A stretch of 64,000 bases of DNA from Mesostigma viride. Taxonomy: Eukaryota; Streptophyta; Mesostigmatophyceae; Mesostigmatales; Mesostigmataceae. Numbering within the stretch: the stretch's first letter is position 1; each line of letters opens with the position of its first letter. Below are positions 1 to 64,000 of this stretch, piece after piece. The translations under genes and the position numbers were made by a program. A model generated the notes under the pieces. It was not told the DNA's origin, searched no databases, and saw only the letters and a list, made by a program, of their open reading frames with translations. The stretch is from positions 9,703,468 to 9,767,467 of the forward strand of contig RPFO01000041.1 in the NCBI GenBank assembly GCA_009746045.1, written 5' to 3'.

Positions 1-2
1 TG

Positions 3-970
3 TTCCTGTATGTTGGTGGTTTTGCCTTCGTCCATGTCGACGATCTCCTGGTCTCCCACTCCTCGGCGGAGTGGCTATCGCAGTGGACCCAACGGGTGTC
101 CCAGCGCTTCCAGATCACCGAGACGGATGCCCCCTCCCTCTTTCTGGGGGTCTCCCTGGTCCTCGACCCGCCGGCGCGCACAGTTTTTCTGCACCAAGGC
201 CCGTATCTGGAGGCCCTCGCTGAGCGCTTTGGGGTCTCCCCACGGGCGGTGAAGACGCCCGTCGTCCCCAACACCCCCCGTGGTGAGGGGGGGCTTCTCA
301 ACGCGGACGACACTCGCGTCTACCAAGCGATCACCGGGGCACTCCTGTATGCGATGGGATGCACTCGGCCTGACCTGGCATTCGCAGTCAACCTGCTGAC
401 TCAGAATATGAAAAACCCTACTGTAAGCGACCTTGGGCTGGCACGCCGGGTGCTTCAGTACGCGGTACACACCAAGGACCTGGGTCTGTCCTACTCGGGG
501 CAGGGGGGGCTGGTGGCCTACTCGGATGCCGACTGGGCAAACGATCCTGTGGACCGCAAGTCAATCACTGGCAACGTGGTCATGTACCGCGGTGCTGCGG
601 TGGAGTGGACCAGTCGCAAGCAGCCCACTCCAGCCCTGTCCACCTGTGAGGCCGAGTACATGGCCCTGTGCGGTGTCACGCAGCAGGTGGTCCCCTTCTC
701 ACCATCACCAAGGAGTTGGGTGACCCGGCCTCAGGGCCAATTCAGGTGTTTTGCGACAACACTGGTGCTGTGGCTCTGTCACGAGACCCTGTTCACCCTC
801 GGCGTACCAAGCACATCGACGTCAAGTACCACTACATTCGCGCGAAGGTCGCGGATGGCACCGTTCAGGTGTCTCACCTTCCTGGGGCAGCGATGATCGC
901 CGACATGCTCACCAAGGCACTACCTGAGCCACGTTTTGTGGAGCTCAGACACAAGTTGTTGGGTATTTGA
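3..970 (+). pseudogene. Ty1/copia pol C-terminus (end of RT plus RNase H), frameshifted
   Basis: The open frame enters from the left edge and reads the end of a copia reverse transcriptase, including the FVHVDDLLV active-site box, then the connection domain and the RNase H domain (YSDADWAND, STCEAEYMAL, RTKHIDVKYHYIR, ADMLTKAL). The frame changes once near position 690, inside RNase H between the ALSTCEAEYM and TITKELGD segments, so the copy is probably dead. It ends at TGA 968-970, about 140 bp before its 3' LTR. It is related to the minus-strand copia at 49631-57527, which has a similar RT (FVHVDDMIV and a PSLFLGV segment). The 5' part lies outside the window. Confidence 0.93.
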
Positions 971-1111
971 GTTACTGGCAATTAGTGATGAGACAACATA
1001 AGGACACACTTGCTAGCCTGTGACACTGGTCCCATACTACAGTTCTTTTAGTGAACATTTGTTCTGGCTTGCTTGAGTTTGTTTTCCGGCCTGTGTGCCG
1101 AGTAAGGGGGG
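971..1111 (+). other. copia 3' untranslated region with polypurine tract
   Basis: Short non-coding stretch between the RNase H stop and the LTR. It ends in AGTAAGGGGGG (1101-1111), a typical polypurine tract immediately before an LTR beginning TGTCA. No other gene is seen. Confidence 0.75.
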
Positions 1112-1543
1112 TGTCAGAAGTATCGACACACCTGCCTGAAACTAGTACTTATAGTTTAGTGCTAGCTCTGGACTACATGAACGGGCATGTGCCGCATGTT
1201 TAAGTTCTGTTCCATAAGTGACCCAGTCATTCTGTGACTGACCTTGAACTTTGGTTATGAATGGTTGGCTTGAGATCACGTTATGATTGTAACTGCCACA
1301 CAGTCAGAAAAGAACCGGTTTGGTGTGGCCACGTTGTAGGTAGATCATAACTGCTACCCAGTAGCTGAGCCTGGAATTGTTTAAAAGGCGAAGCTACGCA
1401 CCTTGTTTGCTCTCTCAGTACCTCACACCTCACACACTCCTGTGGTGGAACTAGCAGCCGGCCAGCTGCCGACTGAGACTTATTTTTATCTGAGTGAAAT
1501 AAAGTAAAACTTTGTGGCAAACATTGTTTTCTCACTCCTAACA
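1112..1543 (+). repeat. 3' LTR of the left-edge copia element
   Basis: About 432 bp beginning TGTCAGAAG directly after the polypurine tract and ending CTCCTAACA, so it has the expected TG...CA ends. An AATAAA lies near its 3' end (about 1498). The paired 5' LTR is off the window, so the boundary rests on the tract and terminal dinucleotides only. Confidence 0.75.
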
Positions 1544-1686
1544 CAAAGGCGGGCGAGTCTGGCGCGGCGCCGGCCATTGGGCCCCGGAATAAGAAATCCC
1601 GAGCGCCAGACCTCCGCACTCGACCCCCGCACAAGAGTTTTCTTCATCCTGGCCCGAATAGGAGCTTCCTGCTGTTTTGCCTGGAT
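1544..1686. other. Spacer, no feature recognised
   Basis: GC-rich spacer between the copia LTR and the Mutator-like element. Short reading frames exist on both strands but none resembles a known protein. Confidence 0.5.
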
Positions 1687-1712
1687 GTCCATTGTCGGAG
1701 ATTATTTTTTTC

Positions 1713-2540
1713 ACTCATGAGTTAAAAACTCACCCCCGGACCAGAATCAGACCGGGGATCGCCGCCGCGCCTGGTTGCGAGCTACTCCAAGAATGCCGTG
1801 GACTGCCCTTGCGGCGTATCCAGACGGGAAGTCTGCGTAACCAGCGTAAACCAGACTCCAGCCTCAACTCACGTCGGTAGGTGTACGAATGTAGCCATGC
1901 CGTAAGTACAGGTAAAAGCTGTTAAAACCCTATGCCAGAGACAGCTGCTGACAAAGTTACAGTGCAGCGGGCACCCCCGGCAGCCATAGCGGGAAGGATA
2001 TTCCGGAAATTAACGGGGGCGGCAAGGATGTTTATTAAACGTAGATTGACGCTTCCATATCTTGTTGCTAAGAGTATGACAAGGTAGCGTTACCTGCAAT
2101 CCAATCAATGAGGCATTGTAGCGTGGATTTTCTCCAGAGCTTTACCGTGTTTGTCGTGGCAGAATGTTCCAATGCAGTAGATCAAGTGACACCATTACTA
2201 TCGATTGTTCCTTCGAATTGCTGCATCTGCCAATTCATTTTCACTTAAAAGATTGATATTGCCTTGTTATGTCGCCAGGCGGACCGATATCCAGGCGACT
2301 TACGGGCGACTCTGCTCGCCATAAACAAGTGTAAGATGCAACTGGCGAGCGGGGTCGCTGGCAACAGTTGTAACATGCAACTGGCGAGCGGGGTTGCTGG
2401 TGTTATTTTCTTTCCTGCGAGCTGTCTTGACTCTTCCGCGTTGTCCATCGTTGGTCGATGAATGTAGGAGCGCGCGTAAAACCGGACTTGCTTTGGGTCA
2501 GGTCCCGATGGTGCGTTGGTAAGCGAGAGCCCATCAAGCA
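1713..2540 (+). repeat. Left inverted arm of the Mutator-like element
   Basis: Reverse-complement counterpart of 7926-8602. Shared blocks run in order from the ACTCATGAGTTAAAAACTC end through the GTTTACGCTGG, AATAAACATCC, GATCAAGTGAC and GTCAGGTCCCGATGGTGCGTT blocks. This arm is about 150 bp longer, partly because of an internal near-duplicate of ATGCAACTGGCGAGCGGGG (around 2336-2400). Confidence 0.8.
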
Positions 2541-2611
2541 CGCGTTAGTGTTGGTTATGGTTGCATACTTGTGTTGATGATGTTACTGTCCGCTCCTGGG
2601 AAGTCGTTGCC

Positions 2612-3345
2612 GCCATGGCCATTGCGGCTGTCCTTGTGCTGTCTTGGCTGTCCTTGCTGTCATGGCTTTCAGCTTTCATGGCTGTCATGGCTGTCATGGC
2701 TGTCATGGCTGTCATGGCTGTCATGGCTGTCATGGCTGTCGTGGCTGTCATGGCTGTCATGGCTGTCATGGCCGTCATGGCCGTCATGGCTGTCATGGCT
2801 GTCGTGGCTGTCATGGCTGTCATGGTTGTCATGGCTGTCATGGCTGTCATGGCTGTCATGGCTGTCATGGCTGTCATGGCTGTCATGGCTGTCATGGCTG
2901 TCAGCTTTCATGGCTGTCCTTGCTGTCCTTGCTGTCATGGCTGTCATGGTTGTCATGGCTGTCATGGCTGTCATGGCTGTCATGGCTGTCATGGCTGTCA
3001 TGGCTGTCATGGCTGTCATGGCTGTCATGGCTGTCATGGCTGTCATGGCTGTCATGGCTGTCATGGCTGTCATGGCTGTCATGGCTGTCATGGCTGTCAT
3101 GGCTGTCATGGCTGTCATGGCTGTCATGGCTGTCATGGCTGTCATGGCTGTCATGGCTGTCATGGCTGTCATGGCTGTCATGGCTGTCATGGCTGTCATG
3201 GCTGTCATGGCTGTCATGGCTGTCATGGCCATTGCGGCTGTCCTTGTGCTGTCTTGGCTGTCCTTGCTGTCATGGCTTTCAGCTTTTATGGCTGTCCTTG
3301 CTGTCTTGGCTGTCATGGCTGTCATGACTGCCATGACTGCCTTTG
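2612..3345 (+). repeat. 9-bp minisatellite (ATGGCTGTC)n
   Basis: Dozens of tandem copies of a 9-bp unit, mostly perfect, with scattered CGTGG, GGCCG and GGTTG variants in the first third. A roughly 70-bp segment containing CCATTGCGGCTGTCCTTGTG occurs at both edges (about 2612 and 3225), giving a higher-order structure. Because the unit is a multiple of three, every frame on both strands is open (MAV, HGC and WLS repeats on plus). I treat these frames as non-genic. Confidence 0.95.
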
Positions 3346-4449
3346 TTGTCGCCACAAGGAGGTCATTGCATGCATTAAGACTGACTAAGCGGCTTGCATC
3401 GCTGACTTGTGCCTACTTGTTTTTCTGGGTTATTTGCATAGCTGTATTGCTTGCATTGGTGGCTGTCTTTGATTGTTTGCCTTGCTGGCGCAAGTTATTG
3501 ATGGAACCTAAGCCTCTGTTGAGAGGTCACGGAGCACTCAAGTGCTGTACAGAATGTGGGGCGATTTTTGGCAGGTAACCACCCAACATTTTCCGAATCC
3601 AACCCTAGCCTTTGAACACCTGAGCAGGCCCCACCCGCAGCCTCAGCTAGGTATCTACTATCTAGGGATTGGCAGATTGGGGGTGTGATATCATCACTGT
3701 GGTAGGTGTTTGCTGTGCTTGCTGCATGTTTGCTGGCTTGCGTTGGCTTGATGGCTTTCTTGCAGGCATCATGTGCATCTCTCACGTTGCTGATGTGAAC
3801 AGCCATGTCTGTGCTACACTCGGTTCACAAGTGATGTTCTGTGTTTCCATTACCTTGGCCAGAGCTGAGCTGATGGTGCTGCGCGCCAATAACTAGCTAG
3901 CCTGACGGCCAGCATATAAAAGTCACATGTGCTGCCTACCTCAATCCTGAACTGGCTGGCTGCATTAGAGTGTGACCATGTAATTCACTTTGTTGGAATA
4001 ATGCCATGTATCTGTGGGTTTCTCGCCCTTACTCTGTATACAACTTCTTCAAGACATCTTCTTCAAGACATCTTCTTCAAGACAACCAAGTGCACACCCA
4101 AATGCTAGGCTGTTTTATTGTTGTACTTTTTATTGTTGTAGTTGATGTCCCAAGAACATAGTAATACTGCGACATACCATCTGCATATCCCATGGAGAAG
4201 TCCTCATTGCCTGTATGCCTGATTCTCCCCCCCCGCCAATGCCGGTAGAGATGCACTACATGCATTGCCCTTGTGAAGCATGTATCAAGAGTACCCATCA
4301 TAGCTGTGCATATGAAGTGAGACAACCATGCTCGCAGATGGTGCACGTAATCTTAGTTCCATTTTGTTCACGTACGTGACTTATGTGAGACACACAACTT
4401 AAACAAAACAAGGCTACACATTAATTTCCATCTCCATGCTTTCCATCCT
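3346..4449. other. Interior of the Mutator-like element, no gene recognised
   Basis: Unique-looking sequence with short frames only. A 12-bp direct triplication of CTTCTTCAAGAC is at about 4049-4085. No domain, RNA gene or transposase motif was recognised. Confidence 0.5.
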
Positions 4450-4693
4450 GTGGGGAAGCGCCCGCGTGTGCAAACCCGCGGGAGGCACGCCAGACAGCTC
4501 CCCTAGGGCAGCGTGATGCTGTATAGATAGATGTTGTAGTTAGTAATGCTGTTAGATAGATGTCGTAGGTGGCTGATGTAGATAGCTTAGACCGGTAGGA
4601 CTGTTTGCACCCACCCATCCATCCATCGGGGTTAATGCTCCGTGACTCCCCAACGGGAGCACGAGTCTAATTAATTGATTAATTAATTAATTC
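4450..4693 (+). repeat. Dispersed repeat R1, copy 1, with (AATT)n tail
   Basis: Closely matches 5847-6080 on the same strand and 39654-39834 in reverse complement. It begins GTGGGGAAGCGCCC, contains GGTAGGACTGTTTGCACCC and CCCCAACGGGAGCACGAG, and ends in a TTAATTAATT run. The first 50 bp could encode the end of a protein (VGKRPRVQ). A simple AT-rich tail after a coding end suggests the 3' terminus of a retroposon, but this is inference. Confidence 0.75.
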
Positions 4694-4951
4694 CATCTCC
4701 GTGCATTCTTTATTCCATTTTGGTTTTTGTTATAATTATTACTCTTTACTTTGTCTTTATTTATTATTGTTCGTATGACTACCATTTAATTACGTTAAAT
4801 CTTTTCTTTTTTCTTTCTTTCCTTTTCCTTTTTCTTTTTCCCTCTGTAATGTATACTCCTTACTTTTTATTTTAGCCCCTTCGTGTATGTGCGTATGTGT
4901 TCCCTCTTTTCCTTCTTAGTTTTGGATGTTTTTGTTGCTGCTGCATGGTGG

Positions 4952-5000
4952 TGTGTGTGTGTGTGTATGTGTGTGTGTGTGCATGTGTGTGTGTGTGTGT
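4952..5000 (+). repeat. (GT)n microsatellite
   Basis: Interrupted GTGTGT run with a TATG and a CATG break. It generates spurious Val/Cys and His/Thr reading frames. Confidence 0.9.
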
Positions 5001-5186
5001 TTTCCCCATCAACATTTCTCGCTACCCTCTGTCTAGCTCCCTCCATGCAGGTCTTCCTAGAGATAGCCACGCGGCTTCCGCGGCCTTCGCGTCTTTCCTA
5101 TCAGACAACTACCCTAGTCCTTCCACGGCGTTGGATTGCCATGCGTCCAGGCGTAGTCGTCTCACTTCATATTCATCATCCTGAAC

Positions 5187-5285
5187 GACTCGAAAACGCG
5201 GAAAAGATAACGGCAGGCTCGAGCTACCATGGACCGGATTCTCCCGATTTCTGGCCTGCGCTGGTTGTCTCCTTGATCTTTTCAC
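5187..5285 (+). repeat. Dispersed 95-bp repeat carrying the RILPISGLRWLSP tail
   Basis: Almost identical to 37445-37543. It ends in a short frame reading RILPISGLRWLSP then a stop. The last 38 bp recur in opposite orientation inside both pogo-like elements (about 24818-24860 and 42888-42930), where the minus-strand frame ends RILPISGLRRLSP. Confidence 0.75.
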
Positions 5286-5719
5286 GTTCGTGCTCTCTCA
5301 ACCCTACCAAGCAGAATCCCTATCAACCCTACCCCTCCCTCCCATACAATAATGGAGACAACTATTCCTGGATGCGTGAGATTAGTCATTACAGATTTAC
5401 AGTTGTAGTTACCTCAATGCTTGCTGCCAGCCACATGTTGTTGGAGTGAAATTCTGCAAGTTCAGACCATGTGCATGCCAGGTACCTACGGAGTGTGGAT
5501 ACAAGACATTACACACAGCGATGGGTTGCATGCATGTGCATCTTGCTTGGGCTGGCCACTTGCTAAGGACAGCAAGTATTTGCAGTCCAGCCCGTCTGCA
5601 CTGCCTGTACTACGTTACAAAGAACAAGTGTCCGGCATGCACCTGCGTGCGCATTGCCAAACGCCCTAGCCCACTTGCCCTCGAGCATCTTGAACTGGCA
5701 CTCACCGAGTTCCCCTGGC

Positions 5720-5895
5720 AATTGCCAGGACCTTCAAAGAACAGCTAGTAGAGGACATGGGGGGCCTAGGCCTCTCCGTGATTTGGAAGAAGATGATGGA
5801 CAAGGCCAAGTGGGCCCAGGTCATAGAGGACAACGAGCCCCCCCCAGTGGGGAAGCGCCCCCGTGTGCAATCCCACGGGAGGCACGCCAGATAGC
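5720..5895 (+). pseudogene. C-terminal coding remnant leading into repeat R1
   Basis: One frame reads TFKEQLVEDMGGLGLSVIW then KKMMDKAKWAQVIEDNEPPP before VGKRPRVQ and a stop at the start of R1 copy 2. The composition is protein-like and the segment is joined to the repeat, so it is probably the 3' coding end of the mobile element from which R1 derives. I do not recognise the family. Upstream the frame is lost. Confidence 0.4.
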
Positions 5896-6080
5896 TCCCC
5901 TAGGGCAGCGTGCGGCTGCCTAGATAGATGTTGTAGTTAGAATGCTGTTAGATAGATGTAGTATGTAGCCAATGTAGATAGATTAGACCGGTAGGACTGT
6001 TTGCACCCATCCATCCATCCATCGGGGTTAATGCTCCGTGACTCCCCAACGGGAGCACGAGTCTAATTAATTAATTAATT
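5847..6080 (+). repeat. Dispersed repeat R1, copy 2, with (AATT)n tail
   Basis: Direct repeat of 4450-4693 with small differences, again ending in TAATTAATTAATTAATT and directly abutting the second minisatellite. The two copies enclose about 1.15 kb, so an LTR-like pair was considered; no primer-binding site, polypurine tract or target duplication was found. Confidence 0.75.
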
Positions 6081-6087
6081 GCCAGGA

Positions 6088-6870
6088 CGGCCATGACAGC
6101 CATGACAGCCGCGACAGCCACAACAGCCACGACAGCCACGACAGCCACGACAGCCACGACAGCCACGACAGCCACGACAGCCACGACAGCCACGACAGCC
6201 GCGACAGCCACGACAGCCACGACAGCCACGACAGCCACGACAGCCACGACAGCCACGACAGCCACGACAGCCACGACAGCCACGACAGCCACGACAGCCA
6301 CGACAGCCACGACAGCCACGACAGCCACGACAGCCACGACAGCCACGACAGCCACGACAGCCACGACAGCCACGACAGCCACGACAGCCACGACAGCCAC
6401 GACAGCCACGACAGCCACGACAGCCACGACAGCCACGACAGCCACGACAGCCACGACAGCCACGACAGCCACGACAGCCACGGCAGCCACGACAGCCACG
6501 ACAGCCACGACAGCCACGACAGCCACGACAGCCACGACAGCCACGACAGCCACGACAGCCACGACAGCCACGACAGCCACGACAGCCACGACAGCCACGA
6601 CAGCCACGACAGCCACGACAGCCACGACAGCCACGACAGCCACGACAGCCACGACAGCCACGACAGCCACGACAGCCACGACAGCCACGACAGCCACGAC
6701 AGCCACGACAGCCACGACAGCCACGACAGCCACGACAGCCACGACAGCCACGACAGCCACGACAGCCACGACAGCCACGACAGCCACGACAGCCACGACA
6801 GCCACGACAGCCACGACAGCCACGACAGCCACGACAGCCACGACAGCCACGACAGCCATGACGGCCATGG
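6088..6870 (+). repeat. 9-bp minisatellite (ACGACAGCC)n
   Basis: About 85 nearly perfect 9-bp units. On the reverse strand the unit is GTGGCTGTC, one base different from the ATGGCTGTC unit at 2612-3345, so the two arrays are mirror images inside one element. Both ends carry the ATG variant (CCATGACAGCC), as if the arrays share an origin and were separately homogenised. Confidence 0.95.
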
Positions 6871-7925
6871 CAGCAGTTTGGCATGACAACCATGGTGTAA
6901 GCAGTGGGCCTGAGGTGCAGCTGTTGGGTAGGGTGGGGAGCCATGAGCATGGGATATGGGAGCTTGTTACATTGGTTGGTTGCTTTGGTGCGGTCTTGTG
7001 CGTGCATGACAACATGAGCGTGCGTGTACGTATACAAATGTTTATGGGAACAAGCAATACACGCCAACCAGCCGGCCGGCCAGCCAGCAACCAAAAGCAA
7101 GGAAGCAAGCGTGGAAGCAGGATGTATACATGCAACGAGTTCACTAAGGGAACGATGATGTGCTAGATATTACCTGCTGTCATATTAGTCTCTTTCTGAA
7201 GGACGAATACTGCTTTTCTCAGTTAGCAACATGCAGCATCCCGGCACCACAGCCCTAGTAACATTAGCAAAGAGAAAGCAATGTCACATTAGTCACCTTG
7301 ATCTCAACATGACTCCCGGGCTCTGAGAAGAAATGCTAGTAACCGTAATCGCCAACCATACAGGCGTATCCGGTCTGGGAAAATTGCAGGCAACACTATT
7401 GATACTATTGATACGACTGCCAACCAATGTCTTCATCAGAGAAACCGACTACATGATTTATCGTGTTGAGCAAGCATAAGAACAGGTATTGACAATACTG
7501 CTGCTATTCTGCCCCGGCTGCTGGCAAGAGCTCTGCCAAAACCAAACGCAAAAGCTTACCATTGTCATACCATGATACTGTCCTTCAGACAGTACGCGCT
7601 TGAGGACCACCGCCAACGCCAAGGCATCACGCTGGGGCTCTGCAGTCAAACGAAAGTGTCAGGTGAAGCGCTGCGGGTGATAGAAGCAAATACGCTGCCC
7701 CAAACCAGCAAGTATGAATAAGCCATGAAGTGTTCTATACCTGGGGAACGGTCACTGACATGCCGGGCGGGATAAGTATGGAGAAGTTGTGCATTCCAGC
7801 GCTTGAGGAAAACGGAAAATGGCTGCCAACGGTATGACTGTAGCATCACGGCACCAAAAGTGGCCACAGTCTAGCTGAACACATGCTGGCAAGTTCATGA
7901 TCATAATAATTATAAACAATAAGCA
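6871..7925. other. Interior of the Mutator-like element, no gene recognised
   Basis: About 1 kb of unique sequence between the second minisatellite and the right arm. Only short frames without recognisable domains. Confidence 0.5.
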
Positions 7926-8602
7926 CGCCTGCTTGGTGGGCTCTCGCTCGACAACGCACCATCGGGACCTGACCCCAAGCAAGTCCGGTTTAATTAATGC
8001 GTGCTCCTACATTTATGATCGCGAGCAAAGTCGCCAGTAACTCGCTTGGATATCGGTCCACCTGGCGACATAACAAGGCAATATCAATCTTTTAAGTGAA
8101 AAACAATTGGCAGATGCAGCAATGCGGAACATCGATAGTAATGGCGTCACTTGATCTACTGCATGGGAACATTCTGCCACGACAAACACGGTAAAGCTCT
8201 GGAGAAAATCCACGCTACAATGCCTAATTTATTGGATTGCAGGTAACGCTACCTTGTACGCACTCTTAGCAAAATGGAAACGTCAATCTACGTTTAATAA
8301 ACATCCATTTAATAAACATCCGCCCCCGTCAATTGCCAGACTATCGTTCCCGCTATGGCTGCCGGGGGTGCCCGCTGCACTGTAACTTTGTCAGCAGCTG
8401 TCTCTGGCATGGGGTTTTAACAGCTTTTACCTGTACTTACGGCATGCTGGAGTCTGGTTTACGCTGGTTAGTGGTTACGCAGACTTCCCGTCTGGATACG
8501 CCGCTAGGGCAGTCCACGGCCTGCTTGGAGTAGCTCGCAACCAGGCGCGGCGACGATCCCCGGTCTGATTCTGGTCCGGGGGTGAGTTTTTAACTCATGA
8601 GT
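7926..8602 (-). repeat. Right inverted arm of the Mutator-like element
   Basis: Reverse complement of 1713-2540 with indels, including a local duplication of TTTAATAAACATCC (8292-8322). It ends at the ACTCATGAGT palindrome, 16 bp before the 10-bp target duplication. Confidence 0.8.
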
Positions 8603-8628
8603 TTGCGAGCCAGAACCCGTCCATTGTC

Positions 8629-8924
8629 CCCCCTTTCTGTAACCTCTTATTTCCTTGATGAGTGTTTGTGAATTGTGGTAGAGTACACCTATCACACTCC
8701 CCTCAGTGGGTAACCAGCTGGTCGATACGTGGTACCTCTTAACCTAACGATATCTAACCATATTAAAAACCATCGGGCATCCTATTGGTTATTAAAAAAT
8801 ACCCATTTACCCTTGACTTACCCGGAAAATTGTGGTAGAGTATATTGCCAGTCGAGCAAGACTTCGCTCCTGCTGCGAGATAGCACGTGGCCCAGCGTTC
8901 GCTTCGGAGAATTCGACAGCAGCC
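8629..8924 (+). promoter_or_regulatory. Presumed dapF promoter and 5' UTR
   Basis: The 296 bp between the Mutator-like insertion and the dapF start codon. AATTGTGGTAGAGTA occurs twice (about 8673-8687 and 8829-8843), and CCTATTGGTTATT (about 8779) contains an inverted CCAAT box. No clear TATA box. The insertion has therefore put foreign DNA within 300 bp of the start codon. Transcription start is unknown. Confidence 0.45.
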
Positions 8925-11900
8925 ATGGCTACCGCAGTAGCTCTCTCGACGCCTTTTATTCCTAGCCAAACCGTCCGCTTTCGGTCCTCCCCTCTCAGCG
9001 TGGCCGGGTTGAAAAGGGAATCCGGTTTGTCGGTGAGTTTGTCGTTCGGGAAGGCAAATGCATGGGATATTAATTACAGCGCATTCCCGAGGGTCCTCTC
9101 GACCTGTATTTAGCCTAAACAGCAGTTCATTTGTGGATGGTCTGCGCTGCAGGTTTCTAAACGCCGAGTGACCACCAGGCAACGCGCATGGAGGGTCGCC
9201 ATGACCGCCAAGTCAACTGTTGAATTCTCGAAGTACCAAGGCATCGGGAATGACTTTATCCTTGTGGATAACAGGAATTCGGATAAACCAATTGTGACTC
9301 CTGAGCAGGCGGTGAAAATGTGTAACAGGAACTATGGCGTCGGTGCTGATGGGGTGAGTTTCCAAATGCACCCCGCCTAAGCTACCTTGCAACTTCCCCA
9401 ACTGGGCAAACCCCTCCATGTCCTGTCAGTGCATCATTCACCTCAGGGCTTGCTTAGGTGCATTAGAGGGTTGTCGGGAGGACTTAAATCTATCATTCTA
9501 GCTAAATAGCCTAGCTCCAACCCCCTATGCCTTCCTCTACGAAATGTTCGTCACTTACTTTCCCCTTTTCCCCTGTCGTTCACCCCCACCCCCCGCCTCC
9601 CCCATCCCTTCCTCTTCCCACCCCCCTCTTCCCCCCTGAAGAAAGTGTTGCTAGCTTTTGATGTTGCACCATATTTTAATGAGTTGCAGATCAATACCAT
9701 AGCGATTGCGAGATTTCCATTTCCGGAGTATTTGTAGTACGTGACTGCCACTGGCAGTCCAGTGACTGGATAACTTGTCCTGGATGGATAAATTCGCTCT
9801 ATACTGTCCCTTACATATCCCCTCGCATTTCCCATACTTTCTGGTCACATTCCCCTCGGCTTGTCGGGCAGGTCATCTTTGCGATGAAGGCAACCAATGG
9901 CGCTGACTACCGCATGCGCATCTTTAACTCTGACGGCAGCGAGCCAGAGGCGAGTCGGTTTTTTTACGTACCTGATTTATTGTTAGTAGTTAGGCTTTAG
10001 TTTCATTTTAGTTGCTACCGAGCGCTTGTCTGCACCATGCGAGCCGCGTTCGTCAACGTGCTTGCTTGCAAAACATGTATGCGTCACCAACATGGGCGTG
10101 CCTGCTTGCAAACCACGCATGTGCCACCAACATTGGTGTGCCTGCAAGCCACTCATGTGGGCGTGCCTGCTTGCAAACCACGCATGTGCCACCAACATTG
10201 GTGTGCCTGCAAGCCACTCATGTTCTACCAATGGCGTTGTCTGTGTTGGGCTTTTCCCGAAGCTCATGTGCTTTCATGGCTGTGACAAGGGGCCCCATGA
10301 CTTCATTTATTGATCACTGCAGGCATATGGCAAACTCTTTGCCATATGCCTGCAACAGTAGTGATGTCGCTCGCTACCATGCATGCGACTTGCACGGGAT
10401 CGCGCGCCCACGGGATTGCAATATCCTCTTGTTTCTGCCCCTAACACCCGCTCTTCCTGCCCGCAACATCCGGCTGTTCCTGCCCCCAACCCCTAACCGC
10501 TCCTGCCCCTACACCCAACTGTACCTGCCCCCAACCCCTAACCGCTTCTGCCCCTACACCCAACTGTACCTGCCCCCAACCCCTAACCGCTCCTGCCCCT
10601 ACACCCAACTGTACCTGCCCCCAACCCCTAACCGCTCCTGCCCCTACACCCAACTGTACCTGCCCCCAACCCCTAACCGCTCCTGCCCCTACACCCAACT
10701 GTACCTGCCCCCAACCCCTAACCGCTCCTGCCCCTACACCCAACTGTACCTGCCCCCAACCCCTAACCGCTCCTGCCCCTACACCCAACTGTACCTGCCC
10801 CCAATCCCTAAGCATTCCTGCCCCTACACCCACCATTCCTGCCCCTGTCACCCAACTGATTCCCCGTTCCCAATGCCTAACCAACAGATGCCAGACCCTA
10901 CTGTTCCTGCCGCTATCGTTAACTGCTTCCCCCCCCCATCGCCGGACAAACAGATGTGCGGCAACGGCATCCGATGCATGGCCCGCTTTGTGGCGGAGCT
11001 CGAGGGCAGGAGCGCCGGCTCGCGCAAAACGTGGGTCCAAATACATAGTACTGATACACAATAATTACGTAGTACCGATACACTATAAATACATAGTATG
11101 GATATATTGCAAATACTCAGTACCGACACACATGCCTGGGTAGGAACTGTAGGGGCGTCATGGGTACAAAAATCGGTGGGGCGCGTGAAGGCAACACGTG
11201 CCAGGAAGAGCAATGTGCAGCACAGCAGGGATTGTCAGGCGTAGGAAACAGAGGGGCATAGTGTGAAACACAGGGTTTTTGTTTGCCGTTTGGCTTACTG
11301 ACCTCATTCGGGTTCACCAGACAGCACAGGATCTCTATTGGGTGTACTGCACTAACCTGCATTCCGACATATATCTTGCCATGGTAAGAAAATTTATTGC
11401 GGTAATAATATCTCGGCTAATTTTTTCTTGATCAATTATCATCATTGTTGATATCTAATCTCCTTCCGTCCAGATCAAATACGTCTATCCTGGTTGTCTC
11501 TTTGATCCTAACCGATCGTCCCACTCCTAGCTGTCTGTTTTCTACTCGTTACGGACCATAGCTCAAGCTTAATTAGTTTCTTTCCTAGCGACTGACCCCT
11601 CTTACTCTATTCTATATTCTCTTTTATCTTTTTATCTGTGTCTTCCCGCTGCGGCGCTGCCTGCCTTCTTTCTCGTTCTGCCCTTTTATTTCCCCTACCT
11701 ATTGTCGTCCCCTATCTATTTTTATCTTCCTTGGGATCCTCGCCATCGTGGGCCCGTCATCCCTTCCCACCCCCTGCCAGCTACACCATCGACACCCTGG
11801 CTGGCACGATCGTCCCTGAGCTCCTCGAGACAGGTGTCGTGCGCGTGGACATGGGCGAGCCCATCCTCAAGGGCGAGCTCGTGCCCACCAAGCTGCCCCC

Positions 11901-14476
11901 CACGCGGCCCGACCTGGCAGGGGGGGCCGTCGTAGCATCCCCCCTCTCGGTCGATGGCAAGACGTGGTCGGTGACGTGCGTGAGCATGGGCAACCCACAC
12001 TGTGTCGTGTTCGTGGAGCCAGGGACCCTGGACAAGCTGGACCTCGCGCGTGTGGGGCCCATGTTTGAGAAGCACGCGGTGTTCCCCGCCAAGACCAACA
12101 CGGGTGGGTGGCGCCGGGGGGGGTGGAATGCTGGTACAGGGAGTACCTTTAATGCGTTATCCGCGGCGAGGGTGGATAGCGTGACGCGTTGTTGTAGAAA
12201 GAAAACTGTTTTAGGCTTTCGACCTAGTTTTTCAGTTTTCTTTGTTGCTGCCTTCCAGTCTTCCATCGTACGCTCTGAAAATATAATCAGTTGTTTGCTC
12301 GTGCCGGATATAGAGTCCAGGGGCCATTTTTTAATCTAGTGTCCCAAGCAGGGTGCGCGAACTTGAAATTCTTTGTGTCTAGAACCAGACACGAATGTAC
12401 GGGTAATCGCTCCCTCCCTCCCTCCCTCCCTCCCTCCCTCCCTCCCTCCCTCCCTCCCCCCTTGGCCCACCGCAGAGTTCGTTGAGGTGATATCCCGCAC
12501 CCACCTGCGCATGAAGGTGTGGGAGCGCGGCGCGGGCGCCACGTTGGCCTGCGGCACCGGCACATGTGCCCTCGTGGTGGCCGCGGTGCTCGAGGGCCGC
12601 GCTGACCGGGTATGTGGAAGGGGGGTCGCGGTAGTGCTGGAAGGGTGCCGGTAGGGCATGTGGCCTGTGTTTGCGACAATATGGTCTGCTAGTCATGGTG
12701 GCGTCGGTGCGTAAGGGCCGCGCTGACCGGGTACGTGGTGGTGACTTTAGGGTGTGCCAGTTTTGCGGTGGCGTCGGTGCTTGCTTGAGAGCAACGCTGA
12801 CTGGGTGAGCGTGGTGGGCCTGGAAGAGGGCCGGTAGGGCCTGTGGCCTGTGTCAGCAACCGCAAGTTTGGGTGGTGGGTGGCTGCGGTGCTGGAGGGGC
12901 GCACCGACCGGGTCAAATGGGGTGGTGCTGGAAGGGAGGTTCCATGTGGCCTGTGTTGGCGACTGCAAGTTTTACTGTGTTGGCGACAGTATGGTTAGCT
13001 AGTCGTTGTGGTGATTGTCTTCTAGTATTAGTCTCGGGGATAGGTAGTCTAAGGGGATATCTAGGGAGATAGTTTTCTAGGGGATAGTCTCCTAGATCTA
13101 CTTGTATGTCTTGGGGGATTGGTAGTAGAAGGGGATGACTAGGGAGATAGTTTTCTAGGGGATAGTCTTGTAGATCTACTCGTATGTCTCGGAAGATATG
13201 TAGTCTAAGGGGATATCTAGGGAGATAGTTTTCTAGGGGATAGTCTTCTAGATCTACTTGTATCAGTGTGCCTGGTGAAAGGGCGCTGCTGGAGGTCGGG
13301 ACATGGCGAATTGGGCCGTGTTTTGGGTTATGTGGCTGCGTGCGACTAAATGGTTTTGTGGGCAACGACAGCGCTTATTTGAATGGGTAGGCCAGGTGAG
13401 GGACGGAGGGAAAATGGGGATGGGGATGGGGATGGGGATGGGGATGGGGGATGGGGAGGGGGAGGGGAGGGGGAGGGGGAGGGGGAGGGGAGGGGAGGGG
13501 GAGGGGAGGGGAGGGGGAGGGGGAGGGGAGGGGAGGGGAGGGGAGGGGAGGGGGAGGGGAGGGGGAGGGGAGGGGGAGGGGGAGGGGGAGGGGAGGGGGA
13601 GGGGAGGGGAGGGGGAGGGGGAGGGGGAGGGTAGATGAACTTACCAAGGCATATGGCACGGTGCTCCGCGCTGGGCAAAATGGTATCTGCTCTCACGCAC
13701 CTGCCTGCTCCCTATCAATTGTGTCTGCTCCCTATCCATTGTGACGACCGGTAGCTGGCATGCCATATGCATTACCTGACCACAAGTATGCGTGCTTAAC
13801 AAGGTATCCATAACGATCGTGTCTTTGCTTGACCAGCTCTATTAGCTTATGTGTGGGGTTGCTTGTGTCGTCATATTGAGTGAGACTAGTTTTATGCTAA
13901 ACAAGACAACCCACGTCTGCATGAGGTACCGCTCTGGCCACATGGTGTGGCTCACCATGCAACTACATGCAAGTGAGAGTATTTCGTGACCCTGCCTGGT
14001 CTGCGGTACATGCCTAGCATCTTCAGTGAGTGCGGTGGGCTCCCACCGTGGCCCAGCACCGTGACTGTTAATTAGCATGAACCCAATTGCCCTTCTGCTC
14101 TTTTTTTCTCTGCTCACTTTGCAAGAAGATTATGGGCACTTGGGTTAAGTGCTTGAATACTACCCAAATTAGATCACGTTGGCACATGGGCACCAAGATG
14201 CTCCGCGTTCATGCTGTTCATTATCTGCCGTACTGATAGTGGTTGGCTTGAAACTCTCCTGTGTGCACCCTCTCTCTCCCCATCGCCTGCCCTTGCCTTC
14301 TTCCTGGCTCTGTCTGGCCTGTGCAATGTGCATGTTACGCTGTCTGCTGCTGTCAGAAATGCCGCGTGGATTTGCCTGGTGGCCCGCTGGACATTGAATG
14401 GGACAAGGCAAGCAACCACGTATTTATGACGGGAGCCGCTGATTTTGTGTTCCGGGGAAGTGCGATTGTCGAGTAA
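8925..14476 (+). CDS. dapF: Diaminopimelate epimerase, plastid-type, seven exons
   Basis: Interconverts LL- and meso-diaminopimelate, the penultimate step of lysine synthesis, which runs in the plastid of green plants. Exons: 8925-9032, 9153-9353, 9872-9949, 10954-11030, 11781-12103, 12476-12609, 14357-14476; phases are consistent and give 346 codons plus TAA. Residues 1 to about 55 are Ser/Arg/Thr-rich without acids until the mature domain, like a chloroplast transit peptide. The core has [42 protein letters not shown] (first catalytic Cys, 131), [18 protein letters not shown] (second catalytic Cys, 288) and [11 protein letters not shown]. The start has context GCAGCCATGG. Introns are GT-AG except intron 3, which begins GC (9950-9951). 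Exon joins are inferred from family alignment, not transcripts. No frameshift or missing catalytic residue. Confidence 0.95.
10094..10223 (+). repeat. 65-bp tandem duplication in dapF intron 3
   Basis: Two adjacent copies (10094-10158 and 10159-10223) of a 65-bp unit beginning GGGCGTGCCTGCTTGCAAAC. A degenerate partial copy lies upstream (about 10060). Confidence 0.9.
10474..10845 (+). repeat. 45-bp minisatellite in dapF intron 3
   Basis: About seven copies of a 45-bp pyrimidine-rich unit containing CCCCCAACCCCTAACCGCTC, degenerating at both ends. The unit is a multiple of three, so both strands show long false frames ([15 protein letters not shown] on plus). It ends about 110 bp before the intron acceptor. 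Confidence 0.95.
11031..11780 (+). other. dapF: dapF intron 4
   Basis: GT-AG intron of 750 bp between phase-2 junctions. Near its start there are imperfect repeats of AGTACCGATACAC-like units (11044-11128). The acceptor is preceded by a long pyrimidine-rich tract. No nested gene is seen. Confidence 0.8.
12409..12458 (+). repeat. (CCCT)n microsatellite in dapF intron 5
   Basis: About twelve CCCT units directly upstream of the exon 6 acceptor (12475). It may double as the polypyrimidine tract. Confidence 0.92.
12610..13020 (+). repeat. Degenerate tandem repeats at the start of dapF intron 6
   Basis: Imperfect copies of a segment resembling the end of exon 6, with GGGCCGCGCTGACCGGGTA recurring at about 12592 and 12716 and variants near 12790 and 12900. 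They look like duplicates of the exon 6/intron 6 junction. The donor-like GACCGGGTA in each copy could compete with the true donor. Confidence 0.65.
13063..13262 (+). repeat. 77-bp tandem repeat, three copies, dapF intron 6
   Basis: AGGGAGATAGTTTTCTAGGG recurs at about 13065, 13142 and 13219, a 77-bp period, with few differences between copies. Confidence 0.9.
13410..13632 (+). repeat. Purine-strand tract (GGGGAT)n then (GGGGAG)n in dapF intron 6
   Basis: About 220 bp with essentially only G and A on the plus strand after an initial GGGGAT array. Long runs of this kind can form triplex or quadruplex structures. All frames are open on both strands and are spurious. Confidence 0.95.
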
Positions 14477-14558
14477 ATCTTCTATCGATATTGACTTAGG
14501 CATGCTACAATTGACGACCAACACACTTAGGCGATTGGCTAGCAGTCAAGGATGTGGG

Positions 14559-14563
14559 TGTAA
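14559..14563 (+). terminator. TGTAA poly(A)-type signal after dapF
   Basis: TGTAA lies 83 nt after the dapF stop codon. TGTAA is the usual polyadenylation signal of many green algae; a five-base match alone is weak evidence. Confidence 0.35.
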
Positions 14564-15251
14564 TGTATAACTCCACACTGACAAGGACCTAGCTGTGCAA
14601 TTACGATCATATGAGTGAGGGAGCTTATCAAACAAGAAGCATGAAATATTTGCTTCTGCGCATGCAAGCTGTACAATGCTTGGATGTTTTTTGGGGGGGG
14701 CTCTCAGTCAATGCAATGAGAAACGTTTTTGCTAGGAATATTGTTCTCTTTCACTTATACAGCCTGCTAGCTGCCTCAAGTTTGCTTTCACACTTATGAA
14801 AACATTGCAGTGAACCCGTGTTTTTTTACAACGCGATGTATCGCGTTGTAGGGTTAGAGCGCGATGTATCGCGTTGTAATCTGACACGTGGCAGACACAG
14901 TAGATACGAGATTTTCGGTCTGAAACTCGGTGGACGGCCTCCTTACATCCCGTAGGACTCAAGAAAAAATCCTGGTATTTTTTGGATTTTTTTTGTGACA
15001 GCTGCAAACAAATATGTACCACTGAAATCAGGCATTTTCGCGGGACGAAGGTGAAGACGACGGCGATGGCGGCAGGTAGATCTCGCCAGTTTTCGCGCGA
15101 ATTTCAGTGGCTGTTGGGTGGCACGACCATGATGATGTGTTCAAAGGTTGATAATTAGGTTTCTACGAGTTTGTTGAGGTACTGGGGCAAAGGAAACGTA
15201 GTTTTTTCCAGTTTCTCACCCAACTTTCATGCGGAAACCCTGGAAACTGGC
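14564..15251. other. Region downstream of dapF, no gene recognised
   Basis: Short frames without recognisable domains. It contains the two palindromes listed separately. Confidence 0.5.
14828..14878. repeat. Twin palindromes around CGCGATGTATCGCG
   Basis: 14828-14849 is a perfect inverted repeat with 10-bp arms (ACAACGCGAT, ATCGCGTTGT) and a 2-base loop. A near copy follows 31 bp downstream (about 14859-14878), separated by AGGGTTAGA. Confidence 0.85.
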
Positions 15252-15563
15252 ATACATATTATTAGCCGGCTGGACCTGGAGGGCCAGCGGGCCCCATGGT
15301 CGGCGCGGACCTGGACGTCATATTGGCGTCAGCGCTTGTCGGTGGCGCTGACTCGGGCCATGGCTGACATCATGCTCCGCCGTACGCGGGCTGATTTTGC
15401 GGTGCAGCAGGGCTATTAGGTTCCTCCCGTTAGGAGTTTCCATTGGTCTTATCGTAGTATAGAGCTTTGACATGGCTCTGTATATAGGTTTATAGCTGGG
15501 CGTTTGCTTTGGTTTGAGTGATTTCACTCTGCTGTAAGTAATTATATTTTTAATACATATTAT
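15252..15563 (+). mobile_element. 5'-truncated non-LTR retrotransposon (LINE) 3' end
   Basis: Inserted segment 15263-15552 is flanked by an 11-bp duplication ATACATATTAT (15252-15262 and 15553-15563). It encodes the last part of a LINE ORF2-like protein (LDLEGQRAPWSARTWTSYW, then RQRLSVALTRAMAD, stop at about 15417) and ends in a conserved tail GTAATTATATTTTTAAT. The same 3' end recurs at 35063-35194 and 35206-35578. Severe 5' truncation and a short target duplication are typical of target-primed reverse transcription. Confidence 0.82.
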
Positions 15564-15635
15564 ACATTATGGCAAGACTCGGGTCTGCTGCGGCACCATG
15601 CTTGGTATTTCCATGGTGTTTCGACTTCTTGGCAC

Positions 15636-15758
15636 ATGTTTATTCATTCCGAACGCCCGGCCGGACTCTCGGCTAAACCGAGATTTGTGCAGACTTTTAT
15701 TGGGTACATAGCTCCGGGCATGATGGTGCCTGCAAATAGCGTAAGGCGTGACCGTGGC
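15636..15758 (+). other. Possible host exon split by the ORF1-only retroposon (left part)
   Basis: A frame reading FIGYIAPGMMVPANSVRRDR runs into the left copy of the 39-bp target duplication. After the insertion the same frame resumes from the right copy (16795 onward, YCYGICCTSLEMASATGSIV) and meets a good donor GCGTAAGT near 16862. This looks like one exon interrupted by the insertion. Protein not recognised, and no acceptor or other exons were identified. Confidence 0.3.
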
Positions 15759-16755
15759 CAGCAGATGCCCAGCCAGCATCTGCTGGCCCGGCCAGTGATG
15801 CTCCCTCCACCTGGGCGGACTTGCTTAAGCATCACACCACCTCCACCACCTCCACCATCGCGGCACAGCTCAAGCAACAAGCACTCGACCTTCGCGAGGA
15901 GGCCGACATCACCCAGCGCAGCCACAATGTCATCGTCAAGCACTTCGACCAGCCGGTAGGTGAGACCTTGACGAGCCTTCTCACGGCATTCTTGCCCCCA
16001 TGCAACTCACTGGTGAGCTGCGGATGTCGCCTGTCCGCCTCCCCCGCGCGCGGGGTAAGGCTGGCCCGGCACCCGTGCTCCTCACCTTCAAGTACATGGC
16101 GGACAAGCTGTCGTTCCTTAAATGCCGCAAGAAGCTCTCGGGGTCTCGCTTCACGCTGGACGACGACTTGACCCTGGCCCAGCAACAGCGGCGACGCGAG
16201 CTATGGCCGACCTACCTTCAGCTCCGGCAGAGCGCAGGGGGGAAGCCGGTATACTGGAGGGGGGCGGTCATCCACGTTGGCCACAAGCCATGGCAGGCCC
16301 CTCCTGCCACCTCAGACTAGGGAATATATACCAGTAGTGTAGATTAGTCAGGCTTAGCCTAGCATGTGGCCCACGCGCATGTGCGCCCATAATGGCCCCC
16401 ATGGATGATGCCTTCAACATTTAGCCACGCCATGCCTATAATGGGACCTCCCATGGATGTTGCATTAAGAATTTAGCCATGCTATGCCTATGCAGAGAGA
16501 CGCTCTCTGTTGAGAAGCCATGCCCTAGCTCGTGTATAGCCATGATGATCTGCCTCCCCCATGCCGAGATCCCCTTAGTTGGGTTGCCCGAGACAGCATG
16601 GTGGTGCCGGTGCCCTTGAGGCACCTAGAGCAAGTGTTGCTTACATTCCACTCTTGCAGGAAGTAGCCCAGAATGTATTAAAAGCCATATGCCCCTTCTC
16701 CGGGATATGTGCTACATGTACTCCCAACGGAGTTATGTTACTAATAAATTAATTA
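15759..16755 (+). mobile_element. ORF1-only (half-LINE) retroposon with a 39-bp target duplication
   Basis: A 997-bp insertion flanked by identical 39-bp direct repeats (15720-15758 and 16756-16794, starting ATGATGGTGCCTGCAAATAG). It contains an L1-type ORF1 C-terminus and a short 3' UTR ending in the A/T-rich ACTAATAAATTAATTA. No endonuclease or RT is present. The long duplication and A-rich tail indicate LINE-mediated retroposition of an ORF1-only RNA. Confidence 0.78.
15795..16320 (+). pseudogene. L1-type ORF1 protein fragment
   Basis: The frame from about 15795 (AQLKQQALDLREEADITQRS, VIVKHFDQP) switches near 16000 to a second frame (MADKLSFLKCRKKLSGSRF, DDDLTLAQQQRRRELWPTYL) and ends at TAG 16318-16320. 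The pattern KLxFLKxRKxLxG followed by DxxLTxxQQxRRxxL matches the C-terminal domain of L1-like ORF1 nucleic-acid-binding proteins. The frameshift makes it a pseudogene. Confidence 0.7.
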
Positions 16756-16794
16756 ATGATGGTGCCTGCAAATAGCGTAAGGCGTGACCGTGGC

Positions 16795-17252
16795 TATTGC
16801 TACGGTATATGCTGTACTTCCCTGGAAATGGCCTCTGCCACCGGCTCAATAGTGCTTGCAGGCGTAAGTATATCGTGTTTCTACCTAGTTTCTGCCAGTT
16901 TTCCACTTATGTCTACCGACCTCTGCCCAGCCTCTCTAAGACCGCCATCCTACTTGACGTTGCTTACATGTAAGCCATAGCAGGTTGCAGTTGTGCAGTA
17001 TTTAGGTGCTGTATGCGTCGTCAATGGGTTTTTTACGGAACCCAAGGAAAATGCGGTGACGGAACGCAATATACGAGAATGCTCATAACTTTTGACTCTG
17101 GCCATGAAATGTCATCGCCGAGTTGGTTGCATTAGTTAGAGTCCTCTTTTGAAGACGAACACGCTGATATAATTTTCTGCAGCTATCGCTCAATATTTCC
17201 GAAGATACCGGCACCGCCCTGCCCAGCAAATATCGCTGTTTTTCAGCTCGAT
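16795..17252. other. Spacer before the second LINE, possible exon tail
   Basis: The first 70 bp may be the right half of the split exon described at 15636. The rest has no supported feature. Confidence 0.35.
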
Positions 17253-18540
17253 ATGGCGGAATACGACTCATCCCAACAATCACAAGCGTCCGCGGCCCTT
17301 GCACCAACTCGCTGATGAAGCCATGGCGTCATTGGAAACCCCCTTGCACGCTATGCCGGACGCCACTGTCAGCATCCAGCCGCTCCACTCCACCGCTCCG
17401 CCGAACAGCGATCCTGCCATGGATACCCGCGAGGAGGCCTTTTCTGCCGAGGAAGCTGCCGCGTTTTTACCTGGCAAATGGCCAGGCCTTAACGCCATCA
17501 TGCGCCTGTCCCGAGCTGCCGCCCCCACCATCCTGCACCTGGCTGCCGAGAAAAAATGCGAGATCCGGGAATGCAACCAACAGGTTACCCACCTGTCGGA
17601 CTTTCTCCACGCCGACAACCCCGACGACACCGACCTCTGCCTCGCAGTCTGGTGGACGTGCTCCCGTCTTTCCGACAGCGCCCTTGAGCGCTTTGTCATG
17701 GCCTCTCTGGACCTAGAAGCCGACCCCACTGCTGCTGCCGCCATCGACATCACCGCCAAGCAAGTCGCCAATACCTGCTTCGATCACCTCCCCTACCTCC
17801 TCAACGCTGCCCTCAACCCTGTCCACAACCACCTCGCCACCCACCACGCCCATTCCTCACACGCCGACACCTCCATACACTCCGCCATCACCCACATTGC
17901 AGCAGGACTGCAGCAGCAGCAGCAGCTCCTCCACCAGCTCCAGCAACAACTCAGTGCCGCCTCCATAACCCCTGCCAAGACCACCTATGCCGCCACGCTT
18001 CAGGACGTCCCTACGGAGCTCATCAACGAAATCAAAACAGCCGTCAAGGCGAGCACACGGGTTGCTATGCACGAACCCATTCGCTCATGCAGTATTGTGG
18101 TACATGGCGTCCCCTCGAACGTCAACGATGCACGCCTGGGCACCTACCTCCGGGGCGACCCCTTCGATCCTGGGGAAGCTCGGCGTGGCCCAAAGCGTCG
18201 TCATTAAAACGGCACGCCGGCTCGGCGGCCCCACCGCCCCCGTCTTGGTGGAATTCCACCGCAAGGAGGACAAACTGCAGGTGCAGAAGGCCCGCCGGAA
18301 CCTCCAAGATATATACCCAACTGAGCATGGACGATTACTATACCCCGGAGCAGCTTGAGGCCCGGGCTGCCTCCCTGAACCGGCCGGAGGTCCACCAGGC
18401 TCGGGCAGCCAAGCAGGCCAACCCGCAACTACGGTGCAGCATCTATGCCCGCCTCTTCATTAATGGCGTCTTCATCGTCCGCATTAACGGCCAGGACCTT
18501 CCTCCAATGACGGCGACCCCCATGGATACCGCCGCGTGCC
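17253..18540 (+). pseudogene. LINE ORF1 (RNA-binding protein), frameshifted
   Basis: Begins at MAEYDSSQQSQ (17253), shifts to the frame of LADEAMASLETP at about 17310 and runs to about 18165 with a poly-Gln coiled-coil-like stretch (QQQQQLLHQLQQQLS). It then shifts twice more through VVIKTARRLGGPTAPVLVEF and IYARLFINGVFIVRINGQDL. The segment SCSIVVHGVP followed by VLVEFHRKEDK resembles an RRM-type fold of LINE ORF1 proteins, which bind element RNA. It precedes an endonuclease ORF on the same strand, as in two-ORF LINEs. Several frameshifts mark it as decayed. Confidence 0.62.
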
Positions 18541-19173
18541 AGCGCCCCAGCCCCCTGCTCGGCCCCCGCCGTCACCGCCATCACCACCGGCATCGACGGT
18601 CACCTGCTCCCCAGCACGTACGTGTGGGGATCCGCTGGGGCAACTTCAGCTCAGTTATGGCTGCCAGGCTTGGCCGCCCCCCTAATAAATTCGTTCGCTT
18701 TGCACCTAAGCTGGAGCCCGCACTGCGAACCCTTCTCTCCTATCAATGACGATGCTCCGGCGGCCCCGCGGCTCCGCGGCTCTAGCAGTGGGATCTGCCT
18801 AACTCCTCTTCCCGCCCCTTTGCCTTGGCAGCCCTCGGGCTGTCGGAGAGAGAGCAGCGGGTCGGCAGTGAGCTAGGTTCGCCCCGCCTCGCGCGGCCGC
18901 CTCCGAAACCTCCGGCTCAGACTGCATGCATTTCTTATGCGTGCAGACGCAGACTCATTCTACCTGGCCACCCGAGCCAACCGTCGGCGTCCGGCCTCGA
19001 CGCATTGGCAGGAAGACTTGAAATGGTGATTGAAAGCATAAGTCCTCAACCCGCCCCCCCTACCCCACCACCTCCACCCCCACCCCCATCACCACCCTGC
19101 TCCATCTCCGCCCCCACCCCCATCACCACCCTGCTCCATCTCCGCCCCCACCCCCGCCTGCACCCCGCTTTTC

Positions 19174-20878
19174 GGTCAACGCGCGCCCTTGGTCATCGCC
19201 ACCTTCAACGCCCGCACGCTCCAGCCCGACGCTGACCGCCGTCACTGCCTGCGCAGCGACGACTGTCAGTGCCATCGAGTCTCCAATCTTATTGGTTTCT
19301 GCATCGACAATAATATCGCCATCCTGGGAATCCAAGAACACAGGCGCACTGCATCGGCCCGCGGACCGACTGCCCTTGCTGCTGACGACATCGACGGCTG
19401 GCGGTTCTATTACGGAGGCGGCGACGGCACCGGGAACGGGGGCGTCGGTCTCCTCTGCTCCCCGCTAGCCGTACGACACATCAATGGGCGAACCCCGGCT
19501 GGTAAACGCTCGGCTCCTTGTGGCCACATTCCATTCGGTGGAGGGCCACTCGACCTACTACGCCCTGACGGTGGGCGTCGGTTACGCACCCCACTCCGGC
19601 CACCCAGAACAAGATCGCAAGGACTTCTTTGCTGCGCTGGAGAACCTGGCGAACGGCACCCCTGGTCGCAACTACCTCGCTCTGCTACTGGACGCCAACC
19701 AACGCTACCACCGGGTACTGGCGGATGTCAGCACGCCCCCAACGGTACGGTCTCCAATGCCAACACTGAACTTTTTGCTGATTTGCTTACGACATGCGAT
19801 TTTGTCACTGCCAACACCCGCTTTCCACATAGTCCAGATGCTTTGGTCACACACACCTCGCCAACTGGCGCTGAACGCTGCATCGACTATGTTGTAATGC
19901 GCAAGCGTCATCAAGAATCTGTACTAGCTGCTCGCTCGCACGTGATCCCCCTGGTGCGCTCCGATCATCGCATCGTCACCGCCCGCATCCGCCTGCGATT
20001 CCCCTCGCCCTTCCGTAAGCACATGGCACCACCTGATTTGCGCACACTGCAGTTGCTTGAGAAATCTGACGACGTTCTGGAGGACTTCCCTGAAAAACGC
20101 GCCCACACGCGCGCGGCAGAGGCGTTCGTCGACGCGCTGGACATCCCGGCCAGCCACGCCCAGCTGTTCGCCGCCGGCCCGGCATCGCCGGGCCCTTCGG
20201 CACCTCGCTGGCAAGCTGCCCGCGGCCGGGGCCCTGCTGCCCCCCCGCCGCCCGCCCCGCTTCACCAGCCTGCACCGGCTCCCCGCCGTCATCCAGGCCC
20301 GGCAAGCCCTGCGCGACAACCGCGACCCCGCCCGCTATGCCCGCCTCAAAGCCGATTACCACTCGGCCATCCGGCAGGCAACCAAGGAGCAGGAGGACCT
20401 CCATGTCCGCGAGTACTTCGCCCACCTCAAGGACCAGCACGGCAAGTACGCCTGGACCCGCCTGCGTCACGCCCAACGGCCCGCCGGCGGCGCGCAGCCG
20501 GCGCCGCGGACGCTGAGTCTCTGGCTCACCGCAGCAGCAGCTCGACCAGTGGTATTCCTCCCAGTCCCGGCTGCTCGGCGCCCCCCCGCCGCCTCCGCCG
20601 CTTGGCCCTCTGGCGGCCGCGCGCCTGGCAGTAGCGCCTGCGGATGTCCCTGCGCCGCCCACGCCGCCCGCCGCTGAGCAGGACTACACGTACCCGGCCC
20701 TGACGGAACGGTCCCCTGGCCGACCCCAACGAGCTACTGCCATTCACCGAGCTCGAGCTGAGCACCGCCGCCAAGCAACTCCGCTTCTACGCCACCGTTG
20801 GACCTGACCAGCTCCCCGCCCCGGCGATTAAGCTGACGGTGCTCACGGGGTTCCTGCTTAACGTCTGCAAACCTCAAC
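19174..20878 (+). pseudogene. LINE ORF2: APE-type endonuclease and start of RT, truncated
   Basis: An apurinic-type endonuclease domain spans about 19189-19995 in two alternating frames. It shows VIATFNART, ILGIQEHR (catalytic Glu), GNGGVGLLCSP, LLLDANQRY and the terminal LVRSDHRIV (SDH catalytic His). After a linker, 20725-20868 reads ELSTAAKQLRFYATVGPDQL, matching the entry to a LINE reverse transcriptase (GPDxLPA). The RT is cut off at about 20878, where unrelated inverted sequence begins. Frame changes near 19480 and 19740 make it non-functional. This endonuclease would nick the target for reverse transcription. Confidence 0.78.
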
Positions 20879-21591
20879 GGATCCACAACTCGCACACAGC
20901 CTTCGCCTCCTCCATAAACGTAGAAAATGAAAACTGAAGCGCACGACGCTTGGAGCCCGGTTTGTGCTGTGCGAGAGTGCTACCGAGCTCGAGGTCGTAG
21001 TCGTCGTCGTCGTCGATCACAGGGTCAGGCTGGACAGTCGTCTTTACAGCAAGGTGCCAACTGTGCGTGTTGATGTACAAAGCATGACGGAACGCCGACT
21101 CGTACAAGCGATAGTAAAAAGGAATCGATTGGTTCTGGCCCGCCAATGGTCTCGTTGCCTTGGATGATGAAACGATAATCTTCATGCAGCCTATACCGCT
21201 TGTGACGGTTGGCCACTCCTGGTATTGCTCTTTCTTTTTGACCCGCCAGTCTCAGCTGCGTTGTTATAAACTCCTTTCTATCAGCCGGACACTTTGTCCA
21301 AAAGTCAGTCCGCATTGCGCACAACTCGTCACCGTTGACCTTATCGAGGCATCGCCGACCACACTTGCACACCTGCGCACGCGTGCTTCGTGACAGATCA
21401 CTGTGCAAGCATGCGTCTGTTGTGCATTTTGCCAGCACCTCTGCTGCAGATAACCTACTAGATGCTAAGCTCCGGCGCGCTTCACCATAGCAAAAACAAC
21501 GCAACCGATGGCAATAATAGAAATTAAGAAGAATCCACAGAAGGCGCCCATCTGCGCCATTCTGCTCCATAGCCATGCTGAAACGTGCCAT
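20874..21591 (-). pseudogene. Cys-rich transposase-like reading frame, frameshifted
   Basis: On the minus strand from ATG at 21591 a frame carries CKCGRRCLDKVNGDELCAMR, TDFWTKCPADRKEFI and YRLHEDYRFI. It then continues in another frame from about 21150 (YYRLYESAFRHALYIN and an Asp tract). C-x-C...C-L followed by R..FW....R..F is a pattern I associate with N-termini of some eukaryotic transposase-like ORFs, but I cannot name the family. It abuts the truncated LINE on one side and a foldback hairpin on the other, suggesting a DNA transposon remnant. Confidence 0.35.
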
Positions 21592-21687
21592 GGCCGAAAG
21601 ATGCAGCGAAAACTAATTGATCAGCAGTCGTTTGCAATACCCCGCCCCCCTCCGCCCTCGCTTGCAATGCCAAACAGACCTTCCTTC

Positions 21688-21718
21688 CCGGGTTCCCGAC
21701 AGCTGTCGGAAACCCGGG
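21688..21718. repeat. Near-perfect 31-bp palindrome
   Basis: CCGGGTTCCCGACAGC is followed directly by its reverse complement with one mismatch (GCTGTCGGAAACCCGG). Confidence 0.8.
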
Positions 21719-21858
21719 GTCATGGCGATCTACAGTTGCAGACTAGATATGACTCATTAATAAATCCCCGCCTGGGTGGGGAACGAGCACGAGCTGTAAA
21801 TTATAGTAGAAGGCATAGCCATCATAGGCCGATCGTGCATGAGCGCTCGCACCTGCTT

Positions 21859-22025
21859 CGTCTTGGTTGTCCACGGTTACGTGGGTGTCACCGGTTACGC
21901 TTTGGACTGGAGGCCGGAATTGCTCGGGTGTCACGGTGTCACCGGTTACGCTTGAATTAAAATTATATGGCCTCCAGTCCAAAGCGTAACCGGTGACACC
22001 CACGTAACCGTTGACAACCAAGACG
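21859..22025. repeat. Foldback: perfect 57-bp inverted repeat with 53-bp loop
   Basis: Arms 21859-21915 and 21969-22025 are exact reverse complements by eye; the arm starts CGTCTTGGTTGTCCACGGTT. The loop carries a third partial copy of the GTGTCACCGGTTACGCTT block. A smaller hairpin (GTTGAGTT / AACTCAAC) follows at about 22027-22055. Confidence 0.9.
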
Positions 22026-22250
22026 AGTTGAGTTGAGTTGAAAACTCAACTCTGACAACGCATTTTTCTGTGAGTTGATGAATTAATACACGCGGATAAA
22101 TGTGTTATATGGCATTCATGGGTGTCGGCACGGTCGTCTGAATAGTACATCATATTTATAGCTGCCGGAGGTTGATTTTAGTCGATTTTGTACGATATAT
22201 GATTCGGCAGATTCGCTATAGATGGCCGGCCTGAGATGAAGTAGTTTGGA

Positions 22251-22608
22251 ATGGATAGCGAACAAGACCTCATTGCGGAAGCTGTCAAGGCAGTTGAGTC
22301 GGATGCAGAACACATTGCACACACAGCGGATGGTGCGATTGAGGGTGAAGAGGCCAAGAACGGGCAGGCTCACGACTCGGGTGACAACAGGGAGGAGATA
22401 CATAAACAACGCTGCTGAAAAGGATGCAGCCGTAGTTGACATGCACTGCCAGGCCAAATTTAATAGCCATGTAGTGTCGGGGGTCCACGTCCCCGGGGCT
22501 TGTAAGGAGCTAGAAAGAAGGGCCGAAGAGTCAGATTCACATAAGGAGCCCACGCCTTCTCATGAGGAAAGACTAGGGAGTGCGCCGGCCAAGCAGGACA
22601 GACAAACG
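22251..22608 (+). pseudogene. Unrecognised gene, putative exon 1
   Basis: A good ATG (22251) opens MDSEQDLIAEAVKAVESDAE and runs in frame until about 22405, then shifts one base into a frame continuing NNAAEKDAAVVDMHCQAKF to a splice donor ACG|GTAAATG at 22609. Acidic and helical in composition. The donor phase (0) matches the acceptor proposed at 22755. Not recognised. The frameshift suggests a pseudogene or a sequence error. Confidence 0.35.
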
Positions 22609-22754
22609 GTAAATGTTAATTATCTGCCGGCACTAACAGTATCCGTAGTCTACTAGCAATCGTTGACATGTTCATATGCTTGAGCTACTGGCTTGCTGCC
22701 TCTCAAGCCTTGCTTCGTTCAGTTCGTTGCATTGCTGATGGTTTGTCACTGCAG

Positions 22755-23504
22755 ACACAACCAGCAACCTGCTTGGTGAAATACGATACCTGGTTGGCCT
22801 CGCACATAAGAAAGGCCGACAGTACTGTTGCTCGTGGCAAACGAGGCCTCACGGTCATCCGGATTATACCCCTGGGTGGATCTCTTCCAGAGGGATTCAC
22901 CTTGGATGAGGGGGAGTATACCTTGACAGTGCCTGAGTCAGAGCTCATACGTACCAGCTTCAGATTTCCACAAGGTGCCACCAGCGAAAGGGATGAATGG
23001 CCACCTAATCAGCAAGTCTGGGTTCCCAACGCAGCATCTCACGTGTGTCACCATGTGCAGCAACCTAAAGCCAACAACCTTCTGAATTGGAAGTGTAGGT
23101 TCCTTCAGTGGAATCGACGAGACGAAGTTACTGCGTGACCTAGGTGCGGTGGCTGCCCGTGATGTTTATCAACGGGTGGTCATTATCGCCCTCATACATT
23201 TGCGAAACCAGAGTGAGAGCCGAGGCCAGCCCACATGGGCAGCACTGGGTGCGCCCTATATATGGCTATATAAAGGCCGTACGCAGGGATCTGGGAGGTA
23301 ACCACATCCGGAGAAATACGTGCTGCGTGGTGCTACCCATCCCGCCTGCGTGTCGATGCTGATGCAACGGCTTTTCTCCACGATACATCAAGCGCCACTT
23401 TGGTGGAGGCCGTGAAGGGAGCAGCGTCATTGCTGACTCGCGACGAAACACGCGTAAAGACACTGTTGGACTCCATGTCAAAGAAGAAAGGAGATGGCTA
23501 TTGT
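22755..23504 (+). pseudogene. Unrecognised gene, putative middle exon(s), frameshifted
   Basis: Starts after the acceptor CACTGCAG (22754) in phase 0. Segments in order: YDTWLASHIRKADSTVARG, LTVIRIIPLGGSLPEGFTL, then in a second frame DETKLLRDLGAVAARDVYQR with PTWAALGAPYIWLYKG, then in a third frame LRVDADATAFLHDTSSATL and LLTRDETRVKTLLDSM, ending at a consensus donor TGT|GTAAGT (23505). Good codon character in all pieces argues for one coding region broken by indels. No domain recognised. Confidence 0.4.
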
Positions 23505-23658
23505 GTAAGTACATGCCTTTAACCCCATTGAATGCAGCAATTATGCAGGAATCGGGTATTTGTCTACCAACTGCAAGCTTTTTATGTCCATATCATTGAC
23601 AGTTGCATTTTGATGCCACATCTATGCACGCGCTTGCAATATTTATCCCTCCGTGCAG

Positions 23659-23938
23659 GTGCTTGCTGTCAAGCCGGCCCGCAAACCCGGGAAAGGAGCG
23701 GCAGGGGCGGAGGATGGAGAACGAGAAGAGGAAGAAGGAGAAACAGCCGAAGCAGCAACAGAAGAAGAAGACGACCAAGAAGAGGAGGAGGAAGAAGAAG
23801 AAGGAGGAGGAGGAGAAGAAGGAGGAGGTGGGCGCGGTGGGATGTCGTACGAGCTCGATGAGGAGGACGGCGGCAAAGAGGCTGGCGAGAGGGCTTATGC
23901 CAGCAGCGAAGGCGAATCCCCTCTTCTAAAAAAGCGTA
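23659..23938 (+). pseudogene. Unrecognised gene, acidic exon cut by the pogo-like insertion
   Basis: Begins after the acceptor TCCGTGCAG (23658), in phase with the preceding donor. Encodes a short basic stretch (VLAVKPARKPGKG), a long Glu/Gly tract and GGMSYELDEEDGGKEAGERA, ending in SPLLKKRT exactly at the TA where the transposon enters (23937-23938). If the element is removed leaving one TA, the frame continues without a shift into 31316 onward (KSSKGAKNKRQKP). Confidence 0.45.
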
Positions 23939-24479
23939 CAGGGCAGCTCACGTAGGTGGGACAGTGTCCCAAGTCCGGTAGGTGGGACAAATTCAGCAAA
24001 CTGGGACATGTTCAGGTGTCCCACCTAACTGAAATTATGTCCCACCTTGTCGAATTTGGAAAAACATGGTGTCCCACCTACTGGCATTTGTGATACACGT
24101 CTGTCTCACCTACCCGAACTTGAAGCTGTGTCCCACCTAACTGTATTCTGATCTGTAACTGTAAGTTTCTATGTGTCCCACCTTTCTGAATGTAGTGGCT
24201 ACGCACATATGGGCTCTATGTGTCATACTCCTACATATGTTATACATACATGTCCCTATTACTCCTATTATGGGGCATGCTACCTATTCTGCACGTTTGC
24301 TCATGGCGTAGGGACACTTGATCTGTGTGCAACCGATAATACGCTGGAAATTAAATCAATCAAGTGCAAATATGGTAGTTCTTGCAGATTTGTATGATGT
24401 CCAACATTGTTATTGTTATATGGTGCATGGGGGTGTAAGGTGATGGGGGTGGGGTTAGAACCCCCCACCCCCACCCCAC

Positions 24480-24751
24480 TTCACCGCACTTCACCCCACT
24501 TCACCCCACTTCACCCCACTTCACCCCACTTCACCCCACTTCACCCCACTTCACCCCACTTCCCACCCCCCACCCCCACCCCCACCCCCACCCCCACCCA
24601 CCCCCACCCCCACCCCCACCCCCACCCCCCCACCCCCACCCCCACCCCCACCCCCACCCCCACCCCCACCCCCACCCCCACCCCCCCCCCACCCCCACCC
24701 CCACCCCCACCCCACCCCCACCCCACCCCCATCCCCACCCCCACCCCCACC
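24480..24751 (+). repeat. (CCCCACTTCA)n and (CCCCCA)n tract in pogo copy I
   Basis: About eight 10-bp CCCCACTTCA units followed by a CCCACC/CCCCCA tract. The same two-part array is at 42585-42822 in copy II, so it is part of the element. Confidence 0.93.
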
Positions 24752-24817
24752 ATATAACAACAACATAACAACACCACGATAAGAAATGACATCGTGGTGC
24801 AGTCGCCACCGCCATCA

Positions 24818-25018
24818 TCAAGGAGATAACCTGCGCAGGCCAGAAATCGGGAGAATCCGGGCAATCATGTACAAGACAACAGGCTCCAGGTCAGTCAAGC
24901 GCTCGTACGTGCGAAACTTGATGACTGGGTCTGCAATCGCCATAATCCAAGTGATGCACATGTACAACCACGTCATAACTCGGAAGCTTTGGATTAGGAT
25001 CATAAAAGATTGACTCAA
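24818..25018 (-). CDS. Short minus-strand frame conserved in both pogo copies
   Basis: A 66-codon frame (start 25018) reading SFMILIQSFRVMTWLYMCIT and ending ARILPISGLRRLSP. The copy II equivalent (42888-43088) differs at one residue (T to A). Its last 13 residues recur in the 95-bp repeats at 5187 and 37445. It may be an exon or only conserved element DNA; no function assigned. Confidence 0.3.
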   Translation of the reverse strand: MSQSFMILIQSFRVMTWLYMCITWIMAIADPVIKFRTYERLTDLEPVVLYMIARILPISGLRRLSP

Positions 25019-25690
25019 ACAATTATCGTGCTAGCAAGCTGTGGGCAAGAGAATGCATCCATGGTTGTTGTAATGGTGTAAAAAGGGTGCCAGATTTTCA
25101 AGTAAGGAATCATGAATAACCATGCCGCACCTCATGGCCATGCATATACATGGTGGCAAAAAATTTCACATCATCCACACGGCCATGTGTGTGCCTGCAC
25201 GTGTATGGTTGTGAAAATTGACAGCATTTTTAATATGCACACGCCCACGTATGCATGATTGCCTATGACGTCCACGCAGGCATTAAAATTCACAAGGCCT
25301 CGCATTCGATCGTGCTTGCAAAAAACTGTCCATCAACACAATGCGCCTAGCCTGCAGCCTGCATGTAGTGCATGGTTGCACAAAACAGAACTACATGAAC
25401 ACAATGAATGAATGCGCAAACTTTAATTGTGCCCACACTTGCCCCAAACTGAACAACGCGGTTATAATGCACATGGCCTCACATTTACTCATGCGAAAAC
25501 CCTTTAAGCATCAGCACAATGGCCATCATGGGGAACCCAGCAACGGGATTCGTGATTGGAAGGATTCTGAATCACGCACCTATGTTCAGTCATATTTGCA
25601 AAGAACCGACATCGGGTTGACCTGAGCTGACGTCTGGTTCGCCCACGGACCACTCTTCGTCACTGGAATTCCCTTCATTATCCTCAGAAC

Positions 25691-26116
25691 TTAATTGGGC
25701 TCAGAGCTTGAACCAGCTGCGACGTGTAGAAACTGCCCCGGCTGCTTGGTCGGTAAGAAAATGCATTTCTGGTTGCGCACCAGCTTCCAAAACTTCTCCG
25801 AATCCCCGGAATCTGAAGACCCCCCGGAATCTGTTCTTGCCAAAACGGCCTCCGCTTCATTCCCTTGCCGGTTGTGAGTCTCAGAAGCCAAGGATGCAGA
25901 AGCTGGTTGTTCTTCCTGGATCACTGTAAGACCTGAAGGCGATGCCTTGGTACTCATGTCCTCATCATTTGTAGAGGACGCTAGGTCTGGGGTGGAGTTC
26001 AACTCATCATCAACATCAACGCTGGGCTGGACCTTCACCGGTGTAGAGGCCCCGGAAGCTGCCTCATAAGCAGCCTCCGAATCTGCCTCTGAACCATGAT
26101 GAAGCGCTTTATCCAT
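25691..26116 (-). CDS. Acidic second ORF of the pogo-like element
   Basis: A 141-codon frame on the strand opposite to the transposase, starting at 26116 about 450 bp upstream of and divergent from the transposase start. Rich in Glu, Asp and Ser (MDKALHHGSEADSEAAYEAA, then VDVDDELNSTPDLASS and DSGGSSDSGDSEKFWKL), so probably disordered with a hydrophobic C-terminus (FLPTKQPGQFLHVAAG). Nearly the same protein is encoded in copy II, where a 1-base deletion alters only the end. Accessory second proteins are known in several DNA transposons; the role here is unknown. Confidence 0.55.
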   Translation of the reverse strand: MDKALHHGSEADSEAAYEAASGASTPVKVQPSVDVDDELNSTPDLASSTNDEDMSTKASPSGLTVIQEEQPASASLASETHNRQGNEAEAVLARTDSGGSSDSGDSEKFWKLVRNQKCIFLPTKQPGQFLHVAAGSSSEPN

Positions 26117-26567
26117 CGTTTCAAGAAGAAAAACAAGCTATATGTACCGCTGCTCACGTAGTGTAAGTATTTATGCAGTTAACGATACTTGATAATAAAG
26201 CCACGTCGAATTATATACAATACGTATGTGCGGTGTAGTGAAATATTGGTCTTGGTAGTGATATGTGACCACTTGTGTGTGTACACAGTACAGTACACCT
26301 TGCTGCGTTGGTCGGTGGGATGTCGCATCCACAATAAACGTACATCAGTATACGTGGCACTGTAGGCGCCCCACCTTATGAATTCCCCTTATGCCGGCGT
26401 AAATGGTGTAAGGAGGTGAGAGAGGTACACGCTGGCTACGTACGTTGGCACGTGACTTTTGTTAGAGAGTGCTAGTCAGCTGCATCAGTTAATGATCAAT
26501 TAACTAATTATTGAACACGTGACTGCATCCGTGGTCTGAGGTCTCTAACTACATACGGTGAGCCGCT

Positions 26568-27131
26568 ATGGCGAGCGGCTCAGGCGAGCCGGAGTGCAGT
26601 CCATCATCCGCAGGGCCAGCTGTCGGCGGCTCGGGTGATGCCCCGGCCCGCAGGTCTGGACCTGCAAGCGTTCTTGGGCCGCATGTCACCGAGCTGGACG
26701 AGGGAAAAGCAACTACGACAGGCAGGGCTGACCACGGCATCAGATGCGGGGCTGGTAAACTCCGACAAACCAGCTGACAAGGGCGAAAAAGTAAGCCGTG
26801 CGCCGCGAGATGAAATTACGTTCAGGGATGTGCGCACCAAGCGGAAGATTCTGGACGCCTTTCACGATAGCGGATTGTCGCGCGCAGCGCCAATTAATCT
26901 GCAAAACTAGCGACCCCCCCATCCCGATTTCAACCTTCAACCGCATGCTCACAGAGGAGGCGGCCATCAAGGCTGCAGCAGACAACCCCAAGCTAGCGGG
27001 GAAGAAGTGCCCAAGTCGTGTCAGAAACCCGACTACGGCCAAGTTTCCCTTGGTGGAGAAAGAGGACGTGGCCACTGAGATTCGCGAGTATCGGAGCAAG
27101 GGGTACATGGTCAACCGCGCGCTTGTGCGCG
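26568..27131 (+). pseudogene. Pogo-like transposase exon 1 (HTH / CENP-B region), copy I
   Basis: ATG at 26568, then the coding continues through three frames because of indels. Key segments: LTTASDAGLVNSDKPADKG, a psq-type helix-turn-helix TKRKILDAFHDSGLS with IPISTFNRML, then FPLVEKEDVATEIREYRSKG and MVNRALVR, the start of the CENP-B-type DNA-binding domain. The exon ends at GCGC|GCAAGT, a GC donor here versus a consensus GTAAGT in copy II. Confidence 0.7.
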
Positions 27132-27563
27132 CAAGTTTATTTCCATCATAATTGTCGGTATTTTTCCTGCTGCGCGCATTTTGTACATGTCGCAGTACTA
27201 GTTTGCTGAGTTTCGATTGTTTCATGAGTATGCAGCCCGGCCCCGTGAGAATTTGACGTGGAAGAGCCGAAAGTATGTAATGGTCTTCTTCGTTGCATGC
27301 AGCCAAATGATGCAGCGTAACCACCCAGCAACGGGTGATCATGAATGAAGGGTTGGAAACTAGCAGTCTTGCTCATTCCTTGGCGATATCCCAGCTGCCC
27401 CCCCTTTATTTGAAAGATATATTGCTCATGATGCAGGGCAATGTCACGAGATCATCAGTTGGGCTTAAGCAGCTACCTGCACCAAAGAAACCTTTTTTGC
27501 TGCCTAAAATGTTCTTCTTGTCCTGTTTTAATATTTGTTTGTGCAATGCATGTTGTGCTGCAG

Positions 27564-28490
27564 AACATGATGTTCAAGTCCATGCGCAAGCTTAACCCCG
27601 AGAATGCGAAAGTTTTCGTGTGCAGCGACGGCTTCTTGACCAAGTTTCGGCTCAGGCACGGCTTCACAACCCGCCTTCCCACCAATGTGAAGTCCCAGGC
27701 ACGCTCAGCTGAGGAGAAGATGGCGATCATGGAAGGGTTCGTCGAGAGGGTGCAAGGCTACATCGTGTCCATGCCTCACAAGGGCAGCGCGGACCATCCG
27801 GTCAACGAATTCGACGAGGTGTGGGGCAACTTCCCATCGTGGCTCAGATGGTGCTTCGATGAAACTCCCGCAACTTTCAACAACCTTGCGAGAGAGACGT
27901 GGGACGAGAAGGGGAAAAAGGAGGTGTGGGTGGCAGGCCAGGCGGGTTCAGCATCGGACAAACGCTGGTGCAGTGATTGAGATGAGGCTGGCGGACGAGA
28001 GGCGCAAGAAGGATGAAGATGAGGCACGCGAAAAGAAAGCGTCGCGGAAGGGGGGGATTGGCGAGGTGGGGTCAGTGAAGGCACCCAACAAGGCGGGGGC
28101 AAGCAAGAAGGCTGGAGCAGTGAAGGCAACCGGGGACAAGGCCGGATGTGGGGCAGCTGACGTGGTGGGAAGGGGGGGGGCAGCCGACCAGGTGGGGGCA
28201 GCAGGGGTCGGCAACCCAGCCGCGGGAGCACCACCACCAACGGATCAGGCCACCCGCCCAGCCAAGAAAAATTCCAAGCCTTCTCTCCCTCCTCTCGAGC
28301 TTCCGCCACAGCGCACTGTGGCAAAGCATGCCGAGGTGCTGACAACGGCGGACTGCATGGGCCAAATACCAGGTTTTCACCTTGTATGGTGACGGCCTGA
28401 CGTACTACGGAAACCCTGACCCACAGGACCCGTATGCAAAGAAATATAAAAACCACTGGCGCATGGTGGTCAAGTTAGTATCGTTGCATG
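27564..28490 (+). pseudogene. Pogo-like transposase exon 2 (CENP-B end and partial DDE), copy I
   Basis: Starts after acceptor GTGCTGCAG. Contains SDGFLTKFRLRHGFTTRLP (CENP-B-type second helix-turn-helix), then WLRWCFDETPATFNNLARET, whose FDET supplies the first acid of the DDE catalytic triad. Soon after VWVAGQAGSASDKR the frame breaks and the text passes to NAGAVIEMRLADERRKKDED and a low-complexity tail, so the rest of the DDE domain appears deleted. After another shift comes VFTLYGDGLTYYGNPDPQDP with a donor near 28472. Not a functional transposase. Most of this exon is missing in copy II. Confidence 0.72.
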
Positions 28491-28659
28491 GGTTGGCTCC
28501 AAGATATACTGGACCATTTATGTGACAAGAATGTACACTCTGTATGTAACTCTGCAAACCCATGCCATGTGTGACTAGGTAGCATGCAGTACATATGTCT
28601 ACCGCACACATGCGACAGGTCACGTCGGCATGATCAAATGGGCCAACATATTAGTAGGT

Positions 28660-28955
28660 GTATGAGCACACACACATCACACATCACACATCACACATCA
28701 CACACACACACACATCACACATCACGCACACATCACACACACACACACACACACATCACGCGTACATCACACGTACATATGCACTGTCACACGCACACGC
28801 ACCACAACACAGGGACGCACCCCCCCACCCCCCACACCCCCCACCCCCCCCACCCCCCCCACCCCACCACCACCACGTACCGCCGCCGCCGCCGCCACCA
28901 CCACCACCACCACAACAACAACAACAACCACCACCACCACCACCACCATTGTACT
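28660..28955 (+). repeat. CA/CATCACA, CCCCCA and CCACCA/CAACAA microsatellites, copy I intron
   Basis: Compound simple-sequence tract in the last transposase intron; counterpart in copy II at 46515-46795. Confidence 0.93.
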
Positions 28956-29018
28956 TCGCATTTGTAATGCATTATTATGGTGTGTGGTTGTGTGTCTTGG
29001 CACGTTTCTTATGTGCAG

Positions 29019-29115
29019 GTACCCTAAACAGGATGAGCAGAAGCGCACGGAAAGGGTGAAGCAAACGTTTGTGATCGCTGACTACGGAGTCGCATGGTGC
29101 CTTGTTGCGATGTAG
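29019..29115 (+). pseudogene. Pogo-like transposase last exon, copy I
   Basis: After acceptor TTATGTGCAG the frame reads KQDEQKRTERVKQTFVIADY and GVAWCLVAM to a TAG at 29113-29115. It joins in phase to the preceding exon through codon AAG. The same exon is at 46864-46959 in copy II, where QDEQ is frameshifted. Confidence 0.55.
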
Positions 29116-29202
29116 ACTTTTCCCTGTGGGCCCAACTGCCCTTCATGATTGTAATATCTGGCCATCATGTTGTAAACGGAGGTATTAGGGTTGCGTCATT
29201 AA

Positions 29203-30901
29203 CCCCTAAATGGGCGGAAATGCTGCCGATAAATCGGCAGTAACTCACCTATTTTGTAAACCAGCCCCTGTACAACCTAGCAATATCCAATGGCTGTCCT
29301 TGGGGGGCAAGCATGTCCATGAGTTGCCCTAAGCCGTGATATATCACAACCTCACATATATTCATCGTAGGCCATGTATAACTGCCGTCAAAGTCAGGGG
29401 GGTCAAGACGAGCGTTTTCATTTTTGGTAGAATGTGCATTTTGAATTATGTTGTAAGAGCTAGGCACCTACCACTTCAGGGATGATAAACAATTAGTTGC
29501 TGAACAGTTTGAGCCATTGGGGTCATCATTTGGGTGGGTATACCAGCAGTTACACCCAGTACAGCCCATAGGGGTACCGTTGGTAAAAAGCAACCAAGGG
29601 GGTAGGAGTGGGCATACTACCTACTAATACCTACTAATATGGCCCCCAACCATGCCAAACAATACATTTCCCTTCCACAATGACGGGGAAACATAACTGC
29701 ATCCTCACACTGCCCTTACATGGCACCTATGTGCAGGTGCCACCTTGTCCATGCACGTAGGTAACGTGGTACGGATACCCTACGCAAGGCATGCATTCTA
29801 GGAGGCAGCCACCAACACACTAGTGATTTTAAGCCTATTTCAGCCTGCCCTAGCAAGGATAAACTAGGCCTAAGCTGCTATAGCTTGCCAGGTGATGGCC
29901 AGCACACCTGGTGGCACATGCTGACAATGGGAAGCTTCTACTCACCGGTTACATGCTTGATGATGCCACAGAGACCAGCCAACTGCCTCACACTCATGCA
30001 ATATGTGTGTGGGAAATGTATAACAAACATATATGGAGGTATTCAAACCCATACAGCCTCTAAAACTTATCACCATCACCCTGTGGCAGGTCAACTGACT
30101 GAGGGAAGCATCTAAGAAGGGTGTTTTAGAAAGGGGCCAGGCCAGGGTCAAGAAAGAGCATGAATAATGAAAAAAGAATGTGCTACACAAGCTAGAACGT
30201 ATATATAAACGTCAAACATCGATAGGAAAACGATGCTTAAGCTTTACCAGGCATGGATGGCGTTACCTTGGCCCAGGCGGTGGCCGCAAAATGGCGCATT
30301 TCGGCACACCAAAGTTGTGCAGCATGGTCGCTGGATTCGGCGATTTCTGGCCACCCTTGCACGTTTACGACTACAAATCATCATAAAAAGTAAAAAGAAA
30401 CCAATATGTCCTTTAAAATACGCAGGAAAGGTATTGCTGTCAACGTTTCTATCGTCCGGCCTGATCGCAGTTTTTTCCAGCAAGAACGCTGCCGACACCT
30501 ATCAAATGGCATTCCCGCGAACCAAAAATTGGCCTGTATGATCTTTAGGACGTATAAAATCAATATCCTAAGTTTGGCCAGAAAATTCGAACGCAAACGT
30601 AAATGCCATGCGTGGGCGCAAGCCGCCATGGCCAGGTCGTCGTTTTCCGGAATGCACGTTGTACGTGAAAAAGTACCCTGACCCCCTGTACTTTGACGGT
30701 CTGGAACACCTGTTAAACTTGGTCAAAATATAGCAAACCCTAGTATCATGTTCTGGAGAAACTTATAAACTTTCATTCTTCTCAGCTAAACGTTTCCTAA
30801 TTCCCAATGGTATTCTCGCAAACTGGTCCCCCGAGTAGGTGCCGACAAATCGGCTGTAAGTCACTTTTTGGCGGAAAATCGGCAGCAAGACCATTTAGGG
30901 G
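29203..30901. mobile_element. TTAA-targeting element (piggyBac-like ends) nested in pogo copy I
   Basis: A 1699-bp insertion beginning CCCCTAAATGG and ending CCATTTAGGGG (perfect 11-bp terminal inverted repeats), flanked by TTAA (29199-29202 and 30902-30905). Subterminal GCCGATaAATCGGC-type hairpins occur near both ends. Copy II has the uninterrupted site GTCATTAATAATCGC at about 47040. TTAA duplication with CCC-starting ends is characteristic of piggyBac; Kolobok also uses TTAA. No transposase was recognised, so it is non-autonomous. Confidence 0.85.
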
Positions 30902-31315
30902 TTAATAATCGCACCCGCCTGCCGTATTTCTGGCACACCTTGAATAGGCTAGGTAGGGCTTGCCGTGACCTTTCCGGCACAGTTTATATAGCACTGAAAC
31001 GAGTGCAGTATAGCTGAAACTAGCGCATTATTGGTGTTACACATCCATGCCACACAACTCGGTGGGACATGTCCCACCAACCTGTGTTTTGTATGTGTAT
31101 GAACATGTGTCCCACCTACATGTAATTGAAAATTTGCCTGTCCCACCGACCTGAATTGTGAACATGTAACTGTCCCACCACACTGAATTTTGAAAGCTAC
31201 CCTGTCCCACTTACATGAATACCTGAAACATGGCTGATCCACGTACCTGAACCTGGTGTCTCTCCTAGGTGAAAAGTGTCCCACTTGCGTCCCACCTACG
31301 TGAGCTGCCCCTGTA

Positions 31316-32746
31316 CAAAGAGCAGCAAAGGGGCGAAGAACAAGCGGCAAAAACCAAGTCATGCTGCACGTGCACTCGACATGGGCAACGTGACGGGGCC
31401 GACCCGGCAAGCCTCCTGGCCCTCAAAACCCCCGGCGAATTGGCTGCGGCCACTAGAGGCAAGAGTGACATTGCTAGAAAAAACTATGGCGGCGGCGGAA
31501 GGCAAGGTCACCAAACTTGAGAATGAGGTGGGGATCGACGCCTCAGCAAGGCCGGCCCGTTGGAAGACAACGGCGCGGTGGGGCCCCGCCTTTGACACTT
31601 TTAGCAAGGGTGACCAAAGTGGAGACACAATTCGCAGCGCTGGAACCCGCAGCTGGAGAGCCGCCTACCAAGGCACGGGGGCATGCCAAGGATTCTGCAG
31701 ATCCGGCCATCACAAAGCTCCAAGCTGACTTGGCAGCGATAAGGGCAAGGGTGGATGCACTGGAGCGCGCCCCTACCGTCCCAAAGACAAGTTCGATCAG
31801 CAGTGCCAGCTATCGACACCAAGGAGCCGTGGGAGCGGGAGAGCTCCTTTCCAGCAAAGCAACTCAGTTTCCCGGAACAAGCTGACACGCGAGATTACAA
31901 CACCCCGCGTCAGCCGCCGCCCCCGCGAGGGAAGTACGCCGACACTGAGTGGGGGACAATGGAGCGGGGGGGAGGGGCGCGGCGGGGGCAGTGGGCAGCG
32001 CAACGCGCCCCCGCAAGGGAACTACGCCGGCAGTGGGGGACCATGGGGCGGGGGGAGGGGCGCAGCGGGGGCAGTGGGCAGCGCGACGCGCCCCCGCAAG
32101 GGAACTACGCCGGCAGTTGGGGACCATGGATCGAGCGGGGGGGAGGGGCGCGGCGGGGGCAGCGGGCAGCGCGATGCGCCCACGCAAGGGAACTACGCCG
32201 GCAGTGGGGGACCATGGAGCGGGGGGGAGGGGCGCAGCGGGGGCAGTGGGCAGCGCGACGCGCCCCCGCAAGGGAACTACGCCGGCAGTGGGGGACAATG
32301 GAGCCGCGGAACAATGGACCCGCCGGGGGGGAGGGGCGCGGCGGGGGCAATGGGCAGCGCGATGCGCCCCCGCAAGGGAACTACGCCGGCAGTTGGGGAC
32401 CATGGAGCGGGGGGGAGGGACGTGGCGGGGGCAGTGGGCAGCGCGACGCACCCCCGCAAGGGAACTACGCCGGCAGTGGGGGACAGTGGGGCGGGGGGGA
32501 GGGGCGCAGCGGGGGCAGCGGGCAGCGCGACGCGCCCCCGCAAGGGAACTACGCCGGCAGTGGGGGACCATGGAGCGGGGGGGAGGGGCGCGGCGGGGGC
32601 AGCGGGCAGCGCGACGCGCCCCCGCAAGGGAACTACGCCGGCAGTGCGGGAGAATGGAGCGGGGGAGAGGGGCGCAGCGGGGGCAGTGGGCAGCGCGACG
32701 CGCCCCTGCAAGGGAACTACGCCGGCAGTGGGGGACAATGGAGTTA
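31316..32746 (+). pseudogene. Unrecognised gene, coiled-coil and 28-residue repeat part after the pogo insertion
   Basis: Continues the frame of 23659-23938 from the right TA: a basic stretch (KSSKGAKNKRQKP), coiled-coil heptads (LEARVTLLEKTMAAAEGKVT), then after a shift near 31590 a second coiled coil (ITKLQADLAAIRARVDALER), then another shift into the 28-residue repeats [20 protein letters not shown] plus GQRDAPPQ, about ten units of mostly 84 bp. The stop TAA (32745-32747) uses the first base of the LTR that follows, so the natural C-terminus is lost. Not recognised; low-complexity Gly/Tyr/Trp repeats are typical of disordered RNA-associated proteins. Confidence 0.42.
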
Positions 32747-33402
32747 AGTGCGCCCAGCGAGCGTGAGCTCCTGGTCTTTCACACAACGGGATGAGCCAAA
32801 GTTGCAGGGCAGCAACCTTTTAACCCGTGCACCAAGTCACGACCACGGTGCATGGTCACTTCCACGTACAATGAGGGCGCCCACGGTTCGTGCTTACCAA
32901 GATAGCTGGTAATCCCCATGACCAAGCTATATCCCTCTTCGTTGTTCCTCGTTCGGCCATCGGTGTGACGAGGCACGTTGCAGGCTTGCTAGCAAATCCC
33001 CAACGTCCACTGGCATCAGTGCAGAGCCAGGACGAGCTGGATTTGCCTAGACACCTGCAACCTAGAAAGCACAGGACCTGTCACAAGCCTGCAAGGCCTA
33101 GTATCCTTGCAGTCCTGTGCCAGCTCCAGTACCCCACCAGTCACAGGCTGCTGCTCCTCCTGGTCTACGTGGACCACAGTCACGTGATGGACAGGCTACA
33201 TTAAGCCTGTGCAGGCACGACCTGCCATGTGTCCTGTCCACTATACCAGAGGATTGCACCCTTGTCGGCCGTGGACGGCTAGGACTTCGGGACCTCATAT
33301 CTTACTTGTCCCTTGTCTGTTTCAGGCGGTCAGCACGGCGTTGGAAAGGTCTTTCCAAATTACTGCATCCACTTAGCATATTGGCTGCCCAAAATGAGCA
33401 CT
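32747..33402 (-). repeat. LTR of the HGDD-type retroelement family (copy A)
   Basis: 656 bp whose reverse complement matches 57528-58174 over most of its length. Ends are AGTGC...GCACT in minus orientation. It follows, in minus direction, the RT/RNase H remnant at 34358-36830 and a purine-rich AAAAGCAGAAAGGGTTGGAG tract, so it is that element's 3' LTR. Confidence 0.78.
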
Positions 33403-34357
33403 AACTCCAACCCTTTCTGCTTTTAGAGCTGGACCAGCCTGGAAACAGCCTAACCTAGCTTGTGCCCACTCAGCCACAGACCACTTGGTTCCTTGAGGTT
33501 GATCAGACCTGTCAGGCCCCAGGTTCCTGCCTTCCTTTTGGGAAACAACATATGTGCCCTTGGAACAGACTAGGTGTACTGGCCAGTGAATCAGAGGTCA
33601 CCCCAGGTTATCCCCTGACCCCTTGGTCAGCTCCCAACCTTTCCTTGGGAACTTGGTGCTGGTTTAAAGTCAAGGCACATTACCTAGTCCAATGGCTGGG
33701 ATTAAAGGATGCCAAGAACGTACTATTGTGAGTTCCTGATCTTTCACAGTTATCACAGGCGCCCGTTCTTATGGCGCCCGCCTTGGCCAGCCTTTCCCTG
33801 TTATGCTCAAAGAACTCAGGTAGCACCCATGCAAATGCTGCCTTCTTGGGGAGCCCATGTCTTCACTGGGTGTTAAGCCCAGGAGTCATTCATGCCAGGC
33901 TGTGGCTCTGCTGGGGAATTGAACCCCACCCCAACCTCCAGGTTTAAAGGTTACCTGGAACTTTTGAACAAGACAACCATTACAACCATGGAAACAACAT
34001 GATTATGTTTTATTCAAATTTCAAGCAATATATAACCCAGAATGTGGCTCCGTGGCAAGTTACCATGTGCCACATGGTCACACAACCAGGTTCTTTATTA
34101 GCAACAGGTTGAAATAAGCACTAGAGAGACATATATACATGCAGCAAGCTGTAAGAACCAGCATTCGGGCTGCCCTTGCATGGCCTAACTGTTTGTTTGA
34201 GGCCAAAGGCGTCGACTAAAGTCCTGGCGACTCTTCTGAAACCCCATGGGGAGAGCCAGGCAGGATTCTCAGTTGGCAGGAGTGCATTCCCATCCAACTC
34301 CTGTCCAGGAGGGTGTACTTAACCCTGAAGGACCGGTTGTCAACCACTAGGAACCAT
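33403..34357 (-). other. 3' untranslated region of the decayed HGDD-type element
   Basis: About 950 bp between the RNase H stop and the LTR. Short frames only; no separate gene supported. Confidence 0.5.
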
Positions 34358-34857
34358 TCACCACGTGGTCCTTTGGCCAAACAACCCACTGGGGACACCC
34401 AAACTGAAGCAAGGCTTGGTCTCTATGGCCTCCCATGCAAGGGGTCCATGAGCCCACGGAGCAGAGGGTACTGCCGCTCCGCCTTCTCCTCCTGGCAGCT
34501 TGGTGAGGGCATCTGCGGGGTTGTCCACACCAGGCACATGTTCAATGTGAGCTAGGTAGGACATCTCCTTGAGCAGCAGATAATCAAGATCCCTGCTCCT
34601 GGCTAGCTGCCTGTGCACAAATTGCACCATGCCCACGCTATCAGTCCTCACCAGTGTGTGCAGCTGCGATCTACAGGAAGCCACTTGACATAGCTGGTAG
34701 AAGAGCTCCCTCAAGTAAAGAGCAGTATATGCAGCCCTTCACAAATTGCCCTGCACTCAGCAATATCACTGCTGGGTGTAGCCCTGTTCTGCAACCGACT
34801 GTACCAGGTGACTAGAGAGGTTTGATCTTGCTCCAGGGTAACAAGTGCTGCTGCTTG
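34358..34857 (-). pseudogene. RNase H end of an HGDD-type LTR retroelement
   Basis: On minus, AALVTLEQDQTSLVTWYSRL then SDIAECRAICEGLHILL, followed in another frame by LRELFYQLCQVASCRSQLHT, LVRTDSVGMVQFVHRQL and HIEHVPGVDNPADALTKLP. These match the RNase H order of the intact element at 52608-55469 (WYSR, AECRAF, TDSKSIIEF, NIADALTKP). Two frames are needed, and the upstream part is separated by an insertion (34858 to about 36095). Confidence 0.75.
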
Positions 34858-35062
34858 TAGCGTGCCGACTAGGGTCGAACCTAGTGAGCACGAGAAAGTT
34901 TGGCAAAAGAATATGGTATAAAAAGATACGTGCAAAAAGAGATAGATACCTAAGGTGGTTTGAAGTCCATACCTTCCGGCACACCTCTGCATGTGTATAC
35001 GAGGGTGCCGACAGTTGAGATCTAGAGTAATATTGGTGACATTGGGATATATATATCGTGTG

Positions 35063-35194
35063 TTAGCGCTAGGCGTTTCCATTGGTCTTATCGTAGTATA
35101 GAGCTTTGACATGGCTCTGTATATAGGTTTATAGCTGGGCGTTTGCTTTGGTTTGAGTGATTTCACTCTGTTGTAAGTAATTATATTTTTAATC
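35063..35194 (+). mobile_element. Tiny LINE 3' tail with an 11-bp target duplication
   Basis: 132 bp matching the end of 15263-15552 (TAGGCGTTTCCATTGGTCTT to the TAATTATATTTTTAAT tail), flanked by TATATCGTGTG at 35052-35062 and 35195-35205. An extreme 5' truncation. Confidence 0.78.
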
Positions 35195-35205
35195 TATATC
35201 GTGTG

Positions 35206-35578
35206 GTGCCCTTTGTCCTGGAGGAGTTTGGGGCCATGGGGCCCCTGACCTCCGCCTTCTTCAAGGAGTGTTGCCGGCTCCGGGAGGACCGGCTGGACCT
35301 GGAGGGCCAGCGGGCCCCATGGTCGGCGCGGACTTGGACGTCATATTGGCGTCAGCGCTTGTCGGTGGCGCTGACTCGGGCCATGGCTGACATCATGCTC
35401 CGCCGTACGCGGGCTGATTTTGCGGTGCAGCATGCAGGGCTATTAGGTTCCTCCCGTTAGGCGTTTCCATTGGTCTTATCGTAGTATAGAGCTTTGACAT
35501 GGCTCTGTATATAGGTTTATAGCTGGGCGTTTGTTTTGGTTTGATTGATTTCACTCTGCTGTAAGTAATTATATTTTT
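35206..35578 (+). mobile_element. LINE 3' end with partial ORF2 C-terminus
   Basis: Begins directly after the target duplication of the preceding fragment. Encodes PFVLEEFGAMGPLTSAFFKE, then RLDLEGQRAPWSARTWTSYW and RQRLSVALTRAMADIMLRR, and ends in the same tail as the copy at 15263-15552, with which it shares nearly identical sequence. PFVLEEFGAxGP is typical of the C-terminal end of some LINE ORF2 proteins. Confidence 0.75.
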
Positions 35579-36095
35579 AATATATATATCAATGGATGTG
35601 TGTCCGATGGCATAACGTAACGATGGTTACCACGGACATGGTTAGAGGTCGATCAGCCCTATGTTCGACCCGTAGTTCGGCCCACTACAGTAACGTAAAT
35701 TAAGCGTGGAATATTCGCATGGAATGTTCCGGGCCACAAGGGTTGGAACAGCAGTGCCGACCTAGTGGCACTGCTTGGCATAAAGGCGTGCGAAGACGAT
35801 GGACAAGACAGTCGTTCGTCAATCCGCCGACTCACCCACCTCAGTCAATCAATCTGAGCTACGAATCTCTTCCTTTTAATACAATCATGTCTGACGCATA
35901 ATCTTGTTCAACTGCAATTGCAAGAACACAAGAAGGTAATCATTATAATGCCTCTGGGCCTACGCTGTGATGACAGCAAGTAGCCCATAGAATAGTGATT
36001 CCCTTCCCCTCTCAGGCAGGCAACAAACCGGGACGATGGTCCCGTAGATGGAAACGATCTTTCCCAACGTGCCTGGCCGATGGGTTTGGCACGTT

Positions 36096-36830
36096 ACACT
36101 GCTCTGCCCCTGACCTCTGTGACCTTCCTATTATCCATAGAACTGTCCACATAGAGAACCATGTCAAGGGGCTTGTACAAATCCACAGGACCCAGTATGA
36201 GAGGGGGAGACATCATGACAGCCTGCACCACACTCTCAGCACCCACCTCAACAAGCTGGGAATCAGTAAGTCGACTCAAGACCAGCAAGTCAGAGGCACA
36301 AATACTTGCAAGCCATGGCAGCCAGCATGCCCCGGATGGTGGCACACCTGGCCTGCGTGATGGGCTCCTGCAAAGCATCTACAATCTGCTGGGGATAATC
36401 CTTACCACCCTCCATCTTGATATACCATGTGCCCTGCTTCGATCTGGAACAGCGTAGCCTGCATGCCACAAAATACCATGGGCTCATTCTCCACCATGTG
36501 CTGAATCTTACCCAGCTCAAAACGCTTCTGGATCTTGGCCAAAACAGCCTCTACCCAGGCAGGTGGACCTATGAGATGCAGGTCATCACCATGCAGGGAG
36601 GCAAAGACAGGGAGGCCCTCATAGGTCCCCTGGAACAAGCAGGGGTCCACTGGAGACACAGAAAAGCCACAGGTACTCTTATTAAGAAATTTCTCTAGGC
36701 TCTTCCTCCAGATTATAGGACTGGACCTGAGACCTTCCAACCCTTTCAGAATTCTCAGGTACCTGGCCTTTATCTCTGCTCTCCATACAGCAGGCACAGT
36801 CACAAAGAAAGGAGGGATATCACGCCAAGT
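36096..36830 (-). pseudogene. HGDD-type reverse transcriptase fragment
   Basis: On minus, YLRILKGLEGLRSSPIIWRK, CLFQGTYEGLPVFASLHGDD, LHLIGPPAWVEAVLAKIQKR and VFCGMQATLF, then in other frames QIVDALQEPITQARCATIRG and YVDSSMDNRKVTEVRG. Residue by residue this follows the RT of the intact element (GVEGLQSSPIIFRK, QWHGDDWRLIGPRAWV, PFCGLTYTL, YSDANLESRTITQLR). The fingers region is missing, and RNase H resumes at 34857 after an insertion. Confidence 0.78.
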
Positions 36831-37444
36831 CTGCCTAGCCTGATCTTGATCACCCTTAATTAAGGGGAGGGGACATGCCTAAAGGGCACTTTTCTGGAAA
36901 CCATACCTGTTCATGTGCTACAAATCCAAAGATGATTGGGGACCATAAATATGATTAAAAAAAAAAAATCCAGCCACTTGGGGGGGGTACTAGCCCCCAC
37001 CATACACCGGTAACGCGCTAAAAATAGAAAAAGATGCTATTTTAGTGACATTTTTCCTAGGGCAGTGGGCAAACATATTGGGACCAAATCACATTTGGTT
37101 CCCGCCGCACATTTGAAAGTGCTGTCCTCCGGCTTTTTGCCTTTGCACTGTGTGCAGTTCTTGGACGTTTGGAATCATGGCATGGCTAACGTGATGACTG
37201 ACTAGCTAGACCTTTTCAGTGGTTTTCCATTTGCGGGTATTTCCTCGTAAATGGCGGGAGAGCGATCGCAGCAATGGTGCTCACCACTAGACACTCCCGG
37301 CCAGTTAGGCTCGAAACACACGCCCTGATCAAGCATGCTGTTTCCGGCCCCACCGTCTAGGTCATCTAGTCGCTCTACACGTAAGCCAGCCATAATTTCA
37401 ATGCACAAGGATACACATTTCCATCACCATTCATCTTCATCCTC
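36831..37444. other. No feature recognised
   Basis: AT-rich sequence with an A9 run and short frames only. Nothing supported on either strand. Confidence 0.45.
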
Positions 37445-37543
37445 CTGAACGACTCGAACACGCGGACAAGATAACGGCAGGCTCGAGCTACCATGGTCCG
37501 GATTCTCCCGATTTCTGGCCTGCGCTGGTTGTCTCCTTGATAT
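37445..37543 (+). repeat. Dispersed 95-bp repeat carrying the RILPISGLRWLSP tail, second copy
   Basis: Nearly identical to 5187-5285, from GAACGACTCGAA to TTGTCTCCTTGAT. See that entry. Confidence 0.75.
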
Positions 37544-39576
37544 TGGGACCAAATCACATATTCCCATATAGTTCCCTGACTTTTGAGAAAGTCTGCCTAA
37601 TTTTGAGCACAGAATAATCATGTCTAGACACATTGATGGATTTTCCCGCAAAAAGGGTACTTTTTTCAAAAAAAAAAAAATCAAATCATAAACACATGGA
37701 ATAGTGCCAAATCATATATTCCCAAATACTAGAGGTTGGGGGACATGCAGCCCCAAATTTTCAGGTCATTCTGACAAGCGCAGCCCTATTTGATGGATAT
37801 TCCTAGATCACCACCTGTGATGACGCTGACGGAGGTTTTAGCTAGTATTTAACCACACTAACACCCCTTTATACATCTAAGCCACGTGATAACTGGCCAA
37901 ACCACATAATACCATCCTCTATTGTGGTTCCTCCTATGTTCAAGGTTTGACGACGTTCTGACAAGAACTGCCCAAGTTACAACCATTCCAAGACGGCCAC
38001 CCATGTAGACACTACAAGGAAATTAAAGAACCATTCAGCCACACTAGCACCTCCTTCTTCATCAAAGACACCCGCAAACTGACCAAAGCACACATAATTA
38101 ACTCTTGCACGCTGACGGCAACGCATGCTCAACGTGGGGGGTCATTGTGACAACAAGAACTACTCAAGTCGATGGGTTTCCTATATGACCACCTGACAAG
38201 GCACTAAGGACCACTCAGTAAGTTAGTAACCCCACAGTGCCACTTCATATGCCATCCAACATGCACCAAAACCATGCTGAGTATGTTTACAATGTACAAA
38301 GGGGTGGCCACGCACCTCATATGTCTTCATCATCCCTCCAGCTTGGCCAGCCTTGTAAATATGTTCATAGCCTTGACGATGGTAGCCCTAATATGCCTAA
38401 GCAGCATTTCCTATGTCTCTCCCAGGTTAGAGTGTAAGGTTGATGCCAACCAAGCTAATCAACTCAACAACACCTCCTAAACTGTCCTTCCCGGCATGGA
38501 TGACAAACTGGGACTATGGAGGGCAAGGAACCAAGTAGGAACATGGTATATATAGCTTGCATGCAGTCATGCATGTCAACCATGGTTGGCTCAGCACATT
38601 GTAGTCTTGTCACATCATCATAACAAAGGAAAGCTCAAACAACCATTGGTGCCAGCTATCTACATGCAGTCACACAAATGCAATATCTCCAACATCATCA
38701 TCACTAAAACACTTCCATCCCTGCACGATAAAATGCAAAGAAACCATTGGCGGCCCTTCAGCGCATGAACGCTGTGATGCCGCTGCGGCCTGCGAAGAGA
38801 GGGTGCGTCACTCTCAAACAACAAGAAGCGACCATACGCACAACATCCTTGCAAGAACACGTTTTATGAAATGCCTTATACCTTCCCGAAGAGCTATAGG
38901 CTGCGACTGAAGCGGCCCTGATCACGACATCAACGAAAACAATCTAAAGCTGCCAGGTATTGGACAAGACAACGGCAAGCGACGGCGAGCTAGCTGGCGG
39001 AAACTGCCCAAAAAGAACGCAAAAAAAATCGAACGATGAGCTCATAGAAGAAAGCACTGATATAGCAGATAACATTCGCGACAAATCTGTACCTCGCCCT
39101 CGTAAATCCCTCCCCCAGGCGCGCAACAACAGCCGTTATTCCATGGACAGGTCAGACACGCACTGCGCAGGTCTGAACAATTACTTACCGATAATGGCCA
39201 AAAATCTGGCAAAAAGCACCAGCTCGGTTTAGAATTCGATGCAACCGATATTAACGCCTGCTTTACGGTCAGAACAACCCCCAAAACCGCGTTTTTACAG
39301 CCGCTATCATGAATTCTATTTCATTCCGCGCGACCAAAAAATTCAGATTACCCCCCATGCCGATGGCATAAAAAAACAACAGCGATATTGTAAACCAGCT
39401 GATTTCCCCCACAAACTAACATCATAAACTCATCGTCTTTTAGATTCGAGTAAAACTTTTGCATTTCGCCTGCCCTAGCTAGTGTGGTAGTTTCGCCTGA
39501 ACGCAGTCGCCATGGCCACTTCCGCAAGGGGTGCGCGCACCGTGCACGTGAAATTTATGACCTTCGGTACCGGCGC
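37544..39576. other. No gene recognised
   Basis: About 2 kb of AT-rich sequence. A 90-codon frame at 38960-39232 (MDKTTASDGELAGGNCPKR) has protein-like composition but no recognisable domain and no second copy, so I do not call it a gene. Confidence 0.45.
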
Positions 39577-39600
39577 GAATTTTTTGGCGCCAAAAAATTC
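39577..39600. repeat. Perfect 24-bp palindrome
   Basis: GAATTTTTTGGC is followed immediately by its exact reverse complement. A partly similar CGCGCCAAAATTC block is at about 49172-49190. Confidence 0.88.
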
Positions 39601-39653
39601 GGGCACGTCCCGTCCCCTTAAAAAGCTCTCTTGAAATCAATCAGCACAGAGCT

Positions 39654-39834
39654 ATAATTAATTTATTAATTAGACTCGTGCTCCCGTTGGGGAGTCACGG
39701 AGCATTAACCCCGATGGATGGATGGGTGGGTGCAAACAGTCCTACCGGTCTAAGCTATCTATATCAGCTACCTACGACATCTATCTAACAGCATTACTAA
39801 CTACAACATCTATCTATACAGAGCTATAGGGCAC
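39654..39834 (-). repeat. Dispersed repeat R1, copy 3 (inverted, truncated)
   Basis: Reverse complement of the 3' two thirds of R1 (4450-4693), including CTCGTGCTCCCGTTGGGGAG and the TTAATTAATT-type tail, here at its left end. Confidence 0.78.
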
Positions 39835-42086
39835 ACCCTTAACCAGAAAAGACAGAAAGATACACAGCAGAATCCTCCACGTGTCATGCAGCATCCCTGG
39901 AGTATAGAGCTCCTCATCTGACAACTGGCCAATGCCATGATACATACTCAGTTAAACAACTGGCCTTACATGTGGCACCTGGACACCATCCACCTCCTTG
40001 AGCTTGAGGACAAACATCAACCTGAGCAGCTGGTGAACTTATGGCAGTTCATCCACAGGTTCTGCACAGTTGGAGACTATCCACTCATGCCCAGAGTGTT
40101 TTCTTTTATGATTGTTTTCTTTTATGATCCTTCCTTGCAGATCACAGGTCAAGATCAAGGCTGAGGAAGTGAGAGACTGAGAGACAAAATGTTCACGCAG
40201 AAAATTGGCAGCTTGAGATGCCCTTGCTGCCTTTGTTCATTTCATTATATAGGCAATTAGGTGGCAAAGGTAGAACTGCCACATGTCAAGCAAGGGTTGC
40301 AACACTTCTAGATTCCTAGAATATTTGTTGTGTGATTGCCAGATGGCATTTGCTGAAATACAACATAAGGAATGATTGCCATCTGTCAACATGCAAATAA
40401 CCATCATATGGAACTGCCATCTGTCAATAAACTAAGCAATGTGCTCTACACATCACCTAAAAATGGCCTTTTTTGTTACATGGGGTCATATCTCCCACGC
40501 ATATAGTCATATCGGGGTGCCTTTCTGGACTTAAGGTCCCCCTAGGACCCTGTTCACATCACATAAATTGGGGGGCCAGCTGACCTATTTTTAGCATCAA
40601 ACCGTGACGTGGAAAAGTGCAGAAAACGATGTTGTCCAGGCATAAGGAGGCATAGCAGCCACACACAAGTAGTAAATGTAGTCCAATTCAGCTGGAAATG
40701 GTCATGCTTATTAATTTACATCCAAAGACAAAAACCGCCCTTAAGTATGCAATGTAGGACCAAACTATGTGCTATAATTCTGGCATACATGAGCCAAAAC
40801 ACCGTTTTTGTGCATTATTTTCAAACCTATGAAGCCCTTGCCAGCACATATGTGGCCCAATCATGCCAGAATTCGTCACATTAATAGCACAATAATTGAA
40901 TTTACACTAGAACACAAGTTGGACATATTAGGACCACTGCCGGCCCACTAAAAGTGACGGATGCAAGCAGAAATAGAGCGATTTTTGCCAAAATACTCCA
41001 TATTCTGTGCCATTGTCTTGGAAAACTTTGCATTCTTCACTCAATTATCATCATGGCTGTCATGGGATTCATAAACATGCCACTGGGGCTGGATACGTTA
41101 ACCAACACAGACTAAAGAAGCGATCATCAAGGGACAAAATCACCATCAATCACAGTACTTACTGGCATTCGAAACAAGCACCGTAGTGCCTACAAGCCTC
41201 AAGAAGGGGAGCTTGGCTGACCAGTCGTGCCTGTCGGCTGACCAGTCTCTTTTCTAAACGGGCCCCGCTCGGCAGCACACACAATCTCCTTTGCAGTACT
41301 TGGCCCACTCTGCTGGGCACCCCTGCTGTGCGTGTCTTATAGCAGCTAATCCAAATATATATCTGCCAGGTGCCTCTCTGCTACATGGAAATATAAAGCG
41401 CAATCAAGGACAGCAGTGGCTTGGGCTGCTATTCAATTGAGCTCAGCACCTAGCTGCTGTACAACATGATTCTGCATCAGTGCCTGTCCTAATTGCGCCC
41501 CCCCGCCCCCTTGCCATCATCGTCATACTCATCATAGTCTTTAGAACGTGCACTGAACTCCAACCCTTGGACAGTCCATAGGTCATTAAGAATCTGTGCA
41601 TGTAATGCTAGCTCTTCTCAGTTGAACTCATCTACCACCCTCTCATGGTCGTGTCATCTCTCATGTAATCCACCTAGGTTTATCGTGGCCACTGATCGTT
41701 CCGCCCCTCCTGACATAAAAATCTGGGCAAACACACTGTTGACATCACCCTTCCTTTTTAGCCTACATGGCTCCTCATGTTTATCCTTATCTCATCCCTC
41801 AACACACCTAGAATTGTCTATTCATCCCCCTTGCATAGGTGGTGCATAGCTGCGGCGGGATGGGGGATTGCCAAAAATAGGTTTAAAATGCATGGGATGG
41901 CACGGGGAGGCTCACACTCATCGGTTTACAATCACACTCATGTGCTAACAATGTCCCTCTCTGCTTTTGACACTGCATGCACATGCATTTCCTACCGGCT
42001 AATAATATCAAGCCTTGAGTGTGGTTTGGTGCATCAAGAGAAATGGCAGGTCAGCTGAGTGCATCAGACCACATTTGTGTTAAGTG
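39835..42086. other. No gene recognised
   Basis: About 2.2 kb without supported genes or repeats; short frames only. A copy-number search would be needed to say more. Confidence 0.4.
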
Positions 42087-42584
42087 TACAGGGGCAGCTC
42101 ACGTAGGTGGGACAGTGTTCCAACTCCGGTAGGTGGGACAAATTCAGCAAAGCGGGACATGTTCAGGTGTCCCACCTAACTGAAATTATGTCCCACCTTG
42201 TTGAATTTGGAAAAACATGGTGTCCCACCTACCGGCATTTGTGATACAGGTCTGTCTCACCTACCGAACTTGAAGCTGTGTCCCACCTAACTGTATGTTT
42301 CTATGTGTCCCACCTTCCTGAATGTAGTGGCTACGCACATATGGGCTCTATGTGTCATACTCCTACATATGTTATGCATACATGTCCCTATTACTCCTAT
42401 GGGGCATGCTACCTATTCTGCACGTTTGCTCATGCCGTAGGGACACTTGATCTGTGTGCAACCGATAATACGCTGGAAATTAAATCAATCAAGTGCAAAT
42501 ATGGTAGTTCTTGCAGATTTGTATGACAACATTGTTATTGTTATATGGTGCATGGGGGTGGGGTTAGAACCCCCACCCCCACCC

Positions 42585-42822
42585 CACTTCACCGCACTTC
42601 ACCCCACTTCACCCCACTTCACCCCACTTCACCCCACTTCACCCCACTTCACCCCACTTCACACCCCCCACCCCACCCCCACCCCCACCCCCACCCCCAC
42701 CCCACCCCCACCCCACCCCACCCCCACCCCACCCCCACCCCACCCCCACCCCCACCCCCACCCCCACCCCCACCCCCACCCCACCCCCACCCCCACCCCC
42801 ACCCCCACCCCCACCCCCACCA
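42585..42822 (+). repeat. (CCCCACTTCA)n and (CCCCCA)n tract in pogo copy II
   Basis: Counterpart of 24480-24751, slightly shorter. Confidence 0.93.
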
Positions 42823-43746
42823 TATAACAACAACATAACAACACCACGATAAGAAATGACATCGTGGTGCAGTCGCCACCGCCATCATCAAGGAGACAAC
42901 CTGCGCAGGCCAGAAATCGGGAGAATTCGGGCAATCATGTACAAGACAACAGGCTCCAGGTCAGCCAAGCGCTCGTACGTGCGAAACTTGATGACTGGGT
43001 CTGCAATCGCCATAATCCAAGTGATGCACATGTACAACCACGTCATAACTCGGAAGCTTTGGATTAGGATCATAAAAGATTGACTCAAACAATTACCGTG
43101 CTAGCAAGATGTGGGCAAGAGAATGCATCCATGGTTGTTGTAATGGTGTAAAAAGGGTGCCAGATTTTCAAGTAAGGAATCATGAATAACCATGCCGCAC
43201 CTCATGGCCATGCATATACATGGTGGCAAAAAATTTCACATCATCCACACGGCCATGTGTGTGCCTGCACGTGTATGGTTGTGAAAATTGACAGCATTTT
43301 TATTATGCACACGCCCATGTATGCATGATTGCCTATGACGTCCACGCAGGCATTAAAATTCACAAGGCCTCGCATTCGATCGTGCTTGCAAAAAACTGTC
43401 CATCAACACAATACGCCTAGCCTGCAGCCTGCATGTAGTGCATGGTTGCACAAAACAGAACTACATGAACACAATGAATGAATGCGCAAACTTTGTGCCC
43501 ACACTTGGAATTACCCCAAACTGAACAACGCGGTTATAATGCACATGGCCTCACATTTACTCATGCGAAAACCCTTTAAGCATCAGCACAATGGCCATCA
43601 TGAGGAACCCAGCAACGGGATTCGTGATTGGAAGGATTCTGAATCACGCACCTGTGTTCAGTCATATTTGCAAAGAACCGACATCGGGTTGACCAGAGCT
43701 GACGTCCACGGACCACTCTTCGTCACTGGAATTCCCTTCATTATCC

Positions 43747-44178
43747 TCAGAACTTAATTGGGCTCAGAGCTTGAACCAGCTGCGACGTGTAGAAACTGCC
43801 CCGGCTGCTTGGTCGGTAAGAAATGCATTTCTGGGTGCGCACCAGCTTCCAAAACTTCTCCGAATCCCCGGAATCTGAAGACCCCCCGGAATCTGTTCTT
43901 GCCAAAACGGCCTCCGCTTCATTCCCTTGCCGGTTGTGAGTCTCAGAAGCCAAGGATGCAGAAGCTGGTTGTTCTTCCTGGATCACTGTAAGACCTGAAG
44001 GCGATGCCTTGGTACTCATGTCCTCATCATTTGTAGAGGACGCTAGGTCTGGGGTGGAGTTCAACTCATCATCAACATCAACGCTGGGCTGGACCTTCAC
44101 CGGTGTAGAGGCCCCGGAAGCTGCCTCATAAGCAGCCTCCGAATCTGCCTCTGAACCATGATGAAGCGCTTTATCCAT
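43747..44178 (-). pseudogene. Acidic second ORF of the pogo-like element, copy II
   Basis: Same protein as 25691-26116 for the first 115 residues. A 1-base deletion in an A run changes the C-terminus to ISYRPSSRGSFYTSQLVQAL. Conservation of the rest after divergence of the copies suggests it is a real element gene. Confidence 0.55.
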
Positions 44179-44360
44179 CGTTTCAAGAAGAAAAACAAGC
44201 TATATGTACCGCTGCTCTCGTAGTGTAAGTATTTATGCAGTTAACGATACTTGATAATAAAGCCACGTCGAATTATATACAATACGTATGTGCGGTGTAG
44301 TGAAATATTGGTCTTGGTAGTGATATGTGACCACTTGTGTGTATACACAGTACAGTACAC

Positions 44361-44830
44361 CGCCTCACGGGTACGTGGGCTGTTCCCACACCACGTGGAA
44401 GTGGGACGTTTGCGTACTACGTAGCCGTGAAAGTGGGACGGTTCGCGTACCACTTAGCCGTGAAAGTGGGACGGTTCGCGTACCACGTAGCCGTGGAAGT
44501 GGGCTGTATGCGCCTGTGGGACGGTCTCAACCACAATCTGAGTACGTGGAACAGGTGCCCCACCTTGCCGCGTAGGTGGGACAGTCCCATCCAAAATCCG
44601 AGTACGTGGAACATGTGGCCCACCTTGCTGCGTATGTGGAACAGTCCCATCCAAAATCTGAGTACGAGGAACAGGTGCCCCACCTTGCTGCGTAGGTGGA
44701 ACAGTCCCATCCAAAATCTGAGTACGTGGAACAGGTGCCCCACCTTGCTGCGTTGAGTTGCTGCGTTGGTGGGACTGGCTCTTCCAAAATCTGAGTACGT
44801 GGAACAGGTGGCCCACCTTGCTGCGTTGGT
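44361..44830 (+). repeat. Tandem array of GTGGGAC-bearing units unique to copy II
   Basis: Two unit types: about 35 bp with GTGAAAGTGGGACGGTTCGC, then about 60 bp with AGTACGTGGAACAGGTGCCC and CACCTTGCTGCGTAGGTGG, each in three to five copies. Copy I has a single junction at about 26300 instead. The GTGGGAC core matches the subterminal motifs. Confidence 0.85.
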
Positions 44831-45094
44831 CGGTGGGCTGTCGCATCCACAATAACGTACATCAGTACACGTGGCACTGTAGGCGCCCCACCTTATGAAT
44901 TCCCCTTCTGCCGGCGTAATTAACATGGTATACTATACTGTAAGGAGGTGAGAGAGGCACACGCTGGCTACGTACAGTACGTTGGCACGTGACTTTTGTT
45001 AGAGAGTGCTAGTCAGCTGCATCAGTTAATGATCAATTAACTAATTATTGAACACGTGACTGCATCCGTGGTCTGAGGTCTCTAACTATATACG

Positions 45095-45652
45095 GTGAGC
45101 CGCTATGGCGAGCGGCTCAGGCGAGCCGGAGTGCAGTCCATATCATCCGCAGGGCCAGCTGTCGGCGGCTCGGGTGATGCCCCCGCAGGTCTGGACCTGC
45201 AAGCTTTCTTGTGCCGCATGTCACCGAGGACGAGGGAAAAGCAACTACGACAGGCAGGGCTAACCACGGCATCAGAAGCGGGGCTGGTAAACTCCGACAA
45301 ACCAGCTGACAAGGGCGAAAAAGTAAGCCGTGCGCCGCGAGATGAAATTACGTTCAGGGATATGCGCACCAAGCGGAAGATTCTGGACGCCTTTCACGAG
45401 AGCGGATTGTCGCAGCGCCAATTCTGCAAAACTAGCGACCCCCCCATCCCGATTTCAACCTTCAACCGCATGCTCACAGAGGAGGCGGCCATCAAGGCTG
45501 CAGCAGACAACCCCAAGCTAGCGGGGAAGAAGTGCCCAAGTCGTGTCAGAAACCCGACTACGGCCAAGTTTCCCTTGGTGGAGAAAGAGGTGGCCACTGA
45601 GATTCGCGAGTATCGGAGCAAGGGGTACATGGTCAACCGCGCGCTTGTGCGC
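45095..45652 (+). pseudogene. Pogo-like transposase exon 1, copy II
   Basis: A nearly uninterrupted version of 26568-27131: LTTASEAGLVNSDKPADKG, TKRKILDAFHESGLSQRQFC, PISTFNRMLTEEAAIKAAA, FPLVEKEVATEIREYRSKGY, MVNRALVR, ending at a consensus donor CGC|GTAAGT (45653). The original ATG (about 45104) is one frame away, so an indel lies near 45140. Because most of exon 2 is deleted, no functional transposase can be made. Confidence 0.72.
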
Positions 45653-46514
45653 GTAAGTTTATTTCCATCATAATTGTCGGTATTTTTCCTGCTGCATTTT
45701 GTACATGTCGCACTAGTTTGCTGAGTTTCGATTGTTTCATGAGTATGCATGCAGCCCGGCCCCGTGAGAATTTGACGTGGAAGAGCTCGAGAGCCGAAAG
45801 TATGTAATGGTCTTCTTCGTTGCATGCAGCCAAATGATGCAGCGTAACCACCCAGCAACGGGTGATCATGAATTATGTAAGGGTTGGAAACTAGCAGTCT
45901 TGCTCATTTCTTGGCGATATATCCCAGCTGCCCCCCCTTTATTTGAAAGATATTGCTCATGATGCAAGAAGGCTGGAGCAGTGAAGGCAACCTGGGACAA
46001 GGCCGGATGTGAGGCAGCTGACGTGGTGGGAAGGGGGGGGGCAGCCGACCAGGTGGGGGCAGCAGGGGTCGGCAACCCAGCGCGGGAGCACCACCACCAA
46101 CGGATCAGGCCACCCGCCCAGCCAAGAAAAAGTCCAAGCCTTCTCTCCCTCCTCTCGAGCTTCCGCCACAGCGCACTGTGGCAAAGCATGCCGAGGTGCT
46201 GACAACGGCGGACTGGGCCAAATACCAGGTTTTCACCTTGTGGTGACGGCCTGACGTACTACGGAAACCCTGACCCACAGGACCCGTATGCAAAGAAGTA
46301 TGACAACCACTGGCGCATGGTGGTCAAGTAAGTATCGTTGCATGGGTTGGCTCCAAGATATACTGGACCATTTATGTGACAAGAATGTACACTCTGTATG
46401 TAACTCTGCAAACCCATGCCATGTGTGACTAGGTAGCATGCAGTACATATGTCTACCGCACACATGCGACAGGTCACGCCGGCATGATCAAATGGGCCAA
46501 CATATTAGTAGGCG

Positions 46515-46795
46515 TATGAGCACACACACATCACACATCACACATCACACATCACACATCACCCATCACACATCGCACATCACACATCACCCATCACACA
46601 TCACGCGTACATCACACGTACATATGCACTGTCACACGCACATGCACCACAACACAGGGACGCACCCCCACACACCCCCACACCCCCACACCCCCACCCC
46701 CACCCCAACCCCCACCCCCACCACCACCATGTACCGCCGCCGCCGCCGCCACCACCACCACAACAACAACAACCACCACCACCAACAACAACATT
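46515..46795 (+). repeat. CATCACA, CACCCC and CCACCA/CAACAA microsatellites, copy II
   Basis: Counterpart of 28660-28955 with different unit counts. Confidence 0.92.
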
Positions 46796-46863
46796 GTACT
46801 TCGCATTTGTAATGCATTATTATGGTGTGTGGTTGTGTGTCTTGGCACGTTTCTTATGTGCAG

Positions 46864-46959
46864 GTACCCTAAACAGCATGGCAGAAGCGCACGGAAAGGG
46901 TGAAGCAAACGTTTGTGATCGCTGACTACGGAGTCGCATGGTGCCTTGTTGCGATGTAG
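46864..46959 (+). pseudogene. Pogo-like transposase last exon, copy II
   Basis: Follows acceptor TTATGTGCAG and carries ERVKQTFVIADYGVAWCLVA to the same TAG as copy I, with a small deletion near its start. Confidence 0.5.
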
Positions 46960-47460
46960 ACTTTTCCCTGTGGGCCCAACTGCCCTTCATGTTTTTAATA
47001 TCTGGCCATCATGTTGTAAACGGAGGTATTAGGGTTGCGTCATTAATAATCGCACCCGCCTGCCGTATTTCTGGCACACCTTGAATAGGCTAGGTAGGGC
47101 TTGCCGTGACCTTTCCGGCACAGTTTATATAGCACTGAAACGAGTGCAGACAGTATAGCTGAAACTAGCTCATTATAGGTGTTACACATCCATGCCACAC
47201 AACTCGGTGGGACATGTCCCACCAACCTGTGTTTTGTATGTGTATGAACATGTGTCCCACCTACATGTAATTGAAAATTTGCCTGTCCCACCGACCTGAA
47301 TTTTGAACATGTAACTGTCCCACCACACTGAATTTTGAAAGCTACCCTGTCCCACTTACATGAATACCTGAAACATGGCTGTTCCACGTACCTGAACCTG
47401 GTGTCTCTCCTAGGTGAAAAGTGTCCCACTCGCGTCCCACCTACGTGAGCTGCCCCTGTA

Positions 47461-48359
47461 CGCTTGCAACGCTGTTTGCCCACCGCATGGAGCTCCCCTT
47501 TCGGACAGTGGCACAACTAGCACTTACACCTTACTCCCAGCCGCTCACCCTGCCCATGCTAGCAACAAGAGCAAATGCATGGTCCCCATCCCAACGTAAG
47601 GTGCATCACATTGATGGCCCTGCCATCACCTAGCAGTGTGCCACGTCCCATCTCCACCTCAACCTACTCTGAAAGGCCAGGGCCCCAACAAACCTTTCAA
47701 GACATAGCACTCCTCAAAGAAGGCCACCCCTCAAAGAAGGCGAGGCAGTTTAGGTCTAGGGGGGCTTTGGGTAAGCTAAAAGATGATAGAGTTCACTAAC
47801 ACAGGCCACGGCAACGACAACCTGCTTCACCCGCTGCATCCATGCATACATCACAAGCCATAAACTGCACAGCCTGGCATGATTGCCTAAGGGGCACGTG
47901 ATCCAAGATGCCCTTCAGGCTCACCCCAGCACACCGGCCCATCCTCACCACCCCACTGGTCATAGTCATCTACAGTGGCATCAAACTCCTCTAGGACAGA
48001 GTGCAGTGAAGGCAACATAGACGTCCTGACACAATTGAATAAGAACGTGGCTGCTACCTACTGCCCTTCAAAAAAAATGTCGATTGCTTGCACACATACG
48101 CATTCAATTCTTCAAACAAGCATGCTAACACCTTCACAGCACATCCCAAGGTTGACATCCATCGAGCTTTGTCAACAAGCATGACTTCCTGATGCAAACT
48201 TAGCTGTCAAGCTAGGAGGAGGAAAGCTAGGTAAAGAGGTGAGATAGACCTCCCCACAGCACTTTCCTGCACCAAAACCATGACAATATCATCCAGAGCT
48301 TGCTAAATACTTACAGCTAACCGGTAGCGGGTGACCTTGCAGTCCCAGGTTCAGCGAGA
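47461..48359. other. Right flank of pogo copy II, no gene recognised
   Basis: Short frames only; nothing supported. Confidence 0.45.
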
Positions 48360-48680
48360 ACATCTCGTGTCAGCACCCGGCGGAGATGGCGGACGCGAAC
48401 CCACAATGCTATAAAAGCGAGTCATAAGACTATTTCGGGGAGCGGTGAACGGCTTGGAACACCGAAGGTATGCCGCGACGAAAGCCTGAAGTTTTTCTCG
48501 GAAATACACGCCTGGATATGGATTAGGGCACCGTTGTCGTGCTTGTGCTTGCGTTGCGAGCAGGCAACCAGTGTTTCTTGCAGTGTCGAGCAGTAACAGA
48601 TGGTGGCGCGAGCGCAATATGTGACTTTTAAATCATGGCTACACAGCTTACACCTCCGCAGGCATGTTGGAACAAGCCAT
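48360..48680 (-). pseudogene. Possible hAT-type transposase N-terminal remnant
   Basis: On minus, one frame reads CLRRCKLCSHDLK and, one base shifted, RSRHHLLLLDTARNTGCLLA then NPYPGVYFREKLQAFVAAYL and RCSKPFTAPRNSLMTRFYSI. CxxC with a following RxxHHLL...GC and a later KPF...N....F resembles the BED finger and early helices of hAT transposases. The match is loose, and nothing further downstream supports it. Confidence 0.25.
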
Positions 48681-49274
48681 GACATGCCGTGAGCCGAAAA
48701 AAAGGAAGAAACGCATCAAGCAAGGACGGTCGTAAACGTCACTGAAAACAGCAAAATCTGACCTGCCGGCAGGTAATGCGACAGCCTGGAAAATGTGATT
48801 CGTTTCTCGAAAAACTGATTAGCGCTCGTGAAAGTAGACTTGAAGCCCATTCGGATTCGACCTTTTGGGAATTGTGAGCTTCCAACAAAAAAGTTTCCCC
48901 CACAATTAATAAACATGCATTTTCGCTGCCAATTCCAGATCTGGCCGACACAAAAAATCAGCGTCTCAGTTTGCGAATTATTTTGACGCATGAACATATG
49001 CGGGTAATATCTACCATGCATCATCGCAAAGCAGGAGAGTTTACGCGTCGTTTGCATCCATCGCAGCGCCTTAACATGCATAATTGACTTTTGACTGATA
49101 TTCCGGCGGACATAGGGTCGACAGCCATGCGAGGTGGAATTTTTCTGGTCCCGTCGTCCTCAACGCGACGCGTTCGCGCCAAAATTCCCAGGATCTCATG
49201 TAACCGGACGGACCGATTTTAGGTGATGTGTAGGCATTCGCCACATGTCCATGGAATAAAGTATCTAGAATCCT
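48681..49274. other. No gene recognised
   Basis: Short frames on both strands without domains. Confidence 0.45.
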
Positions 49275-49591
49275 TGTCAGGAATCAAGAAACACTGACGT
49301 AAGATCTGACACAACAGTAGTCACTGTACCATGAATCTACCTCATGAACTAGCAACATGTTCAGGCCAGTTGGCATGCCAGTTGTCAGCACAATTGTCAC
49401 GTGATATGCTGACACACTAGTCTACTTGGCAAGACCATAGTGCATATAACGTTGGAAGGCCGTATCTCAGCCATTCGTAGTCCAAATCGAGTAGGAAAAA
49501 GTGCTACAAGGCCAGCTATTAAATCTCTATCAAGCTGACTATATACAAGCACAATGTGGGCAGGGCAGGTGGATACACTAATATCCAGACA
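49275..49591 (-). repeat. 3' LTR of the minus-strand copia element
   Basis: 317 bp whose minus-strand ends are TGTCTGGAT and GATTCCTGACA. It lies directly after the polypurine tract TAAGGGGGG (49592-49600 in complement). The 5' LTR is beyond the window, so borders rest on terminal motifs. Confidence 0.72.
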
Positions 49592-49630
49592 CCCCCCTTA
49601 GTCCAATGACGTGCCCACTAGCAGCTCAAG

Positions 49631-52127
49631 TCACACAGGAATGCAGGAGCCGTCCTCGAAGCAGCTCGAAGCGTGGTCGCGGAAGTGCCTCCCGCCAGTG
49701 AAGCGGAGACCGAGGCCGTGGGTTGCCAGCAGGTAGCGGATGACCCGCTTGGCAGCCTGCATATCACCCAGCGTGGGTGATTGCATCTGTTGCGCTAGGC
49801 GGTTGACACCGAATGCCACGTCTGGCCGCGTCCATGTGGTGACGTAGATGAGCGCCCCCACTATTTGCTGGAACACCTCCCGTTGCGATTGGTCACACTG
49901 TCCCCCCTCGCTCAACACGGCACCCGGGACAACCGGGGTGGGAACACCACGACTCTCACCTAGCCCAAGGCGGGCAGCAATTTCTATGATGTAGGGAGAC
50001 TGGTGCAGGGCAAGGGAACGGGTGACGCTGTCAATAGAAAGACACACACCTAGAAACAAGGAAGGGTGGTCCGAATCGGACAGCTGAAAACGTGTACCAA
50101 GGCGAGAAACCCAGGCAGCTACCCAAGGGGCAGAGGGGCTGGCAACGATCATGTCATCAACATGTACAAACACAAAGCCCCTGGCACTGGGATAAAGGTA
50201 AAGACATGTGTCTGTAGCGCTAGGCACTGCACCATCCGACACGAGATGAGAACGGAAGGTGCGATGCCAATTGCGCGGAGCCTGACGTGTGCCATACAGG
50301 CTGCGATGAAGCTTCCATACAAGAAGCTCGCCAGAGGCGTCATACTCCTCATAGCCCAGGGGTGGACGTACATAGACATCCTCCTCTAAAGGAGCATACA
50401 AGAACGCAGTGCGGACGTCTAATTGATGCAGAGTATAGCCATGCGTGACTGCAAAAGCAAGAACCAAACGCACTGTGGAGGAACGAACAGTGGGGCTAAA
50501 GATGTCCTGAAAATCAACACCCTCACGCTGGGCATAGCCCTTGCATACAAAACGTGCTTTCTCACGTCCATCCGACTTACGTGCATACACCCAACGGGAA
50601 GGAAGGGCCGAAGTGCCACGAGGAAGAGATGACCTACTCACCAAAGAAAAAACCTTGTGAGAACGAATAGAAGCCATCTCGCTATCCATGGCGGACTGCC
50701 ACGCAGGAAGAGAACGAGCTTGTTGCCAAGACTTAGGGACGTCCAGGTCGACACTAGTGGCATATACATCCTCGACCACATCACGAATAGCAGCGTAATT
50801 TGGGCAAAAACGGGCCCACTTAGGAGAAGCAAGACGTTGAGAAGAGGAGGTCCAACCATAGGCGCCATATGTGTCACTAGAGGGACAGTAGCCATCGCCA
50901 ACATTTTCCTCAATCGTTGCAGCAGCTATCACCGAATCCGCCCCTGCCTGGTTGCTGGGCGCTGAAGATGAAGGTCGCTGCAGTGCGTGGATGGCTCGCT
51001 GCAAAGCCGTTGCACTCGAAATTTGAGGCGCAGACGCAGGCGAGGGCGCAGGAACTCCTGGCGCAACTTGGTTGCCGGCGTCCGGCACCGCATCAGAAAT
51101 TTCAGAGTCAGGAGCAGCACCCAGACCAGGATGCTCAGCGTTGCCACTGCCGTCTGCACCGGTGACAGTGCCCAGCTGTTGGCGAGCCTTGGCCCTGGTG
51201 ACCGGACCATCAGGTACCGAGTCAGGCACAGCAGTGACAGGCGGCAGCACTGCAGGCTCAGTGGGTGCAGGCAAAGGTACCAGCGCCACGCCAGATTCCG
51301 AGGCAGACTCAGGTGCCGGCAGCTGGAAGTTGACATCTGGACTCGCGACGTGCAGGGGAGCAGAATTTGCTCGCCAAGTCTCATGCATCGAATGACTGAT
51401 GGAGCCTGCGAATAACGTCACGTGAGCCTGGGCGGAGAATCAGGTAAGCATGCGACTCCAAGTCATAGCCCACAAAGATTCCAGCCTGGGCTTTGTCCTC
51501 CAGCTTGCCACGTGGCCCTTCTACACGAAAGTAGGCAGGGCAGCCGAAAATGCGCAAGTGCGACAGGTCGGCATCAACGCCTTGAAAAAGGCGATGAGGG
51601 CTAGCAGAGTCTGCATTGGCCTCGAATGGCTGCCGATTGAGCAGGTAGACAGCACACGCAAAAGCTAGGGCCCAGAAAGTCTTGGGCAGGGTAGCATAAT
51701 GCAGCATGCACAGTGTCATTCCCATCGCCAAACCCCACATGCGTTCTGCAACTCCGTTTTGCTGCGGACAGTAGGGGCTGGAAAATTCTTGGTGAACTCG
51801 ATGGCGAGCACAGAGGGAGCGGAAGTCCTCGGAAAGAAATACTGCGTCATTGTCGGTCCTTAGAAGCACAGAACCGTCGTAGTAGGGCCTGATATCCCTT
51901 GACAGCAGTCGGTCGAAGTGCAGTGGCACCTCACTCTTCTGGCGCATAGGAAAAGACCAACGCCACCTTGTAGCGTCGTCAGTGATGCCCAGAATGTACT
52001 GGGAACCGCCCAGTGATGGCTGCATCGGCCCCATGATGTCCCCATGCAGCTTGGCACGAGGCACGGTCGAGCGTGGTTGCCCAGCAGCGAAGGAGTGTCG
52101 CCTAATCATGCCAGCAGGGCACGACGG
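49631..52127 (-). pseudogene. Minus-strand copia pol: integrase, RT, truncated RNase H
   Basis: Integrase comes first: CPSCPAGMIRRHSF, HGDIMGPMQPSLGGSQYILG, then DNDAVFLSEDFRSLC and SSPYCPQQNGVAERMW (D, D and E of the catalytic core). A frameshift near 51400 leads to the linker and RT: REKARFVCKGYAQREGVDFQ, LDVRTAFLYAPLEEDVYVRP, LYGTRQAPRNW, FVHVDDMIV, TRPDVAFGVNRLAQQMQSPT. RNase H is lost shortly after LATHGLGLRFTGG, the frame ending at 49631 near the 3' LTR. Its 5' portion lies at 56242-57527, the two halves being separated by the LTR element at 52133-56236. Confidence 0.92.
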
Positions 52128-52132
52128 GCAGC

Positions 52133-52561
52133 AGTTGTGCTCCCGAGTGGCATCTATCCGCTGGCCGGTAGTCGCCGGCCTGGGCGCCTAGTCAGGTGGG
52201 CATCAAAGATTGGTGTCTAGATGCTAGTCGGTGCCTAAGCAAGGTACGGAAGCCAGTGCGCGCCGGGACGGTCAGAGAACCGTCGCCCTCGGTAGCACAG
52301 ATCCGCTGAGTGCCGGTAGTCTCGGGTTAGAGGCTCGAGCATGCACTATCGGGTAGCCTACCGGTAGTCTCGGGTTAGAGGCTCGAGCATGCCTTATCGG
52401 TTAGCGCCGCGCCGCTGAGCTCCTTGCGGCCTGGCCAGCTGCAAGGGTTCAATAGCAATCAGTGGCGGCTGCGGGCTCAGCCTCCCACAATCGGTTCCCC
52501 AAACAACAAAAATCCCGTCTCCATCGCCGGCGTGCTAGCCAGCGGCGAAGGGCATTCAACT
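52133..52561 (+). repeat. 5' LTR of the compact element
   Basis: Starts AGTTGTGCTCCCGAGTGGCA and ends GGGCATTCAACT. Contains an internal duplication of GGTAGTCTCGGGTTAGAGGC (about 52314 and 52363). Confidence 0.95.
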
Positions 52562-52607
52562 TGTATTCACAACAGTCAACATTACCGTTGACCATTTTTC
52601 TGGGCTC

Positions 52608-55469
52608 ATGGCGCGTGGCGCGGAGCGAACGGCAGCTGCAACCCAGGACCAGGGAACGCAAGCATCAACTCCGGCGGATGGGAGTGGCGCAGCCACCGTG
52701 GCGACTGAGCCAGCTGGTGGCTCGGTCAGCACCGCTCCGGGGCAGCAGTCAGCACCAACTGCCCGGAAAGTTTTCAAGAAAGAAGAGCTGCCAAGTAAGC
52801 TGCCAGAAATTCTGACGCCGTCCGCCGTGGAGGAGTTTATTAACAGCCTGGGCGAGCTCCGGCAGGACTACAACGAACTGTCCGACGCAGTTTTCCTCAC
52901 CAAGCTGCGCCGGTCAGAGGTATGCAACGAGGCTACGGGTAATGCGGACGTGCGAGGGGTCATTATCAACGCCAGCAAAGAGGCGTGGACCTGGCCCGAC
53001 ACAGTGAAGGCCCTGCAAGAGGTGCTCGACACCTCAAGCTTTCCTGACGAGGAAAAGGAGGGGCAGGCGCTGGTGCGCAACCTGTCGCTTGACCCCAATT
53101 ACCTCAGCTCGGACATGGCCAGATTCGCGGCCCAGGTCCGGAGCAAGGGTGTCTTGAAGCACATGAGTAGCGAATATTTACTCAGCGCAGTTCTGGATGC
53201 GCTGGGGCTGACGCCAGAGAGCCGTGCCAATGTCAAGGCCGGTCTCGGCATGAAAATTGCGCTAGCTTCTTCCGTGGTAGTGGGCACCCCGGACGACCAG
53301 AAACGGTTCAACGCAGCCATGGCGCACCTCCGAGAGATGTTCAAGGACCGTGGCGGCCCCAGGCGTAACAACAAGCTGCCGACAGTTGCTCAGGTAAACC
53401 CTGTGCCTGCCTCGACCCCGCCAGCAGCTTCTCTGTCGGACTTGACCACTCTTGTTACCCAGCTGTCCACGACGGCGGCCGAGGCCTATTACCCTTTGCT
53501 GCCCAGTAGTTGGTCGGAGGTTGCGGGGTTTGACGGGCAGCGGGCTTATAAGGTGGCTGGGCAGGTGCTCATGCCCATCCTAGGGGTAGATGTCCCCGTG
53601 CAAGTGCTAGAGGGTTACAAGGGGATCACCCTCATAGGTAACCCATTTGTTTCCCTCCCCGGGTTTTCTGTGTCAGGCGGCTTGGTGACCCTCGAGGGGG
53701 TGGGGAGCATAGGATTATACCAATATCATGTAGCGCTTGCAGCCCTCACGGGCCGGGGTCCCCCCGAGGCTATTAATCACCCTGAGGATTATGCCACTGC
53801 AGTAGGGGCCATTCGCGGGGCGGAATATACGGCAGAGCCGCTGGTAGCCGATGTCACGCAGCCGCAGAAGTGTCACCCCAGCAGTCTTGGCATTTTTCCC
53901 TGGAGCATCGCCACTAAATCTCCTTTTAGTTATCCGCAGTTTAAGGAGGACTGCCGTGACCCTGTCAAGTTCCATAAGTGGCGCGCGGCTTTCTTGCGCG
54001 CGCAGCTGGAGTGGGCGATGTATGGGGTGTATGGGGAGTTGATGGAGGTGCCGCAAGGGGCGGTAAAGCTGAACTTGAAGTTTGTGCTCAAGTATAAGCA
54101 GGTCCTCCCCACTGACCCTGTCACATTTCATGTACGGCCCTGTGTCACGGAGTTTAGGGGCTCGTCTGAGTTGTCGGAGGAGGAATTGTTTACGCCCGGG
54201 CTGTCGCAGACCACTAGCCGGGTGTTAACATCGGTGTTCTTGGGGCTGTTGGATCGGGGGTTGGACTATGCCATGGCCTGCTCAGATTTTCAGCGGGCCT
54301 TTCTCCATAGCGACCCGGCAGTGGCCGAGGAAGTGTGGCGTGGCACGGTGTATGTGGTCAAGGTCCCTTTGGTGTGGCAGGGGGAGCTGCGGTGTGTGTA
54401 CTTGCGGCTTCTCCTTGGTGTGGAGGGCCTGCAGTCTAGCCCCATCATCTTTCGCAAGACGGCTGAACGCATCTTTGCTAGCATGGGGGCGGTGTTTTCC
54501 CGCATCGATAGCAACCTCTTTCACATCCACACACCCAACCCACACGAGCCCGCGTTCATGCAATGGCATGGGGATGACTGGCGGCTTATTGGACCCCGGG
54601 CGTGGGTCCGGCAGTTCATAACCGCTGTGGCCAAGCTTTTGCCCACTAGCCGCACGTTGTGGCTGGACCCCGACACCCCCGTCCCTTTCTGTGGCCTAAC
54701 CTACACTTTGCACCGCACACCGGTTGGCTGGTGCATTGACATGGCGGCCAAGCAGGAATACGCCGACAAGCTCGCGCAATCGCTGCCTGAGCGGCTGGAT
54801 GCGTCCGCGGGACCGCAATTGCGCGGCCAGCTGGGGTGGCTCGCGGGCACGGTGCGACCCGACCTGTCCATCTACGCGCGTGCGCCCGACGCCGTGCTTG
54901 CGGGCATGGGAGCGCAGCATCTTCGGACGCAAGTCTTGGCGTCACCGGGCCTGCGCGTGTGGGGGGTTGATATCACCCGCCCGGTGGCAATGACCATCTA
55001 CTCTGACGCGAACCTGGAGTCGCGTACCATCACGCAGCTGCGCGCGCGGGAGGCGGCCATCTTTTTTCTTGATAGCCCCACTGGGCAGCCCACTATTGTC
55101 GACTGGTATAGCCGCATCCATCAGCGGGTAGTGGTAGACAGCAATCGCGCGGAGTGTCGCGCGTTCATTTCCGCTGTCGACCATGCGTGTTATGTGCAGC
55201 ATCTTTTGCAATGGATTGCGGATAAGGCCCGCGTGGCGCTGTCGCTCCGCATGCGGCTGTGCACAGATAGCAAGTCAATAATTGAGTTTCTGAATAACCC
55301 GCTCGCCTCCACCACCAAACTAGATTACCTTGTGTTGGCCGAGTCCGCCACGGTGTTGGATGAGCGGCGGTGGATCCCCGAGAGCGAGAATATTGCCGAT
55401 GCCTTGACCAAGCCAGCGATGCTGTCGGGGCCTCAGTACAAGCTGCTGCGGCAGCTCATGATGACATGA
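52608..55469 (+). CDS. Gag-like / reverse transcriptase / RNase H polyprotein without integrase
   Basis: 953 codons in one frame, 46 bp after the 5' LTR. Residues 1-60 are Ala/Thr/Gln-rich; about 65-265 is helical and gag-like (SEYLLSAVLDALGLTPESRA resembles a segment of the gag at 59410); about 285-420 is beta-rich (VAGQVLMPILGVDVPVQVLE, GITLIGNPFVSLPG) and might be a degenerate retropepsin fold, but has no D-S/T-G. RT follows: CSDFQRAFLHSD (Asp560), GVEGLQSSPIIFRK, MQWHGDDWRLIGP (HGDD 654-657). RNase H: TIYSDANLES (Asp800), RAECRAF (Glu849), CTDSKSI (Asp887), ENIADALTKPA. No CCHC knuckle and no integrase zinc finger or D-D-E core. Start chosen as the first in-frame ATG. Probably functional for RNA packaging and cDNA synthesis, with integration supplied by another element. 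Confidence 0.95.
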   Translation: MARGAERTAAATQDQGTQASTPADGSGAATVATEPAGGSVSTAPGQQSAPTARKVFKKEELPSKLPEILTPSAVEEFINSLGELRQDYNELSDAVFLTKLRRSEVCNEATGNADVRGVIINASKEAWTWPDTVKALQEVLDTSSFPDEEKEGQALVRNLSLDPNYLSSDMARFAAQVRSKGVLKHMSSEYLLSAVLDALGLTPESRANVKAGLGMKIALASSVVVGTPDDQKRFNAAMAHLREMFKDRGGPRRNNKLPTVAQVNPVPASTPPAASLSDLTTLVTQLSTTAAEAYYPLLPSSWSEVAGFDGQRAYKVAGQVLMPILGVDVPVQVLEGYKGITLIGNPFVSLPGFSVSGGLVTLEGVGSIGLYQYHVALAALTGRGPPEAINHPEDYATAVGAIRGAEYTAEPLVADVTQPQKCHPSSLGIFPWSIATKSPFSYPQFKEDCRDPVKFHKWRAAFLRAQLEWAMYGVYGELMEVPQGAVKLNLKFVLKYKQVLPTDPVTFHVRPCVTEFRGSSELSEEELFTPGLSQTTSRVLTSVFLGLLDRGLDYAMACSDFQRAFLHSDPAVAEEVWRGTVYVVKVPLVWQGELRCVYLRLLLGVEGLQSSPIIFRKTAERIFASMGAVFSRIDSNLFHIHTPNPHEPAFMQWHGDDWRLIGPRAWVRQFITAVAKLLPTSRTLWLDPDTPVPFCGLTYTLHRTPVGWCIDMAAKQEYADKLAQSLPERLDASAGPQLRGQLGWLAGTVRPDLSIYARAPDAVLAGMGAQHLRTQVLASPGLRVWGVDITRPVAMTIYSDANLESRTITQLRAREAAIFFLDSPTGQPTIVDWYSRIHQRVVVDSNRAECRAFISAVDHACYVQHLLQWIADKARVALSLRMRLCTDSKSIIEFLNNPLASTTKLDYLVLAESATVLDERRWIPESENIADALTKPAMLSGPQYKLLRQLMMT

Positions 55470-55807
55470 GTTTTTTTTTACCGTGTGACCTGTCGTCTTT
55501 TTGCATGGGAATGGGCGCTTCTTTCATCTGTGAATACATTTCCCTAGACCTGACAGGCGGCCAGTGTGCCTAATAACGATGCATGTGGTGCAGTTGCACC
55601 CAAGTAGAAAAGGAGGCCGGGAGCAAAGCCCGGGTGTTTTTGGCGTGCTCAGATCCCAGCGTAGGGCACCCTCCTTGGGGTTTAGGATTTGGGGACGGTC
55701 AGTGTGCCGTTACGTGTTTCTCTACTTGAACGTACGTAGGGTCAGTGCTACCCTATTGCCCCTCGCTTTAAATAATTTATGATAATTATTTAAAAAGAAA
55801 GTATGGG
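55470..55807 (+). other. 3' untranslated region and polypurine tract of the compact element
   Basis: 338 bp between the stop codon and the 3' LTR. It ends AAAAAGAAAGTATGGG, a plausible polypurine primer. No gene seen. Confidence 0.75.
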
Positions 55808-56236
55808 AGTTGTGCTCCCGAGTGGCATCTATCCGCTGGCCGGTAGTCGCCGGCCTGGGCGCCTAGTCAGGTGGGCATCAAAGATTGGTGTCTAGATGCT
55901 AGTCGGTGCCTAAGCAAGGTACGGAAGCCAGTGCGCGCCGGGACGGTCAGAGAACCGTCGCCCTCGGTAGCACAGATCCGCTGAGTGCCGGTAGTCTCGG
56001 GTTAGAGGCTCGAGCATGCACTATCGGGTAGCCTACCGGTAGTCTCGGGTTAGAGGCTCGAGCATGCCTTATCGGTTAGCGCCGCGCCGCTGAGCTCCTT
56101 GCGGCCTGGCCAGCTGCAAGGGTTCAATAGCAATCAGTGGCGGCTGCGGGCTCAGCCTCCCACAATCGGTTCCCCAAACAACAAAAATCCCGTCTCCATC
56201 GCCGGCGTGCTAGCCAGCGGCGAAGGGCATTCAACT
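55808..56236 (+). repeat. 3' LTR of the compact element
   Basis: 429 bp, matching the 5' LTR base for base as far as I could compare. Confidence 0.95.
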
Positions 56237-56241
56237 GCAGC

Positions 56242-57527
56242 CTGGCGCACCTGGAGCCCGCATGATAATGTTCGATGCAGGTATGGCCGCCAGCTTGCGA
56301 ATGCGCTCAGCACCTGCATGTCCAAGTCGCCAGTGCCACAATAGTGCAGCAGGGTTGTCTGTGGTGTGGTGGGCAGCAGGGGTAGTCACAGTCTGTGATT
56401 CTTGCAAACCGTAGACGTTGTTCTGCACCTTGATAGGTACCTTGCTGCCTGCAAAGCATGCCACGCCCTGCAGTAGGTTCACCTCGTGTCCCTGCTGATG
56501 CAGCTGGGCCACGGAAAGAAGCCTTGCACCCAGAGAGGGCACGTGCAGAGCATGAGGCAGATGCACCACCTTGTTGGCGACTCGTAGCTTGAGCGTCCCC
56601 GTCCCCACAGCCTTCAGCCGGCCTCCGGAGCCCTGGATGGCCAGGTTGGTTGGCTGAACCTTGATAAAGTCAGCCTCCTCAGGGCTCATGTGGCTGGATG
56701 CAGCAGAGTCCAGAATCCAGAAAGGTACGCCCGGCACTAGGCGCGTAGTTGCAAACGCGTAGTCCACGGGAAGCTCAGGAGCCTCCACCGTGTTGTTTGC
56801 TGTCGCAGCCTGCTTCTTCTTCTGGTTCTTGCGCTTTGGCCTCTGCTGGCCCTTCTTCCTGCTGAGATGTGGGTACTTGGTATAGCACGTCTCCTCCGCA
56901 TGTCCTTCCTTTCCGCAGAATGTGCAAGTCGGCCTCCCCGGCTTGGTTGGTTGGCCTGTGCTGTATGCTTGGCCTTGGGCAGCTGCTGGCTCAGGCTTGA
57001 CCGTGGTGGTGGAACGCGTCCCCACAAGCAGGTCATCTGCTTCAACAAGCATGGCCTTCTTCACCTCCAGCAGGGGCATGTCCTCATCGAACCTGGTTGA
57101 AACGAGGGCAGGCCTATACGCATCAGGTAAACCACCTTTCAGCGCAGCGGCAAAATCATTGTCTGCCAACACCCCCCCCACATCCCTGTACTCACTCAGA
57201 AGCAGTTCTGAAGCGGTAAGATAGTCCATCATGGACTGGTTGGGCTGCTTGGTCAGCCTCATTAGGGATGTCCTCAGGTCGTGCTTGTTGCTCTTGGTCA
57301 GTTTAGGCTGCTCAAACACCTCCACCAACTTAGCAAAAAGCAAACTGCCCTTTCTCTCACCAATGGTCTTTGCAATCTGGGCTGCTCTGCCAGTGAGGCA
57401 CGCCAGCAAGGCTGTGTAAACAACCTTCTCTTGCTTGGGTGTAGCCTCCTCAGGCTTGGTAATGACCCCCTCCAGATCATAGGCCTCCAGGTGGGCTTGG
57501 AAAAGCTCCTTGGTCTCTCCCCATTTT
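56242..57527 (-). pseudogene. Minus-strand copia gag, protease and start of integrase
   Basis: Minus-strand frame entering at the LTR insertion (57527): ETKELFQAHLEAYDLEGVIT, then gag (LACLTGRAAQIAKTIGERKG, TASELLLSEYRDVGGVLADN), a CCHC knuckle CTFCGKEGHAEETC, the aspartic protease site PFWILDSAASSHMSPEEADF (D-S-A here) and the pre-integrase motif LWHWRLGHAGAERIRKLA. It stops where the compact element enters; pol continues at 52127. The gag N-terminus is cut off by the element starting at 57528. Confidence 0.92.
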
Positions 57528-58174
57528 AGTTAGCATTTTGGGCAACCAATATGCTAAGTGGATGCAGTTTGGAAAGACCTTTCCAACGCCGTGCTGACTG
57601 CCTGAAACAGACAAGGGACGAGAAAGATATGAGGTCCCGAAGTCCTAGCCGTCCGTGGCCGACTAAGGTGCAGTCCTCTGGTATAGTGGACAGGACACGT
57701 GGCAGGCCGTGCCTGCACAGGCTTAGCCTGGCTATCACGTGACTGTGGTCCACGTAGACCAGAGAAGCAGCAGTCTGTGACTGGTGGAATACTGGAGCTG
57801 GCACAGGGCTGCAAGGATACTAGGCCTTGCAGGCTTGTGACAGGTCCTGTACTTCCTAGGTTGCAGAGTCTAGGCAAATCCAGTTCGTCCTGGCTCTACA
57901 CTGATGCCAGTGGACGTTGAGGATTTGCCTGTCCGCCTGCACGTGCCTCGTCACGCCGATGGGAACGAGGAACAACACAAAGGATATAGCTTGGTCATGG
58001 GGGATGACCAGCTATCTTGGCAAGCACGAACCGAGGCTCCCACATTGGACGTGGAAACGCTCACCGTGGTCGTGGCTTGGTGCACGGGTTAAAAGGTTGC
58101 TGCCTTGCAACTTTGGCTCATCCCGTTGTGCGCGTGAAAGACCAGGAGCTCACAGCTCTGGTTGGTTGCTAACT
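57528..58174 (+). repeat. 5' LTR of the right-edge element (copy B)
   Basis: 647 bp from AGTTAGCATTTTGGGCAACC to GGTTGGTTGCTAACT, terminal inverted repeats AGTTAGCA/TGCTAACT. Most of it matches the reverse complement of 32747-33402. Confidence 0.8.
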
Positions 58175-58205
58175 CGTATTATTGCATTCCTGTTTGCGGG
58201 GTTTC

Positions 58206-59630
58206 ATGTCGGCCGAGGCTCGGGTTGAAACACCTGAGTCGTCTCCCAGGCGCGAAGCAGCACCAGAGTTGCCGGCGCGCGAGAACGCTTTCTATCCCTA
58301 TACTCATCAATCCAACGCTTCCACCTTCGTGCAGGCGGCCTACGTTGCGCGGGGCCTTGCGGAGGGCGGTTGGGTGGCTGTGTTTGGTAACGCAGCAGGG
58401 CCGTCGGCGAACGACCCCGTGGTGATGAGGATCCGGGCGACGACGTCGCCAGGAGAAACAGGGAGGGTGTGCACGGAGCGTCTCGTTGCTAAACGAGACG
58501 AGATAGCTTCGTTGATCTACAGTTTAGAAGTTGCGTACCAGGGCGGGCACTTAACCATCCAGGCGCTTGACTTAGCGCGAGAGACGCTGGGCCAGCTGGT
58601 GGCCATCTGCTTAGGTGGAACCAGGTTGTATAATCACTGGGTGGCGACAAGCTCGCTGGGAGAGGGGACCGACGCGTCGCACATAATTCGGGACGCGCAG
58701 ACGCGCGAAGCGGATAGCCCGTGGGATTCCGCCGAGGTGGTTGCTCAGACTTGTGAGCATTTGGTTAACATTCTGATCCAGGAGTCGCGTGGTCACGCGG
58801 ATCACTGGGTTATCACTACACGTCCGCCAGGCATCTGGTCGACCTTGGACACGCCGAGGGTACAGAGCAGGCCAGGGGCGACTGGGCCAACGGTGACGGT
58901 AATCACCGGTCGGGAGGTCACCGACGAAGACTTCCACGAGCAATTCGTGGACAGACCGACGGGCATCATAGCCAGGTCGTCACAGCAGATTGACGAGGGT
59001 GACGGCACGAACGAGGGGTACTCAGCTCGGCGCAGAGCAGAGTTGCACATTCCGTTTGAGCCGGAACACGATTTTGCTGAAATCGGTCGGGGGTCTCGCA
59101 ACGTTCGGCGAGGTGGTGGTAGCAGGTGGGTCAGGAACCTTCAGTGGTATCGCCGTGGCAGTGCGGCCAGACTGCCGGCAGAGCAGACAGCAGCCGGGAG
59201 GCCGGTGAGCCGTGTGCTAGGTCCTTACAACGCGCGGAGGAGGTCCGCTCAGTTCCACGAGTGGGGACACCGGTGGCACGCACAGCGCAGGAGCGTGAAG
59301 AGGAGGCAGCACCTGGAGAGCAGCCGGCGGCCTCCTCAGGCAGCACCAGCGCTTGAGCCTGTTCTTCCTTGTCTATCGCCTGTTTTGTTTTGCCATCCCA
59401 CTGTATATAATGCCTCGTGGCAAACCGGGAGACGGCGACAAGGGCGAGATGGAGGCACCGGCTGGGGAGAGCCAGGAGCCACGGAAGGACAAGGAGCAGC
59501 TGGTGGGGGCGGCCATCCCTGCCAGCGACGGCGATGGGGGAAAGCGACCAGGCAGCAAGAGGCGACACGAGGACTCGGTGGAGGTCCGAGGCGCGCAAGG
59601 CGCGGGCGACAGGGCCATCTGATGCAATAA
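58206..59630 (+). CDS. Unrecognised ORF upstream of gag
   Basis: A frame of about 474 codons from MSAEARVETPESSPRREA to a TGA near 59628, overlapping the start of gag (59410) in another frame. The first 330 residues look like a folded protein (YVARGLAEGGWVAVFGNAAG, LIYSLEVAYQGGHLTIQALD, NHWVATSSLGEGTDASHIIR, ADHWVITTRPPGIWSTLD); the rest is Arg-rich, and the end is probably a read-through overlap. No protease, RT, integrase or envelope signature, no signal peptide and no membrane segment. It lies between LTR and gag, an unusual place. Function unknown. Confidence 0.55.
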   Translation: MSAEARVETPESSPRREAAPELPARENAFYPYTHQSNASTFVQAAYVARGLAEGGWVAVFGNAAGPSANDPVVMRIRATTSPGETGRVCTERLVAKRDEIASLIYSLEVAYQGGHLTIQALDLARETLGQLVAICLGGTRLYNHWVATSSLGEGTDASHIIRDAQTREADSPWDSAEVVAQTCEHLVNILIQESRGHADHWVITTRPPGIWSTLDTPRVQSRPGATGPTVTVITGREVTDEDFHEQFVDRPTGIIARSSQQIDEGDGTNEGYSARRRAELHIPFEPEHDFAEIGRGSRNVRRGGGSRWVRNLQWYRRGSAARLPAEQTAAGRPVSRVLGPYNARRRSAQFHEWGHRWHAQRRSVKRRQHLESSRRPPQAAPALEPVLPCLSPVLFCHPTVYNASWQTGRRRQGRDGGTGWGEPGATEGQGAAGGGGHPCQRRRWGKATRQQEATRGLGGGPRRARRGRQGHLMQ

Positions 59631-60774
59631 CGGTGGCGAATGGGCAACCAGCCGTGGAGAAGCGTAAGAGGGACACCTCCGCTGACGGCAATGGTAAGAG
59701 GCTTCATGTGGATGTGTTCTCCCCTGTGCCTGCTGGCCCAAGTGGTGCTGTTGCTGTGACACCCACTGTGGTGGAGCCGGTGAAGGCGCTGCGAGGGTCG
59801 AGGCCTCACATGAGTGCAGTCACTCTTATGAATGGACAAAAGCCTCTTAACCCACCACTAGCCCAGGAAGCTCTAGACAAGTGGCTAGAGGACATGGAGC
59901 TGGTTGTACTCTCCGTGGACCCCACTGTCAACTTAGTACAAGTGTTTCACTCGTCCACGTGCAACAGGGACTCGTCAGAGCGTGTCAGGGAGAAGGCTAG
60001 GACCGGTGTCAAGGATAAGCTAACCTGGGCACAGTTCCTGGATGGGTTGAGGGAGGAGTTCTCTAACAAGGTTCTCAACCTCACCAACTACTATAAACAT
60101 CAGTATGACACCTTTGAGATAGTGGGTCCTGTGGCAGAGGAATGGGCTAGGCTCAACCGTATCAGGGACAAGGGGGCCAAGTATGGCTTCCTGGTCACAG
60201 ATAGGGCCTTGGCAGACTATTTCCTGGACCGTATGGGTTTGAGTGTGGATGGGAGGAACAGTGCCCGCATGTTTCTTAACCAGACTGATGGCTCCTTGCG
60301 TGCTCTGGAGCTTGTAATCCTCAGCATAAGGAAGCCAGATCCTGCCTGCAAAGCTATCCAGTCCCATGGCAGCAATGCCACCTCCGCTGTGCAGGGCCAA
60401 GGTGATGTCCCCGGGTACCCAGCCCGTGATGGGGCAAGGCCCAACAAGCGTAAGCGCTTCAGGCGCCAGAGGCAGGGGGCTCAGGGTGGCAAGGGTGCAG
60501 GTTCCCAAGGGGGGTTGGGAGCCAGCAAGCTGGTGGTCAGCAGGGTAAGGGTGGCCAAGGGCAAGGCAAGGGCCAAGCTCAAGGCAACCAGGGCAAGCAG
60601 GGTGGGCAGTCTCAGGGAGGCCAGGGGAAGCCTGGCAAGGGTGGGGCTGGGTCTGGGAAGAAGGGTGGAGCATGCTTTGTGTGTGGCAAGGAAGGTCACT
60701 GGCGTCGTGAGTGTCCTGACAGGAAGGCCAAGCCTGCTGGGGCAGGGGGCCAGTCTGGGGGCAGCAGTGACTAG
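59410..60774 (+). pseudogene. Gag with CCHC zinc knuckle, frameshifted
   Basis: Starts MPRGKPGDGDKGEMEAPAGE, shifts near 59610 into the frame carrying KWLEDMELVVLSVDPTVNLV, DGLREEFSNKVLNLTNYYKH and ALADYFLDRMGLSVDGRN, then shifts again near 60450 to end GGACFVCGKEGHWRRECPDR (CX2CX4HX4C) and a TAG at 60772-60774. The segment around DYFLDRMGLSVDG corresponds to LSAVLDALGLTPE in the compact element, suggesting a shared gag origin. Gag packages the element RNA. Two frameshifts disable it unless they are programmed. Confidence 0.72.
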
Positions 60775-60812
60775 CTACATCATCCCCTGTAAATAGTCAA
60801 TCACCCCTTGGG

Positions 60813-61841
60813 GAAGGTGTGCTGGATGTACATAAGGACGGGGGTGTGCCCCTTGTGCAGCACCAAGGGTGTAAAGATGTTGTTCTTCCACTGGATTGCA
60901 GTAACAATGCTGCAGCTGAATTCCCTATGCCTCATGCAGGTGGTGGGTCTCCAGCAGGTGCTGGCCTGGAGGGCCAAAGGACCTTGCTGGAAGGGCCTGG
61001 AGCGGTCCAGGGAGCAGGACCTGGCTTGGGGAGTCAGGATGGCCTGCAGGGAGGCCCTGGAACCTCAGGAGTGGATCATGTGTCCCCACACACGGTTCAG
61101 ACGTCTCGCCAGGTCAGTACTGAGAGAGTGCTGAGCTATGCTGAGGCTGGCCATAGGTTGCATCACATGTTTGGGCATTCTGGGCAGGCAGCAATGTTTG
61201 CTTGGAAGCTAGGTAGGGAGCCTTTGTGGGAGGCTTGCCAGGCTGCTGCTGAGAACTGTGGTTGCCAGGAGAATGCTGTTCACCCACCTCAGTCCCATGC
61301 TAGGGAGCCTGCTAGGCAGCGTGGCGACATCCAGATGGATATCCAGCATATCAGGGGCTTGTATATATTGGTGGGGGTGGACAGGTTCAGCAGGTATAGG
61401 CTGATAGACGTTCTGCCTGGTATGCAGGAGCACCACTTGTTGTTGGGTATGAAGGCCCTGATCCCAGGCTTTGGGGTGTGCAAGAGTGTGCAGGCAGACT
61501 TGCAGTTTGACTGTTTGCTCAAGCATCAGGACCAGCTGCCGTGTAAGCTGGTAGTAGTCCCCAGGGAGAGCCATGGGCAGCAAGGGGCTGTAGAGAGATC
61601 CATACGTGAGGTAAAGACAGTGGTGCTAGCAGCAGAGTCAGTGCCACTTGTGGCATCTGCCTTAGAGAGGGCAGCCTGGTGTAAGGGGATAGAAGAGCAG
61701 CTGAACCACAGGGTTAACTATTACTTTGATGGTGTGGCTGTCTCTCCCCTGGCCCTGCAATATAGCTTATTGCCTGAGAACGTGGTGCAAGCCAGTCTTA
61801 GGAAGGCAGACAGGCTGTTTGCCCAGCTGAGACGTAAGGAC
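60813..61841 (+). pseudogene. Integrase, interrupted
   Basis: A frame containing a zinc-binding pre-integrase segment (GHRLHHMFGHSGQ, then ENCGCQENAVH) and an rve-type core: RGDIQMDIQHIRGLYILVGV (first Asp), CKSVQADLQFDCLLKHQ (second Asp) and ESHGQQGAVERSIREVK (Glu). It ends after QLRRKD at 61841, where a 1.76-kb insertion enters, and the same frame resumes at 63605 (FYWEDGHKNW). Integrase precedes RT, the copia-type order. No protease is visible between gag and integrase. Confidence 0.78.
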
Positions 61842-63604
61842 AAGTGTTAATCATCCCACGGTCCTAAATTTAGGACTTTGTCCTAAATCGTCCTAGTGGT
61901 CACTATAACCGAGGTACCGGGGGGGGGGGGTCACTATATGGACCGTACCCCATGTGGACCGTACCCGGCATGATGTACCCGACCCGTGGTACCGGCACAT
62001 GGTACCCGGATTCCGTACCCGGGTACCGGGTATAATGGCGGGAAAGTAGGTACCTCGACCAAAAATATAACCGATTTTGGAGCGAAAAAGTGGGTGCGGG
62101 AATGAAGTGAGGTGGATATGGCGACCTGACAATCGTGGCCGGCGTTTTCACGTGCGTTTATCATTTCGGGCGCCCAGTAGCAAAAACGAAAGGTTGTTAG
62201 TTATGCTTAAAGGCTGTGAATATTTTCTGCGCAAGTTTTTATGTGTAGCGCTGTATCACAGCGGCACAACACAAATGGGTCGCAGATCGCCTGCTCGCGG
62301 AGGGTCGATTTTGGCACAAACATGTTAGTGTATTAGCAATGGTGGTGCGAATCAAGCCAGGAAATTTTTGTGGACGATTTTTATTATAGTCTGGAGTTTA
62401 GAAACGGAGTATTTGACATGGGAGCGCCTGGGCCGTGATATTCTTGCCCGATTTCCATTGTCGACCATGTTTTAGGGACGTTCAGGCTGGGCAGCGAGCG
62501 CACCTTATAGGTCTTCACTTTCGGTATTTCTTGGACCTAGAACGCAGCACAAGCGTGGTTTATATCATTGTCGAACCGGTTGGCCAGCTTTGGTGCGCTC
62601 AGCTCTCGGAAAGCTGACCTCGCTGCGGATTTCAGCGACTTTTTTGCAACCATCTGGAATGAGGCGACGTAAGTAGCAGGTAAGTGCCGGGTTGTCCTAG
62701 ATCATGAGTGTAACTGGCAACGCTGTCGTGGTGTTTTGAGTCAGCCAGCTATGCCTAAAAAGAGGGGACGCTCTCTGTGCACATAACTGTCACACATAGT
62801 TGGTTTACGTCATACAATTTTTTACGTCTCTATCTTCGTCGTCCGCTGCAGCTAAAACACACATGCGTAAGAGCAGTTTTACTCATGTGTTAGTTATAAA
62901 CCATGGTCCTATGGCCTGCAGTCGTTCAGGGTGTTCTCAGACAGTATATACAGTATGGTTTACGTGTTACATGCACCCTGAATTCGCTCACAAAGCGTTG
63001 CATGTTAGCACAACGTTGTTTTGTAACTTGATTTGGCTGCATTCATGTGTTAGTTGCAATGCAAATGCAATGTTTTTTCATCGCTGGGTGGTGCCGGTGG
63101 CCAGCATGTCCGTGATGTCAAAGAAGGTTTGGCATATGCTTAGAGAAAGTTTACCGCAAGGGGTGGGCCATGTTCAAGCCGGGCAACCTCAGCAACCATG
63201 CAACCCTATATTGCATTACCTGCACCATCTGTGACACCGTTAATCACGCGTATATATAGAGGCAGCCACAGCAGGGTATGGCCTTGTTATACGCTGCCCC
63301 GCCATCCCAAGGCCTCGTAGGGTCCCCTAGCGCTTGTAAGATGCTCAAGGGACCGTGTGGATAGCATGGTCATGCGTTGACAATAATTGGTCCTAATGGT
63401 CCTAAAACCCACATTTTGGCCAAATTCGCGCTTTGAGGTCTGGCAGGTGGCAGGGCCCATTCATGCACTAAATGTAATTATTTGACCCCAGGTTTTTGAT
63501 AGAAACTAAAAAAGTGTGTTATCTGTCATGGGCACGAATGCCAGGGTCAAATTTTAATGTTTGCATATATATTTTTTCATTCCACTTGGTCCTAAATTTA
63601 GGAC
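61842..63604. mobile_element. Unclassified 1.76-kb insertion with GGTCCTAAATTTAGGAC at both ends
   Basis: The 17-bp motif occurs at 61860-61876 and 63588-63604, with more GTCCTAA motifs inside (61879, 61889, about 63390 and 63400). AGGAC is repeated at 61837-61841 and 63600-63604, and deleting one copy plus the interval restores the integrase frame. The left end has a cluster of GTACC/GGTAC motifs (61910-62055). No coding domain recognised. Superfamily unknown; true termini uncertain because the outer ends do not form clean inverted repeats. Confidence 0.6.
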
Positions 63605-64000
63605 TTTTACTGGGAAGATGGACACAAGAACTGGAATGTGCTGAGGCCTCAGGTGGGGCTGAAGGTCAGGATGTGGAAGGAACCATCTATTCCAGGCAAG
63701 CGGGGGAAGTGGCAGGATGGGGTTGTCACTCGTGTAGAGGAAGCTAACAGATCTTGCCTGGTGGCTTTGGAAAAGGATCCAAGGCACGTGTACAGGTTGT
63801 CCTGGGCTCATGTCAAGGAAAGAAGGCCACATGCAATCTGGCCTGCAGACGGGCCAGGCCCTCCCAGCTGGCCTTTTGAGGAGCCAGGCCAGAGCCAGGC
63901 AGCAGCAGCTAACAATCCTCTGGTGGTGGATGATGGTCTGTCCCTACTGGAAGATGACGAGCAGGAGGAGGCTGCTGAAGCAACTGTCACAAGGCCAGAG
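63605..64000 (+). pseudogene. Integrase C-terminal domain, open at the window edge
   Basis: Continuation of the integrase frame: FYWEDGHKNW, PQVGLKVRMWKEPSIPGKRG, KWQDGVVTRVEEANRSCLVA, RLSWAHVKERRPHAIWPADG, then an acidic linker (LEDDEQEEAAEAT). The small beta-rich pattern VRMWK...GKW.DGVV..V is typical of copia/gypsy integrase C-terminal domains. RT would follow off the window. Confidence 0.7.

Follow-up and report, generated by a model that had tools for sequence, protein, structure and literature searches.

The short LTR retrotransposon at positions 52133..56236 (4104 bp) of the analysed window, a stretch of 64,000 nucleotides from Mesostigma viride, is almost certainly a single internal-deletion derivative of a young family of longer elements, designated here family A. 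This assignment follows from the existence of longer relatives that bear an integrase and from the finding of the deletion junction only once in the genome. Such internal deletions are frequent among LTR retrotransposons, and a frame that looks intact afterwards can mislead. The parent lineage deserves more attention than the short element itself.

Structure and insertion site of the short element

The element is flanked by two copies of the target duplication GCAGC (52128..52132 and 56237..56241) and is bounded by two plus-strand LTRs of 429 bp (AGTTG...CAACT; 5' LTR, 52133..52561; 3' LTR, 55808..56236), which had looked identical in the first-pass annotation and proved identical over all 429 bp. 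The expected primer-binding site just 3' of the 5' LTR (TGTATTCACAACAGTC, 52562..52577, plus strand) does not start with TGG, and its first eight bases after the LTR (TGTATTCA) are the same in another family described below, family C. No self-primer complementary to the LTR over 7 nt or more was found in families A and C. A purine-rich stretch (AAAAAGAAAGTATGGG, 55792..55807, plus strand), read by eye, lies 5' of the 3' LTR.

Between the LTRs, an uninterrupted plus-strand frame of 953 codons (52608..55469) retains gag, RT and RNase H, in agreement with the earlier reading, and represents a fusion produced by deletion. It consists of a gag part from which the zinc-knuckle nucleocapsid is missing (52608..53472), the deletion junction with CGG microhomology (53473..53475), the rear part of a putative retropepsin-like domain whose D-T motif is deleted (53476..53700), RT (approximate limits 53925..54827; D560 and H654-G-D-D657 in frame numbering), and RNase H (54981..55418; D800, E849, D887 and D931), all on the plus strand.

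The element was inserted into the integrase region of a minus-strand gag-pol frame that belongs to an outer Copia element. The integrase (rve, SH3) and RT (RVT_2, E 1.1e-47) of this insertion target occupy 49631..52109, and its gag, Pol_BBD and gag_pre-integrs regions are found at 56231..57409; Pol_BBD and gag_pre-integrs lie to one side of the insertion, rve to the opposite side. When the flanks are joined with a single GCAGC, an open frame of 679 residues is restored across the empty site. The perfect duplication and the precise, recent insertion proposed earlier are confirmed, and the short element is a clean insertion.

Long family A copies and the deletion

A search for the LTR in the same genome, which comprises 440 Mb in 2243 contigs, scored 40 of 304 candidates and revealed at least 42 matches to the family A LTR, with LTR pairs elsewhere about 5.77 kb apart compared with 3.675 kb in the short element. 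Thirteen further stretches were read, ten with two LTRs (L009-L018) and three with one LTR within the stretch (L019-L021). The long copies are about 6.2 kb in length, and in all ten paired-LTR copies an extra stretch of about 2.1 kb splits the sequence of the short element (2094 bp in six copies, 2092-2093 bp in three, and 2574 bp in L013, where an additional insert of about 480 bp is present). Outside this stretch, the ten copies are 98.2-99.9% identical to the short element. Perfect 5-bp duplications, each different, flank nine of them; L018 lacks a perfect duplication, and its right flank is identical to that of L011. Eleven variants are common to the short element and L013 against the other copies read, among which L013 (with a broken pol) is the closest sibling. 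A frameshift at the start of gag is common to L009-L012, which have four different duplications; it is a single base and could partly reflect assembly.

Relative to the commonest long form, the short element has lost 2094 bp, which is exactly 698 codons, with a 3-bp microhomology: CCACGACGG is joined to CGGCCGAGG, and CGG is common to both. A 34-base junction pattern, which covers exactly this deletion only, had one match in 440 Mb with up to three mismatches, the short element, and the reversed control had none. A second integrase-less copy could sit in unassembled sequence.

The first-pass annotation had proposed an unusual kind of element that does without integrase and had asked for further copies of the same structure. 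Instead, the junction occurs once, the extra stretch with the integrase is present in 10 of the 10 paired-LTR copies read, and longer relatives of the sort that the annotation had named beforehand as contrary to its proposal do exist. As a single element, the short copy is ordinary, one deletion derivative. TRIM, LARD, TR-GAG and similar non-autonomous LTR elements lack the functions for their own movement and form a multiplied non-coding class. The short element resembles them in lacking these functions, but it is a one-off deletion in which gag, RT and RNase H still form one frame, and its junction was found once, whereas a non-autonomous subfamily of the TRIM/LARD kind would have several copies with one common defective structure.

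Encoded in the deleted stretch of about 2.1 kb are the nucleocapsid with its zinc knuckles, the integrase, and the first part of the protease-like domain, which bears the D-T motif; an in-frame TGA lies between nucleocapsid and integrase. The observation that the short frame has neither an integrase nor a protease active site was correct when compared with the long copies. In the latter, gag extends through two zinc knuckles (CERCTGVGHTEANC and CRRCWAVRLPGHDPNTC) to AAG TGA CGT, which is present in 11 of the 13 stretches, the remaining two being without that region. Downstream of the TGA and in the same frame is a pol of 1249 residues, open in five of the ten paired copies (L009, L010, L012, L014 and L018), with the order integrase, integrase C-terminal domain, protease-like domain, RT and RNase H. 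The integrase has the HHCC residues and two invariant Asp, and the third residue is also Asp (D-D-D). No protease was seen between nucleocapsid and integrase in family A with Pfam or by eye, and no unusually stable fold that might serve as a readthrough structure was detected 3' of the TGA (z +0.4 to -1.8, 60-150 nt). The short copy reads as one frame because the 698-codon loss also removed the TGA.

Across the ten copies and the short element, 18 of the variants in pol are synonymous and 6 nonsynonymous (two of the six in one codon) for 913 synonymous and 2834 nonsynonymous sites (p 2.6e-7); gag has 7 and 5 (p 0.016), and the integrase in the deleted part of pol has 5 and 0. These counts indicate that selection has acted on the long form, including its integrase. 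The gene model P0001 corresponds to the 3' part of the 1249-residue pol, beginning after the integrase and ending at RNase H; in its AlphaFold model (mean pLDDT 44) the RNase H part alone is usable.

The most probable course of events is a 2094-bp loss between short similar stretches. With it went the nucleocapsid, the TGA, the integrase and the protease front, and gag happened to be joined to RT in the same frame, which is why the frame looks intact. The loss may have occurred by template switching of the reverse transcriptase or by later slippage in the genome, and integration was presumably carried out by a family A integrase, either that of the same copy before the loss or that of a full-length copy. 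The earlier suggestion that integrase was supplied in trans thus holds as a possibility and fails as a requirement, since a deletion after insertion or in the same reverse transcription suffices. Whether the short form itself transposed, its deleted RNA being packaged, reverse transcribed and integrated in trans by the integrase of full-length copies, is a nearly even question on which we lean slightly to the negative. The identical LTRs, the intact GCAGC pair and the frame left intact by the deletion are consistent with such transposition, and the gag frameshift shared by L009-L012 at four different duplications suggests that defective copies can be mobilised. However, the junction is single in the genome with no second transposition seen, and the same picture would result had the deletion followed the insertion or arisen in the reverse transcription that produced it.

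Families B and C and the protease-like domain

A family B element (57528..64000, plus strand) is located 3 kb downstream in the same window and runs past the window end. It has a 5' LTR (AGTTAG...CTAACT, 57528-58174), a gag with CCHC (59417-60796), an integrase (60771-61847) followed by a 1.7-kb interruption, and, from 63602, a plus-strand frame that continues beyond the window and encodes 842 residues comprising the integrase C-terminal domain, a protease-like domain (VDTNSQVSVI), RT (LHGDD) and RNase H. The gag and integrase frames are broken, and no 3' LTR was found in the 10 kb read. Family B shares 34% identity with family A over 685 residues of PR-RT-RH (E 5e-115) and 29% over 223 residues of integrase (E 3e-22). 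The similarity of the two gags is weak, with 7 of 300 shuffles reaching its score, and was given no weight. The family B RT matches RVT_2 with E 1.2e-4 (22.2 bits, below the cut-off of 31.6) and the integrase matches rve with E 0.03. A decayed family B copy is also present on the minus strand (32759..40089), in which RT and RNase H pieces span 34499-40089 and a stretch at 32759-33404 resembles the family B LTR at 89%. Upstream of the decayed RT, the three minus-strand frames of 39800-48500, translated through their stops, were searched for integrase or protease and gave no Pfam family.

Family C, the family of gene model P0002, occupies at least 70 places in the genome; all 70 scored places, from 8090 first-look candidates, match P0002 at 100% rounded identity. 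P0002 is the 3' part of a 1224-residue pol that includes integrase, and like P0001 it begins after the integrase and ends at RNase H. The single copy read over its whole length (L054 and L024) has LTR ends AGTTGAG...TTTAAACT and TTTAACT, the target duplication GCTAG, a gag with two zinc knuckles, and a pol in the -1 frame relative to gag, with an overlap of 48 nt. This pol contains a D-D-D integrase, a C-terminal domain, a protease-like domain (VDTQASVSII), RT (WHGDD) and RNase H. A DTGA within the approximately 95 residues before the integrase is chance-like, and the space is too short for a protease.

In 30 family C loci read, the integrase is in one open frame in 12 and PR-RT-RH is open in 27. 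Most of them show a one-base offset between the two parts, located in a C8/C9 run, and the breaks in the integrase are largely single-base indels within short homopolymers that may be assembly errors. These loci were ranked by their match to P0002, a choice that favours RT, and for both reasons the breaks were set aside as a sign of trans-complementation. The same counts, together with the extent of P0001 and P0002 from after the integrase to RNase H, could be read as traces of an LTR lineage that retains RT but does without integrase. We regard such a lineage as hardly credible: both models are 3' parts of pols that include integrase, the family C counts carry the bias and possible errors just described, and the deleted part of the family A pol has no nonsynonymous variants. 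For family A it is refuted by the long copies, which encode integrase.

The protease-like domain has an invariant D-T in the three families, with the Gly of D-T-G replaced by Met, Asn and Gln. The best Pfam match of the family B and C pieces is gag-asp_proteas (E 0.037 and 0.19, cut-off unreached; positions 11-90 and 13-89 of 92), and the three-family profile matched three PDB sequences, all proteases, with E 0.79-2. The family A piece gave no significant match in Pfam or PDB, and its AlphaFold model was uninformative (mean pLDDT 35). Judging from these sequence resemblances, we take the domain after the integrase to be retropepsin-like and a putative protease. The first-pass annotation had described a beta-rich region of about 130 residues in the slot before RT where Copia elements carry integrase. 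A check of residues 265-440 of the short frame found no integrase fold, and the stretch corresponds to the rear of the protease-like domain. Given the poor matches and model of the family A piece, residues 290-365 might be a diverged integrase or an unrelated beta domain, but this is quite improbable, since the long copies encode their integrase in another part of pol, the family B and C counterparts independently have gag-asp_proteas as best match, and the profile matches only proteases in PDB.

A probable Copia-related lineage and its relation to known elements

In families A, B and C alike, the domain order is gag-NC-IN-PR-RT-RH, the LTRs have the ends AGTT...AACT, and the motif YxDD is replaced by HGDD. 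The HHCC residues and two Asp are invariant in their integrases, with Glu as the third residue in B and Asp in A and C. In all three the integrase precedes RT, and pol extends only a little beyond RNase H; the transition from gag to pol involves the in-frame TGA in A and the -1 overlap in C. Mesostigma therefore probably harbours a Copia-related lineage with this domain order, in which a protease-like domain with DT[M/N/Q] has moved to between integrase and RT, with D-D-D integrases in two of the three families, HGDD polymerases, AGTT...AACT LTRs, and either a TGA (A) or a -1 overlap (C). The arrangement appears to be a working one, given that both A and C are young and that C has reached a high copy number. 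If so, a young, multiplied lineage with protease and integrase exchanged would mean that the usual order is not obligatory, and would raise questions about the cleavage of the polyprotein and about the activity of a D-D-D integrase and an HGDD polymerase.

Pfam barely detects the three families: the family A RT has no Pfam match, and the family A profile aligned with the outer Copia RT (hhalign) with E 0.037. Genome annotations may miss such elements because they are nearly invisible to Pfam. No relatives were confirmed in the viral contigs scanned. Both genome papers on M. viride refer to LTR elements (PMC6947507, PMC7027972), and their main texts contain neither the word integrase nor the word Copia. 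A literature search (titles and starts of abstracts of open-licence papers) returned nothing on integrase before protease, which is weak evidence that this order is unreported. A survey of 5410 Ty1/copia elements gives protease before integrase, and this plant survey discarded elements with an unexpected domain order (PMC6317226).

The lineage resembles Ty1/copia (Pseudoviridae) in the position of integrase before RT, in an RT nearest to RVT_2 (family B, below cut-off), in an RNase H ending ..ADALTK, and in its 5-bp duplications; the 4-6-bp, mostly 5-bp, duplications of Ty1/copia are found in the short element, nine of the ten long family A copies and one family C copy. It differs in having the protease-like domain after the integrase and not before, and in the AGTT...AACT LTR ends, HGDD, the D-D-D integrase of A and C, and near-invisibility to Pfam. 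An integrase with HHCC and D-D-E, and a primer-binding site complementary to a mature or half tRNA or serving a self-primer, also characterise Ty1/copia; for these, families A, B and C show the mixed third integrase residue and the LTR-adjacent sequences described above. Unlike Ty3/gypsy, none of the three families has integrase after RNase H. The Gmr1 clade of Ty3/gypsy combines a gypsy-type element with the copia position of integrase (PMC8220671); with respect to integrase position, it offers a precedent for an integrase moved relative to RT, whereas in the Mesostigma lineage protease and integrase have exchanged places.

Variation among family A copies

Ten longer paired-LTR copies of family A, the retrotransposon family of the 4104-bp element at 52133..56236, were read elsewhere in the same genome (L009-L018). 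Four of them (L009-L012) share a one-base loss close to the gag start, at element position 499, and each of the four is flanked by a different 5-bp duplication, a pattern that would fit mobilisation of copies with a defective gag. Standard replication of LTR elements yields identical 5' and 3' LTRs. In five copies (L009-L012 and L018) the two ends nevertheless differ at LTR position 414, where the 5' LTR carries T and the 3' LTR carries C. At this position both LTRs have T in L016 and L017, and both have C in L013, L015 and the 4104-bp window element.

Two copies contain inserts, of approximately 480 bp in L013, located 3' of the in-frame TGA between gag and pol, and of approximately 245 bp in L015, within gag. 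The insert ends resemble inverted repeats (CACTACAATACGG...CGTATTGTAGTG in L013), and both inserts are possibly small DNA transposons.

A C run in family C

In the related family C (loci L024-L053), a run of eight or nine C residues sits between integrase and the protease-like domain. A 230-base stretch with C8 is common to 27 of the 30 loci, and C9 is present in L024 and L034. Two explanations would account for this difference: a site of frameshifting, or an assembly error that recurs systematically.

Family B and other repeats in the window

The related family B is represented by a copy at 57528-64000, whose frame for the protease-like domain, RT and RNase H is intact and reaches beyond the window end, and by a decayed copy at 34499-40089. 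The segments 23932-31316 and 42082-47461 share 93-98% identity across several blocks and are a large repeated segment or element. Long 9-bp tandem arrays at 2638-3339 and 6081-6867, on opposite strands and about 84% alike, are both traversed by long open frames.
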